A stretch of 64,000 nt of DNA, taken from NCBI GenBank assembly GCA_000017645.1, contig CP000781.1, positions 1,206,001 through 1,270,000 of the forward strand. The letters are read 5' to 3'. The notes below the pieces were generated by a model. It did not search any database and was not told the DNA's origin. It worked only from the letters and a program-made list of their open reading frames with translations. Below are positions 1-64,000 of this stretch, piece after piece. This DNA is from Xanthobacter autotrophicus Py2 (lineage in GTDB: Bacteria > Pseudomonadota > Alphaproteobacteria > Rhizobiales > Xanthobacteraceae). Positions within the stretch are counted from its first letter, which is position 1, and every line of letters starts with the position of its first letter. The position numbers and the translations under genes were made by a program.

Positions 1-861
1 GAGAACCCGAAATGGCCGCATCTGGTGCCCGGCGGCTCGTCCTCGGGATCGGCCGCGGCAGTGGCGGCGGGGCTCGCCGATTTCGCCCTCGGCACGGACA
101 CCGGCGGGTCCGTCCGCATCCCGGCCGCCTGCTGCGGTGTCTTCGGGCTGAAGCCGACCTTCGGTCGGGTCAGCCGGCACGGTGTGATGCCAACCGACAG
201 CACCATCGACTGCGTAGGCCCGATCGCGACAAGCGCGGACATGCTGATGCGCGCCATGGAGATCATCGATCCCACCTTCGCGCGACGGTCGGTCAATGCG
301 CCGCGCATCGGGCGCGTGGCGGTGAAGGCCAATCCGGCGATCCACCGGGCCGTCAACGAGGCACTGGCAGCTTCGGGCGTCGAGAGCCGCGATGTCAAAC
401 TCGCCGGACTTGAAGCCGCCTTCTCCGCCGGTCTCGCAATCATCAATGCCGAGAACGTCACCGGCCTCGGCCACCTGCTGCAGACGGGTCTCGTGGGAGA
501 CGACGTCGCCCGGCGCCTCGCCCAGGCAGCCGCCGTAACCAGGGAGGAGATCGCCGCAGCCGAGTTTGTGCGTGCGGCGTTCACGGCGGAGATCGACGCA
601 CTCCTCGAAGCCCTCGACGTACTGGTTCTGCCGACCATGCCCGAGTTCCCGCCTGCTCTCGCGGAAGCGCGCGGCGACCTTTCCGCCGTGGGCATGACGA
701 CGTTCGTGCGCCCCTTCAATCTGTCGGGACATCCCGCCGTGACCGTGCCGCTGCTGGCAGAGAACGGCGCGCCGGCGGGTTTGCAGATCGTCGGGAGAAA
801 GGGCGAGGATGCGTTGGTCCTGGCGGTCGCTGAACGGGTCAGCCTCGCAAGGTCGCAATGA
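1..861 (+). CDS. Amidase signature family protein (5' end outside window)
   Basis: Amidases of this family hydrolyse C-N amide bonds with a Ser-cisSer-Lys triad. The frame is open from the first base, so the N-terminal part with the catalytic Lys lies outside the window. The visible part begins in the glycine/serine-rich signature [14 protein letters not shown], followed by [11 protein letters not shown], where the Ser of GGS is the expected acyl-enzyme nucleophile, and then CGVFGLKPT, typical of GatA-like amidases. The C-terminal GLQIVG segment is also typical of the family. The substrate cannot be deduced: the family includes GatA of the tRNA amidotransferase as well as many amide, urea-derivative and nitrile-pathway hydrolases, and no gatB or gatC is visible next to it. 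About 85 bases of AT-rich DNA with no clear feature separate it from the next gene. Confidence 0.9.
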
Positions 862-946
862 GGGTCGATTTCAGCCCCAGTTGTTTCCACCAAAAATGAT
901 ACATTAGTTTAAAAAATGACGACTACGTAAAATATATTGCTTGAAT

Positions 947-1408
947 TCACTCCAAATTACTCTGTAGCAAAACCGCCCCCGCTCCCCTAGCACTTAACGC
1001 ATCCGCAGGATTGCGGAGCGGGCACTCCTCAAGTGACAGGCATCCGCATCCGATACAACCATCCAGATGGTTGCGCAGCTGGGTGAGACCGTCGATACGT
1101 GCCTGCAATGCCACTCTCCAGCCGGCGACCATATCGCGAACCGCGGCAGCTGACGGTTGTTTCCCGGCCGGTATCGGTTTCAGCAGGGCGGAGATTTCAG
1201 CCAGCGGCATTCCCAGGTGCTGTGCCACCCGGATAATCGCGATCCGCCGTAGAATGTCCCTGGAAAAGCGCCGCTGGTTGCCGCGGCTGCGCGTTGCCGC
1301 GATGAGCCCTTTGGCTTCGTAGAAGTGCAGAGTCGAAACGGCCACTCCGCTGCGCTGCGCAACTTCCCCCACGGTCATTTGCCGAGGCGGGCTTCCTCGT
1401 CTGTCCAC
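947..1408 (-). CDS. soxR: SoxR-type redox-sensing MerR-family regulator
   Basis: SoxR is a dimeric transcription activator that senses redox-cycling compounds through a [2Fe-2S] cluster. The protein has an N-terminal MerR winged helix (MTVGEVAQRSGVAVSTLHFY), a dimerisation helix, and the diagnostic C-terminal cluster motif CIGCGCLSLEECPLRNP with four Cys in C-x2-C-x-C-x5-C spacing. A GTG start at 1408 gives about 153 residues, the usual SoxR length; an internal ATG at 1378 would give 143. The reading frame continues upstream, but that part overlaps the divergent promoter and has no SoxR similarity. The gene is divergent from an SDR oxidoreductase gene, and a SoxR box with a 19-bp -35/-10 spacer lies between them, so this SoxR probably activates that gene. 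Confidence 0.92.
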   Translation of the reverse strand: MDRRGSPPRQMTVGEVAQRSGVAVSTLHFYEAKGLIAATRSRGNQRRFSRDILRRIAIIRVAQHLGMPLAEISALLKPIPAGKQPSAAAVRDMVAGWRVALQARIDGLTQLRNHLDGCIGCGCLSLEECPLRNPADALSARGAGAVLLQSNLE

Positions 1409-1419
1409 GACGAAAATCC

Positions 1420-1450
1420 TTGACCTAAACCATACTCGAGGTTTTATACG
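1420..1450 (+). promoter_or_regulatory. SoxR box with MerR-type 19-bp spacer promoter
   Basis: TTGACC at 1420-1425 and TATACG at 1445-1450 are separated by 19 bp, the over-long spacer typical of MerR-family promoters. Inside the spacer, 1424-1441 reads CCTAAACCATACTCGAGG, an imperfect 18-bp dyad with CCT/AGG ends resembling the enterobacterial SoxR box CCTCAAGTTAACTTGAGG. The promoter points right, toward the SDR gene starting at 1568, and lies just upstream of soxR on the other strand. The match to the known mechanism is strong, but binding itself is inferred. Confidence 0.75.
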
Positions 1451-1567
1451 AATGGTCCGCTTGCCCATGCAAGCCCTTTGGCCAAGCACGGCTGAAGAGT
1501 CTTTCGCGTTGGCGACCGCGTCCGTAAGAAGGACCGGCCCGACGCAAGCTCGTACGGGACGGACAAA

Positions 1568-2296
1568 ATGGAAACCAATGAGATTATTGCCTTGGTCAGC
1601 GGTGCCAATCGCGGCATCGGCTTGGCCATTGCGGCTGGGCTCGCGCGCCGCAAAGGTGTCAACGTGCTGCTTGGGTGCCGCGATCTTGACCGAGGAAAGA
1701 CGGCGAGCCTCCCGCTGCTCGCGGAAGGGCTCCGGGTCCGGCCGGTCCAACTGGACGCAACGGACGAAGCCAGCGTATCGTCGCTTGCTCATTTTATAGA
1801 GAATGAATACGGGCGCCTTGACGCGCTCGTCAACAATGCCGGAATTGGTTTAGACTACGATCCATCACTGTCGGTTGTTGAGCGAATTCAGAAAACACTA
1901 GATGTCAACGTCGTCGGCGCCCTGCGCCTTACAGAGGCGATGGTCCCATTGCTGGCGAAATCCACCCGCCCTCGGATCGTCAACGTATCCTCTGAACTCA
2001 GTTCGTTTGGGCTGCGCGCAGATCCGGACTGGGCCTATCGCGACTTCAGGCTTCCCACCTATGCGGCATCCAAAGCGGCGCTCAATTCGCTCACGCTCAG
2101 CTATGCGCAGCAGTTGAAGGATAAGGGCTTTAAGGTCAACGCCATTTGCCCAGGCTACACGGCCACCGAGGCGACCAACTTTGCGGGGACACGCACGCCC
2201 GAACAGGCGGCGGTGATTGCTGTTAAATTCGCATTGCTCGACAATGAGGGACCGAACGGCATTTTCGTCAATGAAGTGCAGGAACTGCCTTGGTAA
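1568..2296 (+). CDS. SDR-family NAD(P)-dependent oxidoreductase
   Basis: A 242-residue classical short-chain dehydrogenase/reductase. The Rossmann cofactor motif SGANRGIG is at residues 11-18, NNAG at about 89-92, a catalytic Ser lies in the IVNVSSELSSFG strand, and the active-site Y165-x3-K169 is in YAASK. The sequence resembles plant/bacterial carbonyl reductases of the SDR type, which act on quinones and reactive carbonyls. That would suit its likely control by the divergent SoxR through the box at 1420-1450. The physiological substrate is not visible. The gene ends 136 bp before the convergent efflux permease gene, with a strong hairpin between them. Confidence 0.88.
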   Translation: METNEIIALVSGANRGIGLAIAAGLARRKGVNVLLGCRDLDRGKTASLPLLAEGLRVRPVQLDATDEASVSSLAHFIENEYGRLDALVNNAGIGLDYDPSLSVVERIQKTLDVNVVGALRLTEAMVPLLAKSTRPRIVNVSSELSSFGLRADPDWAYRDFRLPTYAASKAALNSLTLSYAQQLKDKGFKVNAICPGYTATEATNFAGTRTPEQAAVIAVKFALLDNEGPNGIFVNEVQELPW

Positions 2297-2370
2297 GATG
2301 ATTTAGGTGGAGCCCAACAGGGCTTGAGGCCGGCGTGGAAACCTCCGTCGGCAGTCTGGGTGCAAGCGAC

Positions 2371-2397
2371 CCGGGACCGGCGCCGTGCCGGTCCCGG
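2371..2397. terminator. Bidirectional hairpin terminator between convergent genes
   Basis: An 11-bp perfect stem (2371-2381 pairing with 2387-2397, loop GCCGT) sits between the 3' ends of the SDR gene and the RND permease. There is no long T-run, so it is called from its position between convergent genes and its stability. Confidence 0.6.
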
Positions 2398-2432
2398 TAT
2401 TGCACGCCGGACGGAGCATCCGCCCGGCAAAT

Positions 2433-5400
2433 TCAGTCTTCATTCTTCGAAGCGTGGTGCGTCTGGCCCATCAAAACATAAGCCGTGGGCACCACGTACA
2501 GCGTGAAGAGCGTGCCGATGGCGAGGCCGGTGGCGATGACGAGGCCAAGGTTGAAGCGCGAGGCGGCGCCCGCGCCGGACGCGAAGATGAGCGGTAAGAC
2601 GCCGAGCACCATCGCCGCCGTCGTCATCAGGATCGGCCGCAGGCGGAGCGTGGCCGCCTCGACGATGGCCTCGCGCTTGGACTTGCCTTCAAGCTGCAGT
2701 TCGTTGGCCACCTCCAGCATCAGGATGCCGTGCTTGCTGATGAGTCCCATCAGCGTGGTGAGGCCGACCTGTGTGTAGATGTTGATGCTGGCCCCGCCGA
2801 TGCCGACGCTGATGAACAGCAGCGCGCCGGCGAGCGACATGGGCACCGACAAGAGGATCACCACCGGATCGCGGAAGCTGTTGAACAGCGCGGCGAGCGA
2901 CAGGAAAATCACGATCAGCGCAAAGGCGAAGGTGGTGACGAAGCCGCCGCTCTCCTGCACGTACTGCCGCGAGGCGCCACCGAAATCGAGCGTATAGCCC
3001 GCGGGCAGGGTGCGCTTGGCGAGATCCTTCAACGCCGTGATGGCATCACCCGTGGTAATCCCGGGTGCAACCACGCCGGCAATCGTAGCCGCGTTTACCT
3101 GCTGGAAGTGGTTGAGGGATTCCGGCACGGTCTTCGTTTCGATACGCGCCACGGTCGACAGCGGGATCATCGTTCCGTCGGTCATGCGCATGTAATAATC
3201 GAGCACCTGGTCGGTATTGAGCCGCGCCTCCTGCTTCACCTGCGGGATGACCTTGTAGGACCGCCCGTCCAAGCTGAAGTAGTTCACATAGCCGCCGCCC
3301 AGCAGCGAGGAGAGGGCACCGCCCACGTCGCTCATGGAGAGGCCGAGGAGCGAGGTCTTCTCCCGGTCGATGACGATGGAGGCCTGCGGCTGGTCAATCT
3401 TGAGATCGTTGTTGAGGAAGATGAACAGGCCAGTGTCCAGCGCCTCCTGCAGGAACTTCGCGGCCACCTCGTTGAGCTTGTCGAAGCCATCAGAGGTGCC
3501 GATCACGATCTGCATGGGCAGGCCGTTCGAGCCGGGCAGAGGCGAGGTCTGGAAGGCGACGATCTTCTGCCCGGCGATGGCGTTCAGCTCCTGCTGGATC
3601 ATCGGCTGAAGGGTCTTGGTGGTCGCCTTGCGCTCGTCCCAGGGCTTCAGCACCCAGCCGGCGATGCTGGTGCCGGTGCTCTCCACCTGGAACACCGTCT
3701 CGGTCTCGGGGTGCCGGGCGAAGGTCTCGTAGGTCTGTCGATTGTAGAGCAGCTTCTGCTGCAGTGTCGCATTGGGGGCGGAAATGCTCTGGGCGAGAAT
3801 GATGCCCTGGTCCTCCTCGGGCGCCAGCTCGCTCTGCGCGGCGCCATACAGCCAGTAGACGCTGCACAGCACGAGGGCGGCGAACACGGCGGTGACGGAC
3901 ATGTAGTTGAGAGCGCCCGTCAGCGAGCGGGAATAGGCGGCGGTGATCCTGCCCATCACCCGGTCCACCGCCAGCACCATGCGCGATTCCAGGTCCCCGC
4001 CCGCATGGTCCACCGGCTTCAGCATGTAGGCGGACATCATCGGCGTCAGCGTCAGCGCCACCACGGCCGAGATGGTCACCGCGCCCACCAGCGTGAAGGC
4101 GAACTCGGTGAACAGCGCACCCGTGAGCCCGCCCTGGAAGCCGATGGGCACATAGACCGCGATCAGCACCACGGTCATGGCGATGATGGGATTGGCGAGC
4201 TGGCGCGCCGAGGCGAAGGCGGCCTGAAGCGCGCTCATGCCCTCTTCCATGTGATGGTTGACGCTTTCCACCACGATGATGGCGTCGTCCACCACGAGGC
4301 CAATGGCGAGCACCAAGGCCAGCAGCGTCAGCAGGTTGATGCTGAAGCCGAAGGCCAGCATCATCAGGAAGGTGCCGATCAGCGACAGTGGGATCGCGAT
4401 CACCGGTATGAGCACCGAGCGCCAGGAGCCGAGGAAGGCGAATACCACCAGGGTCACGATGGCCAGCGCCTCCACCAGCGTGTGGATCACCATCCTCGAT
4501 GGAGGAATTCACGAAGGCTGAGGAATCGTAGATCACGCCCATCGAGAGCCCGGTGGGCAGCTGGCTCTCGATCTCCGGCAGCACCGCGCGCACGCCCTTG
4601 ATGACATCAAGCAGATTGGCGGTGGGGGCGATCTGGATGCCGATATAGACCGACTCCCGCCCGTCGAACATGGTGGCGGACTCATAGTCGTCGGCGCCAA
4701 GAGTGACGTTCGCCACGTCCTTCAGGCGCACGATGGCGCCGTTCGCCTCCTTGACGATGAGGTTCCGGAACTCCTCCACATTGTGCAGGCTGGTTGAGGC
4801 GGTGAGGTTCACCTGCACCATCTGGCCCTTAGTGTTGCCGAGGCTCGCAATGTAGTCGTTGCGGGTCAGCGCGGTGGAGACCTCCGAGGCGGTCACGCCA
4901 TAGGCCGCAAGACGGATGGGGTCGAGCCAGGCGCGCATGGCGAAAGTCTTGCTGCCGAGCAGTTCTGCCGTTTGCACCCCCTGCACCGCTTGCAGCTTCG
5001 GCTGCACCACGCGGATCAGGTAATCAGTGATCTGGTTGCCGGCGATGGCGTCGCTGCGGAAGCCGATATACATGGCGTCGATGGTCTGCCCCACCTTGAC
5101 CGTCAGCACAGGCTGCTGAGTACCGGAGGGCAGTTGGTTGAGTACCGAATTGACCTTGGTATTGATCTCGGTCAGCGCCTTGCCGGTATCGTAGTTGAGC
5201 CGCAGGTTGGCGGTGATGGTACTGGTGCCGGTGGTGCTGGTGGAGGTCATGTAGTCGATGCCGTTCGCCTGGGCGATGGCATTTTCCAGCGGCGTCGTGA
5301 TGAAGCCCGCCACGACGTCCGGATCGGCGCCGGGATAGGTGGTCGAGACGGTAACGATGGCATTCTGCGTGCGCGGATATTGCAAGATGGGCATGGAGCT

Positions 5401-5490
5401 CATGGCGCGCAGGCCCAGCACCAGGATCATCAGGCTGACCACGATCGCCAGCACCGGCCGGCGGATGAAGATGTCGGTGAAGGATGACAC
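2433..5490 (-). pseudogene. RND multidrug efflux permease (AcrB/HAE1 family), frameshifted
   Basis: RND permeases are trimeric inner-membrane proton-drug antiporters. The N-terminal part (start 5490, MSSFTDIFIRRPVLAIVVS) covers TM1 and the first periplasmic porter domain up to FVNSSIE. The rest, from MVIHTLVEALAIVTLV, continues in another frame down to 2433 and includes the TM4 proton-relay pair in GLVVDDAIIVVES. Joined, they give about 1018 residues, a normal family length. At about 4494-4500 one base is missing: the expected Glu codon before MVIHT is short by one nucleotide. The gene is therefore broken, or the base is a sequencing error, or the two halves are made separately. It follows the adaptor gene by 12 bp and is the last gene of a channel-adaptor-permease operon. 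Confidence 0.88.
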
Positions 5491-5502
5491 TGGCGCCTCG
5501 GT

Positions 5503-6624
5503 TCAGCGATCGACGATGGAGGGAGCGGGGTCGTTGGCCGGCAGCACCGTATTGTTGACGCTGACCTGGGACCCGTTGTGCAGCTTCATCTGCCCGGCGG
5601 CGACGATCTGGTCGCCCTCCTTGATGCCTGATAGGACGGCGATCTGGTCGCCCCGCGTCGCGCCCGTCTTCACGAAGACCTGACGCGCGGCGAGGCCTGT
5701 GGCCGAGCCCTCCTTCTTCTCCACCACGAAAACGATGTCGCCATACGGATTGGCCGTCACGGCCGTCTGCGGCACGGTAACGAACGCGTCCGGCGTTCCC
5801 ACAGCGACCTCGACAGTGGCGAACATGCCGGGGGTGAGGCGGTGATCGTCGTTCCTGAACTCGGCGCGCAGTTGCACGTTGCGCGAGGTGACGTCCACCT
5901 TGGGGCTGATGGCCGTCACCGTCCCCTCGAAGGCCTGGCCGGGATAGGTGTCCACCGTGGCCTTCACCGTCTGGCCCGTCTTCACCTCGGCGAGGGCCTG
6001 TTGCGGCAGGTAGAAGTCGATGAAGATGGGGTTGAGGGACTGGAGCGTCACCACCGCCGTGCCCGCGCTCACATACTGGCCGAGATCGACGGAGCGGATG
6101 CCGAGCCGGCCGGAAAAGGGCGCCTTCAGCGTCTTCTTGTCCACCACCGCCTGCTGCTCGGCCACCTGGGCCAGCGCCTTCTTGAGGTTTGCGGTGTCGC
6201 TGTCGATGGTTGCCTGGCTCACCGCGTGGATCTTCAACTGCTCCTGGTCGCGGTTGAGGATGATGGCGCTGACGTCCGCAGTCGCCTTCAGGGCGGCGAG
6301 ATTGGCCACCTCCTGCTCGTCGCGCAGTTGAAGGAGGACCTGCCCCTCGCGCACCTCGTCACCAGACTTGAAATTGATCTTCGCGACCGTGCCGGAGCTC
6401 TCGAGCGCCAAGTCTGCCCCCGCTTCGGCGCGCACGCTGCCCACCGCCTTGACGGTGGACTGCCAGGGCGTGAGGCCAGCCACCGTGGTCGCGACGGTCT
6501 GCGGCGGGTCGCGCAGCGAGGCCAGCGCCTGCTTGATCATGCTCGCCTTGAAGAGCTGGAAGCCGTATAGCGCCCCGAAAACCAGGGCGACGGCGGCCAG
6601 CATGAGGATCATCCGTTTCTTCAT
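5503..6624 (-). CDS. RND efflux periplasmic adaptor subunit (membrane fusion protein)
   Basis: A 373-residue HlyD/AcrA-type adaptor that links the inner-membrane RND permease to the outer-membrane channel. The start at 6624 is chosen because it begins directly with an uncleaved-anchor or signal sequence (MKKRMILMLAAVALVFGAL). The frame is open further upstream but encodes only an Arg/Pro-rich run. The lipoyl/barrel-sandwich halves (GTVAKINFKSGDEVREG and LKAPFSGRLGIRSVDLGQYV) flank an alpha-helical hairpin rich in Glu/Gln/Lys, followed by a beta-barrel and membrane-proximal domain, in the normal order. The GIRSVDLGQYVSAG segment resembles MexA/MdtA-like adaptors. It lies 73 bp after the channel gene and 12 bp before the permease, so the three are co-transcribed. 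Confidence 0.92.
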   Translation of the reverse strand: MKKRMILMLAAVALVFGALYGFQLFKASMIKQALASLRDPPQTVATTVAGLTPWQSTVKAVGSVRAEAGADLALESSGTVAKINFKSGDEVREGQVLLQLRDEQEVANLAALKATADVSAIILNRDQEQLKIHAVSQATIDSDTANLKKALAQVAEQQAVVDKKTLKAPFSGRLGIRSVDLGQYVSAGTAVVTLQSLNPIFIDFYLPQQALAEVKTGQTVKATVDTYPGQAFEGTVTAISPKVDVTSRNVQLRAEFRNDDHRLTPGMFATVEVAVGTPDAFVTVPQTAVTANPYGDIVFVVEKKEGSATGLAARQVFVKTGATRGDQIAVLSGIKEGDQIVAAGQMKLHNGSQVSVNNTVLPANDPAPSIVDR

Positions 6625-6697
6625 CTGACGTCTCTTCTTGCGGCTGCGGCGCAGGTGGCGTTTTGAGGGCGCAGGGGCGAGGGGTCGTGCGTACCGC

Positions 6698-8245
6698 TCA
6701 GTGGTCCTGGAAATAGCCGGCGTTGGTGCGGGGTTCGGCCTGCGCCGTCTGGTCCACACGGTTCCACCAGCCGCCGCCCAGGGCCTGGAACAGCGCCGCG
6801 GTATCGGTGAAGCGGGCGGCCTGCGCCTTCACCCGCGCGACCACGGCCTGCTGGAAGTTCTGCTCGGCTGTGAGCACCGAGGGATAGGTCACCGCGCCGG
6901 CCAGATACTGGGTGCGGGAGATCTTCACGCTCTCCTGCGCCGCCTTCTCATAGGCGAGCTGGGCCTTCAGCGTGCTGGCATCAGCCTCGATGGCGCGCAG
7001 CGAATCCGCCACGTCGCGGAAGGCGGTGATGACCGTGCTCTTGTATTGCGCCAGCGCCTGCTCGTTGCTCGCGACGGCGGATTCCTTGTCGTGGTAGAGC
7101 GTCCCGCCGTCGAACACCGTCTGTGCGACGCTGCCGGCGATGCTCCAGGCGGCGGTGCCCGGCGAGAACAGGCTGTCGGGGGTGAGGCCGGCCCTGCCGT
7201 AGCTACCGGTGAGCTGAACCTGCGGCAGCATATTGGCCACGTTGACGCCCACGGTGGCGGTGGCCTTGTGCAGGCTCGCCTCCACCGCGCCGATATCGGG
7301 CCGCTGCCGCACCAGCGCGGAGGGGACGCTGACGGGAAGATCGCGCGGCAATGTGAGACTGGCAAGGGTCACGTGCTCGCCCCGATCCTGGCTCGGCAGC
7401 CGGCCGAGATAGGCCATCAGCTGGTTACGCTGCTGGGCGAGCTGCTTCTGCAGCGGCGGCAGGGTCGCCTGGGTCTGGGCGAGATTGGACTGCTGCGATA
7501 GCACGTCGGATTGAGCCACCGCGCCCAGCTCGAACTGGCGCTGGACCAGCTTGAGCTGTTCCTGCTCGGACTTGATGATGTCGTTGGTTGCTTCGATCTG
7601 CGCGCGCAGAGAGGCATCGGTGATGGCCGCCGTCACCACATTCGCGGTGAGGCTGAGATAGGTCGCCTCCAGCTGGAAGCGTTGATAGTCCGCCTGCGCC
7701 TCCAGCGCCTCGACCTGCCGGCGGGTGCCACCCCATACGTCCAGCACATAGCTGACGCTGACCGAGGCGTTGTAGAGATTGTAGGGGCTGGTGTTGCCGC
7801 TCTCGCCCTGGCTCGCCAGCGAGGCGACCTGCCGGGTGGCGCTGCCGCTCGCCGACACCTGCGGAAACAGGGCGCCCTCGCCGGCCAGGGCGTTTTCGCG
7901 TGCCGCCCGCAGCGCAGCCTGGGCGGCGGTCACGTCCGGATGGTTGCGGATCGCCTCCGCGACGAAGGCATCGATCTGCTTGTTGCGGAACACCCGCCAC
8001 CACTCGCCGGGCAGATCGCGACCGCGGAGAAAGACCTGGCGGCTTCCACCATGGACATCCGCCGAGGTCGTAGGACGGGGCGTGCCTTCGGGCAGGTAGC
8101 CGCTGACGCGCGGTGCATCGGGCGCCTCGAAGTCCGGCCCCACCATGCAGCCGTTCATGAGCAGCAGGGAAGCGGCGAAGGCGCCTCCCTTTAGGCAGGG
8201 CGCGAGCCCGGAAAGGGCAAACAGGTCTCGCATGTGTGATGGCAC
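6698..8245 (-). CDS. Outer-membrane efflux channel lipoprotein (OprM/NodT family)
   Basis: A 515-residue TolC-like outer-membrane factor that completes the tripartite pump. The signal peptide ends in a lipobox, LLMNGC, followed by MVGPDFEAPDAP, the typical start of OprM/NodT-family channels. Two repeated coiled-coil segments (ALRAARENALAGEGALFPQ and QAQFEL-like heptads in the first half, then SLHKATATVGVNVANMLPQ and YKSTVITAFRDVADSLRAI in the second) are the structural repeats of the family. It is the first gene of the operon, which is unusual because the channel gene is more often last. Its start is divergent from a TetR regulator gene, and the intervening 107 bp carries two operator-like palindromes. 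An internal ATG a few codons in (MRDLFALSG) is an alternative start. Confidence 0.92.
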   Translation of the reverse strand: MPSHMRDLFALSGLAPCLKGGAFAASLLLMNGCMVGPDFEAPDAPRVSGYLPEGTPRPTTSADVHGGSRQVFLRGRDLPGEWWRVFRNKQIDAFVAEAIRNHPDVTAAQAALRAARENALAGEGALFPQVSASGSATRQVASLASQGESGNTSPYNLYNASVSVSYVLDVWGGTRRQVEALEAQADYQRFQLEATYLSLTANVVTAAITDASLRAQIEATNDIIKSEQEQLKLVQRQFELGAVAQSDVLSQQSNLAQTQATLPPLQKQLAQQRNQLMAYLGRLPSQDRGEHVTLASLTLPRDLPVSVPSALVRQRPDIGAVEASLHKATATVGVNVANMLPQVQLTGSYGRAGLTPDSLFSPGTAAWSIAGSVAQTVFDGGTLYHDKESAVASNEQALAQYKSTVITAFRDVADSLRAIEADASTLKAQLAYEKAAQESVKISRTQYLAGAVTYPSVLTAEQNFQQAVVARVKAQAARFTDTAALFQALGGGWWNRVDQTAQAEPRTNAGYFQDH

Positions 8246-8266
8246 CCCGGTACAACAGCCTGAACC

Positions 8267-8280
8267 GAACCGTTCAGTTC
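8267..8280. promoter_or_regulatory. TetR operator-like palindrome 1
   Basis: GAACCGTTCAGTTC followed by GAT; nearly the same as the site at 8324-8337. It lies close to the start of the efflux channel gene on the minus strand. Two copies of the same half-palindrome in one divergent promoter region are typical for an autoregulated TetR repressor. Confidence 0.6.
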
Positions 8281-8323
8281 GATATACGAGTAGGGCGAGG
8301 CAAGTGGAGAGTCAATATGGACT

Positions 8324-8337
8324 GAACCGTACAGTTC
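8324..8337. promoter_or_regulatory. TetR operator-like palindrome 2
   Basis: GAACCGTACAGTTC, an imperfect inverted repeat (GAAC-y-GTAC-r-GTTC) placed 15 bp before the TetR start codon. With the copy at 8267 it shares the flanking GAT. Probably the autoregulatory operator. Confidence 0.6.
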
Positions 8338-8352
8338 GATTAGATTGAACGC

Positions 8353-8988
8353 ATGTCGGAATGCAACGCTTCATCCCTTGAGCCGCAAGACGCCAGCTCC
8401 CTGAGGCCCAAAGCCCGGGAGGCCCTCGCGGCGGCCCGCGCCGTGTTCCTGGAGGTGGGCTACGACGGCGCCAGCATGGACGCGATCGCGCGCGTCGGTG
8501 CGCTGTCCAAGGCGACTCTCTATGCGCACTTTTCCAACAAGGCCGCCCTCTTCGAGGAACTGATCCGGGTCGAATGCCGGGCGGTGAACGCCAACCTCTA
8601 CGTGCCGGACCCCAAGAGCGCCACCGTTTCGAAGGAGCTGCGCAAGGTGGCGGCCAACTATCGAGGCATTTTCGCGGACCGCGAGGGGCTCGACATCTTC
8701 CGGATCCTGATTCCGGTCGCGCCGCGGTTTCCCCGTCTCGCCCAGGTTTTCAATGATGAAGGGCCAGGTGCCGCGATCCATCAGATCGCGGGCTATCTCC
8801 GTGCGCTGAGTGACGCGGGCCGCCTCCGGATTCCGGATCCCGAACTGGCGGCGCACCAGTTTCTCGCGCTGGTCACCGAGGACATCAAGCTGAGCGGGGC
8901 CCTGGGGTTTCCCCCCTCGAGCGGTCGCGCGGCCGATCGCCTGATCGAGAGCGGCATCGCGATGTTCCTCGGCTTCTACAAGGCTTAG
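8353..8988 (+). CDS. TetR/AcrR-family transcriptional regulator
   Basis: A 211-residue one-component regulator. The N-terminal helix-turn-helix reads MDAIARVGALSKATLYAHF at residues 38-56, the classical TetR pattern ending in Y-x-H-F, followed by SNKAALFEELI. The C-terminal ligand domain contains FRILIPVAPRFP and an LGFY end like AcrR/AmtR C-domain family members. It is divergent from the RND efflux operon and separated from it by two similar palindromes, so it most likely represses the pump genes and itself. The inducer is unknown. Confidence 0.9.
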   Translation: MSECNASSLEPQDASSLRPKAREALAAARAVFLEVGYDGASMDAIARVGALSKATLYAHFSNKAALFEELIRVECRAVNANLYVPDPKSATVSKELRKVAANYRGIFADREGLDIFRILIPVAPRFPRLAQVFNDEGPGAAIHQIAGYLRALSDAGRLRIPDPELAAHQFLALVTEDIKLSGALGFPPSSGRAADRLIESGIAMFLGFYKA

Positions 8989-9233
8989 CCGAATGTTGAA
9001 GGCAATTGATCGAAAGCGTCCCCGGACTCTTCAAGATGGAAGGTCTTCGCGTTGGCGTCGTGTTTAGCCGTGCCGGCAATACGGCGATAACGGAGGGCCT
9101 GGGAAGCACCGGCCTATGAACCCCATTCCAAAGTGCTGAGATCACGGGCCGGCTACTGAGGATATCCCGCACGCCGTATTTCATTCCCTGACGCCAGACA
9201 TCGGGTCTGGAAGGGAATGGAAAGGTTCAGGTC

Positions 9234-10247
9234 ATGGCACTCAAGGCTATCCTGCGCGGGCAACTCGGTTTTGGCGCGGCGCCCCTCGGCAACATGTTCC
9301 GGGACATCCCCGAGGCGGAGGCGCGCGCCACCGTCGAGGCGGCCTGGAATGACGGCATCCGCTACTATGACAACGCACCTTTCTACGGTGCTGGCCTCGC
9401 CGAAATCCGCATGGGCGAGATGCTGGCCGGCAAGCCGCGGGACGCGTTCGTCATCAGCACCAAGGTGGGCCGTATCATCCTCGACGAGATCGAAGACATC
9501 AGCGCCCGCGATCTCGGGGAGAAGGGCGAGGTCTTCAAATATGGCCGCCCCAACAAGATCGTGAACGACTATTCGGAAGACGCCACCTATCGGTCCATCG
9601 AGGACAGCCTCAAGCGCCTGAAGGTCGATCATATCGACATCGCCTTCGTCCATGACGTGGCGCAGGACTTCTATGGCGATGAATGGCTCGGCCGGTTCGA
9701 GGAGGCGCGCAAGGGCGCCTTCCGCGCGCTAGACCGAATGCGCGATGAGGGCGTCATCAAGGCCTGGGGGCTGGGCGTCAATCGGGTCGAGCCCATCGAG
9801 CTGCTGCTGGCGCTGGACGAGCCGCGCCCCGACGGCTTCCTCCTCGCCGGGCGCTACACGCTGCTCGACCATGACCGGGCCTTGCAGCGGGTGATGCCGA
9901 TGGTTCAGGAGCGCGGCCTCGGCATCGTTGTCGGCGGCCCCTACAGCTCGGGCGCCCTCGTCGGCGGGCCCAACTTCGAGTACGCCCCCGTGACGCCTGT
10001 CATGAGCGCGCGCATCGCGGCGATCAAGGCCATCGCCGATCGCTACGGCATCTCCATGAAGGCGGCCGGACTGCAGTTCTCGCTTGCCCATCCCGCGGTG
10101 GCCGCGGTCATTCCCGGTGCCAGCCGTCCGGAGCGGATCGCCGAGGATGGCGCCGCGCTGCGCGAAGCCATTCCTGCCGCATTCTGGGCCGAACTGCGCG
10201 AGCGTGGCCTCGTCAATCCGGCGGCGCCGCTTCCCGTCGCAGGCTGA
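9234..10247 (+). CDS. Aldo/keto reductase
   Basis: A 337-residue (beta/alpha)8 NADP(H)-dependent oxidoreductase. The family tetrad is visible: Asp in GIRYYDNAPFYG, Tyr of the same motif, Lys in STKVGR, and His in DIAFVHDV. The cofactor-binding C-terminal part carries PGASRPERI. The start MALKAILRGQLGFGAAPLGN and the overall layout match the D-threo-aldose 1-dehydrogenase / pyridoxal 4-dehydrogenase-like branch, which oxidises or reduces sugars and aldehydes; the exact substrate cannot be read. A short perfect dyad CCAGAC-N5-GTCTGG at 9194-9210 sits upstream and may be an operator. The LysR gene on the other strand is convergent, so regulation by it is possible but not shown. Confidence 0.9.
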   Translation: MALKAILRGQLGFGAAPLGNMFRDIPEAEARATVEAAWNDGIRYYDNAPFYGAGLAEIRMGEMLAGKPRDAFVISTKVGRIILDEIEDISARDLGEKGEVFKYGRPNKIVNDYSEDATYRSIEDSLKRLKVDHIDIAFVHDVAQDFYGDEWLGRFEEARKGAFRALDRMRDEGVIKAWGLGVNRVEPIELLLALDEPRPDGFLLAGRYTLLDHDRALQRVMPMVQERGLGIVVGGPYSSGALVGGPNFEYAPVTPVMSARIAAIKAIADRYGISMKAAGLQFSLAHPAVAAVIPGASRPERIAEDGAALREAIPAAFWAELRERGLVNPAAPLPVAG

Positions 10248-10263
10248 TCCTGCGATCCCGTCC

Positions 10264-10306
10264 CCGCCACCGCGTCCACAGGCAGCCGCCGCCGACGCGG
10301 TGGCGG
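10264..10306. terminator. Hairpin terminator between convergent AKR and LysR genes
   Basis: A perfect 13-bp stem pairs 10264-10276 with 10294-10306 around a 17-nt loop, between the 3' ends of two convergent genes. Confidence 0.6.
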
Positions 10307-10337
10307 CGTGCGCAGGGGAGCGTGTCGCGTGAGTGGC

Positions 10338-11243
10338 CTAGCCGAGCGCCAAAAACGTCTGCATGCGCGGCACGGCAAAATCCAGGAAGGCCCGGACGCG
10401 GGCGGGCAGGAACTGCGCGCCGCGGAACAGGGCATGGACATCGTCCGTCACGCCGATGTCGGTGTCGGCCAGAAGCTCCACCAGTTCGCCCCGTGCGATG
10501 GGCTCGCGCAGATGGTAGTCGGCGAGCCTGATGATGCCGACGCCGGCAATCGCCATACGGCGAAGCGTGTCGCCGTTATTGACCAGCAGCGACCCGCTCA
10601 ACATGCGCTCGACGATCCGTCCTCCTTCGCGCATGGGCCAGACCGGCATCGCGCGGCGGAAATTGAAGCCGAGGCAATTGTGGTGGACGAGATCTTCCGG
10701 CGTAGCGGGCGTGCCGTGGCGCGCGAGATAGGCGGGGGAGGCGACGATACGCCGCCGCGTCTCGCCGATCTTGCGCGCCATCAGGTTGGAATCCACGAGC
10801 TTGCCCACCCGGATCGCCACATCGGTGCGATCGAGATAGAGATCGACCACCTCGTCCGAGAGCGAGAGATCGACGATCACCTTTGGATAGGCCTCGAAGA
10901 AGGCCGGCAGGACCGGTTCCAGGGCCGCGGAGCCGAAGCTCACCGATGAGGTTACGCGCACAACGCCCTCGGCCTCGGCGCCGCCCTGGGCGATCTGTTG
11001 CTCGGTTTCGTCGAGCTGGCCGAGCAGGGCTTGGCTGCGCTCGTAATAGAACTGGCCCTCTCCGGTCAGCGCCAGCCGGCGGGTCGATCGCTCGATCAGG
11101 CGCACCCCCAGCCGCGCTTCCAGGCGGGCGATCAGCTTGGATACCGTGGAGGGTGTCATCAGCATCAGCCGGGCCGCTTCGGAAAAGCTTCCCGCTTCCA
11201 CCACGCGAACGAACACCATCATCTCGCCGGCGCGGTTGTCCAT
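10338..11243 (-). CDS. LysR-family transcriptional regulator
   Basis: A 301-residue LysR regulator. The start at 11243 (MDNRAGEMMVFVRVVEAGSF) gives the usual N-terminal winged helix with FSEAARLMLMTPSTVSKLI as the HTH. The frame is open upstream but encodes no recognisable domain. The second part is the periplasmic-binding-like effector domain (VRVTSSVSFGSAALEPVLP and further), ending normally. It resembles the large group of LysR proteins next to oxidoreductase genes. It is convergent with the aldo/keto reductase. Its own left-hand neighbour on the divergent side is only a transposase fragment, so its target genes may have been lost or lie elsewhere. Confidence 0.9.
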   Translation of the reverse strand: MDNRAGEMMVFVRVVEAGSFSEAARLMLMTPSTVSKLIARLEARLGVRLIERSTRRLALTGEGQFYYERSQALLGQLDETEQQIAQGGAEAEGVVRVTSSVSFGSAALEPVLPAFFEAYPKVIVDLSLSDEVVDLYLDRTDVAIRVGKLVDSNLMARKIGETRRRIVASPAYLARHGTPATPEDLVHHNCLGFNFRRAMPVWPMREGGRIVERMLSGSLLVNNGDTLRRMAIAGVGIIRLADYHLREPIARGELVELLADTDIGVTDDVHALFRGAQFLPARVRAFLDFAVPRMQTFLALG

Positions 11244-11425
11244 GGCGGACCTTTGATCTGGCTTGACCGAGGGCCGAGACCTAACACGCCATCGGACGGC
11301 CGTCCCGCGATCTGTGAAACCATCTCCCAAATCCAGTGAAAAGCGGCCGTCTAGCACTGCTTTGGCCGATTAACGCATTGATAAGATTGGCTGTTGAGGT
11401 TTGCGCCCGGATTGGAGCGCAGGCC

Positions 11426-11692
11426 ATGGCGAGCTGGGATGAGGCGCTGGGGGCGTTTCTGAAGCCGTTTGTCGCCCTGCTGGGGCACAAGAAGCGACGG
11501 CAGATGTGCCCGCTCTATGTGGCAGGCCTGATCGGTCCGGGTGAGCGCAAGAGCATGCGGCCCATGGCCGAACGCCTTGATCCGGCACGGTACGACCGTT
11601 TCCATCATTTCATCTCGGATGGCCTGTGGGACGAGGTCCCGATCGAGGCCGAACTCGCCCGCACGGCCGATCGCCTCGTGGGCGGAGCCTAA
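11426..11692 (+). pseudogene. IS701-family transposase, N-terminal fragment
   Basis: An 88-residue fragment starting MASWDEALGAFLKPFVALLG and continuing through HKKRRQMCPLYVAGLIG, QPMAERL-like and YDRFHHFISDGLWD, which is the conserved N-terminus of IS701/IS4-type DDE transposases of about 400 residues. It stops after ELARTADRLVGGA, before the first catalytic Asp, so it cannot be active. No matching 3' part was seen elsewhere in the window. It marks the left edge of island 1. Confidence 0.75.
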
Positions 11693-11859
11693 GGGGCTGC
11701 CCACCGGATGGCGGCCCCTTACCTTTTTAGGGGACAATAATCGTCCAGATGCGTCCGGAAACGTTCGCCTAAAGCCAGTGTCACGCTGTGGGGGCGGCGG
11801 TGGGGGTGATGCGAAACAAGCATCAGAAGCCCATTATATTTCGATAGCTTATGTCGTCT
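11693..11859. other. Non-coding left flank of the integrase repeat
   Basis: No gene, clear hairpin or repeat was recognised here. It separates the transposase fragment from the first base of the inverted repeat at 11860. Confidence 0.5.
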
Positions 11860-13255
11860 GATTGGTGGAACCGAGGTCCGACGAACTCCCGTCTGTGAGC
11901 GTCCGACTCCGTCCGTTAAATTCAGTATTTATCAATCAATTGTGCTGCCTCCTGTCCGCGACCGTTCCAGAGCGTCCGCCCAAAGCCAGCTTCTGTGGTG
12001 GGGTTGAAAGTGGGGTGGTATGTTTTGGATCCCGGTGGGGTTGGCTTCCCATCGGAGGGGTATGTGGCACGCGCAACGAACCGGCTCACCGCACGGACCG
12101 TGGCAAACTTGAAGGAGCTGGGCCGCTGCGGACGGTGGTGGGCTCTACCTCCAAGTCGGCCCCACGGGCACTAAGGCATGGCTCTTCATGTTCCGCCGCG
12201 ATGGGAAGCGCCGGGAGATGGGGCTGGGCTCGGCAAGGGACGTGGGGCTCGCTGAGGCCCGCCAGAAGGCCGAGGACGCCCGTCGCCTCACGGCAGAGCG
12301 GCAGGACCCGCTCGAAAGCCGGAAAGCCTCCATGACGCGCCAGAAGGAGGCTGAGGAGGTTCCCTCCTTTGGCGCGTTCGCGGATGCCCTCGTCGAAAAC
12401 ATCGAAGGTGGGTTCCGGAACGACAAGCACGTCTATCAGTGGAAACAGACCCTCGGGCCGGCCTACTGCGCGAAGATCCGTGACAAGAAGCTGGGCGAGA
12501 TCACGACTGATGACGTGCTCGCCGTGCTTCAGCCCATCTGGCAGGAGAAGAACGAGACGGCCTCACGGCTCCGAGGTCGCATCGAAAGGGTGCTGGATGC
12601 CGCCAAGGCCAAGGGGCTGCGCACGGGAGAGAACCCCGCCCGCTGGCGCGGCCACCTCGACACCCTCCTGCCGAAGCGCCAGAAGCTCCAGCGCGGCCAT
12701 CACCCTGCGATGCCCTACACCGAGGTGCCAGCCTTCCTCACCGAACTGCGGACGCGGGAGGCCATGGCTGCGCGAGCGCTGGAGTTCGCCATCCTGACGG
12801 CCGCCCGGTCGGGTGAGGTACTGGGGGCGATGTGGGGCGAGGTCGATCTCAAAGCCGAGGTGTGGACGGTGCCGGCCAATCGCATGAAGGCCGGGCGAGA
12901 ACATCGTGTGCCCCTCGCACCGCCCGCCATTGCGATCCTGAGGGCGCTGGCGGCCCTGCGCCCAGAGGATGACGACAAGGGTGCGTACATCTTCCCTGGG
13001 CAGCGGAAGGGCCGCCCCTTGAGCGGGATGGCCATGGAGATGCTGCTCCACCGCCAGAAGCTGGAGATCACCGTCCACGGCTTCCGCTCGTCTTTCCGGG
13101 ACTGGGCAGCCGAGGAGACGGGCTTCCCACGGGAGATCGCCGAAGCCGCCCTTGCCCATGTCGTGGGGGATGCCACCGAGCGGGCCTATCGCCGGGGTGA
13201 TGCCTTGGAGAAGCGCCGCGAGCTGATGACGGCCTGGGCGGCCCATTGCCAGCCA
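11860..13255 (+). repeat. 1396-bp inverted repeat, copy A (integrase and upstream region)
   Basis: From GATTGGTGGAACCGAG to GCCCATTGCCAGCCA the sequence is repeated in inverted orientation at 21035-22430 with the same length, positions summing to 34290. Where I compared them the copies agree except for a 7-bp block (TTCAGTA at 11921-11927 against GTCCATG in copy B). Identical translations in several frames support near identity over the whole length. Copy A is cut by an IS3 element nine bases after the repeat ends. Confidence 0.88.
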
Positions 13256-13267
13256 GTGGCCGTGTGA
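12064..13267 (+). pseudogene. P4-type tyrosine integrase, copy A (5' frameshift, 3' end supplied by IS)
   Basis: Tyrosine recombinases of the P4/CP4-57 type insert genomic islands. From ATG 12188 the frame encodes 359 residues with a complete catalytic set: Arg in AARSGEVLGA, His-x2-Arg in HGFRSSFRDWA and the nucleophilic Tyr in ATERAYRRGD. The expected N-terminal arm-binding domain begins with GTG 12064 (MARATNRLTARTVANLKELG) in another frame. The two parts join around T12127, where two bases of a codon before ADGGGLYLQV are missing. Translation from the internal ATG would lack about 40 residues of the N-terminal domain. The C-terminus is AHCQPVAV, and its stop codon is the first three bases of the adjacent IS. 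Copy B ends differently. Probably inactive or altered. Confidence 0.85.
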
Positions 13268-13282
13268 CGTTGCCCCCAACTT

Positions 13283-14212
13283 CTATCCAGCTTTGAGTTC
13301 GTTCTGGCGGTTGGATTTGCCCTTTCGGGTGTGCGGGGCGGCGGGGGCAGACGCGGAGCCGCTCATGTTGTGGAGCGTCTGATCCCGCCGCGGGTGGAAC
13401 GTTGAGGCGAAGGCGCTTGGCGTCTGCCATTCGAGCTTCGAGTGCGGTCGGTCGGTGTTGTAATCGACCTGCCATCGGGCGAGGGCGGCCCTGGCCTGGG
13501 ACAGGCTGGAGAACAGCGTCTCGTTCAACAGCTCGTCCCGAAGGCGGCCGTTGAAGCTCTCGATGAAGCCATTCTGCATCGGCTTGCCGGGCGCGGTGTA
13601 GTGCCACTCGACCCGGGCCGCGTCGGTCCAGGCCAGAATGGCATTGGAGGTGAACTCGCTGCCATTGTCGCTGACGATCATCTTGGGCCGGCCGCGCTCT
13701 GCCAGAAGCCTGTCGAGTTCGCGAGCGACCCTGACCCCGGACAGCGAGGTGTCCGCCACCAGCGCCAGGCACTCGCGGGTGCAGTCGTCCACGATGGCCA
13801 GCATCCGGAAGCGGCGGCCATCGGTCATCTGGTCGGCGACGAAGTCGAGTGACCAGCGCTCGTTCGGTCCCATCGGGATCATCATCGGCGCCCGTGTCCC
13901 GATCGCCCGCTTGCGACCGCCTCGCCGGCGGACCATCAGCCGTTCCTCACGGTAGAGCCGGAACAGCCGCTTGTGGTTGACCCGGAAGCCCTCCCGCCTG
14001 AGCAGGACGTGGAGACGGCGGTAGCCAAACCGCCGTCGCTCCTGGGCGATGGCCTTCATGCGCTCACGCAGCGAGGCGTCATTCCCGCGCGTGGCTCTGT
14101 ATCTCATGGTCATGCGGCAGAAGCCGGTGGCTTTACACGCCCGCCGTTCGCTCATCCCGTGATGCTCCACGAGATGGGCGACAGCTCTGCGCTCGGCAGC
14201 GGGCGTCACCAC
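13283..14212 (-). CDS. IS3-family transposase OrfB (DDE integrase domain)
   Basis: OrfB carries the rve/DDE catalytic core. The N-terminal HTH_21 region ([20 protein letters not shown]) is followed by [10 protein letters not shown] with the first Asp, [11 protein letters not shown] with the second Asp, and [17 protein letters not shown] with the catalytic Glu. About 309 residues from GTG 14212 ([14 protein letters not shown]). In this family OrfB is normally made as an OrfAB fusion by -1 frameshifting; the overlap at about 14206-14220 (GGGAAAGAAGTGG on the coding strand) offers the slip region. All catalytic residues are present, so the element may still be active. Confidence 0.9.
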
Positions 14213-14472
14213 TTCTTTCCCAGGAGATCCTTCAGCGCGACGTTGTCCAGCATGGCGTCGGCGAGCATGCGCTTCAGCTTGGCGTTCTCGTCCTCGAGCG
14301 CCCGCAGCCGCTTGGCCTCCGATATGTCCATCCCGCCGAAACGGGCCTTCCACTTGTAGATGCTGGCGTCGCTGACCCCGTGCTTCCGACACAGGTCCGA
14401 GACCGGCTCCCCGGCCTCGTGCTCCTTCAGGATCCCGATGATCTGCTCCTCGGTGAAGCGGCTGCGCCTCAT
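14206..14472 (-). CDS. IS3-family transposase OrfA (HTH protein)
   Basis: An 88-residue OrfA with an N-terminal HTH ([20 protein letters not shown] to [20 protein letters not shown]) and a C-terminal leucine zipper ([17 protein letters not shown]). It binds the terminal repeats and is fused to OrfB by frameshifting. It overlaps OrfB by seven bases. Confidence 0.9.
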
Positions 14473-14536
14473 GTTCTGGTCCTCTCATGGGGCCAGAACG
14501 AACTTCAAGCTGGATTAGCCAGGAGGGGCAACGTCA

Positions 14537-15008
14537 GCTCTGCTGGATCGGCGAAGGCAGCCGCCTGCGGCCGCAAGGGCCCGCTGGGCCCCGCGGCCTG
14601 GAAGGCAATGAGGCCGGCGGCGGCGCCATGGGCCGGGGCAACTCCTCCCGCACCGAGAAGAGACAGCAACCGAGCCACGGCCTTGCGTAAGAAGGGCCCC
14701 ATCTTGCCTTCCCCAGCATAGGCGCGACTTTCGGCCGTTTTCATGAATCGTCAAGGGCCGCCTCGCCCGTGATAGACGGCGAGCGCCCATTCGAGCGTTA
14801 CGCGCATGCTCGGGATCACGCCGGACGCGTTTGGATAGGCAGCATCGCGATTGAGCCACGTCTCGCACTCAAGGCCCCTACTAAAGCGCGCGTGCGCGGC
14901 GGAAGAACAAAGCGCCATCGTCCTGCTTCTTGAGCTTTGCCAGAACACGTCAAACGTGCAATATTGTCGCAGGTCATTCGTTTGCGCGCAATTCGTCGGA
15001 GGAGCGTC
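14537..15008. other. Region between IS and peptidase operon; possible gene remnants
   Basis: No convincing complete gene. On the minus strand a short frame starting at 14744 (MKTAESRAYAGEGKMGPFLR) runs into the IS right end, and another short frame ending at 14751 contains ETWLNRDAAYPNASGVIPSM. They lie back to back and could be the remains of an operon cut by the IS. I do not recognise either. The Shine-Dalgarno sequence of the peptidase gene lies at the right end. Confidence 0.3.
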
Positions 15009-18000
15009 ATGGCCCGCTTGCTGGTCAAGGTGCGCGGGGACGGGCGGGCTTTTGCCCAGGGTTTCAGAGCCAGCGGGCTCGAAGTTCAGCCCATCCTCAC
15101 AATCCCCGCCTCGGCCGCTGGTTCGGCGCTCGCCGAGCAAGACCTCGCGAGGCAAGACCAGTCAACCTGGCTCAAGCTTGTCGACCGTGCCTCCTCCGAC
15201 AATCTCTGGGACGATGCGCACGCCATGCTGAACGGCGCATCCTCCTTCGCCGCAGTGAGCCCGGCGCAGATCGAGGCCGTCGAGCCCGATATCAGCCAGG
15301 CCTGGCCCTGGGACCGGCCGAGCGACGGCGGCAAAGGCGCCGGCCTTCGCGGTGCCGCGGCGCAGGCCGATGTGTGCGCCTTCGACGACCAGGACGGCAG
15401 CGGCGGCAAGGCGTGCGTCCCGCGCCGCCCGGCCTGGAATCTCGATGACGATTTCAGCCGGCTCCGGCGTGCCCGGGACACGGTGGGGGCAGCGCAGACG
15501 AAGATCCGCATCGCCCATCTCGACACCGGCTATGATCCCGGCCACGCCACACTGCCCCGCAATCTGCTGACGTCCCTGCAGGCGAATTTCGTCGCTGGCG
15601 AAGACCCCGCCGACGCCGTCGACCGGATCCCGCCGGGGGAATCGCTGTTCTCCAACCGGGGGCACGGCACCGGCACGCTCTCGCTGCTGGCCGGCAACCT
15701 GATCGACAAGCCGCCGGGGTTTCCGCGCTTTTCGGATTTCCTGGGCGGTGCGCCGCTGGCCGAGATCATCCCGATCCGGATCGCCGACTGGGTCGTGCGT
15801 TTCACCACGGGCACCATCGTGCAGGGCATCGAGCATGCCCGCCGCAACGGCGCGCATGTGCTGTCCATGAGCATGGGCGGCGTGACGTCGCAGGCGCTGA
15901 CGGACGCCGTGAACCTTGCCTATGACACCGGCATGGTCCTCGTCACCGCCGGCGGCAACAACTTCGCGGGGTGGCCAACGCCGAAGACCATCGTCTATCC
16001 CGCACGGCTCAGGCGCGTCATCGCGGCCTGCGGCGTGATGGGAGACGGGCGCGCCTATTCCGGCCTCTCCTCGGGCACGATGCAGGGGAATTACGGCCCG
16101 CGCGAGAAGATGGACACGGCGATCGGTGCCTATACGCCGAACGTCCCCTGGGCGCAGATCGGCTGTGGCACGATCGTCGATATGGATGGCGGCGGTACGT
16201 CGGCCGCCACCCCGCAGGTCGCTGCCGCCGCCGCCCTCTGGCTGGCGCATCACTGGGACGTGGTCAAAGCCTATCCGCAGGCCTGGATGCGCGTGGAGGC
16301 CGTGCGCTTGGCCCTTTTCGGCTCCGCCGCCAAGAGCACCCCGCGCATGGATGCGGCCGAGACCTTCGAGAAGATCGGCCAGGGCGTGCTAAATGGGGAA
16401 GCTGCGCTCGCCATCGCACCGGCACGGGCAGGCGACCTGAGGAAGCTGCCGCCGTCCGAGCCGAGCTGGCCCTGGCTGAGCCTGATCTTCGGCGAGGGCG
16501 GCGTCGAGCTGGCCGCCGGGGCGGATCGGCGGCGCCGGACTATGCTTGCGCTCGAATTGACGCAGATGGCGCAGCGCGTTGCCGCCGTAGAGGAGGCTAT
16601 CCCGTCGCCGGAACGCCCCCCGAACGAGATCGGCTTCGCCGAGCGGGCCCGTTATCTTGAGGCCGCGCTCGATGCCGGCGACCCATCGCAGGCGCTCCGC
16701 GCCGAGCTGGAGCGCCATCTCGACCGCAGCGTGGTGCCGGCCTCTTCAGTCGCGCCGGCGAAGCCGTACCAAGTTCGCCGCAAGATCATCGAGCCGGGCG
16801 CGCCGCCGCGCCGGCTGCGAGTCTACGCGCTCGACCCGGGCATGTCGAAACGGCTCGATACGCTGCCCGTCAACGAGACTGTGCTGACATTGCCATGGGA
16901 CGACCATCCCGAGGCCGGAGCGCGCACACCCGGCCCGCTCCGGCCGGGTCCGGTCGGAGACTATCTCGAGGTGGTCGACGTCGATCCCGCGTCCGGCAAG
17001 GCCTATGAGCCGGTCGATCTCAACGATCCCTGGCTCCTTGCCCAGAGCGGGCTCGAGCCCTCGGAGGGTAATCCGAAGTTCCACCAGCAGATGGTCTATG
17101 CGGTCGGCATGAAAACCATCGGCGCCTTCGAGAAGGCGCTGGGCCGCCGCGCCCTCTGGGCGCCGCACCAGCCGCGCAAGGCCGACGGCACCTATGGCGA
17201 CGCCATCCCCATGCGCCGCCTGCGCATCTACCCGCATGCGCTGCGCGCGCGAAACGCCTATTACAGCCCGACCAAGGTGGCGCTGCTGTTCGGCTACTTC
17301 CCGGCGAATTCGACGCAGAACGATGCAACCGCGCCGGGCAGCATGGTCTTCAGCTGCCTGTCGAGCGACATCATCTCGCACGAGATGTCGCATGCCCTGC
17401 TCGATGGGCTGCACCGCCGCTTCCAGGAGAATTCGAACCCGGACGTTGCGGCCTTCCACGAGGGCTTCGCCGACATCGTCGCGATTTTCCAGCACTTCAC
17501 CATCCCCGAGCTCGTCCGCTTCGAGATCGGCCGCGCCCGCGGGCGGCTCGACGCCGCGACTCTGCTCGCCGGCCTTGCCGCGCAGTTCGGCGAGGGCAGC
17601 GGCATCGGCGGCGCGCTGCGCAACTATCTCAGCAATACAACCCGGGCGCGGCGCTACGCCTCCACAACGGAATCCCACGACCGCGGCGAGATCCTGGTGC
17701 TCGCCGCCTATGACGCCTTTCTTGCCATCGTCCAGCGCCGGACCGCAGACCTCATCCGGATTGCGACGGGCGGAACCGGCATCCTACCCTCCGGCGCGCT
17801 CCATCCCGATCTGGTCGAACGCCTGACCGAGGAGACCTGCAAGGCGGCCGAGCATGTGCTGCGCATGTGCATCCGCGCGCTCGACTACTGCCCGGCCGTC
17901 GATATCACCTTCGAGGAATATCTCCGGGCGATCATCACGGCCGACGTCGACCTCGTTCCGGACGATCCTTACGGCTATCGCGTCGCCTTCATGGAGGCCT

Positions 18001-18683
18001 TCCGGGCGCGCGGCATTCCGATGCGCAGCGTGCGCAGCGTCTCGGTCGAGAGCTTGACCTGGAACACGCCGGAAACGAACAATCCGCCCCGGGTCGCGAA
18101 GGCCTTCGCCCAGATCGATTTCGACCTGGAGCGGCACGCGAGCCACGAGGAAATCGTCGCCGTCAACGAGCGCAATCGCTGGACCCTCTGGCGCACGCTG
18201 GACGAGGCCTTCGCGGCCGACCCCGATGCCTGCCGCGACTTCGGGCTCCTGCCGGACATGCCGCGCTACGATGCGCAGGGGAAAGAGCGGGAGAAAGTCG
18301 CCGGGCGCGCCAAGAGCACGACCACATTCGACGTGTTCAGCGTGCGCCCGGCCCAGCGCATCGGGCCGGACGGCTCGCTGCAACGGACCATCGTCGCCGT
18401 GGTGCATCAGCGCCGCCCCATCGCCTTCGACGAAAAGGACGTGGCGAATGGCTTCTTCTGGTTCCGCAGCGGGGCGACGCTGATCCTCGACGCCAATGGC
18501 GGCAAGCCCGAAATCCGCTACATCGTGCTCAAGACCGGCGACAGCGAACGCCGACAGCAGGTGCAGCGCAGCACCCAGGGGGCGAACCACCTCTCGCCCC
18601 TGCGCGCGCTCTATTTCAGCGGCATGGCCCGCGAGCCCTTCGCGATGATGCATGCCGACCGCGGAGAGCACGATCATGGCTAG
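15009..18683 (+). CDS. Subtilisin (S8) - HExxH metallopeptidase fusion protein
   Basis: A 1224-residue protein without signal peptide or TM segment, so probably cytosolic. The start at 15009 is chosen for the strong GGAGGAG upstream. The first half is a subtilase with its triad intact: D172 in HLDTGYD, H219 in NRGHGTGTLS and S398 in GGGTSAATPQ, plus the oxyanion-region Asn in AGGNNFAG. After an alpha-helical linker (about 480-640) comes a second peptidase-like domain with H791-E-M-S-H795 and E818 in HEGFADIVAIF, the gluzincin (thermolysin-like) zinc pattern. The last 400 residues are mostly helical and unassigned. The stop overlaps the start of the MBL-fold gene by eight bases. A two-protease fusion paired with a metal-dependent hydrolase suggests a processing or conflict system; the substrate is unknown. 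Confidence 0.85.
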   Translation: MARLLVKVRGDGRAFAQGFRASGLEVQPILTIPASAAGSALAEQDLARQDQSTWLKLVDRASSDNLWDDAHAMLNGASSFAAVSPAQIEAVEPDISQAWPWDRPSDGGKGAGLRGAAAQADVCAFDDQDGSGGKACVPRRPAWNLDDDFSRLRRARDTVGAAQTKIRIAHLDTGYDPGHATLPRNLLTSLQANFVAGEDPADAVDRIPPGESLFSNRGHGTGTLSLLAGNLIDKPPGFPRFSDFLGGAPLAEIIPIRIADWVVRFTTGTIVQGIEHARRNGAHVLSMSMGGVTSQALTDAVNLAYDTGMVLVTAGGNNFAGWPTPKTIVYPARLRRVIAACGVMGDGRAYSGLSSGTMQGNYGPREKMDTAIGAYTPNVPWAQIGCGTIVDMDGGGTSAATPQVAAAAALWLAHHWDVVKAYPQAWMRVEAVRLALFGSAAKSTPRMDAAETFEKIGQGVLNGEAALAIAPARAGDLRKLPPSEPSWPWLSLIFGEGGVELAAGADRRRRTMLALELTQMAQRVAAVEEAIPSPERPPNEIGFAERARYLEAALDAGDPSQALRAELERHLDRSVVPASSVAPAKPYQVRRKIIEPGAPPRRLRVYALDPGMSKRLDTLPVNETVLTLPWDDHPEAGARTPGPLRPGPVGDYLEVVDVDPASGKAYEPVDLNDPWLLAQSGLEPSEGNPKFHQQMVYAVGMKTIGAFEKALGRRALWAPHQPRKADGTYGDAIPMRRLRIYPHALRARNAYYSPTKVALLFGYFPANSTQNDATAPGSMVFSCLSSDIISHEMSHALLDGLHRRFQENSNPDVAAFHEGFADIVAIFQHFTIPELVRFEIGRARGRLDAATLLAGLAAQFGEGSGIGGALRNYLSNTTRARRYASTTESHDRGEILVLAAYDAFLAIVQRRTADLIRIATGGTGILPSGALHPDLVERLTEETCKAAEHVLRMCIRALDYCPAVDITFEEYLRAIITADVDLVPDDPYGYRVAFMEAFRARGIPMRSVRSVSVESLTWNTPETNNPPRVAKAFAQIDFDLERHASHEEIVAVNERNRWTLWRTLDEAFAADPDACRDFGLLPDMPRYDAQGKEREKVAGRAKSTTTFDVFSVRPAQRIGPDGSLQRTIVAVVHQRRPIAFDEKDVANGFFWFRSGATLILDANGGKPEIRYIVLKTGDSERRQQVQRSTQGANHLSPLRALYFSGMAREPFAMMHADRGEHDHG

Positions 18684-20265
18684 GACACCGCGACCCTCCG
18701 CCGAGCCCAAGCCGCGTCGGCGCGCATCGCCACGCAGCACGGGCGGTGCCGCGGCCGGACCCGCGGCGGATGCGGCCGCCGCCAAGCCCGGCTTCACCGT
18801 CCGGCACTATTGCCAGGGCATCGGCGACTGCCATCTGCTCAGCTTCCCGCGCGAGGATGGGGGCCGCTATTTCATCTTGATCGACTGCGGCGTCCACTCC
18901 GGTGTCTCCGGTGGCGCCGACAAGATCCGCGAGGTCGTCGCCGACATCGCCACCGTGACCAAGCGCATCGATCTCCTGGTGGTGACGCACGAGCATTGGG
19001 ACCATGTCTCCGGCTTTATGAGCGCCGCGGACGCCTTCGCGGCGATCCATGTGGAGGATGTCTGGTTCGCCTGGACCGAGGATTCGAACGACGCGCTGGC
19101 GCGCGACTTCGACACCTACCGAGGCCAGGCGCTCGCCGCTCTGCAGATGGCCAGCAGCCGATTGGCGGGCCTGAGCGGCGCTGACGCCTCTCTCGGTACA
19201 CTGGGGCGCGAGCTCGGGCAGGTCCTCGGCTTCCATTTCGGCGCGGCCGGCGACAAGGTCCGCAAGGCCCGCAATGCTGCCCGCGACATGGCCAAGGGCA
19301 AGGTGGTGTATCAGCAGCCGGGCGCCGGACCGCTCGCCCTTCCCGGCGTGTCCGGCGTGAAGGTCTATGTGCTCGGCCCGCCGCGCGACCCCAAAGCGCT
19401 CGGTCTCGAGGAGCGTGACAGCGAACTCTACGGCCAGGGCCTCGCCGGCGGCTTCGGGATGGCGATGGCTCAGGCCCTGATGGGATACGCGGCCGGCAGC
19501 TCCGCCGAGGACGACGGCTCACCCTTCGATCCGGAGATCGGCCATTCCCTCGCCGAGATCCTGCCTCTCGCCAGCGGCCCGGCCACGCCGAAGCCGGGCG
19601 ACCTCGCCGTCGCGCGCGCCGCCCCGCTCGTGCAACTGCTCCACGCCCACTACAGCGGGCCGGCAGATGCCTCCGCCGTCGCGCGTGGCAAGAAGGCGAC
19701 CGCCCCGACCGTGAGCGACCAGGGCTGGCGCCGGATCGATGGCGACTGGCTCGGCCTTGCCGCCGATCTCGCCATGCAGCTCGACCGGGGAGTCAACAAC
19801 ACCAGCCTCGTCCTCGCCTTTGAGTTCGGGGACCGTCGCGTCGCACTCTTCGTCGGCGACGCGCAGGTCGGGAACTGGCTTTCCTGGCAGGGTCTGACCT
19901 GGGGCGCGGGCGAGAGCGCCGTGACCGGCCCCGACCTGCTGAAGCGCACCGTCTATCTGAAGGTCGGGCACCATGGCAGCCACAATGCGACCCTGAAGGC
20001 GAAAGGGCTGGAGCTGATGAACCATCCCGATCTCTCGGCCTTCATTCCGGTCAATCAGTTGGATGCCAAGAATATCGGTTGGAATCAGATGCCGTTCGCC
20101 GGCATCCTCGACGCGCTCAGGGTCCACGCGGGTGCCCGGGTGGTGCGGGCCGACGACGACTGGCTGGCAGACTGCGTGGTCCCTCCGGCATTGGCCGGCG
20201 GCGGGGGATCCCTGCGCGCGGTGCGCTGCCGGGCAAAATTATGGGTCGAGTTCGATGTTGCGTAG
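18676..20265 (+). CDS. ComEC-like metallo-beta-lactamase-fold hydrolase
   Basis: A 529-residue protein. The start at 18676 (MARTPRPSAEPKPRR) is supported by a GGAGAG Shine-Dalgarno inside the end of the peptidase gene; the two overlap at 18676-18683. A Pro/Ala/Arg-rich tail of about 35 residues precedes HYCQGIGDCHLLSF, and the MBL metal motif T-H105-E-H107-W-D109-H110 follows. The second part carries FVGDAQVGNW and KVGHHGSHNAT (H432-H433), the pattern of the C-terminal MBL domain of ComEC/Rec2 DNA-uptake proteins and their stand-alone relatives. A central insertion of about 180 residues, rich in Ala/Gly, is not typical. No membrane segments, so it is not a DNA channel. Hydrolysis of a nucleic acid or phosphodiester is a reasonable guess. 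Coupled expression says it works with the protease fusion. Confidence 0.85.
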   Translation: MARTPRPSAEPKPRRRASPRSTGGAAAGPAADAAAAKPGFTVRHYCQGIGDCHLLSFPREDGGRYFILIDCGVHSGVSGGADKIREVVADIATVTKRIDLLVVTHEHWDHVSGFMSAADAFAAIHVEDVWFAWTEDSNDALARDFDTYRGQALAALQMASSRLAGLSGADASLGTLGRELGQVLGFHFGAAGDKVRKARNAARDMAKGKVVYQQPGAGPLALPGVSGVKVYVLGPPRDPKALGLEERDSELYGQGLAGGFGMAMAQALMGYAAGSSAEDDGSPFDPEIGHSLAEILPLASGPATPKPGDLAVARAAPLVQLLHAHYSGPADASAVARGKKATAPTVSDQGWRRIDGDWLGLAADLAMQLDRGVNNTSLVLAFEFGDRRVALFVGDAQVGNWLSWQGLTWGAGESAVTGPDLLKRTVYLKVGHHGSHNATLKAKGLELMNHPDLSAFIPVNQLDAKNIGWNQMPFAGILDALRVHAGARVVRADDDWLADCVVPPALAGGGGSLRAVRCRAKLWVEFDVA

Positions 20266-20266
20266 C

Positions 20267-20285
20267 CGGTCGGTTCGTCCGACCG
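20267..20285 (+). terminator. Hairpin after the peptidase-MBL operon
   Basis: CGGTCGG at 20267-20273 pairs perfectly with CCGACCG at 20279-20285 around a TTCGT loop, directly after the MBL stop codon. No T-run follows. Confidence 0.55.
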
Positions 20286-20618
20286 AACTCACGACGGGGA
20301 CTTCTGCACCACAATCGCACAAGGTCTCAGGGGCCTCGCAGCACACCCATTAAACGCACGTCAGGCGAGGCTTTACGGGAGAAGCAACACGCGCCGCCGA
20401 AAGCTCATGCGTCGCTCGCGCATCAACCTTTTCAGCTGTGCCGGAAAGTCCGATGCAGCGCAGGTTGATTGCGAATGTCTCGTTTCGGGTTCCTTCCCAG
20501 TGTTGGCTCCTGCCGCCGGGCTGCCGGATGGTGTCTGCATACCGCAACACGTCCGGCCTTTTGGCGCCATCGCCGATATAGATAGAGCGAATGCCGTTAC
20601 GGCAGAGTGGGAGCATTC

Positions 20619-20797
20619 ATGGCCGAGCGACTTGAACGGCACCGCCAGCCTGGATCCATGAAGAACTCGAAAAGCTCAAATTGCTCGCCAAGAAGGGCAT
20701 GGCACTCAGAGCTATTTCGAAAGCGATGACGCGCAGCGAGGAATCGATCAAAGACCGCGCCAAAATTGATGGCATCGGGATCGCCAAGCTCCGTTAA
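20619..20797 (+). pseudogene. Small SANT/Myb-like helix-turn-helix gene, frameshifted
   Basis: The 3' part reads WIHEELEKLKLLAKKGMALR, then AISKAMTRSEESIKDRAKID and GIGIAKLR before TAA at 20795-20797. This is the pattern of small bacterial GcrA/Myb-like HTH proteins (W-x2-E-x2-KLK-LA-x-KG-x-S-x-RAIAKAL-x-RSE-x-SI). The natural start, ATG 20619 (MAERLERHRQP) with a purine-rich site upstream, is in another frame. One base is missing at about 20650, between the Pro codon and the Trp codon. Proteins of this kind are common as orphan genes on rhizobial islands. Broken unless the base is a sequencing error. Confidence 0.6.
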
Positions 20798-20863
20798 GCC
20801 CAGTTTCACGGTACAGCCCCGAGTGCGCGCCCCATGCCTGGCTCTCACGGAGTGCTAAATGGC

Positions 20864-20962
20864 ATTTTGGCAATTTCGGCACAAACAGCGTATCAAAAAT
20901 CATACCCTCAAGTCATTGGAAACACGTTATATTTCAATTTCGGCGATTTCGGCATTTTGGCA
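20864..20962. repeat. Five copies of a 9-bp ATTTYGGC repeat in two clusters
   Basis: Units ATTTTGGCA (20864-20872) and ATTTCGGCA (20873-20881) form one tandem pair; AATTTCGGC (20936-20944), GATTTCGGC (20945-20953) and ATTTTGGCA (20954-20962) form a tandem triplet in the same orientation. The surrounding 200 bp is clearly AT-richer than the island genes. Could be an operator or iteron-like protein-binding array near the end of integrase copy B. Confidence 0.5.
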
Positions 20963-21004
20963 CATAAGACACCCTTTTCTATAAACAGTAGTATTATAAT
21001 ACTT

Positions 21005-22226
21005 TTATGTCTCCATCCATCGTTCCACAGTCTTTGGCTGGCAATGGGCCGCCCATGCCGTCATCAGCTCGCGGCGCTTCTCCAAGGCATCACCCCGGCG
21101 ATAGGCCCGCTCGGTGGCATCCCCCACGACATGGGCAAGGGCGGCTTCGGCGATCTCCCGTGGGAAGCCCGTCTCCTCGGCTGCCCAGTCCCGGAAAGAC
21201 GAGCGGAAGCCGTGGACGGTGATCTCCAGCTTCTGGCGGTGGAGCAGCATCTCCATGGCCATCCCGCTCAAGGGGCGGCCCTTCCGCTGCCCAGGGAAGA
21301 TGTACGCACCCTTGTCGTCATCCTCTGGGCGCAGGGCCGCCAGCGCCCTCAGGATCGCAATGGCGGGCGGTGCGAGGGGCACACGATGTTCTCGCCCGGC
21401 CTTCATGCGATTGGCCGGCACCGTCCACACCTCGGCTTTGAGATCGACCTCGCCCCACATCGCCCCCAGTACCTCACCCGACCGGGCGGCCGTCAGGATG
21501 GCGAACTCCAGCGCTCGCGCAGCCATGGCCTCCCGCGTCCGCAGTTCGGTGAGGAAGGCTGGCACCTCGGTGTAGGGCATCGCAGGGTGATGGCCGCGCT
21601 GGAGCTTCTGGCGCTTCGGCAGGAGGGTGTCGAGGTGGCCGCGCCAGCGGGCGGGGTTCTCTCCCGTGCGCAGCCCCTTGGCCTTGGCGGCATCCAGCAC
21701 CCTTTCGATGCGACCTCGGAGCCGTGAGGCCGTCTCGTTCTTCTCCTGCCAGATGGGCTGAAGCACGGCGAGCACGTCATCAGTCGTGATCTCGCCCAGC
21801 TTCTTGTCACGGATCTTCGCGCAGTAGGCCGGCCCGAGGGTCTGTTTCCACTGATAGACGTGCTTGTCGTTCCGGAACCCACCTTCGATGTTTTCGACGA
21901 GGGCATCCGCGAACGCGCCAAAGGAGGGAACCTCCTCAGCCTCCTTCTGGCGCGTCATGGAGGCTTTCCGGCTTTCGAGCGGGTCCTGCCGCTCTGCCGT
22001 GAGGCGACGGGCGTCCTCGGCCTTCTGGCGGGCCTCAGCGAGCCCCACGTCCCTTGCCGAGCCCAGCCCCATCTCCCGGCGCTTCCCATCGCGGCGGAAC
22101 ATGAAGAGCCATGCCTTAGTGCCCGTGGGGCCGACTTGGAGGTAGAGCCCACCACCGTCCGCAGCGGCCCAGCTCCTTCAAGTTTGCCACGGTCCGTGCG
22201 GTGAGCCGGTTCGTTGCGCGTGCCAC
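21005..22226 (-). pseudogene. P4-type tyrosine integrase, copy B (5' frameshift)
   Basis: The inverted twin of the integrase at 12064. From ATG 22102 it gives 365 residues with the same complete catalytic residues (Arg in AARSGEVLGA, HGFR, Tyr in ERAYRRGD). It carries the same missing bases at about 22163, which separate it from the GTG-started N-terminal part at 22226. The C-terminus AHCQPKTVERWMET is probably the original end, because copy A changes sequence right after CQP where its flank was rearranged and an IS inserted. Identical frameshifts in both copies mean the duplication happened after the mutation, or that the protein works from the internal start. Confidence 0.85.
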
Positions 22227-22430
22227 ATACCCCTCCGATGGGAAGCCAACCCCACCGGGATCCAAAACATACCACCCCACTTTCAACCCCACCACAGAAG
22301 CTGGCTTTGGGCGGACGCTCTGGAACGGTCGCGGACAGGAGGCAGCACAATTGATTGATAAACATGGACTTTAACGGACGGAGTCGGACGCTCACAGACG
22401 GGAGTTCGTCGGACCTCGGTTCCACCAATC
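21035..22430 (-). repeat. 1396-bp inverted repeat, copy B
   Basis: Partner of the repeat at 11860-13255. The 7-bp differing block is at 22363-22369 (GTCCATG read on the minus strand). Equal lengths and no indel seen. The pair encloses about 7.8 kb with an IS3 element, the peptidase-MBL operon and the Myb-like remnant. Confidence 0.88.
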
Positions 22431-22798
22431 GTCTGTTTCACGTGAGCGCCATGCCTTGCCCCGCCCACATCCGCGGCACGGCCCGCCGCCGTGGGGGCGG
22501 GGAAGGATGATCTTGTCGGAGATGATGTGGATGACGACCGCCGGGCGCCGGATCCAGTTCGCTCGCGGCCGCTCCTTTCTCCCGTTCAGATAGGAGGCCG
22601 CATCCGCGCAGCAAGGCACGCGGCGATTTCACAGTTGCGGTGCGTCAATGCCGTGCTGCGCTGCCGTGCTAGAGGTGTGATGCGGGACTTGGACGGCGGC
22701 GCGAGAGCAGCCGCGAATCGCCGGAGGGATGGGATGCCATTTCTCCGGAAGGGTTTGTGTGCGCTTTTGAGACGCCGGCCATGACAGGAGGTCGTTCC
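22431..22798. other. Non-coding right flank of island 1
   Basis: No recognisable gene. A minus-strand frame with RRPAVVIHIISDKIILPRPH runs toward the repeat boundary and could be a gene cut at 22430, but I do not recognise it. The last 15 bases hold the strong AGGAGG ribosome-binding site of the cytochrome gene. Confidence 0.35.
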
Positions 22799-24898
22799 AT
22801 GAACGACGAAGGTACAGTCCGGCGCACGCCGCGATTGAAGACATTTGCGGTCGCCGCAGCCGGCGTCGCGGTGGTTGGGGCGGCTGTGTTCTGGTGGATC
22901 GTCACCCCGCCGCGCATCGACGATGGCGGCCGTGCGCTGCCGCAGGCGGCCGCCCCGGAGCTGGTGGCGCGCGGCAAATACATCGCCGAGCTGGGCGACT
23001 GCGTCGCCTGCCACACGAAGGCGGACGGGCAGCCCATGGCCGGTGGTCGCGGACTGGAGACGCCGTTCGGCATGCTCTATTCCACCAACATCACCCCCGA
23101 TCCGCAGACCGGCATCGGCCGCTACAGCTTCGGCGCCTTCGATCGCGCCATGCGCCGGGGCGTGACCGCCGACGGCACCCACATGTACCCGGCCATGCCC
23201 TACCCGTCTTACGCGAAGATGACGTCGGACGACATGTACGCGCTCTACGTCTACCTCATGAAGGGCGTGAAGCCGGTGGACAGTCCCAACCGGCCGTCGG
23301 GGATCGGTTTCCCCTTCAACCAGCGCTGGACGCTCGCCTTCTGGAACGAGATGTTCCTCGACAACCATCCCTTCGTCGCCGATGCGCGCAAGGGTGAGGT
23401 CTGGAATCGCGGCGCCTATCTGGTGCAGGGCCTCGGCCATTGCGGCGCCTGCCACACGCCGCGCGGCATCGGTTTCCAGGAACTCGCCATGGGCGATACC
23501 GGCGGCAGCGGCGACAAGTTCCTTTCCGGCTCCAAGGTCGAGGAGTGGAACGCGGTCAACCTGCGCGGCCTCGGCGACGTGGATGACACGGTGGAGCTGC
23601 TGAAGACCGGCCAGAACCGCTTCGGCACCGTCTCCGGCTCCATGACCGAGGTGATCCACAACTCCACCCAGAACTTCGCCGACGCCGACCTCGTGGCCAT
23701 CGCCACCTACCTTGATGGCCTGCCGTCCGGCCAGCCCCGGGCGCCGCGTCCTGCGAAGTCTGGGGGCGTCGCCGCCGCCGTTCCCGAGGCCATGTTCACC
23801 ACCCGCGGCGGGCTCGCCTATGCCCAGTTCTGCGCCGATTGCCACCGCCTGAACGGGGCCGGCGTCGCCAAGGTGTTCCCGCCGCTTGCCGGCAATCCGA
23901 CCGTTGCGGCGAAGGACCCTTCGACGCTGGTCCACATCACGCTGACCGGCTGGGCGACGGCTGAGACGCAGGCCCATTCCCGCGTCTTCACCATGCCCGG
24001 CTTCGCCCGGCTGGGGGACGACGAGATCGCGGACATCCTCTCCTTCGTCCGCGCCAGCTGGGGCGGCAATGCCACGCCGGTCACGGCCTCGGAGGTGAAG
24101 GCCGCCCGCGCGACGCTCGACCCGAAGGTGGACACGCGAGCGTTCGACACGCCGCGCATCGCGGATGTCCTGGGCGAGCCGAACGCAGCCCAGCTCGTGC
24201 GCGGCATGCGCCTCAACACCGAGACGCACACCCTGCTGCCGAAGAATGTCGGCAACGTGCTGAACTGCTCGAGCTGCCACCTCAATGCCGGCACGGTGGC
24301 TGACGGCTCGCCCTATGTGGGCGTCTCCGCCTTCTTCCCGAGCTATGCGCCGCGGGCCGGGCGGGAGATTACGCTGGAAGACCGCATCAACGGCTGCTTC
24401 CTGCGCTCCATGAACGGCAAGCCGCTCGCCAAGGATGGCGATGACATGAAGGCCATGGTCGCCTATTTCGACTGGATGAAGCGGGAGACCAAGCCCGAGG
24501 ACAAGGTGGAGGGCCGCGGCGTCGGCAAGATCAGCCAGCAGATCAAGCCGGACACGGAGAACGGCGCCAAGGTCTACGCCGCCCAGTGCGCCGTCTGCCA
24601 CGGGTCCAGCGGAGAGGGCGTCAAGGACGCCGCCGGCGCCTTCGTCTATCCCCCGCTGTGGGGCGACCAGTCCTTCAACATCGGGGCGGGCATGGCGCGC
24701 ACCTACACGGCTGCAGCCTTCGTGAAGCGCAACATGCCTATCGGCTTCCACGGCGGCTTCCCGCTGGGCCAGGGCGGCCTCACCGATCAGGAGGCGGTGG
24801 ATGTGGCCGAATACTTCAGCCACATGCCGCGACCGGACTTCGCGCCCAAGGTGAACGACTGGCCGAAGGACAAGAAGCCGGCAGACGCCCGCTACTGA
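22799..24898 (+). CDS. Five-heme cytochrome c: triheme dehydrogenase subunit fused to TsdA-like domain
   Basis: A 699-residue periplasmic cytochrome. The start at 22799 follows AGGAGG and gives an N-terminal membrane anchor (FAVAAAGVAVVGAAVFWWIV). Heme sites CxxCH are at C68 (CVACH), C215 (CGACH), C345 (CADCH), C490 (CSSCH) and C597 (CAVCH). The first three, with RGVTADGTHMYPAMPYPSY and KGVKPVDSPN, match the triheme cytochrome subunit of alcohol/gluconate/aldehyde dehydrogenases. The last two, with INGCFLRSMNGKPL and AYFDWMK, match TsdA-type thiosulfate dehydrogenase/tetrathionate reductase. In TsdA a Cys serves as axial ligand of heme 1; the Cys in NGCFLRSMNG is the candidate. No dehydrogenase flavoprotein or PQQ enzyme is adjacent. 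The fusion may pass electrons from thiosulfate or an alcohol to the chain. Confidence 0.85.
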   Translation: MNDEGTVRRTPRLKTFAVAAAGVAVVGAAVFWWIVTPPRIDDGGRALPQAAAPELVARGKYIAELGDCVACHTKADGQPMAGGRGLETPFGMLYSTNITPDPQTGIGRYSFGAFDRAMRRGVTADGTHMYPAMPYPSYAKMTSDDMYALYVYLMKGVKPVDSPNRPSGIGFPFNQRWTLAFWNEMFLDNHPFVADARKGEVWNRGAYLVQGLGHCGACHTPRGIGFQELAMGDTGGSGDKFLSGSKVEEWNAVNLRGLGDVDDTVELLKTGQNRFGTVSGSMTEVIHNSTQNFADADLVAIATYLDGLPSGQPRAPRPAKSGGVAAAVPEAMFTTRGGLAYAQFCADCHRLNGAGVAKVFPPLAGNPTVAAKDPSTLVHITLTGWATAETQAHSRVFTMPGFARLGDDEIADILSFVRASWGGNATPVTASEVKAARATLDPKVDTRAFDTPRIADVLGEPNAAQLVRGMRLNTETHTLLPKNVGNVLNCSSCHLNAGTVADGSPYVGVSAFFPSYAPRAGREITLEDRINGCFLRSMNGKPLAKDGDDMKAMVAYFDWMKRETKPEDKVEGRGVGKISQQIKPDTENGAKVYAAQCAVCHGSSGEGVKDAAGAFVYPPLWGDQSFNIGAGMARTYTAAAFVKRNMPIGFHGGFPLGQGGLTDQEAVDVAEYFSHMPRPDFAPKVNDWPKDKKPADARY

Positions 24899-24912
24899 CC
24901 GCCTGAAGCAAC

Positions 24913-24944
24913 GAGCGCCCGGGCCGTGCAGGGTCCGGGCGCTC
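24913..24944. terminator. Hairpin terminator between cytochrome c and L,D-transpeptidase
   Basis: GAGCGCCCGG (24913-24922) pairs perfectly with CCGGGCGCTC (24935-24944). It lies between convergent genes. Confidence 0.7.
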
Positions 24945-25001
24945 GCGCATCCCCCCGTCGCGGGACGATGGACGGGCGGAAAGGTGTTGAATTGGGAGAA
25001 C

Positions 25002-25679
25002 TCAGACGGGAAGCACCACCACCTTCGTGCCGTTCGGCACGCGGCGGTAAAGGTCGATCACGTCCTGGTTCATCATGCGGATGCAGCCGGAGGAGACCGC
25101 CTCGCCGATGGTCCACGGCTCGTTGGTGCCGTGGATGCGGTAGAGCGTGTCCTTGCCGTCCTTGAACAGATAAAGCGCACGGGCGCCGAGCGGATTGGTC
25201 TCGCCCCCGGCCATGCCGCCGACCCAGGGCCGATACTTGGCGGGCTCGCGGGCGATCATGGCATCGGTGGGTCGCCAGCTCGGCCATTCGCGCTTGTTGC
25301 CCACGTTCGCCGTGCCGGAGAATTCGAGCCCTTCGCGCCCGACACCCACGCCGTAGCGCAGCGCCTTGCCGTTCTCCTGCACGAGGTAGAGGAAGCGGTT
25401 CCTGGGATCGACCACCAGCGTGCCCGGCTCCTGCCCAGTCGTGTCCTTCACCAGCTGGCGCACGTTGCGCGGCTTGATGTCGTCCGGATCGGCGGCGGGA
25501 ATGCGGAAGCCGCCATCGTCCAGCGCGCCATAGCGCGCGGCATCGGCCGGCGCGACGCGCGGCGCCTTTACCGGCGGCTGGTCCTGCGTGGTGACGCAGG
25601 CGCCGAGGGCCAGCGGCAGGACGAGGGTGGTGAAGAGACCACGACGCGACAGCAGGGGGGAAGCGGGAGGAGAGTCCAA
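25002..25679 (-). CDS. L,D-transpeptidase (YkuD) lipoprotein
   Basis: L,D-transpeptidases make 3-3 peptidoglycan cross-links or attach proteins to peptidoglycan. The C-terminal YkuD domain has the catalytic pattern HGTNEPWTIGEAVSSGCIRM with His and the nucleophilic Cys, ending VPNGTKVVVLPV. A start near 25679 (TTG) is chosen because it gives a twin-Arg/lipoprotein signal (SRRGLFTTLVLPLALGAC) and follows the DsbA stop at 25687 by a few bases; the exact start codon is uncertain. Longer frames would overlap dsbA in another frame and are not credible. It is the last gene of the dsbD-dsbA operon, perhaps needing the oxidoreductases to keep its Cys reduced. Confidence 0.85.
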   Translation of the reverse strand: MDSPPASPLLSRRGLFTTLVLPLALGACVTTQDQPPVKAPRVAPADAARYGALDDGGFRIPAADPDDIKPRNVRQLVKDTTGQEPGTLVVDPRNRFLYLVQENGKALRYGVGVGREGLEFSGTANVGNKREWPSWRPTDAMIAREPAKYRPWVGGMAGGETNPLGARALYLFKDGKDTLYRIHGTNEPWTIGEAVSSGCIRMMNQDVIDLYRRVPNGTKVVVLPV

Positions 25680-25686
25680 GAGCGGC

Positions 25687-26334
25687 TCACTCCCCGGCGG
25701 TCTGGCGACGGCGGGCTTCGGCCACCGCGCGCTTGAAGCTGGCATAGTCGAGGGTCGAGGCGAGCAGCGGGCCAACCAGATAGGTGGGGGTGCCGCTGAG
25801 GCCGAGCGAGTCCGCCTGCGCGGCATTGCGCTTCAAAAGCCCGCCGATGTCGGCGATGTGGGCCTTCAGGTCCGCCATCAGCCGGTCGAGATCGACGCCC
25901 GAGGCGGCCACCGCCTTCAGCATGGTCTGCTCGTCGATGCGGCGGCCGGGGATGGCCATCAGTGCGTCGTGCACCGTCTCGTAGCGGCCCTGATAGGTCG
26001 CCGCGAGCGCCAGCTGCGCGCCGTAGACCGAAGCCTCGGTAAGCACCGGCCAGTCCTTGTAGATGAGGCGGATGTGCCCGTCCTCCTTCACCACGCGGGC
26101 GAGGTCCGGGGCCGATTTCTTGCAGTAGGGGCAGTTGTAGTCGAGGAAAGCGACGATGGTCACGTCGCCGTCCGGATTGCCAGAATTCGGCGCTGCCGGG
26201 TCGCGGAGGATGGCGTTCACATCCACGCCCTCCGCCTGTGCCCGGCCTGCGCCCGCCACCGCGGCCGGCATCAGCGCGGTGAGCGCGGCGATGCGGATGA
26301 AGTCCCTGCGTCGCATGGGGTATCCTTCGGTCAT
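25687..26334 (-). CDS. DsbA/ScsC-like periplasmic thiol-disulfide oxidoreductase
   Basis: A 215-residue thioredoxin-fold protein with active site CPYC in VAFLDYNCPYCKKSAPDLA and the cis-Pro loop in GLSGTPTYLVG. The signal is Tat-like (MRRRDFIRIAALTAL, internal Met at 26316 as the alternative start) with cleavage near AQAEG. The long helical insert and the position directly after a DsbD-type gene (4 bp gap) resemble ScsC/BdbD-like proteins that act in disulfide isomerisation or copper tolerance and are kept reduced by the DsbD partner. Confidence 0.88.
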   Translation of the reverse strand: MTEGYPMRRRDFIRIAALTALMPAAVAGAGRAQAEGVDVNAILRDPAAPNSGNPDGDVTIVAFLDYNCPYCKKSAPDLARVVKEDGHIRLIYKDWPVLTEASVYGAQLALAATYQGRYETVHDALMAIPGRRIDEQTMLKAVAASGVDLDRLMADLKAHIADIGGLLKRNAAQADSLGLSGTPTYLVGPLLASTLDYASFKRAVAEARRRQTAGE

Positions 26335-26338
26335 GGGG

Positions 26339-28162
26339 TCACAGCCCCGCCTGGGTGGCGAGGCGGTCGATGTCGGCGAGGGTCAGCGCGCCCACGCGGC
26401 GCGATCCCGGCAATTCGCGGCCGTCCGGATCGAGGAGGAACAGGGTCGGCGGGCCGATGACCTCGTAGCGGCCCATGAGGGCGCGCGCGCCGTCGCCATA
26501 CCGGGTCACGTCCACGGCGATGCGTTCGAGCCCGGACAGGCGCGCGGCCACAGCGGGCTCCGCCATGGTCGTCTCGTTGGACTTGCAGACCGTGCACCAG
26601 TCGGCGGTGAAGGAGACGAGCGTCGGGCGGCCATGCTGACCGGCCGCGGCGAGCGCGCGCGCCAGAGCGGGGGGAGAGGACACCCGCACTTCCCGCTCCG
26701 CCGCAGCGGCGGGGCGGGCCGGTGCTGCGAGAAAGGCGAGAGGCCGCAGCGGATCGCTGGCCCCGCCGGCGGCTCCGACCAGGAGCAGGAGCCCGGCCGC
26801 CACGGCGGCGATGCCCGCCGTCTTGCCGATGCGGCGGCCGGCATCGGCGTCGGAGGCCAGCGCATCGAAGCCGCCGGCGAACACGCCGAGGCCGATGGCG
26901 AGAAGGCCGTAGAGGGCAAGGCCGGCAGAATCTGGCAAGACGCGCGCCGCGAGCCATGCGGCGATGGCGAGGAAGAGCACGCCGCAGCCTTGCTTGACGG
27001 CGAGAAGCCAGCGTCCCGACCGGGGCAGGATCTGCGCGCCGAACGCACCCACCGCCACCAGCGGCGCCGCCATCCCGAGGCCGAGCATGAACAGGGCGGA
27101 GGCGCCGCGCGCGGCATCGCCCGTCTGCGCCGCATAAAGCATGGCGGCGGCGAGCGGCGGCGTCACGCACGGCCCCACCACCAGCGCCGAAGCGAAGCCC
27201 AGCCCCGCCGCTCCCGCGATGGAGCCGCTCCCGCCCGACGGCAGCCGTGCGGCCAGCGCAGACGGGATTGCGAGATCGAAGAGGCCGACCATCGCGCCGG
27301 CCAGCACGGCGAACACCGCAGCCATCAGGCCGATGGCCCACGGCGTCTGCAGCGCAGCCTGCAGGTTGGCGCCGGTCCAGGCAGCGCCCATGCCGAGCAC
27401 GCCATAGGCGGCGGCCATGGCCAGTCCATAAGACCCGGACAAGACGAGGCCGCGGGCCGGTGTCGGCTTCGCGCCGCCGCCGGCGAGGATGCCGGAAAGG
27501 ATCGGCAGCATGGGGAAGACGCAAGGGGTGAAGGCGAGCAGCAGGCCGAGGCCGAAGAAGGCCCCGAGCAGGGGCAACAGGTCCCTGCGGAACAGCGCAT
27601 CTAGGGCGGCGGGCTGCGCGGGGGTCCCGGGCGCTGCGGCAGGCTTGGGCGGGGGCGCGGCGGTCCCCCATTGATCCACCGGCGACGCTTCGACGCGCGG
27701 ACGGGCCGCGGTGATCGTCAGCGTGGCGAGGTCTATTTGCCGCGTGACAGCGGGGTAGCAGACCCCCTGCTCGGCGCAGCCCTGAAACGAGAGTTCCAGC
27801 GCCCCGGTCTCCGGCAGGGCAGGCGCGCTGGCCGTGACGGACCGGTGATAGATGTCCACCGGCCCGAAGTTCGGATCGTCCTTCTCTTCGCCCGGCGGCA
27901 GTGTGAGAGGGACAGCGGTGCCGTCCTTCCCGGCCTTCAGGCTCTCGCGATAGAGATAGGTGCCCGGCGCGATGCGCCAGCTCAGGGAGAGGGTGCCGTC
28001 GGTCGCCCGTGTCGCGGAGACGGTGAAGGCCTCGTCCGCCTTCAGGATGCCGCCCTGCGCCAGCACAGGGGCGGCGCCGGTGGCCCACAGCACGACCACC
28101 ACCAGCGTGGCGAGTGCGCGGCGGAGGGGCGACAGGGGAGAGCGAGGCGGGTTCGCGACCAT
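26339..28162 (-). CDS. dsbD: DsbD-type thiol:disulfide interchange protein
   Basis: A 607-residue protein that moves electrons from cytoplasmic thioredoxin to periplasmic partners. The signal peptide (ALATLVVVVLWATGAAPVLA) is followed by the alpha domain with the Cys pair in GCAEQGVCYPAV. Eight membrane segments carry the central Cys pair in FTPCVFPMLPILSG and VGPCVTPPLAAAML. The C-terminal gamma thioredoxin domain has SFTADWCTVCKSNE. The start is set at 28162 rather than 28183, because the upstream ATG falls inside the regulator box at 28183-28200. First gene of the dsbD-dsbA-ldt operon, divergent from a two-component system that probably controls it. Confidence 0.9.
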   Translation of the reverse strand: MVANPPRSPLSPLRRALATLVVVVLWATGAAPVLAQGGILKADEAFTVSATRATDGTLSLSWRIAPGTYLYRESLKAGKDGTAVPLTLPPGEEKDDPNFGPVDIYHRSVTASAPALPETGALELSFQGCAEQGVCYPAVTRQIDLATLTITAARPRVEASPVDQWGTAAPPPKPAAAPGTPAQPAALDALFRRDLLPLLGAFFGLGLLLAFTPCVFPMLPILSGILAGGGAKPTPARGLVLSGSYGLAMAAAYGVLGMGAAWTGANLQAALQTPWAIGLMAAVFAVLAGAMVGLFDLAIPSALAARLPSGGSGSIAGAAGLGFASALVVGPCVTPPLAAAMLYAAQTGDAARGASALFMLGLGMAAPLVAVGAFGAQILPRSGRWLLAVKQGCGVLFLAIAAWLAARVLPDSAGLALYGLLAIGLGVFAGGFDALASDADAGRRIGKTAGIAAVAAGLLLLVGAAGGASDPLRPLAFLAAPARPAAAAEREVRVSSPPALARALAAAGQHGRPTLVSFTADWCTVCKSNETTMAEPAVAARLSGLERIAVDVTRYGDGARALMGRYEVIGPPTLFLLDPDGRELPGSRRVGALTLADIDRLATQAGL

Positions 28163-28182
28163 GACGCTCCCTCGGATGTCCA

Positions 28183-28200
28183 CCTTAAGCGGGCCTTAAG
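28183..28200. promoter_or_regulatory. PmrA/OmpR-type direct-repeat box
   Basis: CCTTAAG at 28183-28189 and again at 28194-28200, an 11-bp periodicity in the same orientation. This equals one helical turn and matches the CTTAAG-N5-CTTAAG pattern bound by PmrA/BasR-like response regulators. It sits midway between dsbD and the response regulator gene, which starts at 28238. Confidence 0.65.
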
Positions 28201-28237
28201 GTCGGGATAGAAGGGAAGGGGCGAGGAGAGCGGTCTG

Positions 28238-28900
28238 ATGCGCATACTGGTCGTCGAGGACGATCCGGTCCTGATGGACGGGCTCAAGGTGGGGCTCGGC
28301 CTCGCGGGAGCAACGGTGGATGAGGCGACGACCTGCGCCGATGCGCGGGCGGCGCTCGCGGCCGGCCGGTTCGATGCGGTGGTGCTCGACGTGATGCTCC
28401 CGGATGGCTCCGGCCTCGACGTGCTCGCCGGCCTGCGCGCGCGGGGCAACGCAACGCCCGTCCTCCTGCTCACCGCCCTCGACGAGGCGCCGGACCGGGT
28501 GCGGGGCCTCGACGGCGGCGCTGACGACTATCTGGGCAAGCCCTTCGACCTCGACGAACTGAACGCCCGCGTGCGCGCCATCGCCCGCCGCGGCCATGGC
28601 CGGGCCGGCCCGCTGCTCAAGGCGGGCGCGCTGGTGCTCGATCCCGCCACCCTCGCTGCGACGCTGGATGGGCTGCCCATCGCCCTGTCGCGTCGGGAGT
28701 TCGCGGTGCTCTCCGCGCTCATGGAGCGGCCGGGCGTGATCCGCTCCCGGATGGAGATCGAGGAGCGGCTCTACGGCTGGCAGGAGGAGGTGGAGAGCAA
28801 CGCGGTGGAGGTGCACATCCACAATCTTCGGGCCAAGGTCGGCCGCGAGACCATCGAGACCGTGCGCGGCCTCGGCTATCGCGTCAGGGGGCCGGCATGA
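28238..28900 (+). CDS. OmpR/PhoB-family response regulator
   Basis: A 220-residue two-domain regulator. The receiver domain has acidic residues in VVEDDP, the phosphoryl-accepting Asp in VVLDVMLPDGSG, and Lys in DYLGKPFDLDEL. The C-terminal winged helix ends VEVHIHNLRAKVGRETIETV, with RGLGYRV. PmrA/QseB-like in layout. The gene overlaps the kinase gene by four bases (ATGA), so the two are translationally coupled. A direct-repeat box upstream suggests autoregulation and control of the divergent dsbD operon, which would make this a periplasmic redox or metal stress system. Confidence 0.92.
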   Translation: MRILVVEDDPVLMDGLKVGLGLAGATVDEATTCADARAALAAGRFDAVVLDVMLPDGSGLDVLAGLRARGNATPVLLLTALDEAPDRVRGLDGGADDYLGKPFDLDELNARVRAIARRGHGRAGPLLKAGALVLDPATLAATLDGLPIALSRREFAVLSALMERPGVIRSRMEIEERLYGWQEEVESNAVEVHIHNLRAKVGRETIETVRGLGYRVRGPA

Positions 28901-30231
28901 GCTCGCTCAAGCGCAGGCTGGTGCTGATCCTGCTGGCGGCCACGGGGGTCATCTGGCTGTGCGCCACCGGCTGGATCTACGCCTCCAGCCGCAGCGAGCT
29001 GGAGCATGTTCTGGATACCCGCCTGCAGGAGGCGGCGCGCATGGTCCACTCGCTGGTGGCCGGCGGCAACATCGCCGCCGCCGCGGCCGTGGCACAGGTG
29101 GCGAATCCGCCGGAGTCCGGCTACGAGCGCCAGCTCTCGTGCCAGATCTGGTCACTGGACGGGCGCCTCGTCGCGAAATCGGGCGGCGCGCCGGAGGAGG
29201 CGCTGGCAGGTCCTGCGGAAGGCTTCTCCGAACGCATGGTCAATGGCGAGCCGTGGCGGGTCTACACCATCCTCGATCCGGACAAGGGCGTGCGGGTGAT
29301 GGTGGGCGACCGCATCGGCCTGCGCGACCGGCTGGTGCGTGATCTGGTGGCGGGGCTGCTCGCGCCGATGATCCTCGTCGTGCCCCTGCTCGGCCTGCTC
29401 ATCTGGATCAGCGTCGGCCGTGGCCTCAAGCCGCTCCATGTCGTGGCCGGCGACATCGCCGCCCGCGACGGCGAAGACATGCGCCCCGTGGCGCCCGCCG
29501 CCGCCCCGGCCGAGATCCGCCCGCTGCTGGAGGCCATCAACGGTCTGTTCGCCAAGGTGGAGGCCGCGCGGCGGCAGGAGCGCGACGTGACCGCCTTCGC
29601 CGCGCACGAACTGCGCACACCCCTCGCCGGCCTGAAGACGCAGGCCCAGATCGCGCTCGCCGCGCACGACGCGCCGACGCGGGAGGGTGCGCTCAGGCAG
29701 ATCCTCGTCTCCGTGGACCGCACCACCCGCCTCGTGCGGCAGCTGCTGGCGCTCGCCAAGCTCGAAGGCACGCCGTCTCCGCCGCTCGAAGCCGTGGGCG
29801 AGGCCGAGGCCGGGGCGCTGCTGCGTGAGATCGTGCGCCAGACGGCGAAGCCCGGGTCGGCGCATGTGGAGGTGGACGACGCCCTCGACGCGGTGAAGCT
29901 GAAGGGCGACCACGAGGCGCTGCACCTGATGCTGCGGAACCTGCACGAGAACGCCGTCGAGCATATGGCCGGCGGCGGCACCATCGCGTGGCGTCAATGC
30001 GCCGGCGGGCTGTGCGTGGAGGACGAGGGGCCGGGCATTCCCGAGGACGAGCTGCCGCTGGTGACGCGTCGTTTCTACCGGGGCCGCAGCCGGAGCGGAG
30101 CGGGGAGCGGCCTCGGCCTCACCATCGCCACCATGGCCGCTGCCCGGGCCGGCGCCCGGCTCACGCTGGAGAACCGCCGCGATCGCGATGGCCTGAGGGC
30201 GAGCGTCGTGTGGCCGCGCGGCGCCGCCTGA
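28897..30231 (+). CDS. Sensor histidine kinase of the OmpR-family pair
   Basis: A 444-residue membrane kinase. TM1 (LVLILLAATGVIWLCATGWIY) and TM2 (APMILVVPLLGLLIWISVG) enclose a periplasmic sensor of about 110 residues with a short QLSCQIWSLDG segment, as in QseC/PmrB N-terminal domains. The HAMP region is followed by the H-box FAAHELRTPLAG, an N-box LHENAVEHM, G1 VEDEGPGIP and G2 GSGLGLTI. All catalytic motifs are intact. The stimulus is unknown; neighbours point to envelope thiol stress. Confidence 0.92.
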   Translation: MSSLKRRLVLILLAATGVIWLCATGWIYASSRSELEHVLDTRLQEAARMVHSLVAGGNIAAAAAVAQVANPPESGYERQLSCQIWSLDGRLVAKSGGAPEEALAGPAEGFSERMVNGEPWRVYTILDPDKGVRVMVGDRIGLRDRLVRDLVAGLLAPMILVVPLLGLLIWISVGRGLKPLHVVAGDIAARDGEDMRPVAPAAAPAEIRPLLEAINGLFAKVEAARRQERDVTAFAAHELRTPLAGLKTQAQIALAAHDAPTREGALRQILVSVDRTTRLVRQLLALAKLEGTPSPPLEAVGEAEAGALLREIVRQTAKPGSAHVEVDDALDAVKLKGDHEALHLMLRNLHENAVEHMAGGGTIAWRQCAGGLCVEDEGPGIPEDELPLVTRRFYRGRSRSGAGSGLGLTIATMAAARAGARLTLENRRDRDGLRASVVWPRGAA

Positions 30232-30264
30232 TGTAGCGTTTCAGGCCTTGTCGTGAAAGCCGAC

Positions 30265-30293
30265 GCGGCCCGGCAACGCTTGTGCCCGGCCGC
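30265..30293. terminator. Hairpin between kinase and cysG 3' ends
   Basis: GCGGCC (30265-30270) pairs with GGCCGC (30288-30293), with a C-C mismatch and three further pairs inside. It lies between convergent genes. Confidence 0.5.
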
Positions 30294-30379
30294 ATCAGGC
30301 TGAAGGCCGCGACCTGTCTGGTGCTCAGCCCGCGATCGGGCGATGGCATCTGTAATGCTGGCGAGGTTTCGGCGCCGTC

Positions 30380-31852
30380 TCAGCCCGTCGCGGCAACCGG
30401 CAGTGGCGGATCCCTTTCGAGGCCGGTCGCGCGGTGCTGCGCGAAGGCCCGGCCAACGCCGATGACGATCGGCTGGTCGCTGTTCATCTGGTTGACGGCC
30501 TCGCCGAGCGTCGCAAGGTCCGCGATCCGCAATTGCTGCTCGCGACGCCCAAGGCCCGCACCGACCGCGACCGGCATGGATGCAGGCACGCCGAGGCTGA
30601 TGAGGCGGTCTGCGATCTGCCCGGCGTTGCGGCCGCCCATGTAGAAAATGGTCGTGGCCGAGGGATCGGCAATCGACCGCCAGTCGAGATCCTCGGGAAG
30701 GCCGCCGTTGCGGGAATGGCCGGTCACGAAGCGGACCGATTTCGCGTGGTCGCGATGGGTCAGAGACATGCGCAGGGCCGACGCGAGCGCCACCCCAGCG
30801 GAAATGCCGGGGACGATTGCGACGGGAATGCCGGCCGCTTCCAGCATGGCAATCTCTTCGCCGGCGCGGCCGAAGATCATCGGATCTCCGGATTTGAGCC
30901 GCACCACATGGCGGCCGGCCTTGGCGAGCGTCAGCATGAGGGCATTGATGTCCTCCTGCCTGCAGCTCGGCCGTCCGCCGCGCTTGCCCACCTGGATGCG
31001 CTTCGCCTCGCGGCGGGCCAGCTCAAGCACCTCGTCGGAAACCAGATCATCAAACAGGATCACATCGGCAGACTGAAGCGCGCGAACCGCCTTCAAGGTC
31101 AACAGCTCAGCCTCGCCCGGGCCGGCGCCCACCAGCGTGACCCTGCCCGCGCTCGCACGCGATGCGCCCACCGTTCGCGCCTCCTCGAACAGCTCCTGTT
31201 CCACCTGCGGCCCCGGGGCGTCGCCGAAAGCACGTTCCGCAAGCCGCTCCCAGAAGCGCCGCCGCTCCGCGCCCGGGTTCAGGGTCGCGGCCACCCGGCC
31301 TCGGATGCGGGCCGCCAGCGCGGCCCATTCCGCCAGCGGCGGCATCAAGAGCGTCTCGATGCGCCGGCGGATGGCCTGCCCCAGAATGGGCGCTGCTCCG
31401 GTAGTGGAAATACCGATCACCACGGGAGAGCGGTTGACGATCGCGCCGAACTGGAAGCTGCAGAAGGCCGACTGGTCGATCACGTTGCAGGGCACGCCGG
31501 CTGCGGCTGCGGCTGCCGCGAACGCCGCTGCCTCCTGTTCGTCCCGCGCGTCGCAGATGGCGACGGCCGCGCCGGCGAGATCGGTCCTGTCCCACGATCT
31601 GCCGTGGTGAAGGGCGGCCGGGCCATGCCGCTCGATCAGTTTGGCGAAATCCTCGCACAGGTCTTCGTCGGACGCATGGACAAAGACCTTGGCTCCGGCG
31701 GACAGCAGCAGCTCGGCCTTCCAGCACGCGGCTGCCGAGCCGCCGGCGACGACGGCGCGCTTGCCGGCCAGATCGAGGAACACGGGCAGCACGGTGAGCG
31801 GGCGGATGCGCGCCGCGTCCTGGTCACTCGGCTGCCTGGAGATGTTTCGCAT
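30380..31852 (-). CDS. cysG: Siroheme synthase CysG
   Basis: A 490-residue bifunctional enzyme that makes siroheme for nitrite and sulfite reductases. The N-terminal Rossmann part (LPVFLDLAGKRAVVAGGSAA) is the precorrin-2 dehydrogenase/ferrochelatase. The C-terminal SAM-dependent uroporphyrinogen III methyltransferase has VGAGPGEAELLTLKAVRAL, VRLKSGDPMIFGR and VPGISAGVALASA. The start at 31852 overlaps the nasA 3' end by 29 bp; a longer frame runs upstream but lies entirely inside nasA. Last gene of the nitrate operon, supplying the cofactor of NirB. Confidence 0.93.
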   Translation of the reverse strand: MRNISRQPSDQDAARIRPLTVLPVFLDLAGKRAVVAGGSAAACWKAELLLSAGAKVFVHASDEDLCEDFAKLIERHGPAALHHGRSWDRTDLAGAAVAICDARDEQEAAAFAAAAAAAGVPCNVIDQSAFCSFQFGAIVNRSPVVIGISTTGAAPILGQAIRRRIETLLMPPLAEWAALAARIRGRVAATLNPGAERRRFWERLAERAFGDAPGPQVEQELFEEARTVGASRASAGRVTLVGAGPGEAELLTLKAVRALQSADVILFDDLVSDEVLELARREAKRIQVGKRGGRPSCRQEDINALMLTLAKAGRHVVRLKSGDPMIFGRAGEEIAMLEAAGIPVAIVPGISAGVALASALRMSLTHRDHAKSVRFVTGHSRNGGLPEDLDWRSIADPSATTIFYMGGRNAGQIADRLISLGVPASMPVAVGAGLGRREQQLRIADLATLGEAVNQMNSDQPIVIGVGRAFAQHRATGLERDPPLPVAATG

Positions 31853-34517
31853 CGATGATCCCCTTGATCTCGGCCCGACATGACCCGCAGTTGGTACCGG
31901 CCTGCGTTGCATCGCCGACGGCCTTCACCGTGCGACACCCGCTGGCAATGGCGGCGGCGATCTCGTTGCTTCCCACCCCGAAGCAGGAGCACACGATCGC
32001 CCCCTTGTCCGATTGGCCGGCGCTGGGCCTGGTGGCCAGGACCGCCAGCCGCTGCCGCTGGAGGTCGTGGCTGGTCGCAAGCTGCTCCACCAGCCAGCCA
32101 CGGGCCACGCCGACCGGCTGCGGCGCGATGAAGAGCGCACCCAGAAGCGCAGCGCCGTCGAACGCCGCGATCCGATAGCGGCCCGCTCCAACGTCGTTGT
32201 AGGCCAGGATGTCCACATGTTCCCCGCCGCCGAACAGCCGCAGGGCAAAGGCGTGCCAGTCGTCCTTGGCCTGCCCGAACGCAAGTTCCAGCCGCCAGCC
32301 GCCGGTGCATCTGGCGATCGCCCAATAGTCGGCCGGGATGTCCGCCGGCTTGCGGGCCACGACCGCAAAGCCGTAGGCCGCGGCATTGAAACTGGCCAGC
32401 GATGCCCGCGCCTGCTTCAGCGCAGGCTGGCCCGAGACCGGGTCGGTGACGGCATCGACCAGCGCATCAATGCGGGCGTTGGAGGCGAACCGGTCGTTCC
32501 AGTGCATCGGCACGAACACCGAGCCGCGACGCTGGCGATTGGTGATCAGGGCGCGCGCGATGGCCTGCGCCGGACCCTTGGACAGCCGCACGAGGCTCGC
32601 TTCCGCGATGCCGCTCTGGACCGCATCGTCCGGATGAATTTCCACGAACGGCTCTGCCATGTGCTGGGACAGGCGGGGGCTTTTTCCCGTCCGCGTCATG
32701 GTGTGCCAGTGATCCCGCACGCGACCGGTGTTCAGGATGAAGCCTTGATCGGTCGGCTCCTGCGCCGGCAGCCTTGCCAGCGGGCCGGTACCGGCCCGGG
32801 CCTCGCGCGGGGCCACGAAGCGTCCCTTGCCCTCCGGCGTGAAGAAGCCTCCGGCGGCGAAGAAGCGCTCCGTACCGGTGACCGCCCCGCGGCGTTGGGG
32901 CCACTGGAAGGGAGCGAGCGCCTCATAGCCGACGGCGTCGATCCCGGCATGAGCCCCGATGTCGAAATCCCGCTCGCCGTCATTCTCGAAGGCCGACAGG
33001 GCGGCGTGTTCGGCAAAGACCTCGGCGGCGGTGGTGTAGGAAAAGCCTTCGGCAAAGCCCATGCGTCGCGCCACATCGGCCATGATGTCCCAATCCGGCC
33101 GGGCCGAGCCCGGCAGCGGCAGGAACGGACGCTGCCGCGAGATCCGCCGCTCCGAATTGGTGACCGTGCCATCCTTCTCGCCCCAGGCGGCTGCCGGCAG
33201 CAGGACGTGGGCTACGCGCGTGGTGTCGGTGTCGGCGAGGACATCGGAGACCACGACGAAGGGGCAGGCGGCAAGCGCCGCCCTGACACGGTCGGCCTCG
33301 GGCATCGAATCCACCGGGTTGGTCCCGGCGATCCAGACGGCCTTGATGTGGCCCTGGCCAATGGCTTCGAACATCTCCACGGCCTTGCGGCCCGGCCGCG
33401 TGGCGACGGTGGGCGCCTGCCAGAAGCGTTGAACCCGCGCGCGATGGGTTTCGTTCTCGATATCCATATGGGCGGCGAGCATGTTGGCCATGCCTCCGAC
33501 CTCGCGACCGCCCATCGCGTTGGGCTGGCCGGTGACGGAAAAGGGCGAGGCGCCCGGCTTGCCGATCCGGCCGGTGGCCAGATGGCAATTGATGATCGCA
33601 TTGACCTTGTCGGTTCCGGTTTCCGACTGGTTGACGCCCTGGCTGTAGACCGTGACGGTGCGCTCGGTGCGGGTGAAAAGGGAATAAAATTCAATAAGCT
33701 GAGAGGGGGCGATGCCGCACTTTCGACTGACCGCCCGGAGGTCTTGCGCGCCGAAGCGCAGCGCCTGTGCCGCCCCTGTCGTGAAATTCGAAATATAGGA
33801 ATAGTTGAGCGCACCGGTGTTCGCGATCCAGCTCAGAAGGCCGCCGAACAACGCCACGTCGCCGTCGGGCGAGATCGCCAGATGCATGTCGGCGATGTCC
33901 GCCGTCATGGTGCGGCGCGGGTCGATCACGACGATCTTGAGCGAGGGGCGCCGCTCTTTCTCCGCGGCGATGCGCTGGTAGAGCACCGGATGGCACCAGG
34001 CGAGGTTCGAGCCCACCAGCACGATCAGGTCTGCGAGCTCGAGGTCTTCATAGTTGCCGGGCACGGTGTCGGTGCCGAAGGCGCGGCGGTGGCCGGCCAC
34101 GGACGAGGCCATGCAAAGCCGCGAATTGGTGTCGATGTTGGCGGAGCCGATGAACCCCTTCATCAGCTTGTTGGCGACGTAATAATCCTCGGTCAGAAGC
34201 TGGCCGGAGACGTAGAAGGCCACCGAGTCCGGGCCGTGTTCGGCGATGGTGGATGCAAACCGCGCGGCCACCAGATCGAGGGCCTCGTCCCAGTCTGCCG
34301 GCCGGCCGTCGATGTGCGGGCGCAGAAGGCGCCCGTCCAGATCGATGGTCTCGGCCAGCGCCGAGCCTTTCGAGCAGAGCCGGCCGAAATTGGCCGGATG
34401 CTCGGGGTCGCCGCTCACCGAAACCGACCCGTCCGGTGTGACCGTGGCGATCACGCCGCAGCCGACGCCGCAATACGGGCAGGTGGTCTTCACGTCGTGA
34501 GCAGCACCCGTCGCCAT
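31824..34517 (-). CDS. nasA: Assimilatory nitrate reductase catalytic subunit
   Basis: An 897-residue cytoplasmic molybdopterin enzyme that reduces nitrate to nitrite. An N-terminal [4Fe-4S] site (TCPYCGVGCGV with a further Cys in GRLCSKG) is followed by the Mo-bis-MGD domains and the molydopterin-dinucleotide domain near GFILNTGRVRDHWHTMTRTG. The C-terminal BFD-like domain, IVCSCFGVGSNEIAAAI with TNCGSC, adds a [2Fe-2S] cluster as in NasA/NasC proteins with ferredoxin- or NADH-linked electron supply. No separate FAD subunit gene is present in the operon. It directly follows nirD (1 bp gap) and overlaps cysG. Confidence 0.95.
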   Translation of the reverse strand: MATGAAHDVKTTCPYCGVGCGVIATVTPDGSVSVSGDPEHPANFGRLCSKGSALAETIDLDGRLLRPHIDGRPADWDEALDLVAARFASTIAEHGPDSVAFYVSGQLLTEDYYVANKLMKGFIGSANIDTNSRLCMASSVAGHRRAFGTDTVPGNYEDLELADLIVLVGSNLAWCHPVLYQRIAAEKERRPSLKIVVIDPRRTMTADIADMHLAISPDGDVALFGGLLSWIANTGALNYSYISNFTTGAAQALRFGAQDLRAVSRKCGIAPSQLIEFYSLFTRTERTVTVYSQGVNQSETGTDKVNAIINCHLATGRIGKPGASPFSVTGQPNAMGGREVGGMANMLAAHMDIENETHRARVQRFWQAPTVATRPGRKAVEMFEAIGQGHIKAVWIAGTNPVDSMPEADRVRAALAACPFVVVSDVLADTDTTRVAHVLLPAAAWGEKDGTVTNSERRISRQRPFLPLPGSARPDWDIMADVARRMGFAEGFSYTTAAEVFAEHAALSAFENDGERDFDIGAHAGIDAVGYEALAPFQWPQRRGAVTGTERFFAAGGFFTPEGKGRFVAPREARAGTGPLARLPAQEPTDQGFILNTGRVRDHWHTMTRTGKSPRLSQHMAEPFVEIHPDDAVQSGIAEASLVRLSKGPAQAIARALITNRQRRGSVFVPMHWNDRFASNARIDALVDAVTDPVSGQPALKQARASLASFNAAAYGFAVVARKPADIPADYWAIARCTGGWRLELAFGQAKDDWHAFALRLFGGGEHVDILAYNDVGAGRYRIAAFDGAALLGALFIAPQPVGVARGWLVEQLATSHDLQRQRLAVLATRPSAGQSDKGAIVCSCFGVGSNEIAAAIASGCRTVKAVGDATQAGTNCGSCRAEIKGIIDAKHLQAAE

Positions 34518-34518
34518 G

Positions 34519-34857
34519 TCACGCGACCTTCGCTATGGCGGCTTCGAGGCCGATGAAGATCTGGTCGTGCTCGACCTTCACCGGGAAGGTCTTCACCGAG
34601 CCCTCGTCGGCGCCCGTCGCCTGGCCCGATTCCAGCGCGATGGTCCAGTTGTGCATGGGGCAGGTCACGGCTGCGCCGTGCACGATGCCCTGGCTCAGCG
34701 GGCCGCCCTTGTGGGGGCAGCGGTCCTCGATGGCGAAGATCTGGTCATCGACGGTGCGGAACACGCCGATCCGGCCGTTAGGCGTCGTCACGCAGCGCGC
34801 GCCGCGGCTGGGAATGTCGCTGATGGAGCCGATTGCAATCCAGTTCACCACCGTCAC
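34519..34857 (-). CDS. nirD: Nitrite reductase (NADH) small subunit
   Basis: A 112-residue Rieske-type subunit. It retains the cluster-binding pairs CPHKGG and CPMHNW, so unlike cluster-less NirD proteins it probably holds a [2Fe-2S] centre. Overlaps the nirB stop by four bases (ATGA). Confidence 0.93.
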   Translation of the reverse strand: MTVVNWIAIGSISDIPSRGARCVTTPNGRIGVFRTVDDQIFAIEDRCPHKGGPLSQGIVHGAAVTCPMHNWTIALESGQATGADEGSVKTFPVKVEHDQIFIGLEAAIAKVA

Positions 34858-37298
34858 TCCGCTGCCTGCGTGATGTCCAGTTCCGCCATGGGCCGGAACT
34901 CGTGCTTGTCCTTGCCGGAGACACGCTCCGACCAGGGATCGACCTGCGCGAACTTCTGGGAGAACACGAAGCGGTCGTAATAGGCCCGGCGCTTGTCATG
35001 GTCCTCCATGATCTGCTGGCGGATCTCCGCAAGTCCGATCCGCTTGGCCCACTTGTAGATGCGCTCGAGATAGCGGCCCTGCTCGCGATACATCTGGGTG
35101 AGCGCCACGATATGCTCGAGCGCCTCATCCTCGCTCTTCACCAGGCCGAGCACCTCGGTTCCCTTGATGTCGAGGCCCGCGGCTCCAGCGAAATGGATCT
35201 CGTAGCCGGAATCCACGCAGATGACGCCGATGTCCTTGCAGGTGGCCTCGGCACAATTGCGCGGACAGCCGGACACCGCCATCTTGAGCTTGGCCGGGGT
35301 CCACGAGCCCCACATGAACTTCTCGATGCGGATGCCGAGCCCGGTGGAATCCTGGGTCCCGAACCGGCACCAGTCGGTGCCAACGCAGGTCTTCACGGTC
35401 CGGAGCCCCTTGGCATAGGCCTGGCCCGAGACGAAGCCCGCCTTGCCGAGATCGGCCCACACCGCCGGAAGGTCTTCCTTCTTGATGCCGAGCATGTCGA
35501 TGCGCTGGCCGCCGGTGACCTTCACGGCGGGAATGGCGAACTTGTCGACCACATCGGCGATCGCGCGCAGTTCGCTGGACGATGTCACCCCGCCCCACAT
35601 GCGCGGAACCACGGAATAGGTTCCGTCCTTCTGGATGTTGGCGTGGATGCGTTCATTGACGAACCGGGACTGGTAGTCGTCGGCATATTCATCCGGCCAG
35701 TCGCAGACGAGGTAATAGTTGAGCGCGGGCCGGCATTTGGCGCAGCCGCAGGAGGTCTTCCACTCCAGCTCCTGCATCACCTGCGGGATGGTCTTCAGCG
35801 ACTTGGCCTTGATCAGCCGGCGCACGTCGTCATGGCCGAGGGTGGTGCAGGAACAGATCGGCTGCACGGCGGCGGCCGTGTAGCTGTCGCCGAGCGAGAT
35901 CTGCATGATCTGCTCGACGAGGCCGGTGCAGGAACCGCACGACGCCGATGCCTTGGTGTGCGCCCGCACGTCGTCGAGGCTGGTCAGCCCCTTGGCCGCG
36001 ATCGCCGCCGTGATCGTTCCCTTGCAGACGCCGTTGCAACCACAGATCTCTGCCTCATCGGGCAACGCTGCAACGGCCGCCATAGGGTCCAGCGGCGTTC
36101 CTCCCTGGAAGCTCGGGCCGAAGATCAACGTGTCGCGCATGTCCGCGATCTTCACGCCGTCCCGGATGAGCCCGAAGAACCAGTTGCTGTCGGAGGTGTC
36201 GCCATACATCACCGCGCCCACCAGGCGGTCGTCCTCGATCACCAGCCGCTTGTAGATGCCCCGTGCGGGATCGCGCAGGACGATGTCCTCGCGTCCCGCG
36301 CCGTCGGCAAAGCTGCCGGCGCTGAACAGGTCGCAGCCGGTGACCTTGAGCTTGGTGGACAGTTCCTTCACGGCAAAGGCGTCGGCCTCGCCGAGCAGCG
36401 ATTTGGCGACCACCTTCGCCTGGTCGTAAAGCGGTGCGACCAGGCCGAACAGTGTTCCCTCGAATTCCACGCACTCGCCCACGGCGTAGATGTCGGGGTC
36501 CGAGGTCTGCATCTGCGCGTTCACCCGCACGGCGCGGCCAACGTCCAGCCCCGACTGCTTCGCCAGGTCGGCGGCGGGCCGGATGCCCACGGCCATCACC
36601 ACGAGGTCCGCCGGCAGGAGCGTGCCGTCCTCAAGCTGGACGCCCTCGACGCGCTCGGTGCCCACGATCGCCTTGGTCGAGGCGCGGGTGATGACCGCGA
36701 TTCCCCGCCTTTCCAGGTCCTTGCTGAGCAGATAGCCGGCGGCCTCGTCGAGCTGGCGCTCCATCAGATGGCCGGCGAGGTGCACCACCGTCACCTCCAT
36801 GCCGCGCAGCCGGAGACCTGCGGCCGCCTCCAGACCCAGCAGTCCGCCGCCGATGACCACGGCGCGCGCGCCGGGCACGCCGGCCGCTTCCACCATCGCG
36901 TTGGTATCGTCGAGATCGCGATAGGAGATCACGCCGGGCAGCTTGTGGCCGTCCACCGGCACGATAAATGGCACTGAGCCGGTGGCGATCAGCAGCTTGT
37001 CATAGGCGATCTCACCCTTCGGGCCGACCACGACCTTGCGGGCGCGGTCGACTTCGAGAACCCGTTCGCCGAAGCGGCAGATGACGTTGTGGCGGACATA
37101 CCAGGCGTCATCATGGATGACGATTTCCTCATAGCTCTTCTCGCCGGACAGGACCGGCGACAGCATGATGCGGTTGTAATTGCCGCGCGGCTCAGCATTG
37201 AAGAGGGTGACCTGATAGGCGTCGGGATCGGTTTCGAACAAATGTTCCAGAACCCGGCCGGAAGCCATGCCGGCGCCTATAACGACCAGTTTTTGCAT
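34854..37298 (-). CDS. nirB: Nitrite reductase (NADH) large subunit
   Basis: An 814-residue cytoplasmic siroheme enzyme that reduces nitrite to ammonium with NADH. The start at 37298 (MQKLVVIGAGMASGRVLEHL) gives the N-terminal FAD motif GAGMASG. A long upstream extension of the frame overlaps the GAF gene and is rejected. NAD-binding GGGLLGLEAA follows, then a BFD [2Fe-2S] domain (CGCNGVCKGTITAAI with CGSCTG), a second Cys-rich segment (ICSCTTLGHDDVR), and the siroheme/[4Fe-4S] motifs TCVGTDWCRFGTQDS and GCPRNCAEATCKD. All key Cys are present. Followed by nirD and nasA in the same operon. Confidence 0.95.
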   Translation of the reverse strand: MQKLVVIGAGMASGRVLEHLFETDPDAYQVTLFNAEPRGNYNRIMLSPVLSGEKSYEEIVIHDDAWYVRHNVICRFGERVLEVDRARKVVVGPKGEIAYDKLLIATGSVPFIVPVDGHKLPGVISYRDLDDTNAMVEAAGVPGARAVVIGGGLLGLEAAAGLRLRGMEVTVVHLAGHLMERQLDEAAGYLLSKDLERRGIAVITRASTKAIVGTERVEGVQLEDGTLLPADLVVMAVGIRPAADLAKQSGLDVGRAVRVNAQMQTSDPDIYAVGECVEFEGTLFGLVAPLYDQAKVVAKSLLGEADAFAVKELSTKLKVTGCDLFSAGSFADGAGREDIVLRDPARGIYKRLVIEDDRLVGAVMYGDTSDSNWFFGLIRDGVKIADMRDTLIFGPSFQGGTPLDPMAAVAALPDEAEICGCNGVCKGTITAAIAAKGLTSLDDVRAHTKASASCGSCTGLVEQIMQISLGDSYTAAAVQPICSCTTLGHDDVRRLIKAKSLKTIPQVMQELEWKTSCGCAKCRPALNYYLVCDWPDEYADDYQSRFVNERIHANIQKDGTYSVVPRMWGGVTSSSELRAIADVVDKFAIPAVKVTGGQRIDMLGIKKEDLPAVWADLGKAGFVSGQAYAKGLRTVKTCVGTDWCRFGTQDSTGLGIRIEKFMWGSWTPAKLKMAVSGCPRNCAEATCKDIGVICVDSGYEIHFAGAAGLDIKGTEVLGLVKSEDEALEHIVALTQMYREQGRYLERIYKWAKRIGLAEIRQQIMEDHDKRRAYYDRFVFSQKFAQVDPWSERVSGKDKHEFRPMAELDITQAAE

Positions 37299-37309
37299 CG
37301 CTCGTTCCT

Positions 37310-38242
37310 TCAGGAATACCAGGCCACGACATAGGCGACTTCGGCGCCCCGATAGACCGGGATCGCGACCACCGATTCGTAGCCGGCGGGCAGGCCGGGA
37401 GCGCCGCGCTCCACGAACGGGAGCCCGGACCCGAGCACGCGGCCGATGGGCCCGTGCCAGGGCGCCACATGCCGCTGGTTGTCCTCGTCCCACAGCGGCC
37501 CCTCGACGGCGCAGATGCCGTCGGCAAGAACGGCTCCGTGGGTGCTGCCGACCTTGCTGGTGCGGGCATCCCACAGCTCGAAACGCCGCGCGATGGGGGT
37601 GCCCCGCGCGGAAAGCAGGGTCAGCACATAGGTCTTGTCGCCCGGCACCGGGATGGGCAGGCCAAGCCCGGTGGTGAGGCCGGCCTTGCCCGCGCTCTCA
37701 GCGCGGATGAAGCGATAGCCGGACCCCAGGTCGCGCATCAGCATGGGGGTGTTGGAGGCCCAGACTCCACCGGGAAGCCCCTGGCCGTGTGGGAAATGGG
37801 TATGCTGCGACACCCATTCGAAGTGCTTGGCGGCACCGTAATAGCCGTCGTCCAGCACCAGCAGGCTATCCTTGTCGTGCCAGACCTCGATGGCGCCGAT
37901 GCGCATGTCGTCGTCGGCGCACAGGACCACGATGACCGCCTTCAGGGTGTCGCCGGCGAAGATCGGTACCGCAACGCCGCTGGTCAGCCCGGCCGCCTTC
38001 GCCGCGTCGATGCGCTTGAAATAGGAGCCGTCAAAGCCCTTCAGCACCACCGGCCGGCCCTCTTGCCAGGCCTTTCCGGGCAGGCCTTCGCCCTTGGCGA
38101 AGCTCTGCTCGCCGGAGACGGTCGCGAAGCCGTCGAGACCGCCATAATTGCCGCTGGCCAGGACCAGGCGTTCGCCCTCCGGCACCCAGACCTCGGTGAC
38201 TTCGATGAATGCGCGTGTCGGCATGTCGAGTACAGCGTCCAT
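37310..38242 (-). CDS. GAF-domain protein inside nitrate operon
   Basis: A 310-residue soluble protein. Two similar halves each carry a GAF-like core: FAKGEGLPGKAWQEGRPVVL with AAGLTSGVAVPIFAGDTLKA in the first, and FPHGQGLPGGVWASNTPML with AGLTTGLGLPIPV in the second. The start ATG at 38242 overlaps the transporter stop as TGATG. There is no output domain, so it is either a ligand-sensing modulator or a co-opted binding protein. Its place between the nitrate transporter and nirB suggests sensing of nitrate, nitrite, redox or nitrogen status. I do not know an experimentally defined role. Confidence 0.8.
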   Translation of the reverse strand: MDAVLDMPTRAFIEVTEVWVPEGERLVLASGNYGGLDGFATVSGEQSFAKGEGLPGKAWQEGRPVVLKGFDGSYFKRIDAAKAAGLTSGVAVPIFAGDTLKAVIVVLCADDDMRIGAIEVWHDKDSLLVLDDGYYGAAKHFEWVSQHTHFPHGQGLPGGVWASNTPMLMRDLGSGYRFIRAESAGKAGLTTGLGLPIPVPGDKTYVLTLLSARGTPIARRFELWDARTSKVGSTHGAVLADGICAVEGPLWDEDNQRHVAPWHGPIGRVLGSGLPFVERGAPGLPAGYESVVAIPVYRGAEVAYVVAWYS

Positions 38243-39963
38243 CACGCGGCCTCCTTCTTGTGGCCAGATGCCTTGCTGGGAGCGGCCGGCTGGCTGCGAG
38301 CGGGACCATGCTCGTGCTCCGCCAGGAAGTTGAGGACCTGCTCGCGATAAAGATAGTAATCAGGATGTTCCAGAAGCGCCTTGCGGCTGCGCGGACGCGG
38401 CAGATCGACTTCAAGAATCTTGCCGATCTTTGCATTCGGACCGTTCGACATCATCACCACCCGGTCGGCGAGCAGGATCGCCTCGTCGACATCATGGGTG
38501 ACGCAGATGGCCGTGACGTGGGTCCGCTTCCACACTTCCATCAGCACGTCCTGAAGCTCCCAGCGCGTGAGGGAGTCCAGCATGCCGAAGGGTTCGTCGA
38601 GCAGCAGCAGCTTCGGTGAAAGCGCGAACGCACGGGCGATACCGACGCGCTGGCGCATGCCGTTCGACAGCTCGGCCGCCAGCCGTTGCATGGAATCGCC
38701 CAGCCCGACGCGGTGCAGGTAATATTCAACGATATCCTTGCGTTCGCCAGGTGTCGCGGAGGGGTAGACCCGGTCCACGCCCAGCGCCACGTTCTCGCGC
38801 GCCGTCAGCCACGGCATCAGTGACGGGGCCTGGAACACCACGGCCCGCTCAGGCCCCGCGCCGGCGACTTCCCGGCCATCGAGGACGATGCCGCCGGTGG
38901 AGACATCGGTGAGGCCGGCGACCATGGACAGAACCGTGGATTTGCCACAGCCCGAATGACCGATGAGGGTGATGAACTCGCCCTTCTTCATCTTCAGGTC
39001 GAAGCCGTCGACCACGGTGAGCGGTCCTTTCGGCGTGGCATAGATCTTCCGGACCTCGTGGAACTCCACATAGCGCTTGTCGATGGGCGAGTGCGCGGCT
39101 TCCGAATAGGCCTTGGGAAGGTCGCTGGTCTGCGTGATCGGGACCACGTTCTCGGGCAGCGACACGTCACTGTGCAGATCGTTGCTGCGGGCCGCGCCGA
39201 CCTCCATCAGATAGCCCGTGATGGCGGCGCGCAGCCGGATGAACTCCTCGTTGTGGTTCATCTCGGTGCGGTCGCGGGGACGCGGAATGGTGACCTTGAA
39301 CGACGGGCCAAGGGAAGCGTTCGGCCCCGGATTGAGCGGGATGATCCGATCCGCCAGCAGTATTGCCTCATCCACATCGTTGGTGACGAGGATGATCGTC
39401 TTCTTCTCCTTCTGGGAGATCTCGGAAAACTCGTCCTGCAGCTTGGCGCGGGTGAGCGCGTCGAGCGCGGACAAGGGCTCGTCCAGCAACAGGATATCGG
39501 GTTGCGTCGCGAGGGCGCGGGCCACCGACACGCGTTGGCGCATGCCGCCGGACAGCTCCGAGGGCTTGCGGTCCGCCGCATGGGCGAGGCCGACCATCTC
39601 GATATATTTGCGGGTGATGGTCCGCCGCTCGTCCGCCGGCTTGTCCTTCAGCACGCTGTCCACGGCCAGGGCGACATTGCCCTGGACCGACAGCCAGGGC
39701 ATGAGGGAATAGGACTGGAAGACCACGCCGCGGTCGCGGCTGGGGCCGGTCACTTCCTTGCCGCGCACCAGGATGCGTCCGCTGTCGGGCGCGACCAGCC
39801 CGGCGATGGACGAGATCAGCGTCGTCTTCCCCGATCCGGAGAAGCCGACGATGGCGATGAACTCGCCTTCCTCCACTTCGAGGTTGATGTTGGTGAGCAC
39901 CTGCGTGCGCTTGTCGCCTTCGCCGTAGCCCTTGCAGAGGTCGCTGATGTCGAGGATTGCCAT
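38242..39963 (-). CDS. Nitrate ABC transporter, fused double ATPase
   Basis: 573 residues containing two full NrtD-like ATPase domains in one chain. Domain 1 has Walker [10 protein letters not shown], signature [15 protein letters not shown] and Walker [12 protein letters not shown]. Domain 2 has [24 protein letters not shown] (Asn in place of the usual second Ser/Gly position) and [11 protein letters not shown]. The linker contains a stretch with VVPITQ-like residues and no C-terminal substrate-binding domain, unlike cyanobacterial NrtC. The fused pair would form the complete ATPase dimer for the permease homodimer. It ends in TGATG overlap with the GAF gene. Confidence 0.92.
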
Positions 39964-39972
39964 GGCGCCCTC

Positions 39973-41061
39973 CTACCGGTTGGCCGAGAAGGTGAAGGCC
40001 GACTGCAGCGCATACATGATGCGGTCCAGCATGAAGCCGATGATGCCGATGGTCAGCACCGCCACCATGATGCGGGCGAGCGAATCGGAGGATCCGTTCT
40101 GGAACTCGTCCCAGACGAACTTCCCGAGGCCGGGGTTCTGCGCCAGCATCTCCGCGGCGATCAGCACCATCCAGCCCACGCCCAGCGACAGGCGCAGGCC
40201 GGTGAAGATCAGCGGCAGCGAGGACGGCAGCACGAGCTTGCGGATGGTGGTCGTGGTCGACAATTGCAGCACCTTGCCGACATTGACGAGATCCTTGTCG
40301 ATCGAGGCAACGCCGAGAGCGGTGTTGATCAGTGTCGGCCACAGCGAGCACAGGGTCACCGTGACCGCCGAAATGACGAGGGATTTTGGAACCGCCGCGC
40401 TGGGATCAAGATAAAGCGCGGAAACCACCATGGTCACGATCGGAAGCCAGGCCAGCGGAGACACCGGCTTGAAGATCTGCACGAGCGGATTGATCGCCCC
40501 CGCGAAGGTCTTCGACAGGCCAGACGCAATGCCGAGCGGAACGGCGATCACGGTGGCAATGAGAAAGCCGAGCCCGACCGTGACGAGAGACGTGAAAATC
40601 TGATCCACGTAGGTCGGCTTGCCGGTATAGGCCCGCTGCTTGACCTGGTCCGCCTTGCCGTCGGCGACGAGCTTGGCGTTGCGTTCGTCCTGCCGGCGAT
40701 AGAATTCGGCCTCCTTCTGCCGCTCCGCCGAATGGTCGGCGAGGAGCGCGCCGGCCTGCTGCCAGACGGCCAGCGGGCCGGGAATCGCGCCGAGCGAGGT
40801 GTGGACCCGCGGGGCCAGGAACCCCCAGGCGGCGAGGAACAGGGCGATGCCGATCAGGGGAATGATCAGCACGCGCTTGATTTCCCCAAGCTGCTCGCGC
40901 GGATTGTCGCCGGCGGCGATCTTGAGAATGGGCGTCACCCAGGCAAAGCCAAGGGCATCAAGCCATTTGGCCGCCTTGTTGATCCGTGTGAAAAGTACGG
41001 CCCCCCTCTGCGCCGATGCCGCGCTGGAGGCAGATGCAGTATTTTGGGCAGCATTCGACAT
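39973..41061 (-). CDS. nrtB: Nitrate ABC transporter permease
   Basis: A 362-residue inner-membrane permease of the NrtB/SsuC class. The start at 41061 (MSNAAQNTASASSAASAQRG) is preferred over upstream codons that overlap the promoter-proximal gap. The first TM (VLIIPLIGIALFLAAWGFL) is followed by an unusually long charged periplasmic or cytosolic loop (KEAEFYRRQDERNAKLVADG) and by the core with LGVGWMVLIAAEMLAQNPGLG, which is the EAA-loop-equivalent region. Lies 9 bp before the ATPase gene and 70 bp after nrtA. Confidence 0.93.
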   Translation of the reverse strand: MSNAAQNTASASSAASAQRGAVLFTRINKAAKWLDALGFAWVTPILKIAAGDNPREQLGEIKRVLIIPLIGIALFLAAWGFLAPRVHTSLGAIPGPLAVWQQAGALLADHSAERQKEAEFYRRQDERNAKLVADGKADQVKQRAYTGKPTYVDQIFTSLVTVGLGFLIATVIAVPLGIASGLSKTFAGAINPLVQIFKPVSPLAWLPIVTMVVSALYLDPSAAVPKSLVISAVTVTLCSLWPTLINTALGVASIDKDLVNVGKVLQLSTTTTIRKLVLPSSLPLIFTGLRLSLGVGWMVLIAAEMLAQNPGLGKFVWDEFQNGSSDSLARIMVAVLTIGIIGFMLDRIMYALQSAFTFSANR

Positions 41062-41131
41062 GATGCGTCCTGATCTGGCTGTAGGTCCGGTCGGGGCCAG
41101 CGGCGTCGCGCGCCGGCCCCGTGAGGAGCGA

Positions 41132-42535
41132 TCAACGATTGACGATCTCACTTCCTTCCATGACCTGCTTCGACTTCAGGCCGATGGGGAGAGAATCGAT
41201 GTAGCTGTTCGGCTTGCGGCCGTCGTAGCTGACGCCGTCGATGAAGTCGGACGTCGGCGCCCGGTAGCCATCGGAATCCCAGGGGAAGTCGGCCTGCTTC
41301 GCCTTGCCTTCCTCAACCAGGAGTTTCGCCGCCTTCAGGTAGAGGTCCGGGCGATAGACCTTGGTTGCGACATCCGCGTACCAGGCATCGTCCTTCGTTT
41401 CGGGGATCTGGCCCCAGCGACGCATCTGAGTGAGGTACCAGACGGCGTCGGAATAGAAGGGATAGGTGGCATTGTAGCGGAAGAAGACGTTGAAGTCCGG
41501 GACCTCCCGCTTGTCACCCTTCTCATATTCAAAGGTTCCGGTCATCGAATTGGCAATGACGGCCGCGTCCGCGCCGACATATTCAGACTTCGACAGAATC
41601 TTCACCGCTTCCTTGCGGTTGGCATTGTTGTTCGCGTCCAGCCATTCGCCGGCGCGGATCAGAGCCTTGGTGAGGGCAATGGTCGTGTTCGGATACTTTT
41701 CAGTAAACGCCTTGGTCAGGCCGAAGACCTTCTCCGGATTGTTCTTCCAGATTTCGTAATCGGTGATGACCGGCACGCCCACGCCCTTGGCCACCGCGGC
41801 CTGGTTCCAGGGCTCGCCAACGCTGTAGCCATTGATGGTTCCGGCCTCGAGCGTCGAGGGCATCTGAGGCGGCGGCGTCACCGACAGCAACGCGTCAGCC
41901 TTGATCTGGCCGGACAGATCATTTTTCGAATAGAATCCGGGATTGATGTTGCCGGCCGCCAGCCAGTAGCGCAGCTCGTAATTATGGGTCGAAACGGGAA
42001 ACACCATCCCCATGTTGAATGGCTTTCCGCTCGCCTTGAATTTTTCAATGACCTTCTTCAGGGCATCGGCCTTGATCGGATGGACCGGCTTCCCGTCCTT
42101 CATCTCGACATAGGGCTTCATCATCTCCCAGACCTCGTTGGAAACGGTGATGCCGTTGCCGTTCAGGTCCATGGAGAAGGGAGTCACCAGTTCCGCCTTG
42201 GTGCCAAAGCCGATCGTCGCCGCGAGCGGTTGGCCAGCGAGCATCTGCGCGCCATCGAGTTCGCCGTCGATGACACGATCAAGCAGAACCTTCCAGTTTG
42301 CTTGCGGCTCCAGGGTTACATAGAGCCCCTCATCTTCGAAGAACCCCTTTTCCTTCGCGATGGCGAGGGGGGCCATGTCGGTCAATTTGATGAAGCCAAG
42401 CTTCAACTCGTCTTTTTCAAGCTTGAGCGGTGCTGCGCCAGCCAGCGAGATGGCAAAAGGCATTGTCGCAAGGGCCGCCAAAGCGGCAAGCATCACGCGG
42501 CGGCTGACAGAAATGCACACGGAATCGATCTTCAT
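41132..42535 (-). CDS. nrtA: Nitrate ABC transporter substrate-binding protein
   Basis: 467 residues with a Tat-like signal ([20 protein letters not shown] and AGAA cleavage) and the CmpA/NrtA fold: [35 protein letters not shown], and [15 protein letters not shown], the same segment as in NasS. The start at 42535 is chosen for the signal peptide; the longer frame would run into the leader. First structural gene of the operon, preceded by a 330-bp leader with hairpins that may be the NasT target. Confidence 0.94.
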
Positions 42536-42865
42536 CGATATCTCCGACCGCCCGGACTGCAAGGCAGCCCGTGCTGTTGATTCTGATGGGGAGTGTGGCC
42601 GACAACCAGCTGTCGCCTCCGAAACCTCGGAGCGAACATTATTCTGGCGGCAACTCTGCCTGAATGCGCCCAGCGTCAGACGCGATATCGGAGGGCCAGC
42701 GTTGGCCTTGGAGAATGAATAAACCAGTTCGCCGTCCGAGCACAAGCGGAAAAGCGACGTGGTCTCAATACGTTAGGTGTAGGTGCAGCGCACAAAAAAT
42801 ATGCATCGTCAGCTTATGGATTGGGCATTTGATGCTCTGAATTGACAATGCTGCACAAGGTGCCG
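42536..42865 (-). promoter_or_regulatory. Leader of the nitrate operon with candidate NasT (ANTAR) hairpins
   Basis: Read on the minus strand, GGCC-AACGCT-GGCC (42707 to 42694) and GGC-AGAGTT-GCC (42660 to 42649) are two hairpins whose six-base loops both have A at position 1, G at 4 and T at 6, the pattern recognised by ANTAR proteins. Two further stable hairpins follow: CTCCGA-GGTT-TCGGAG (42632 to 42617) and CGACA-GCTGGT-TGTCG (42615 to 42600). No clear poly-U tract was seen, so whether transcription termination or translation is controlled is open. Confidence 0.45.
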
Positions 42866-44113
42866 TCAGCGCGCGCCTAAGTGTTGATCGCAGGATGTCT
42901 GATCGGAGATGTAAGCTTCAATCCGCTCCGGATCGAAAACCTTGTCGTCGAAAAAGCCATCCGGTCCGAGCAGGAGATTTGCGCCCGAGGCGCCCACGAA
43001 GGTCTCTTCGCGCAATGCGCCCTCGACCTTCATGTTCGCGCCCGGAAGCGATGCTCCGAGCGGCAGGAGGGCAGATCTGTAAAGGTCGGGGCGATAGGTG
43101 TCGCGGGCCACGGCCTGGTTCGCCGGGGTATGGGGCACCTGTCCCCAGCGGACCATTTGCGAGTAGAACCACAGGGCATGGCTCTTCCAGGGGAATGTCG
43201 CGGCCTTGGCGAGGGGCACGAAAAAGTCCTCGACCCGGATGGTCCGGTCTCCGGCGCTCCCCATCACGCCTGACAGCGCCGGCAGGATCCATTCCTGCGG
43301 CGTCCCGACATAGTCGGCGCCTGCCAGCAGGGCCGCGAGTTCGGCGTGGTTTTTCACATCGGCGCACCATTGGGCCGCGCGGTAGATGGCCCGCAGAAGC
43401 GCCGCCAGCGCTTCGGGATTCGCCATTGCCCAGTCGGCGTCGGCGCCGAGCACCTTTTCCGGGCTGGACTTCCATATGGCCGCCTTCGTGGTGGCGATAT
43501 GGCCCGTTCCGGAGAGCGCGGCCGCCGTGTTCCAAGGCTCGCCGACACAATATCCGTCGATGGAGCCGTCATTGAGCGCGGCCGTCATCATGGGCGGAGG
43601 CACGATGACGATCTCGACATCCTCCTCCGGGTCAATGCCGCAGGCGGCGAGCCAGTAGCGCAGTTCGTAATTGTGCGCGGAATGCGGGTGGACCACCGCA
43701 AAGCGCAATGGCGGAGCGCTGTGCGTCCTGCGGGTGGCGATCACCCTCGCAAGGGCGGCGCCGGCCGAGCGCGGCTCCATGTCGGAGGTCGCGCCGGATT
43801 CGGCCATCTTCTCCCAAAGCGCCTTCGATGCCGTGATGGCATTGCCGCCGAGCCCGAGCGCCATGGGTGCGATCATGCGCGAGGCAAATGGGGTCAATCC
43901 CAGATTGCACGCGATCGGCATGGGAGCGAGAATATGGGCGACCTGAAAATGACCGACTGCGATCCGGTCGCGAATGTTGGCCCACGAGGTTTCGCGCACG
44001 AGCGTGAGGGCGACATTCTCGGCTTCCGCGAAGCCCTTGGCCGACGCCGCGACCAGCAGTGCGCTATCGAGCAAAGGAATGAAGCCGGCCGTGATTTCAT
44101 AGGCTGCGGTCAT
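42866..44113 (-). CDS. nasS: Nitrate/nitrite sensor protein NasS
   Basis: A 415-residue NrtA-like protein with no signal peptide, so cytosolic. [41 protein letters not shown] and YCVGEPWNTAA match the nitrate-binding fold. In NasS-NasT systems the ligand-free protein holds NasT inactive, and nitrate or nitrite releases it. It overlaps nasT by four bases and precedes the nrtA leader, the normal arrangement in alphaproteobacteria. Confidence 0.92.
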   Translation of the reverse strand: MTAAYEITAGFIPLLDSALLVAASAKGFAEAENVALTLVRETSWANIRDRIAVGHFQVAHILAPMPIACNLGLTPFASRMIAPMALGLGGNAITASKALWEKMAESGATSDMEPRSAGAALARVIATRRTHSAPPLRFAVVHPHSAHNYELRYWLAACGIDPEEDVEIVIVPPPMMTAALNDGSIDGYCVGEPWNTAAALSGTGHIATTKAAIWKSSPEKVLGADADWAMANPEALAALLRAIYRAAQWCADVKNHAELAALLAGADYVGTPQEWILPALSGVMGSAGDRTIRVEDFFVPLAKAATFPWKSHALWFYSQMVRWGQVPHTPANQAVARDTYRPDLYRSALLPLGASLPGANMKVEGALREETFVGASGANLLLGPDGFFDDKVFDPERIEAYISDQTSCDQHLGAR

Positions 44114-44718
44114 TTCTGTCGCTCCGATGTCGGGTCCAGCAGAGTCGCGGCGATGATGAGCCCGTGCGCAATGTCGACGATCTTGCGGTTTCGGTTCATC
44201 GCCGTTTTGCGGAGCAGCGCATAGGCCTCCGGCTCTGAAAGGTTGCGAGCGTTCATGATGATGCCCTTTGCCCGCTCGATCGTCCGTCGGTTCTCAAGCT
44301 CGTTGCGCGCTTCTTCCAGCTCGCGCTGCATGCTCGTGAATGCATTGAAACGGCTGATCGCCATGTCGAGAATGGGCTTCACGCGCTCCTTCTTCAGGCC
44401 GTCCACGATATAGGCCGAAACGCCGGCATCGACGGCGCGTTCAATTGAAGCCTTGTCGGCACGGTCGACGAACATGGCGATGGGGCGTTTGACGACGCGC
44501 GAGAGCTGGAACATGTCTTCCAGCATGTCGCGATTTGGATTTCCAAGGTTGATGAAGATGACCTCGGGCGAGAATTCCGAAATCTTGGCGGCAATGCCCC
44601 TGATCTCGGTCTCGATCCTGACGTTGCGGTGACCGGAGTCGTGCAATCCCGCCTCGATGATCGAGGCTCGGATAGGGTTCTCGTCAATCACCAGAATACT
44701 CAGTGAACGCTCGGCCAT
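44110..44718 (-). CDS. nasT: ANTAR-domain antiterminator NasT
   Basis: A 202-residue response-regulator-like RNA-binding protein. The N-terminal pseudo-receiver starts ILVIDENPIRASII; its usual phospho-Asp region reads VIFINLGNPNRDM, with Asn in place of Asp, which fits control by NasS binding instead of phosphorylation. The C-terminal ANTAR three-helix domain reads ENRRTIERAKGIIMNARNLS and EAYALLRKTAMNRNRKIVDI. Its target should be the two-hairpin RNA in the nrtA leader. Confidence 0.93.
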   Translation of the reverse strand: MAERSLSILVIDENPIRASIIEAGLHDSGHRNVRIETEIRGIAAKISEFSPEVIFINLGNPNRDMLEDMFQLSRVVKRPIAMFVDRADKASIERAVDAGVSAYIVDGLKKERVKPILDMAISRFNAFTSMQRELEEARNELENRRTIERAKGIIMNARNLSEPEAYALLRKTAMNRNRKIVDIAHGLIIAATLLDPTSERQK

Positions 44719-45195
44719 GGCCCATCGTAGGGAGGGGGCGACCCATTGTTCAATGCGCCGGGCGGATATTTTTCGATATTGCCCCCATCGTCGGGGCCGA
44801 CACTTCGGTGGCGCACGCTGCTGCGATCAACGCCCCGCGCCGTGCATGCGGGGACGGGTATGAGCCCGCACGACTTTCGTCGTCATCTCGCTGCGCAGAG
44901 CGCGGGGGTGGGGGGCTGAACGCGTTTCTCCGACGAATCACATCGTTCGCCGGATAAGGACTGCGACGGGCCCTCGCCAGGATGCCGGCCGTCGCCGACG
45001 CATGCATCCCAAGCGCGTCCCAGAAATGCGAAAGCCCCGCGGAGGGCGGGGCTGGACCTTCGAAAGAAATGGCGCTCCCAAGGGATGGGGCTTTGGTAAG
45101 GTAGGGCAGGGGTTTGTCCCTGATTTTGGGCCGGAAGCGGGTATTGAGATTGCAGATGATTTTCGCGTGCTCCCCAACCAATTCGGGGGCGGGGC
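44719..45195. other. Junction between nitrate operon and island 2
   Basis: About 480 bp without a convincing gene. It must hold the nasT promoter on the left. A strong hairpin lies at 45033-45053. No tRNA or direct attachment repeat was recognised here. Confidence 0.4.
45033..45053. terminator. Hairpin AGCCCCGC-GGAGG-GCGGGGCT
   Basis: A perfect 8-bp stem preceded by GAAA, a shape common in front of phage/plasmid gene blocks. It lies about 140 bp before the toprim-helicase start. Confidence 0.5.
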
Positions 45196-46968
45196 ATGAC
45201 GGATTTCACCGACCTGATGGGGGCTGTAGCCGAGCGGCTCTTGGGGCCGCCGAACCATCGTCTGTCGTCCAAGGATGAATGGCGGTACGGCACTAATGGA
45301 AGCCTTTCGGTCAAGATCGGCGGGCCGCACAAGGGGACGTGGGCAGACCATGAGGCTGGCGAAGGTGGCGGTGTTCTCGACCTGATCGCCCGGCGCGTTG
45401 CAGGCGGCAGAGAAGCGGCGCTCAGCTGGCTCCGGCAAGAATTCCCCGATGTTTCGGGGCGGCCGGAAGGCCGGGGCGTCGTTGCGGCATATCCCTACCA
45501 TGACGAGACCGGTGCGCTTCTCTTCGAGGTGGTGCGCTTCGAGCCGAAGGACTTCCGCCAGCGCCGCCCCGATGGATCGGGCGGGCACGTGTGGAACCTG
45601 AAGGGTGTCCAGCTTGTCCCCTATCACCTACCTGAACTGATCGAAGCCATCAGCCAGGATCGGACCATCTACATCGTCGAGGGCGAGAAGGATGTTGATC
45701 GGCTGGGCCGCCTCAATATCCCGGCGACGTGCAACGCCGGCGGCGCCGGGAAGTGGCGAGACGAGTTCGCCGCCTATTTCACCGGCGCGGACATCGTCAT
45801 CATCCCCGACAATGACGACGCCGGCCGTGATCACGCCGAAAAGGTCGCGCGCTCGCTCGCTCCCGTCGCGACCAGGGTACGCTTGCTCGCTCTGCCCGGC
45901 CTGCCGCGCAAGGGAGACGTGTCAGACTGGCTGAGCGGTGGCGGCACCGTTGATGAGTTGCACGGGCTCACCGAACAGGCGCCGAACTGGAAGCCGAGCG
46001 TCGCGACGCGGCTTCCAGCCGTTTGGTGGGGCGACGAAGACAAGCAGCCCGCGCTTTCATGGCTGGTGAAAGGCATGCTGATCGAGGGCGGCCTGTCGAC
46101 CGTTTATGGCCCACCAGGCACCTCGAAGACCTTTCTTGTGCTCGACCTTGCCCTGCACATCGCCCACGGCCGGGAATGGTTCGGCCGGCGCGTCGCGGCG
46201 GGAGGCGTAGTCTATGTGTCGGGCGAGGGCGGCTCTGGCATGCGGCTGCGCATGAAAGCATGGCGCAAGGAACGCGAGGGCGAGGCAGGGCGGCCCTTCG
46301 TGCTGGTGCCTTCGTCCGTGAACCTCTTCGACGATGATAATGGTGTCGAGGCGCTCATCGCGGACGTGAAGCAACACGCCGCCATGATGACGACGCCGTT
46401 GCGCCTGGTGGTGCTGGACACGCTCTCTCGCATGATCGGGGCGGGAGACGAAGACAAGGCGCGCGACATCAACATGGTGGTCCAGCGTGCTGAGCGCATG
46501 CAACGTGAACTCGGCTGCCATGTGCTGGTGGTGCACCATTCCGGAAAGGACCGCGACCGCGGCGCGCGGGGCTCAAATGCTCTGCTTGGAGCTGTCGACG
46601 CGGCCATCGAAATTTCCCGTCACGAGACGGGATTGTGTGAAGGCAAGATCGCAAAGGTTAAGGAGGGCGGGGACATCGCGCCTTTCACGTACGAGCTGCT
46701 GCAATCGGTTCTCGGGACCGACGAAGATGGTGATGACATCACCTCCTGCGTCGTAACACCCTCGGATGCGAGCACCGGTGAGACGAAGGGCCTGCCCAAG
46801 CTCTCCAACGCCGAGCGGATTGCCCGTGATGCGTTGGTCGAAGCGATTGACGAACAGGGCGAGCAGATATCCGGGGCTCGTGCTCCCGCTTCTGTCCGTG
46901 CTGTGCGCCTCGATCAATGGCGCGAGTATGCCTACAGGCCACGCCTTCTGATGGCGGAATTGGCGTGA
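45196..46968 (+). CDS. Toprim/AAA (RepA-like) primase-helicase of a mobile element, degenerate 3' end
   Basis: 590 residues. N-terminal zinc-ribbon-less CHC2-like segment, then a toprim domain with IYIVEGEKDVDRL (catalytic Glu) and IVIIPDNDDAGRDHAEKV (D-x-D). The AAA_25/RepA helicase core has Walker A VYGPPGTSKTF and Walker B LVVLDTLSRM, with VVHHSGKD as sensor region. Related proteins replicate plasmids, P4-like satellites and phages. Relatives normally continue through a winged-helix end after QWREYAYR; here the frame turns into PRLLMAELA and stops, and downstream frames show shreds such as SDGGIGVNSK and CQSDGGHECRG that look like the lost end, so frameshifts are likely. No adjacent integrase or other replication gene remains. 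Confidence 0.8.
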   Translation: MTDFTDLMGAVAERLLGPPNHRLSSKDEWRYGTNGSLSVKIGGPHKGTWADHEAGEGGGVLDLIARRVAGGREAALSWLRQEFPDVSGRPEGRGVVAAYPYHDETGALLFEVVRFEPKDFRQRRPDGSGGHVWNLKGVQLVPYHLPELIEAISQDRTIYIVEGEKDVDRLGRLNIPATCNAGGAGKWRDEFAAYFTGADIVIIPDNDDAGRDHAEKVARSLAPVATRVRLLALPGLPRKGDVSDWLSGGGTVDELHGLTEQAPNWKPSVATRLPAVWWGDEDKQPALSWLVKGMLIEGGLSTVYGPPGTSKTFLVLDLALHIAHGREWFGRRVAAGGVVYVSGEGGSGMRLRMKAWRKEREGEAGRPFVLVPSSVNLFDDDNGVEALIADVKQHAAMMTTPLRLVVLDTLSRMIGAGDEDKARDINMVVQRAERMQRELGCHVLVVHHSGKDRDRGARGSNALLGAVDAAIEISRHETGLCEGKIAKVKEGGDIAPFTYELLQSVLGTDEDGDDITSCVVTPSDASTGETKGLPKLSNAERIARDALVEAIDEQGEQISGARAPASVRAVRLDQWREYAYRPRLLMAELA

Positions 46969-47267
46969 ATTCGAAGCCCGCCGTCGCGCAGGCATCGGCC
47001 GGGATCTGCCAGAGCGATGGCGGTCATGAGTGTCGCGGATGATTTTTAGCGGAAGCTTGCCATTTCCGTTTATGGTTGCCTTGGGTGTAGATCCCAACAC
47101 TCTCAATCACCCGATGCCTGCATACGAATTGCAAATGCGATTTTCGGCAGTGTCAGAGTGTATTAGCGCGTCGCACGATATACCGCTGTAGTGGTATAGC
47201 CAAAACGCTGGGATTCCTTATCTATCAGGCGAGCAGTCAGCCGCTATCGGGAATCCGTCCAGATGAC
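46969..47267. other. Non-coding region with a TATACC palindrome
   Basis: No gene. It includes the decayed 3' end of the helicase gene and, at 47179-47198, TATACC-N8-GGTATA, a perfect inverted repeat between the helicase and the convergent peptidase gene. Confidence 0.45.
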
Positions 47268-48752
47268 CTAGATCAGGTGCAGGCATGCGCCGGCATTAAC
47301 CAGGCCGAAGCCAGTGGCGAGGTCATTCCCGATGGTCGCTGCTCTGCCGCCGGTCATCGCGCTCGACGTCCCAAAGGCGACGTCGCTTGCGGTGCGATTC
47401 AGCACCGAGCGAATGTCCCTCGCGGTCAGCTTGGGGTTGGCTTGCAGCATAAGCGCACAGACCGCGGCAACCTGCGGCGCTGCGGCGGAGGTGCCGCCGG
47501 TGAAGCACCATCCGTCGTTTACGCCTGTGCCATCGGGCAAGCCGGCACAACTGCGGTCAAGCCAACTGCCGGGCGGGCAGGGAAGCATAAGATAGGCTTG
47601 CTTTTCCAGGCTCCCGGCAATGCCGCACACGTCGGGCACGGTTCGGCCTGGATAGATATTGGAGCGAAAGCCGCTGGCGATATTGGAAGCGCGTACCTCG
47701 CCGCCAGCATCGACCACGCAGCCGCCTGCGGCGATGACTTCGGGCAGCATTGCAGGGAAGGCGAACTGCCCGTTGCCGCCCGCGCATACCACGGTTACTC
47801 CGCGCGCCACAGCATTCTGGAGTTGGAGCGCGAGGGCAACGCATGAGCCCGGCAACCGCTCGGCCTCCAGATCGGTGATGTCGCTGCGCAGGTCGTAGGC
47901 GATGGACAGCACCAGAATGTCCGGTTGATGCGCAAGCGCCAGCAAAATGCCCCCATGCAGGGCGTCGATCGGCACCGAGCCATCGGGCAGGCCGAGCGAA
48001 ATGCCGATGAAATCGATATCTGGAGCGATGGCAAACAAGTTGGCGCACATGGCGGTGCCGTGGCCATCCCGGTCGCGCGTCCCGTCCGCGCCGGGAGCAG
48101 TAAGCACTGAGAAGCGGCGATTGAGGAAATAGGGGTGGTCCAGCGAGAAGCCGGTATCGACCATGGCGACCCTCACCCCAGCCCCGCTCATGCCGCGAAC
48201 CGCCGGGCCGCTCGCATTTAGCAGGTTTGCAAGATCGTTCGGCAGATACACGCGATCCGGCCCGAAAGCTCCGATTGGTGCAGGTGGGGTCGTCATGGGC
48301 GTGGCCGGCCACTGGATATAGGCATCGTCGATCAGACGGGCGATGTCGTCCTGCGGAGACCAGGGTCCCCCGTCATGGGGAAACAGGAAGGCAGGCCGAT
48401 CCCCCCGGGTGCGAAATCGCGAAAGCCGCGTGCCGAACAGCTTCTCGAAATTGTCCGGCGCGAGCTGCGCGCTGGCCGAAAAGCTGCCGCGTGACAGAAT
48501 GGAGACGCCCATCCGCGAGAGCTGGTGCAGCGCCATGTCCATCCGAAGGGGGTCGGGGCGCAGTTGCTCTAGCGAGGCGCCGCTTGCGGCAAAGCCTAGC
48601 CGAGTGGGCCCCGGCACCGTGGGATCGGCGGGCGCGAACGTAATTGCGAGGTTGACCGGGCGTTGGCGCAGGGCATGGGTGGATATCGCCAGGTGACGAC
48701 GGAGCCGCGACGTCCTGCGCGAGGCCCCGTCCTCGGTCTTGGCGGCACTCAT
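47268..48752 (-). CDS. Subtilisin-family (S8) serine peptidase with propeptide-like N-domain
   Basis: 494 residues from ATG 48752, which overlaps the oxidase stop codon as ATGA. Catalytic residues are intact: D199 in MVDTGFSLDHP, H231 in RDRDGHGTAMC, S422 in FTGGTSAAAPQVA, with Asn in CAGGNGQF. The first 170 residues contain APDNFEKLFGTRLSRF, which resembles the pro-kumamolisin/inhibitor-like propeptides of sedolisins and some subtilases. No signal peptide is visible, so the protein may stay inside the cell or leave by another route. Co-translated with a secreted multicopper oxidase, an uncommon partner; the link may be maturation of, or response to, that oxidase. Confidence 0.87.
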   Translation of the reverse strand: MSAAKTEDGASRRTSRLRRHLAISTHALRQRPVNLAITFAPADPTVPGPTRLGFAASGASLEQLRPDPLRMDMALHQLSRMGVSILSRGSFSASAQLAPDNFEKLFGTRLSRFRTRGDRPAFLFPHDGGPWSPQDDIARLIDDAYIQWPATPMTTPPAPIGAFGPDRVYLPNDLANLLNASGPAVRGMSGAGVRVAMVDTGFSLDHPYFLNRRFSVLTAPGADGTRDRDGHGTAMCANLFAIAPDIDFIGISLGLPDGSVPIDALHGGILLALAHQPDILVLSIAYDLRSDITDLEAERLPGSCVALALQLQNAVARGVTVVCAGGNGQFAFPAMLPEVIAAGGCVVDAGGEVRASNIASGFRSNIYPGRTVPDVCGIAGSLEKQAYLMLPCPPGSWLDRSCAGLPDGTGVNDGWCFTGGTSAAAPQVAAVCALMLQANPKLTARDIRSVLNRTASDVAFGTSSAMTGGRAATIGNDLATGFGLVNAGACLHLI

Positions 48753-51091
48753 GGCCCTTCGATCTGATCGCGCGAAAGCACTCGAATCGAGGCCATCATG
48801 CCCAAGTCTTCGTGCTCCAGAATATGGCAATGAAACACGTACCGCCCCACCTGCTCCGGACGGTTGAAATCGATCCGCACGTCGATGGAACCGGATTTGT
48901 CGTCCGCCGCCTTGTTGCCCCGGCACGCGGCTCCCGGATTCAGGCGGTACCGATTGTCGCCAGCCATCGTACCATCGTCGAGTTTGGCGAACTGGCCGCC
49001 CGGCCCGACCGTCGTCTTGCACTCCCCCGCGCCGCGCGGAACGATGATCGTGTCGTGCAGCACCTGCCGGTCCTCGCCGACATTGACGACGACCTGCGGC
49101 AGGTTGACCGCATCGCGTTGATCCTGTGTGCGCAGGGCGGGCGTTTTGTCAGGGTTGAGGGCGACGGTGAAGCGGTTCTGGTGAATGTGGAAGTTGTGGA
49201 CTTCAGGAGAGACGTTGACCAGCTCCCAGCGCTCGCGCGCGCCAAAGGGAATGCAAAGGTCGGCCTTGGCATCACTCATGTTCATGGTCTGTAGCAGCGG
49301 GCCATCGGGCAGTGGATTTTCATTCGCGGGATCGCGTTCCACCCCTTCGGCATCGATGATCGAGGTGCCGAGAACGAACGATTCAGGTTTCCAGTTCGGA
49401 TCGGCAGGGTCCTGCGCCTTGTCGGGCTTACCATCGACATGCTCATCTACTGCGATGCCGAAATAGATGCGCCGTCGCTCACCAGGCGCCAAAGGGCGGA
49501 CATTGCCCGAGCGGCACAGGCTCTGCGTGCTGCTGTTGATGTGGCTTTGACCAGCGGCGGCGTGGCTCAGGGCGACTGTTTGCCCGGCCGGCGTACGCTG
49601 GTTCGTTGCCAGCGCGAGCGACGTCATGGCCGGCGTGGGGCTCTGACGGATCGTCATGCGCGCCAATTCCAGGCGCGGCCAGACGTCGGCACCGGGACCT
49701 GTCTCATATTCGTGATTGACCAGCGCGATGGGCGTGTCAGTCGGCGCGGGCGCGGTGCTGCAATTGTCGAGTGTCGGCTCGGTCCCATCGGCGGGGCATT
49801 CCGCGCGCGGGCGATGCGCGACAACGATCTCCATGCGGCTGCCTGGCATCAGGATTGCCCGGCGTTGCAGGCCTCTAGGAGAGAAGTGTGACTGGCCAGG
49901 GTTCGCACCGTTGTTGACCAAGCCCAGCCCAACCCCGTCGAGCGAGAGGATCTGGAACGGCATGCCGCCTGCGTCGGATTGCCCGTCCCAGCCTGCTCCG
50001 TCGAGTCTCAAGTCGTAGGTGACGTTGGCTGATGCATTCTGGATGCGCCACACCTCTGCGCGCCCGCCGTCGATCGACCAGGTCGGATGCACGGCGCCGT
50101 TGATCGTGAAATACCAGCGCCCGGCATCGGCTTCGCCGCCCCTGCAGTATGAGCCGGCGTTCGCCTGGGCCGCCGTTTTGCTGCAGAAGCCGGCGTCCTG
50201 ATCGAAGAGCGCTACCGCCGGGTGGCTGCCTGAGGCGAGGCTTACCAATTGGATGTCCTTGAGCAGCATGTGTCGCATCGGCGGAAGCGGCACGGATGTG
50301 TCGCAGGTGCCGTCGGCGCGCGGGCTCATGCAGGCATAGTCGCGCAACCTGCCGATGTTCACCATCGCGGTCATGCCGCCCGAAACCTGTTCCTTGGCCA
50401 AGCCGTGAAAATGCGGGTGCAACCAGAAGATGCCGCTAGGGTGCTGACCTTGCTCCACCGAACTTTCGCCGGGACGCCCCGGCACGCGGATCTCATAATC
50501 CACCACCCGGCATCTGGTGTCGGCGGTAGCCAGGTGGTGGATGTGGCCCCCGCCTGGACCACAGCCGCCCTTTGGCATGACCGTGACGAATGGATAGTCA
50601 CCGAAGGCCCCATTGGCCGGATCCGTGGAGACACGGTCGTGCGGCGCATAGGGTCGGACGACGAGGCCATGGGTATGAATATTGGTCGGCTCGTCGATAT
50701 CGAGCGCAGCAGGCAGTGTCTCGCTCTTGTCATAATGCAATTTGGGAAGGTCGTTTACGAGCTGGATCCGCAATACATCACCCTGCTCCAGCTTGAGCCT
50801 AGGCCCCCCGTAAAGGTTTGTACTGCACTTCGATGGCAGGGCCGGGCTGTTGATCGTCGCGTTGCGCCGCGCCCAGTTGATTTTGCAAGTTTCGTAGACC
50901 AGCGTATCGATCGGCTGTTTATCGATGATGACTCGCCTCTGGACAGCACGTAGGCGAAGATCAAGCCGGCCTCCCGTTGAGTCAAACTGATCAAGAGCCG
51001 CAAAGGTATCGGATTGCGCATACAGCGCAGCAGGGAAGACCAAGCTGCTGAAGAGCGCGATCATGCCACAGCCTCGTAGTACGCGCCGCAT
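48749..51091 (-). CDS. Multicopper oxidase
   Basis: 780 residues with a cleavable signal peptide (GMIALFSSLVFPAALYAQS), start at 51091. Copper motifs appear in order: NIHTHGLVV, IFWLHPHFHGLA, VHNFHIHQNRF and HCHILEHEDLGMM, covering type 1, 2 and 3 sites; the axial type 1 ligand is Met in the final motif. It is longer than CueO/laccase (about 500), with insertions rich in Cys (GSYCRGG, ECPADGTEPTLDNC, GECKTTVG), and belongs to a little-characterised group of large bacterial MCOs. Substrate could be metal ions or phenolics. First gene of an operon with a subtilase. Confidence 0.9.
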   Translation of the reverse strand: MRRVLRGCGMIALFSSLVFPAALYAQSDTFAALDQFDSTGGRLDLRLRAVQRRVIIDKQPIDTLVYETCKINWARRNATINSPALPSKCSTNLYGGPRLKLEQGDVLRIQLVNDLPKLHYDKSETLPAALDIDEPTNIHTHGLVVRPYAPHDRVSTDPANGAFGDYPFVTVMPKGGCGPGGGHIHHLATADTRCRVVDYEIRVPGRPGESSVEQGQHPSGIFWLHPHFHGLAKEQVSGGMTAMVNIGRLRDYACMSPRADGTCDTSVPLPPMRHMLLKDIQLVSLASGSHPAVALFDQDAGFCSKTAAQANAGSYCRGGEADAGRWYFTINGAVHPTWSIDGGRAEVWRIQNASANVTYDLRLDGAGWDGQSDAGGMPFQILSLDGVGLGLVNNGANPGQSHFSPRGLQRRAILMPGSRMEIVVAHRPRAECPADGTEPTLDNCSTAPAPTDTPIALVNHEYETGPGADVWPRLELARMTIRQSPTPAMTSLALATNQRTPAGQTVALSHAAAGQSHINSSTQSLCRSGNVRPLAPGERRRIYFGIAVDEHVDGKPDKAQDPADPNWKPESFVLGTSIIDAEGVERDPANENPLPDGPLLQTMNMSDAKADLCIPFGARERWELVNVSPEVHNFHIHQNRFTVALNPDKTPALRTQDQRDAVNLPQVVVNVGEDRQVLHDTIIVPRGAGECKTTVGPGGQFAKLDDGTMAGDNRYRLNPGAACRGNKAADDKSGSIDVRIDFNRPEQVGRYVFHCHILEHEDLGMMASIRVLSRDQIEGP

Positions 51092-51503
51092 GTATCCCCC
51101 CACAAATAGCCGGCTTGCGTGACCTGCGCTCTCACCGTTCGGGGCAGGAAACACGACCCGACATAATATACAGAATCGGTACAGCATTGTCTCCGTCAAT
51201 TTCGGCTTAACTGATAATCGAAGCGGTGCTCATCGTCCGAACTTACGAGCGTCAAGTTGATTCATGTCGACACCGTCGAGCCGACTCCTGGGATAGCGTC
51301 GCTCCAAACTGAACGGCCACACGGGCTGCCAAGCGCAATGTCCGATATCTGGCATCGAGCTAATGTCGCCCTCTGGCGAGTGATAGCTACTATTTGCCAA
51401 TTTCAACACGCATCGCCTCAAAATTTAGAATATTTGAGACACTCGGCGGCTCGAGATAAATCAACGACTTGTGTGTCTCGAATTATAGTCTCATCATGTG
51501 TGC
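51092..51503. other. AT-richer region before resolvase; possible res site
   Basis: No gene. It holds the promoter of the oxidase operon on the left. On the right, GAGACAC (51436-51442) and GTGTCTC (51473-51479) form an inverted pair 30 bp apart, just before the resolvase, where a recombination site would be expected. Confidence 0.35.
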
Positions 51504-52056
51504 ATGATCATCGCGCTATGCACGCGTATCGACTGATGGACAGACGCTAGGCAGCCAGATCGAACACCTCAAAACCTTGGGTTGCCAGAAAGTCTGTTCT
51601 GAGACGGCCGGCGGCGCGAAGACCGATCGGCGCGAGTTGCGGCTCTGCATCGCCTCGCTCGCAGCCGGCGACGTTCTCGTCGTCGTTAGGCTCGATCGCC
51701 TCGCGAGGTCCACGCGGGATCTGCTCAACGTGCTTGCCGAGGTCACTGAACGCCACGCCGCCTTTCGCTCGCTCTCAGACGCGTGGGCCGATACCACCAC
51801 GCCCCATGGGCGGCTGATGCTAACCGTGCTAGGCGGCCTGGCCGAATTCCAGCGCGAACTCATCAAGACGCGAACGGGGGAAGGACGGGCGCGAACCCAG
51901 GCGCGAGGCGTGAAGTTCGGCCGCAAGAGCGTGCTTGCGGTCGATCAGCGCGCCTATGTCGCCAAGTTGCGCGCCGAAGGCGAAAGCGTGCGGCACATCG
52001 CCCGCATCATGGGCGTCAGCAAGGCAACCATTAGCCGGATTGCTCCGGTCTCGTAG
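51504..52056 (+). pseudogene. Tn3-type serine resolvase/invertase, 5' frameshift
   Basis: About 183 residues when repaired. The catalytic-domain start RYARVSTDGQTLGSQIEHLK (contains the Ser of RVST) is in the main frame from 51514, but the expected start ATG 51504 (M-I-I) is shifted by one extra base at about 51513 (GCGC where GGC would restore GYARVS). The rest continues VVVRLDRLARSTRDLLNVLA and LTVLGGLAEFQRELI to a C-terminal HTH with VRHIARIMGVSKATISR. All else is intact, so translation from the internal start at 51577 would lack the Ser nucleophile and be inactive. A remnant of a Tn3-like transposon; no transposase is left. Confidence 0.75.
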
Positions 52057-52399
52057 GGAATGGTTGCGCCAGAGGCGAACGCGCCGGCTTCGATCCCCCG
52101 CTGGAATGATACCCCACGCGAACGCGGGGAAATGTTCGCCAAGCGCGCTGCCCCCCTCTGCGGCGCAAATGGGCCGCCAATACCTCCGCTTGAGCATTGC
52201 GCGTAGGCGCGAAACTAATTATTGTACCGCAATGTCACCTAAAATTACGGCGTTTTCTGGCTCCGGTGATTATGTGCACTTGCTATCGGTGCGCTCTTTA
52301 ATCTGCATTACTTCGGCCTCGGGATCCGCCCGCGGGGACTGATCGACGCTTTGTCGTCGCCTTTGATGCCGGAGTGTCTCACACTCATGGAGGGAACTC
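52057..52399. other. Intergenic region before third subtilase
   Basis: No gene recognised. An imperfect hairpin at 52111-52128 (CCCCACGCGAACGCGGGG) may end the resolvase transcript. The ribosome-binding site GGAGGG lies just before the peptidase start. Confidence 0.35.
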
Positions 52400-54619
52400 A
52401 TGGCCGAGGGCGTCAATGTTGTCGTGCAGTTCCGCAAGGGCCGCGAACCGCGCGGCGCTCAACTGAACCTGGGCCAGGGAGAATACTGGCAGCGCCTGGC
52501 CAGCCGCTTCGGTCCGCTAACCCTTGAGCCTCGCTTTAAGGCACTGCCCGCTGAACAGGTAGAAGCCTTGGAGCGCCGCGCGGAGATGCCTGGCGCACTC
52601 ACGTCGTTTTACGTGGTGCAAGCCCAGGAAGGCGCTGACGTACGTGCCTTAGTTGGCGCACTGCTGTCCTGGGCGGATATTGAACTGGCCTTTCCCGAGC
52701 CGATGGCAAGCGACCCCGTCACACCAAACAACGATCCAAGGTTCCCGCAGCAGCGCTACCTGCAGGCTGCGCCGGAGGGCATCAATGCGGTCTTTGGTTG
52801 GACTCTGGCCGGGGGCGACGGCAAGGGTCAGCATTTTGTCGACGTAGAGCAGGGCTGGACACTTAATCACGAGGATCTGGCGGCAAAAGGTGTGACACTC
52901 ATCCATGGCAGCAGCTCTGCCGCGTCCGCGTTTCACGGCACTGCCGTTCTCGGAGAGATCTGCGCCGTCGACAATGCGATCGGCTGTGTTGGAATCGTCC
53001 CCAATCTGGGGTCGGTATCCGTTTCCTCAGCTGGCACGGGGCAGGTCGGCGACGCTATCGTGGCAGCAGTCTCGCACCTCACTTCCACGCTCAATGTAAT
53101 CGGTGTCATTCTCATCGAGCAGCAATGGATCAGCTACGACGGCATTTCAAACATGATCGTGGAGGCTGCGCCCGACGTATTCAACGCCATTCGGCTTGCG
53201 ACCCAACTTGGCCACCTTGTGGTCGAGGCGGCGGGAAACGGGAGCTATGACCTTGATACGTATCGCCCGGGAGGGGTTCCGATCTTCCTTCGCGGCGACG
53301 CAGGCTTCAAGGATTCCGGTGCTCTAGTGGTCGGTGCTGGTTCATCTGGATTTCTTCACTCAAGGCTGTCCTTTTCTAATTTCGGCAGTCGCGTCGACTG
53401 TTATGGCTGGGGGGAGAACGTAACCACGACCTATTCGGACACCAGCGGGTCTACGAGCCTGTACACGTCCGTGTTCAACGGGACGTCCAGCGCCTCTCCG
53501 ATCGTGACCGGTGCGGCGCTGGCGTTGCAGGGCATTAAGGTACAGGTCGACAACACACCCTTCATGCCGAGCTTTCTTCGCGCGATCCTCTCCGATCGAA
53601 CACTCAATACCAGTTCGGCTAGTCCCGCGGTTGACCGAATTGGCGTCATGCCTGACCTCCAGCGCATCATCTCCAGCGTTTTTCGCCTGCTCCCCGAGGT
53701 CTATATCCGAGATGATGTGGCAGACACGGGAAAGGCTCGCGGCGGAAACCCCTCAAACAGTCCGGACATCATCATTCGCAATGCAGCAGTTGCTAATCCT
53801 CAATCGACCTACGGGGAAGGCAGCGGCACCGAGAGCAATGCGGCGCTGAGCCAGGACGTGTCATTTGGCAACGACAATTATTGCTATATCCGAGTCCGGA
53901 ATTCGGGGTCGGTTGCCGCGAACGGCTGCACTGTCACGCTCTACTGGTCGCCGCCAGCCTCATTGATCACGCCGAAGCATTGGAACCGGATTGGCTCGGT
54001 CAACCTGGATGTGCCGGCCGGAGATGCGCTTACGGTGACCGGACCCATTGTTTGGCCGCGAGCTGCTATTCCCAATCCTGGTCACTACTGCTTCATCGCG
54101 ACGGCTTCACACCAATATGACCCTGCACCAGACCTCGCGCAGCTCGATCCGATACAGAATTTTGCCGGCTTTATTCTCGTCAACAACAATGTTGCGTGGC
54201 GCAACTTCAACGTCACCGACATCAGACCGCATGGCTCGTCAGAGGCGGCTGCAATGCCGTTCTACGTGCCCAACCCGACGCCCGGACCCTTCACCGACAT
54301 GAGCGTGGAGGTGGTGTCCGACCTACCGCCAAAGTCCAGGCTGTGGCTCGAGGTTCCGGATACCGTTCGGCCCGCGAAGGGGTTGAAAGCCTATCCCGGA
54401 CGCGAACCGCACACCTTGGACATCGAGATGCGTCCGCAAGGAACAACCGAGCCCTTTGAGCAGCAGATTATGCCGGCGTCGACTGCGGTGACGCTACACG
54501 CCCAGGTGCCATCCGAATACTGGGAGCGCACCTTCGAAATCTATGCGAGGCAATTGTTCCAAGGAATCGAGGTTGGACGGGTCACCTGGCTTTTATCGCT
54601 TCCACGCCAAGATGGGTGA
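52400..54619 (+). CDS. Large subtilisin-family (S8) peptidase with beta-rich C-terminal region
   Basis: 739 residues, no signal peptide. The N-terminal 115 residues (VNVVVQFRKGREPRGAQLNL, SFYVVQAQEGADVRALVGAL) look like an inhibitor-type propeptide. The catalytic part has D148 in HFVDVEQGW, H179 in AFHGTAVLGE, Asn in AAGNGSYD and S363 in FNGTSSASPIVTG. After about 440 there is a second module with DIIIRNAAVANPQS and YIRVRNSGSVAANGCTVTLY, a CARDB/Ig-like beta fold, and a final GRVTWLLSLP domain. This layout recurs in bacterial S8 proteins on islands; I do not know a defined role. Base composition is slightly AT-richer than the chromosome blocks, in line with transfer. Confidence 0.85.
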   Translation: MAEGVNVVVQFRKGREPRGAQLNLGQGEYWQRLASRFGPLTLEPRFKALPAEQVEALERRAEMPGALTSFYVVQAQEGADVRALVGALLSWADIELAFPEPMASDPVTPNNDPRFPQQRYLQAAPEGINAVFGWTLAGGDGKGQHFVDVEQGWTLNHEDLAAKGVTLIHGSSSAASAFHGTAVLGEICAVDNAIGCVGIVPNLGSVSVSSAGTGQVGDAIVAAVSHLTSTLNVIGVILIEQQWISYDGISNMIVEAAPDVFNAIRLATQLGHLVVEAAGNGSYDLDTYRPGGVPIFLRGDAGFKDSGALVVGAGSSGFLHSRLSFSNFGSRVDCYGWGENVTTTYSDTSGSTSLYTSVFNGTSSASPIVTGAALALQGIKVQVDNTPFMPSFLRAILSDRTLNTSSASPAVDRIGVMPDLQRIISSVFRLLPEVYIRDDVADTGKARGGNPSNSPDIIIRNAAVANPQSTYGEGSGTESNAALSQDVSFGNDNYCYIRVRNSGSVAANGCTVTLYWSPPASLITPKHWNRIGSVNLDVPAGDALTVTGPIVWPRAAIPNPGHYCFIATASHQYDPAPDLAQLDPIQNFAGFILVNNNVAWRNFNVTDIRPHGSSEAAAMPFYVPNPTPGPFTDMSVEVVSDLPPKSRLWLEVPDTVRPAKGLKAYPGREPHTLDIEMRPQGTTEPFEQQIMPASTAVTLHAQVPSEYWERTFEIYARQLFQGIEVGRVTWLLSLPRQDG

Positions 54620-54771
54620 TCAGGACGTCTGCAACCCCCACCGATCCCGCATTACCGACCGTGACGCTGCAGCGTTCAAACGACGAACGGTCTCGAGTTG
54701 GTGGAAGACCGCTGACCTGAGACCCTTTTCTCCTCCGGTCTGAGGGAGAGTCCGAGGGTTGATTTGTGGCC

Positions 54772-55631
54772 TCAGGCGGCCTGGTTTTCCAGTGGGATTG
54801 TTGCGGCGAACTCGGCGGGGGATCGATTGCCGAGAGCTGAATGAGGGCGGTTCAGGTTGTAGTCCTCCTTCCATGAGGCGATTGCGGAACGGGCCTGGCC
54901 CAAGCTCGAGAACAGGGTCTCGTTCAGGCACTCGTCCCGGAAGCGACCGTTGAAGCTCTCGACGAAGCCGTTCTGCATCGGCTTGCCGGGAGCGATGTAG
55001 TGCCATTCGACGCTGCTCTGCTGGCACCATTTGAGAACGGCCATCGAGGTCAGCTCCGTGCCGTTGTCGGAAACGATGGCCGCAGGCCTACCCCGGATGG
55101 CGAGCAGCGCGTCGAGCTCGCGCGTCACCCGAAGGCCCGAAAGTGAGGTGTCAGCCACCAGCGCCAGGCACTCCCGGCTGAAGTGGCTTCGCCGAACGTT
55201 GTTTCGTCGACGACGGCCATCACCCGGAAACGCCGACCGTCCGTGAAGGCATCCGACACGAAATCAAGGCTCCAGCGGACGTTGACCCGATCCGGGACCA
55301 GGATGGGACGCCGGGTGCCAAGCGCGCGCTTGCGCCCTCCGCGCCGACGGACCTGAAGCTTCTCTTCCCGATACAGCCGGCGGAGCTTTTTCTGGTTCAT
55401 GACGATGCCCTGGCGCCCTAGCATGATATGGATGCGCCGGTAGCCGAAGCGACGGCGCTCACCGGCCACGGCCCGCATGGCTTCCCGCAGGCTGTCGTCA
55501 TCGGGACGTACACTCCGGTAGCGCACGCTGGTACGATCGACGCCCAGCGCCTGGCACGCCCGACGCTGGCCCACCCCGTGCGCGGCACAGGCATGAGCCA
55601 CGGCTTTGCGCCTTGCATCAGGCGTCACCAT
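54772..55631 (-). pseudogene. IS3-family transposase OrfB, broken by 20-bp insertion
   Basis: Starts at 55631 (MVTPDARRKAVAHACAAHGV) and carries HTH_21 ([20 protein letters not shown]) and [10 protein letters not shown] with the first catalytic Asp. At 55184-55203 about 20 extra bases interrupt the expected [12 protein letters not shown] and shift the frame. The 3' part with [11 protein letters not shown] and [16 protein letters not shown] (second Asp and Glu) continues in another frame to 54772. The element cannot make an intact transposase by itself. Confidence 0.85.
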
Positions 55632-55636
55632 TTTTT

Positions 55637-55891
55637 TTAGCTGACATCCCTCAGGATCGCGTTGTCCAGCATCTGCTCGGCCAGCAGCTTCTTCAGACGC
55701 GCGTTCTCCTCCTCAAGCGCCTTCAGCCGGCGGGCATCGGACACATCCATGCCCCCGTACTTGGCCTTGAACTTGTAGAAGGTCGCCGAGGAGATGCCGT
55801 GCTTGCGGCAGACCTCAGCGGTCTTCGCGCCCGCCTCCTGCTCCTTCAGCATCCCAATGATCTGTTCCTCTGTGAACCGTGAGGCTCGCAT
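55637..55891 (-). CDS. IS3-family transposase OrfA
   Basis: 84 residues with HTH ([20 protein letters not shown] to CRKHGISSATFYKFKAKYGG) and a leucine-zipper helix (LKALEEENARLKKLLAEQML). Ends LRDVS before the A8 frameshift run that leads into OrfB. Confidence 0.88.
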   Translation of the reverse strand: MRASRFTEEQIIGMLKEQEAGAKTAEVCRKHGISSATFYKFKAKYGGMDVSDARRLKALEEENARLKKLLAEQMLDNAILRDVS

Positions 55892-55946
55892 CGTCCGTCT
55901 CCATGATCGACGGACTCTACCTAAATCTGGAGGAGGATCAGGGGCT

Positions 55947-55981
55947 CAGGTCACAGGTCACAGGTCACAGGTCACAGGTCA
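55947..55981. repeat. CAGGTCA tandem repeat, five units
   Basis: Five perfect 7-bp units. The first unit is the outermost part of the IS right inverted repeat, so the array appears to have grown from the IS end. The remaining DNA up to 56162 holds no gene. Confidence 0.85.
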
Positions 55982-56162
55982 TCGCGAAGGCGCAGGAGAA
56001 GAAGCGGGTGTGGCTCAAGAGCCCCGAAGCCGCGAGTTGCGAGAAGCGTGGTGACGTGGCCGGCGAGCCGTAGTCCAGTCGCTCTCATTCGCCTCCCCTG
56101 CTTGGGCTGCTCGGGGGCGCCCTTCTCAAAGAAACAGATCAGCAGAAACGGACGCGGGAAAA

Positions 56163-57095
56163 TCACTCCTCGTCGGCGAAGAAGTCCTCGTCCAGGCGCT
56201 TGAACTCGACGGCGCGGGTGAGGCGGACGCCGACGTTGTGCTCGATCATCAGGTCGGCAAGTTGCTGGCCGTCGATGAGGATGACGCGTTGGGTGAGGTG
56301 GCGCACGAAATCCCGCGCCTGAGTGCTGAAGGCGGAGGTGGTGACGAACACGCCCTTGGTGGCGCCGAGGCCCACGAGGCTGCCGACGAAGCCCTGCACC
56401 TCCGGGCGGCCAACCGCATTGCCGGGGGCATAGCGCTTGGCCTGCACATAGACGCGATCAAGGCCGAGGCGGTCCTCGTTGATGACGCCATCGACCCCGC
56501 CGTCGCCGCTGCGGCCGAGCTGCTGGGCAGCGTCGCGGTGCGAGCCGCCATAGCCCATGGCCACGAGCAGGGTAACGATGACGCGCTCGAAGAAGGCGGG
56601 CGGGTTCTGGAGGATGCGGGCGAGGAGGTCCTGCCGCAGCGCGGCCTGCAGGGCGGCGTATGCTGCCTCCACCTGCTCTTCCGGCGTCACGGTGGCGGGG
56701 ACGGGCGGCGGCGCCACCTCGGCGCCGACTTCGTTCTCCCCCGCGCCTTCGCGGGCATTGCGATAGAACTCGCGGAAGGCCGGATAGGTCTCCAGCAAGG
56801 GGATGTCGATGCGAGGCGGGTTCCGCGCGAGCAACTCGCGCCCGGCGGGGCTGGCCACGAAGCGGCCGCGGCTCGGCACGTCCATGAGGCCGGCGCGGGT
56901 GAGGTAGAATTTCGACCAGTGCAGGCGATTATGGATCACCTTCTGCCGGCCGGAGGGGAGCAGCGCCTCCCGCTCCGCCTCGCTCAGGCCGAAGTCGTTG
57001 CAGATGCGCTCTTCCAGTTCGGGAATGCGCGTCTCGCCCTCGGCAGCGATCTTCAGAAGAGGCAGCATGAGGGTCTGATAATCGGGAATGGGCAT
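56163..57095 (-). CDS. mrr: Mrr-type restriction endonuclease
   Basis: A 310-residue protein. N-terminal Mrr_N winged helix (MPIPDYQTLMLPLLKIAAEG and TRAGLMDVPSRGRF), then a C-terminal PD-(D/E)xK-fold Mrr_cat domain: LLVAMGYGGS, the metal-binding SGDGGVDGVINEDRLGLDRV and VYVQAKRYAPGNAVGRPEVQ, with a terminal GVFVTTSAFS segment. All catalytic positions (Asp, then Q-x-K) are present. Mrr enzymes cut methylated DNA. Start 57095 lies one base after the hsdS stop, so the nuclease is expressed with the type I system. Confidence 0.9.
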   Translation of the reverse strand: MPIPDYQTLMLPLLKIAAEGETRIPELEERICNDFGLSEAEREALLPSGRQKVIHNRLHWSKFYLTRAGLMDVPSRGRFVASPAGRELLARNPPRIDIPLLETYPAFREFYRNAREGAGENEVGAEVAPPPVPATVTPEEQVEAAYAALQAALRQDLLARILQNPPAFFERVIVTLLVAMGYGGSHRDAAQQLGRSGDGGVDGVINEDRLGLDRVYVQAKRYAPGNAVGRPEVQGFVGSLVGLGATKGVFVTTSAFSTQARDFVRHLTQRVILIDGQQLADLMIEHNVGVRLTRAVEFKRLDEDFFADEE

Positions 57096-57096
57096 C

Positions 57097-58449
57097 TCAC
57101 GCCTCCGCCGCCGGCCGCCGCCCGCGCCGGGCCTTGGGAGCCGCGCCGCGCTCTGCCCGGATGCGCTCAAGCAGCACGCTCGCCGGCTCGTCGGCGGGGT
57201 CCTGCGGCACCAGCTCGCCTCGGAAGGCTTTTGCGAGCACGGCCTGATCCAGCCGGTCGATGAGGGTGCGGGCGCTGGTGGCCTCGGCGGCGAGGCGGTC
57301 GATCCAGGCGAAAGCGGTTTCGATGCGATCTAGAACAGCAATTTGGTCTGATAGCCCAGGTAGTGGCACAGGGGTTCGCGAAACGTCTCCCTGATTGATG
57401 CTCGCTTGGTTCACCGCCCATTTCGCGTCTTTCGTGAGGCTGCCTCGGCCCTGAGATGATGATAGGTAAAGCTGCACAAATTTCGGCTCCGCAAGTGCAT
57501 TGAGCCTGATCCTCATCATGTTTGATTCAAATATCGCGCCAGCCATCGCTTTGGTCACGACCATGGATTTTCCAAGATGCGACGGGCTGTTGACGCGATT
57601 AATAATCAAATCTCCGTCAGACATGGCGAACTGCGCGGCGATTGCGTCAGATACCGTCACCCTATGCCAATTCGTCGGCTCATCTATAAAATTAAATCCA
57701 TAGTTCTGGATGCGTAATATTGGGGTGCCTTCACCATATCGATCTTTCGGCAAGTACAACCCATTCTGGGGGCCAAATTCGATCAGCTCGCCAAGCTCCG
57801 GATGAACAATATCATGTGGACTAAGCTCGGTGAGCCTTCCATCAAATGCGGCGGCGAGGATGGCCTGTTTGTACTTCTCGACGAGGCGGGGGATGTGCTC
57901 GAGGTGGTCGCGGGCGCGTCTGGACTTGGCCGTCAGGCTGTCGATCTTCGCCACGATCCGCCGCTGTTCGGGCAGGGGTGGGAGAGGCAGCGCAAGCTCT
58001 GTGGCTCGGCTGCCTGAAAGCTCCTTGAAGGTTGTCCCGCTCGCTTTGCTTTCTGCGTACTCGGTCGATCCCAGAAGGTAGTGCCGGACGTATTCGGGGG
58101 AGATATCGCCTTTCAGAATAAAGCTTTTGAAGCCCTGGTTTGTGCTGACATTCTCCGATGCAATGGCGCAATAGCCGACCGGCGCTCGCGACGAAAAGAG
58201 CACCGTGCCTTTAGGTAGTAGGCGAGCAGCTGATTCGCGATAACCCTTTTCGCTAAGATCACGCCTCCCGCGCGAGATGTAGGTCTCGCGATATCCCGTC
58301 AAGTCTGCTGGGGTGAGCCACGGAACTCCTTGCTTGGTGAAGTTGGCCTCATCTCCGGTAGGCGGCGTTCCCCCGCCGACGATGTCTGCAACTTCACCAA
58401 ACGATGCCCAGAGCCACGAATGGGGAACTTGCCACCGCGCTTCACTCAT
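57097..58449 (-). CDS. hsdS: Type I restriction-modification specificity subunit
   Basis: 450 residues with the two-TRD layout. TRD1 begins VPHSWLWASFGEVADIVGGG and ends in the conserved helix PPLPEQRRIVAKIDSLTAKS; TRD2 follows, then the second helix region LPGLSDQIAVLDRIETAFAW. The C-terminal LDQAVLAKAFRGELVPQDPA is typical. Codon use in the TRDs is AT-richer than the helices, the usual sign of domain shuffling. Overlaps hsdM by four bases. Confidence 0.93.
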   Translation of the reverse strand: MSEARWQVPHSWLWASFGEVADIVGGGTPPTGDEANFTKQGVPWLTPADLTGYRETYISRGRRDLSEKGYRESAARLLPKGTVLFSSRAPVGYCAIASENVSTNQGFKSFILKGDISPEYVRHYLLGSTEYAESKASGTTFKELSGSRATELALPLPPLPEQRRIVAKIDSLTAKSRRARDHLEHIPRLVEKYKQAILAAAFDGRLTELSPHDIVHPELGELIEFGPQNGLYLPKDRYGEGTPILRIQNYGFNFIDEPTNWHRVTVSDAIAAQFAMSDGDLIINRVNSPSHLGKSMVVTKAMAGAIFESNMMRIRLNALAEPKFVQLYLSSSQGRGSLTKDAKWAVNQASINQGDVSRTPVPLPGLSDQIAVLDRIETAFAWIDRLAAEATSARTLIDRLDQAVLAKAFRGELVPQDPADEPASVLLERIRAERGAAPKARRGRRPAAEA

Positions 58450-59906
58450 TCCGCCGCCTCCGGCACCGCCGCTTCATCCTCCGGCTCCAGCTCTTCCGCC
58501 AGAGCCTCGATCTCCTCCAGCGCCGCCTTCAGGTGCCCGATGAGGGCGGCGGCGATGTCTTCCGGCTCGGTCAGGGTTTCCTCGGCCTCCGCCTCGGTGT
58601 CGCGCAGCCAGGAGATGTCGAGATTGTCGTTGCGTGCGGCGATGGCGGCGCGGGAGAAGCAGCGCCAGCGGCCCTCCTCCCCCTCGTCCGTCCGCGTCGC
58701 CCCGCCGTTTGGGTCATCCCCATAGGCGGCCTCGAAGGCGGCGAAATCGGCGATGGTGAGGGGTCGCGTCTTGCCGAAGGCGGGCATGTTGGCCCGCATG
58801 TCGTAAACCCATACGGCCTTGATGTTGGCCTTGTCATTTGTACCGCGCCGGAAGAACAGCACGTTGGTCTTCACGCCCTGCGCATAGAAGATGCCGGTGG
58901 GCAGACGCAGGATGGTGTGCAGATCGCACAGCTCCATGAGCCATGAGCGCAGGCGCCGGCCGGTGTTGTCCTCGAACAGCACATTGTCCGGCACCACCAC
59001 GGCGGCGCGTCCGCCGGGGCGAAGGCTTCGCACGATGTGTTCCACGAAGGCGAGCTGCTTGTTGGATGTGTCCGCCGTTACGGAAAAGTCGGTGCGCGTG
59101 GGCCGCCCGCCGCCCTTCTTGGTGCCGAAGGGCGGATTGGTGAGGATGAGGTGCGCCTTCGGCAGCCCCTCGCCATCGGGGGAGAGGGTGTCCATGCTCT
59201 CCACTCCGCCCTCGATGCCATGCAGAAGCAGGTTCATGAGGCAGAGGCGGTGGGTGTCCGGCACCAGTTCGGCGCCGACGAAGGCATTGTTGCGCTGGAA
59301 AAAGCCTTGCGCCTCTGTCAGCTCGAAGAGGTCGTCGGTGCGGTCCTTGATGTAGCGATCGGCCGCCACAAGGAAGCCCGCCGTGCCCGCTGCCGGGTCC
59401 TGCACGATCTCGCCCGGCTGCGGCTTCATCAGCCGCACGATGCAATCGATGAGGGGGCGGGGCGTGAAATATTGCCCGGCACCGGATTTCTTGTCGGCCG
59501 CGTTCTTCTCCAGCAGGCCTTCGTAGAGGGTGCCGAGCCCCTCCTCTCGGGCGGAGAACCAATCCAGCAGGTCGATGCTGGAGGTGAGCGCCTTGAGGTT
59601 CGTGGGCTTGCGCAGCTTGGTCTGCGCATCGGTGAAGATGGCGCCGACCAGCTTGTCGGGCGCCTTGCCGAGGGCGAGCAGCATGGCCTTGTAATAGTCG
59701 AGCTGGTCCATGCCCTCCTTCTTCGCGAGGAGGCCCCAGCGCCAGCCCTCCGGCAACCGCTCCTCGTGGCCGGTCTCCTCCAGCATCTTGAGGAATAGGA
59801 GGAAGGTCAGCTCGGTCACATACTCGTTGTAGGTGACGCCGTCGTCGCGGAGCACATGGCACAGGCTCCAGAGCTTGGCCACGATGTCGGTGGTGGAGGA
59901 GGTCAT
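58446..59906 (-). CDS. hsdM: Type I restriction-modification methyltransferase subunit
   Basis: 486 residues. The N-terminal HsdM helical domain (LWSLCHVLRDDGVTYNEYVT) is followed by the N6-adenine MTase with SAM motif QDPAAGTAGFLVAADRY and catalytic motif ILTNPPFGTKKGGG. The end is acidic (EEIEALAEELEPEDEAAVPE). With HsdS it methylates the recognition site. Start 59906 overlaps the upstream gene as ATGA. Confidence 0.95.
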   Translation of the reverse strand: MTSSTTDIVAKLWSLCHVLRDDGVTYNEYVTELTFLLFLKMLEETGHEERLPEGWRWGLLAKKEGMDQLDYYKAMLLALGKAPDKLVGAIFTDAQTKLRKPTNLKALTSSIDLLDWFSAREEGLGTLYEGLLEKNAADKKSGAGQYFTPRPLIDCIVRLMKPQPGEIVQDPAAGTAGFLVAADRYIKDRTDDLFELTEAQGFFQRNNAFVGAELVPDTHRLCLMNLLLHGIEGGVESMDTLSPDGEGLPKAHLILTNPPFGTKKGGGRPTRTDFSVTADTSNKQLAFVEHIVRSLRPGGRAAVVVPDNVLFEDNTGRRLRSWLMELCDLHTILRLPTGIFYAQGVKTNVLFFRRGTNDKANIKAVWVYDMRANMPAFGKTRPLTIADFAAFEAAYGDDPNGGATRTDEGEEGRWRCFSRAAIAARNDNLDISWLRDTEAEAEETLTEPEDIAAALIGHLKAALEEIEALAEELEPEDEAAVPEAAE

Positions 59907-60538
59907 TGTTTTTCTTTCAGGCGATGCAGTTGGGCAGCCAAGGAGAGCGCTGTGTCGATGTACGCCGCGGCATCTTCGTCCTCGATGTCAAAATCCTTCA
60001 TATGACTTGCCTGATTACGGAGATTGCGGAGGCGAGCGAGCATCTCTCTTTCTCCGGGGCTTATGAGTTCCCGGCGCCAAAGCTCGCGTTCAACTGCCAA
60101 AGGTGAAGTGAGCGGACGGGCGCCTTCGTCTGGCGTCGTTGCCAGCTCTTTGGCCGCTGTTTCGACTGATAGCCATGCCTCAATAATTGCGCTGCGCTTA
60201 CTTATTTTTGAAAGCTCCATCAGTCGATCGAGCTCGTGGGTCGATTGTGGCGATGGAGGTGTTTTGCTCGTCTCAGTTTTTTGTTTAATAATCTCTAGGT
60301 TTTGAAGGTCTTCTTCCCAGCTCGCGCTTAGTTCGCGACTTGCATCCTTATAACTTAAGCGTCGCATGGTTGAGATTAAGTGTGCGATCTGGGTGCGAAA
60401 TACGATGGCGATTATCATCAGCGCGAATGGCCACGATGTGATCGCCGTCTCGAAATGCTGGTGGAGCTTCTCTGGGGACAGGAGTTGCCCGAGAAAAATG
60501 TATAGATCCGTTAGGAGGGTGGTGCACCAAGTACTCAT
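59903..60538 (-). CDS. HEPN-like membrane-anchored protein inside hsd operon
   Basis: 211 residues. The start at 60538 overlaps the hsdR stop (ATGA), and the end overlaps hsdM (ATGA). A membrane segment is at about residues 33-47 (ITSWPFALMIIAIVF), then a polar coiled-coil stretch, and a helical C-terminal half with R174-N-Q-A-S-H179. That Rx4H in ARLRNLRNQASHM is the HEPN RNase signature. AT-richer and with less biased codons than its neighbours, suggesting later insertion into the operon. Position between hsdR and hsdM suggests a second effector or regulator, such as an RNase released when restriction fails. Function not known; the HEPN call rests on the motif and helical character alone. 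Confidence 0.7.
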   Translation of the reverse strand: MSTWCTTLLTDLYIFLGQLLSPEKLHQHFETAITSWPFALMIIAIVFRTQIAHLISTMRRLSYKDASRELSASWEEDLQNLEIIKQKTETSKTPPSPQSTHELDRLMELSKISKRSAIIEAWLSVETAAKELATTPDEGARPLTSPLAVERELWRRELISPGEREMLARLRNLRNQASHMKDFDIEDEDAAAYIDTALSLAAQLHRLKEKQ

Positions 60539-63500
60539 GCAACACTCCACATCTTTTCGTTGATCCCAGCGAGGATGCTCTCAAGCTCCCCGCCGAACAC
60601 CTTGTTCAATCGGCTGAACCCGCCATGGGACGAGAACTGGCCGGTGTCGATGGCCTCGCGATCCACCACGACCTCCTTCTCGATCTGCTCGCCGATGCGC
60701 TTCAACCACGTCTTCTGCGGCTCCGTCCAGGCGCGGCTCGCCAGGATGGTGCGCATCGCCGCCTTCACGCGGGTGGTGTAGGGCACCAAGGGGTCGCCGA
60801 TCGCCGCCTGTCGCACGAAGCCGATGATGGAGGCGGCGATCTCCTCATTCTTGGCATCGGCCCAGGCGCGGCGCAGGTTCGCTTCCGAATAGCCCTTGCG
60901 ATCAAGGGCGAGGCGCAATTCCTTGAGGTCGGCGCGGGTGAGGTCGCGGGGCCGTTGCACCACCAGCTTCAGCGCGGCGATGGTGTTCATGTTGTCGCGG
61001 ACGAAGGCGGTGAAGCTGTCGAGGAAATCCTCGGGCCGTGCGGCGGTACCATAACCACGGGTGACGGCGACGACCTCGTCTGCATGGGGTGAGATGGGAA
61101 TGAGCGGTGGGGTGCCGCCGTCCGTTTGCCAATCGAGGATCGGGCCGATGGCCGAGTGATCCTTGAGCCAAGCTGCGAGGGCGGGGGCGTCCCCGTTCAG
61201 GACGCGATCGAGCATCTGCTGCGGCGTCTCGCCCGCCACCGCCTCGAAGCGTTGCCGCGCTTCTTCGGGCATCTTCCGCAGCCGACGACGCAGCTTGACG
61301 GCGATTTGCTCGCGGATCGTTTCACGCTGGGCATCATCCGTGGCGCCGAGCATCTCCGCGACGAGCTGGGCGAAGCTGATGGATGGATTGACCACCACGG
61401 GCTTCATGTCCGTGAGGTTCTGAAGGTGGGGATAGAGGTCCACCGCGTCGAAGATGCGGAAAACCTCCTTGCCGATCTCGTCGCAGCGGCGCGTGGCCCG
61501 GCCGATCATCTGCTCATAGAGAATGCGGCTGTTCACCCGGCGCAGGAAGACGAGGTTCACGATCTTCGGCACGTCGATGCCGGTGGTGAGCAGGTCCACC
61601 GTAACCGCGATCTTCGGATTGGCGTCGTTCCGGAATGAGCGGATAAGGTCCTGCACCTTGTCCACTTTGCCGGTGATCTTCTTCACCGCCGCATCGTCGA
61701 TCTCGCCATAGGCCTTCGCAAAGGCGGTTTTGATGGCGTTCACCACCATGTCCGCATGGGCATCGGTGGCGGCGAAGATCAGGGTCTTGCCCTCGAAGGC
61801 GGGATCGATGTGGCGGGCCAGCTCCTCGGCGACCACTCGGTTGAACTCCGGCGTGATGACCTGCTTGTTGAACTGCTCCACCTCGAACCGGATTTCGTCC
61901 GGGAGGGTGGCGGTGTCGACCTCTCCGGTCCGGGTGTTCAGAAGGTCGAGCTGCTCGTCCCGCACGAAGACAATGCCGGCCCGCGCCAACGCGGTCTCGA
62001 TCCGCACCGGGGGCTCATGGTCGATGAGGAAGCCGTCGACAACCGCCTCACGATAGGAATAGCGAAAGATCGGCTCGCCGAAGATGTCCGTGGTGTGCAG
62101 TGCCGGGGTGGCGGTGAGGCCGATCTTCACCGCGTCGAAATATTCCAGCACGCGCCGATATTTGGATATGTAGTCGGTTTCGTCCCGGAAGCCCAGTTCG
62201 GGGTCGGACAGCTCACGATCGAGCAAGTAGCCGCGGTGGCATTCGTCGATGACCATGAGGTCATACTGGTCGATAGGCGGCGCCTCGGACCCGTCCGCCG
62301 CGTAGAGCACCCGCTTGACCAGCCCCTGGATGGTGCAGATGTGGACCTTCGTTTCCAGATCGGGTGTCACGTCGTCGAGGCCTTTCAGCCCGAAGATTTC
62401 CGCGAACGTCTTACCCGACACAACCTTGGTGGTTGAGAACTCGCCCTCGGTCTGGTGCCCGAGCGCGGAACGGTCCACCACGAAGCAGATGCGGCGGAAG
62501 CGCTTGGCCGACAACAGCCGATAGAGCAGGGCAATAGCGAGCTTGGTCTTGCCGGTCCCCGTCGCCATGGCCACCAGCATGGAGCGACGCTCGTTCGCCA
62601 GCGCCTCCTCCACCGCCCGGATGGCGCTCTCCTGATAGTGGCGCAGAGGGAAGCCGAAGACGAAGGGCTGAGCATTGAGGGCAGCGTCTGCCGTGTCTTG
62701 ATCGACCTCCAGTTGGCCGGTGAGGCCTTCGGGCGTGGGCCAGTCCACCAGGGCACGGCGGTGGTTCGCGCTCCGTCGCGTGTCGCGAAACCAGATGCCG
62801 CTCTCGGTCTCGATCTGCTTCAGGTAGGAGCGGCCGTTTGCCGCGAAGACGAATGGCACGCGGTGGTCGTTCCACGGGCCGCCGGCATAAATGAATTCGT
62901 CGCCATCGCGGATGCCGATGGAATAGCGCTCGGATTGGTCGATGGCACCCGAGACACTCTTGCGCTGGCGCTTGGCCTCCACCACACCAACGAGAGTGGT
63001 GCCGACAAACAAGGCATAATCAGCCCGTCCGTTTGCAGTCGGCCATTCGGCGATGGCCGTGTTGCGGCCCTTTGCCGGACGAACGCCCGCGCTGTGGCGC
63101 AAGGCCTTCGTATCGGCCTCCCAGCCCCTGTCCCGAAGCTGCTGGTCGATAAGGGCGCGGGTCTCCGCTTCGTCGAGTTCAAGCCGGGCGGCGGCCTCTT
63201 CGCCGCGTTCCACAAGCTCCACTGCCTCTTGTCGCGGGGCGGCCTCGGCTTGCGACTGAAGGCTCGCCAGCTTTTCGGCAATGGCGGTCTTTTGAGCCTC
63301 CGTCTCCTGGGCGAGTTGCTCCCAGGCCGCCCTCTCCTCGGCCTCCCGCCTCAGTCGCTCATCCAGCGTCTCGCGGGCGCGGGCATGCTCTTCGGCCTCC
63401 CGGCGTGCAGCCGCGGCAGCATCTTCGCTTTCGGCCACTCTGCGGCGTAGCGCCTCGATCTCGTCACGCAGGGGCGCCGAGGCATCTGTCGGCTCCGGCG

Positions 63501-63909
63501 GAGGCACAAAAGGGCCGGGATTGAAATTGGGCAGCCGCGCGTAGGTGCGGTGGAACCAGACGCCGAGCGAGCGGGCGAGCTTCAGCGCTGTCAGTGCGTC
63601 GGCATGGCCGCCTTTGGCCTCGTGCACGGCGGCGTTGCCCACCTTGCGCAAGGCGTGGAACACATCGGCAACTTCTTTGGGGATGACACGATCGTAGGAT
63701 AGGCGCCTCAGCGTCTCATCGAACGTCTCGCGTTCCCCGCGATAGGCGGCATGACGGGCGGCGATGATCTTGGCTGTCAGCTCGGCGAACTGGCGCAGCT
63801 TCACGATCGACGTAGACGGGTCCTCTCGGAAATAGCGTTCCCCGAGTGCCCCCAAAGCCGACAGCTTGGCGTCGTGCGCGTCGAGAAAGCCGAAGTTGAC
63901 CGAGCCCAT
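60535..63909 (-). CDS. hsdR: Type I restriction endonuclease subunit (EcoEI type)
   Basis: 1124 residues from ATG 63909, chosen because GAGGGGGG precedes it. Domain order: an N-terminal DUF4145 (HEPN-like, HALRKVGNAAVHEAKGG), a long coiled coil rich in Glu/Arg/Ala (about residues 165-260), the PD-(D/E)xK nuclease (GRADYALFVGTTLVGVVEAK), and SF2 translocase motifs MATGTGKTKLA, VIDECHRGY, LTATPAL and VTVDLLTTGIDVP with IGRATRRCDE. The C-terminal region binds HsdM. All motifs are intact. First gene of the operon; the promoter lies to its right, near the window end, where nothing else was recognised. Confidence 0.94.
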   Translation of the reverse strand: MGSVNFGFLDAHDAKLSALGALGERYFREDPSTSIVKLRQFAELTAKIIAARHAAYRGERETFDETLRRLSYDRVIPKEVADVFHALRKVGNAAVHEAKGGHADALTALKLARSLGVWFHRTYARLPNFNPGPFVPPPEPTDASAPLRDEIEALRRRVAESEDAAAAARREAEEHARARETLDERLRREAEERAAWEQLAQETEAQKTAIAEKLASLQSQAEAAPRQEAVELVERGEEAAARLELDEAETRALIDQQLRDRGWEADTKALRHSAGVRPAKGRNTAIAEWPTANGRADYALFVGTTLVGVVEAKRQRKSVSGAIDQSERYSIGIRDGDEFIYAGGPWNDHRVPFVFAANGRSYLKQIETESGIWFRDTRRSANHRRALVDWPTPEGLTGQLEVDQDTADAALNAQPFVFGFPLRHYQESAIRAVEEALANERRSMLVAMATGTGKTKLAIALLYRLLSAKRFRRICFVVDRSALGHQTEGEFSTTKVVSGKTFAEIFGLKGLDDVTPDLETKVHICTIQGLVKRVLYAADGSEAPPIDQYDLMVIDECHRGYLLDRELSDPELGFRDETDYISKYRRVLEYFDAVKIGLTATPALHTTDIFGEPIFRYSYREAVVDGFLIDHEPPVRIETALARAGIVFVRDEQLDLLNTRTGEVDTATLPDEIRFEVEQFNKQVITPEFNRVVAEELARHIDPAFEGKTLIFAATDAHADMVVNAIKTAFAKAYGEIDDAAVKKITGKVDKVQDLIRSFRNDANPKIAVTVDLLTTGIDVPKIVNLVFLRRVNSRILYEQMIGRATRRCDEIGKEVFRIFDAVDLYPHLQNLTDMKPVVVNPSISFAQLVAEMLGATDDAQRETIREQIAVKLRRRLRKMPEEARQRFEAVAGETPQQMLDRVLNGDAPALAAWLKDHSAIGPILDWQTDGGTPPLIPISPHADEVVAVTRGYGTAARPEDFLDSFTAFVRDNMNTIAALKLVVQRPRDLTRADLKELRLALDRKGYSEANLRRAWADAKNEEIAASIIGFVRQAAIGDPLVPYTTRVKAAMRTILASRAWTEPQKTWLKRIGEQIEKEVVVDREAIDTGQFSSHGGFSRLNKVFGGELESILAGINEKMWSVA

Positions 63910-64000
63910 TCCCCCCTCGCCGGCCGACCATTCGCTGCTCAATCTTCCAGAACGGTAGGGCAATGTCTAACGCTGCGGTTGTGTGCTGTCACGGGTGAGA

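Follow-up and report, generated by a model that had tools for sequence, protein, structure and literature searches.

A thermolysin-like metallopeptidase-subtilase chain paired with a ComEC-like MBL protein in Xanthobacter autotrophicus Py2: a candidate mobile conflict module

Introduction

What does an intracellular protein with two different protease folds do beside a stand-alone MBL-fold protein? The question is raised by two overlapping genes in a 64,000-nucleotide stretch of the Xanthobacter autotrophicus Py2 genome (CP000781.1, positions 1,206,001 to 1,270,000; hereafter the window). A sequence-only reading had proposed a protease-activated nuclease. This is a good hypothesis with an experimental precedent that the reading did not name, as the main text of a 2025 study (PMC12799240) describes trypsin- and caspase-MBL pairs that work through activation of the nuclease by proteolysis. 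Our preferred reading, with a probability of about 0.58, is that the pair is a mobile conflict module, most likely anti-phage, whose MBL protein is a gated pro-nuclease opened by the metallopeptidase, with the subtilase as an added layer.

Results

Domains and catalytic residues of the two proteins

The pair and its parts are located in the window as follows.

15009..18683, + strand: gene of the two-protease chain, 1,224 aa, without a signal peptide by hydropathy
15501..16328, + strand: subtilase (S8) domain, residues 165-440, triad D172/H219/S398 (PF00082)
16809..18053, + strand: thermolysin/fungalysin-like metallopeptidase domain, residues 601-1015
17379..17462, + strand: zinc-site motif HExxH...E, from HEMSH (791-795) to E818
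18054..18680, + strand: C-terminal part, residues 1016-1224, helices followed by a four-strand beta unit (AF2 secondary structure)
18676..20265, + strand: gene of the ComEC-like MBL-fold protein, 529 aa
18988..19005, + strand: HEHWDH (residues 105-110), MBL metal motif
19081..19305, + strand: putative insertion 1, residues ~136-210 (boundaries inferred), with conserved F186, F188 and G189
19387..19785, + strand: putative insertion 2, residues ~238-370 (boundaries inferred), with conserved P283-F284 and W351-R352..D355
19858..19974, + strand: remaining MBL metal ligands D395, H432 and H433

Bases 18676-18683 are common to both reading frames, and the genes therefore overlap by eight bases, as originally described. 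The ATG at 15009 fits homologues whose alignments begin at residues 1-4; an in-frame TTG at 14937 is an alternative start that would add 24 residues.

The first domain belongs to Peptidase S8, with an intact triad and a PF00082 match of 79.2 bits against a cut-off of 21.8 (E = 4.4e-22; Pfam profile search). The catalytic residues of both proteases (D172, H219, S398, H791, E792, H795 and E818) stand where they had first been placed. D172, H219, S398, H791, H795, E818 and D822 were kept in 120 of 120 full-length homologues and E792 in 119, in a set that counts the window protein and, like the MBL set below, leans to close relatives because the best-scoring sequences were chosen (here the best 120 of at least 3,222 matches). 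The HExxH...E set was also unchanged across 22 more divergent sequences.

In the predicted structure this second motif lies within a peptidase-like fold; a position outside any such fold had been named as a refutation of the proposal. The HExxH...E set in a thermolysin-like fold assigns the domain to the thermolysin-like gluzincins (M4/M36), a fold match obtained by re-examination of Foldseek's own list of matches; Foldseek alone gave unrelated folds for the metallopeptidase model (best E 0.17). Pfam M4 or M36 gave no match above cut-off for the window protein, and homologue L064 reached 19.0 bits (cut-off 22.4); PF01447 is precomputed for some tandem-metallopeptidase relatives. A chance HExxH motif is contradicted by fold and invariance and was rejected. 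Residues 1016-1224 fall outside the range covered by most fold matches.

By a simple hydropathy rule, a hydrophobic N-terminal stretch was observed in one of 120 fusion proteins and in none of 120 MBL proteins, in agreement with the cytosolic location first claimed, and a secreted protease pair was rejected because signal peptides are absent by hydropathy. The chain shares folds and catalytic residues with peptidase families S8 (subtilisin) and M4/M36 (thermolysin, fungalysin) and unites them in one cytosolic protein, whereas the known thermolysin-like M4/M36 members are mostly secreted.

The ComEC-type motifs attributed to the MBL protein were borne out, with HEHWDH starting at H105. H107, D109, H110, D395, H432 and H433 were kept in all 120 MBL homologues and H105 in 119 (the best 120 of at least 5,934 matches, window protein counted in), and the motifs were invariant across 65 more divergent MBL sequences. 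Gated pro-nuclease pairs likewise contain an MBL protein of the ComEC type whose metal motifs are intact. The C-terminal MBL domain of ComEC (9ic4) has the same fold and metal motifs but is part of a membrane channel, which the protein here is not; the latter is also ~240 residues longer than the ComEC MBL core. Conserved islands of this extra sequence fall within low-confidence stretches of the model, at 181-190 in insertion 1 (pLDDT 59) and at 251-290 and 331-370 in insertion 2.

Pairing, joint inheritance and variable parts

Homologues found mostly without the MBL partner would have counted against a system. Instead, all 40 genome loci (17 from Mesorhizobium) had the MBL gene after the metallopeptidase, as did 36 of the 37 plasmid records listed, and the histories of the two proteins matched (Mantel r 0.88). 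An adjacent, co-inherited protease gene is likewise found in gated pro-nuclease pairs. Some cases speak against strict pairing. On the Kovacikia plasmid L069, 13.6 kb read in the forward frames contained no [TS]HxHxDH. Further cases are weak metallopeptidase matches with no MBL match, eight in one group (L054-L061) and seven in another (L141-L147), which may be other peptidases, and a second metallopeptidase copy at L028, which lies at the edge of the DNA examined, with the neighbouring partner position beyond that edge.

The sequence-only reading had taken a subtilisin-metallopeptidase fusion with its MBL partner as the unit. The metallopeptidase and MBL part of this claim stands, and the subtilase part does not. 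In 13 of the 40 genome loci the metallopeptidase and MBL protein occur with no subtilase, which makes the subtilase an add-on and the metallopeptidase plus MBL protein the constant core. Elsewhere a second metallopeptidase copy takes the place of the subtilase; a search for the gene neighbourhood of tandem metallopeptidase proteins found no tandem form among 13 matches in 398 genomes or among the 15 listed of 62 plasmid records.

The tandem form bears on a distinctly unlikely alternative, in which the two-protease chain is the effector and degrades proteins of the host or of a phage. The MBL protein would then serve as guard or cofactor of the chain, regulating the proteases or making or destroying a small-molecule signal. 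Two metallopeptidase domains would be expected if proteolysis were the output, and all three active sites are kept. However, the large extra MBL segments with their conserved islands suit a cleavage target better than a regulator, and the trypsin- and caspase-MBL pairs act by nuclease activation according to the main text of PMC12799240.

Lipase genes often adjoin the pair elsewhere. An envelope- or lipid-directed arsenal, in which the MBL protein would be a phosphodiesterase whose substrates are envelope polymers or the head groups of lipids, and the metallopeptidase, MBL protein and neighbouring lipase, cell-wall hydrolase or subtilase would be a set of hydrolases released in competition or upon cell lysis, we consider unlikely. 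Of 22 annotated plasmid copies, 6 had a named defence system as neighbour (Hachiman, CBASS, Septu, SIR2), and none was found in three control stretches.

Distribution and genomic site

Pairs with the MBL gene adjoining span at least eight phyla, and 3 strong matches besides the window's own were found among 385 genomes of the class and 5 among 398 genomes of the phylum. A phage gene cassette was rejected, as a viral-contig scan returned 14 relatives whose best segments were 23-31% identical and covered parts of the peptidase.

The pair in the window is flanked by the following elements.

11860..13272, + strand: left inverted-repeat arm with a tyrosine-recombinase ORF (12188-13267)
13283..14500, - strand: genes of an IS3-type transposase, located between left arm and pair
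21018..22430, - strand: right inverted-repeat arm with a tyrosine-recombinase ORF (21005-22102)

The arms are 1,413 nt long and 99% complementary, so that inverted integrase copies do enclose the pair; among the 40 of 147 candidates scored, only two places in the genome match the arm. Four more near copies of the IS3-type element occur in the genome, with 84-100% identity across most of the element. On the right edge, homology to two congeners starts again at 22486 and 22631. An empty site was not found for the left edge, where none of 13 congeners has a close relative of the adjacent LysR gene (best 51%).

In Mesorhizobium, the pair occupies one common chromosomal site beside core-type genes. 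The proposal that such pairs lie on islands therefore holds for some lineages only: the integrase arms mark a mobile copy here, and the fixed Mesorhizobium site counts in part against a mobile defence module. That site, together with the absence of named defence genes from 16 of the 22 annotated plasmid neighbourhoods, would suit an ordinary lineage function, such as stress proteolysis or turnover, that is by chance mobile in some hosts. The rarity and patchiness outside Mesorhizobium and the spread over many phyla with the MBL gene alongside argue against this explanation, which we regard as quite improbable.

Discussion

A protease-gated nuclease as the preferred reading

Travel of the pair as a unit through many phyla points to a likely anti-virus suicide module. 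The metallopeptidase would be its constant protease, and the MBL protein a ComEC-type nuclease that the two putative insertions, close to the active site, keep inactive. Upon a trigger, the metallopeptidase would cut the MBL protein in both insertions, at or near the predicted gate residues F186 and F284; once free, the nuclease would degrade DNA and halt the infected cell. The subtilase probably activates the metallopeptidase through a cut in the linker (~480-600) or broadens the range of cuts. The two genes, their folds and intact catalytic residues, the near-constant pairing, the joint inheritance, the patchy spread and, in some lineages, the defence-island neighbours are observed; we infer nuclease activity, gating, the roles of cutter and target, the trigger and defence.

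A more elaborate form is speculative and, on balance, rather unlikely. It envisages a two-step intracellular cascade, in which the subtilase, released by an infection signal, activates the cytosolic thermolysin-like peptidase of the same chain, and this peptidase in turn opens the gated MBL nuclease. Lineages would then combine the metallopeptidase-MBL core, as a plug-in executioner, with varied first stages, namely a subtilase, a second metallopeptidase copy or an SMC ATPase, and with varied co-effectors, namely patatin, Tle1-like, LCAT or PLD lipases.

If the module works in this way, at least three and possibly four protease folds have been put to use for proteolytic nuclease activation (trypsin, caspase, thermolysin-like, and subtilisin as an extra layer), and a peptidase type known mainly as secreted serves as a switch inside the cell. 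Because its first stage can be exchanged, such a module would allow the wiring of different triggers to one executioner to be probed directly. In the double-protease form, bacteria would have a simple equivalent of the protease cascades that operate in complement and in animal cell death.

Comparison with known systems

The trypsin-nuclease pairs of Hachiman (HamMAB), AVAST type 1 (Avs1a), Lamassu and DRT, as presented in PMC12799240's main text, likewise combine an adjacent protease with a ComEC-like MBL protein carrying extra segments, and share joint inheritance, horizontal spread and defence neighbourhoods. They differ in that a trypsin-like domain is fused to a sensor or core protein, the MBL gene is typically upstream and the conserved gate residue is Ile; here a thermolysin-like domain occurs with or without a subtilase, the MBL gene is downstream, the predicted gate residue is Phe, and the window has no recognised sensor. 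Profile searches of the two window proteins returned no trypsin, HamA, STAND, SMC or RT domain. Canu (caspase-nuclease, KaeCanABC), in the same source, resembles the pair as a stand-alone system in which the protease gene precedes the MBL gene, but has a caspase fold, a third gene (canB) and Gly at its gates. Membership in Canu was rejected, as neither window protein has a caspase match and the genes around the pair, read by eye from the sequence, resemble transposase, recombinase and cytochrome c.

AVAST type 1 (Avs1a profile NF041809, 31.4 bits against 420) and 6A-MBL (NF058524, 22.8 bits against 220) were also rejected; over 289 genomes, the Avs1a profile gave 51 weak matches, none above cut-off, and the name 6A-MBL occurred in none of the open-licence papers searched.

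Judged by the titles and abstract starts of the papers listed, the open-licence literature showed no subtilisin-MBL or thermolysin-MBL pair, and the main text of PMC12799240 does not contain the words subtilisin, subtilase, metalloprotease, metallopeptidase or gluzincin. Relative to these sources, the protease classes, the double-protease chain and the exchangeable partners are new. The same main text does mention nuclease homologues with "other diverse families" of proteases, and its figure 4A may therefore already include this clade.

LmuA was the best PADLOC defence profile for the MBL protein (E = 8.9e-15). Lamassu itself, which joins LmuA to an adjacent LmuB SMC, was rejected for the window, where no SMC-like gene was read by eye beside the pair. 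Elsewhere, an SMC-like ATPase gene immediately precedes the pair in L074, as does a like-named gene in L092, an LmuB-like gene is near L028, and in one case (L098) a caspase-family gene is upstream of the pair.

Pairing of the metallopeptidase and MBL genes

The sequence-only reading had described a subtilase-metallopeptidase chain next to a ComEC-like MBL-fold gene, an arrangement we confirmed, and had proposed a protease-activated nuclease. That interpretation is partly supported, and it gains from an experimental precedent and from a corrected make-up of the system: its core is the metallopeptidase plus the MBL. Across 40 loci from one genome scan (17 titled Mesorhizobium), subtilase and metallopeptidase occurred together in 26 and metallopeptidase alone in 13, with L024 cut by a contig end. 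The MBL lay downstream on the same strand in all 40 (tblastn), including L009, where it runs off the contig, and L029, where the matched frame stops after 219 aa. On plasmids, metallopeptidase was present in 37 of the 40 records listed (of 75 in total; several are near-duplicates). tblastn also matched the MBL in 34 of the 37, on the same strand and within 1.6 kb, and in two more an adjacent protein carried HxHxDH with a weak MBL Pfam score. The sole clear exception to pairing is L069, a cyanobacterial (Kovacikia) plasmid locus (metallopeptidase 6001-7645), where the MBL motif was absent from forward frames of the fetched DNA. Among 398 phylum genomes, an MBL accompanied every one of the six strong matches, the window's own among them, and was seen with none of the seven weak ones. 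Among 385 class genomes there were four strong matches (own included); two of the other three had an MBL and L053 was cut by a contig end, and no MBL was seen with the eight weak matches.

Modular build around the core

Fused subtilase was found in 13 of the 43 loci of the joint-tree set. The labels for what stands before or beside the core are our own assignment, with five loci labelled 'none'. A patatin gene lay directly upstream in seven loci so labelled (L030, L031, L040, L041, L068, L090, L091) and near five others (L016, L037, L075, L096, L097). A gene of the Tle1-like DUF2235 family, in some loci identified by name only, occurred near L032, L066, L072, L094, and L095. Upstream genes also encoded an LCAT-type lipase (L070, L071), a PLD (L065), and, directly upstream, an SMC-like ATPase (L074; likewise L092, by name); an S1/P1 nuclease preceded L063 and followed L070. 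On rhizobial plasmids, additional stand-alone S8 peptidase genes lay close to genes of lysozyme-like or chitosanase-family type (L071 2538-15261, L077 5623-7299), at L071 adjoining the pair. At L010 (5768-8575), a catalase/animal-haem-peroxidase fusion was two genes upstream of the pair.

The 120 best proteins of the profile search (P0242-P0361; ~1,120-1,270 aa) matched metallopeptidase and neither subtilase nor MBL, and five printed alignments each had two metallopeptidase domains. By simple motif count, 71 carried two HExxH, 39 one, and 10 three; Acidobacteriota, Actinomycetota, and Pseudomonadota are among the sources named. At its N-terminus the chain thus has either a subtilase or a second metallopeptidase copy, the latter having in many cases lost its motif.

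Predicted gating of the MBL

In published trypsin- and caspase-nuclease pairs (PMC12799240), the nuclease site is obstructed by two loops that the protease cleaves, each at a conserved residue, which is Ile for HamM and Avs1a and a predicted Gly for CanC. The window MBL exceeds the ComEC domain by ~240 residues, probably as two insertions, placed from low-confidence model blocks. Each predicted insertion contains a conserved Phe (F186 in LGF.FG, F284 in PFD), both kept in 120/120 close homologues. A 'PF' occurred 160-220 residues past the MBL motif in 37/43 loci and was absent from the deepest-branching ones (L063, L064, L066, L070, L071, L098). Thermolysin cleaves on the N-terminal side of large hydrophobic residues and subtilisin on their C-terminal side, so either protease could use these sites. 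In loci lacking the subtilase, F was kept at 186 in 8/11 and at 284 in 9/11 aligned MBLs; because the sites mostly persist there, the metallopeptidase would be the likelier cutter of the MBL. We suggest that the subtilase would act on the metallopeptidase at linker 480-600, the natural place between the two proteases. The first 100 residues of the chain end in a VEPDI stretch reminiscent of subtilisin propeptides, a reading that no profile supported in a search of the chain. By its predicted mode of action we class the pair as a variant among the protease-activated MBL nuclease pairs, and we assign it to no named system.

Joint inheritance and mobility

Pairwise distances of the two proteins correlated at 0.884 across 43 loci (reached by 0/5,000 permutations), and their trees matched in the main groups. 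In both trees L015, from a gammaproteobacterial MAG, was nested in the window clade, whose other members are alphaproteobacterial; the two genes therefore move as a pair. The window pair is flanked by inverted recombinase copies, 99% identical. Only 1/13 congeners had a full-length copy (51% identity, own MBL), indicating repeated gain and loss of the gene. In Mesorhizobium, by contrast, the copies have common neighbours on either side at a single chromosomal site, which counts in part against a mobile or defence context:

L002 2395-9799 and other Mesorhizobium loci: pair adjoining a CRP-type regulator, a P450-peroxidase fusion gene, and a cyclase-TPR gene

IS3-type elements lie in the window at 13283-14500 and 54772-55891, the former with four further near copies in the genome (84-100% identical over most of the length). 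Decayed copies were seen on plasmids of Rhizobium ruizarguesonis (L073 11248-12512, MBL split into two CDS) and Bosea (L099 7001-8492, an unannotated remnant of the subtilase side).

Defence context

Named defence systems occurred in the fetched DNA (13-20 kb each) of 6/22 annotated plasmid loci examined (of the 37), three of the six being one close clade. These were Hachiman (L063 and L068 by PADLOC; L091 by name), CBASS (L090, L091, by name), and SIR2 (L071, L072, by name); L090 also had a PtuA-like gene, ranked second to a candidate PDC-M01A profile. Left out as ambiguous were GajB-like and PD-(D/E)XK genes (L066), an N-6 DNA methylase (L070), and two cases for which PADLOC gave no match, ThiF/multi-ubiquitin genes (L094) and a caspase-family gene (L098). 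Also left out, beyond the 22, were an LmuB-like gene (L028) and an NB-ARC/TPR gene (L016 15975-18956, downstream of the pair). Control stretches (three, 49 kb) from three of the same plasmids, with 140 CDS, had no gene named for any of these systems; a single VapC toxin was left uncounted. The window also encodes an Mrr-like protein and type I restriction enzymes, at a distance of 36-44 kb from the pair:

56163-63963, minus: type I restriction system plus Mrr-like gene
56163-57170, minus: Mrr-like type IV gene
57097-58449, minus: HsdS
58446-59906, minus: HsdM
60535-63963, minus: HsdR
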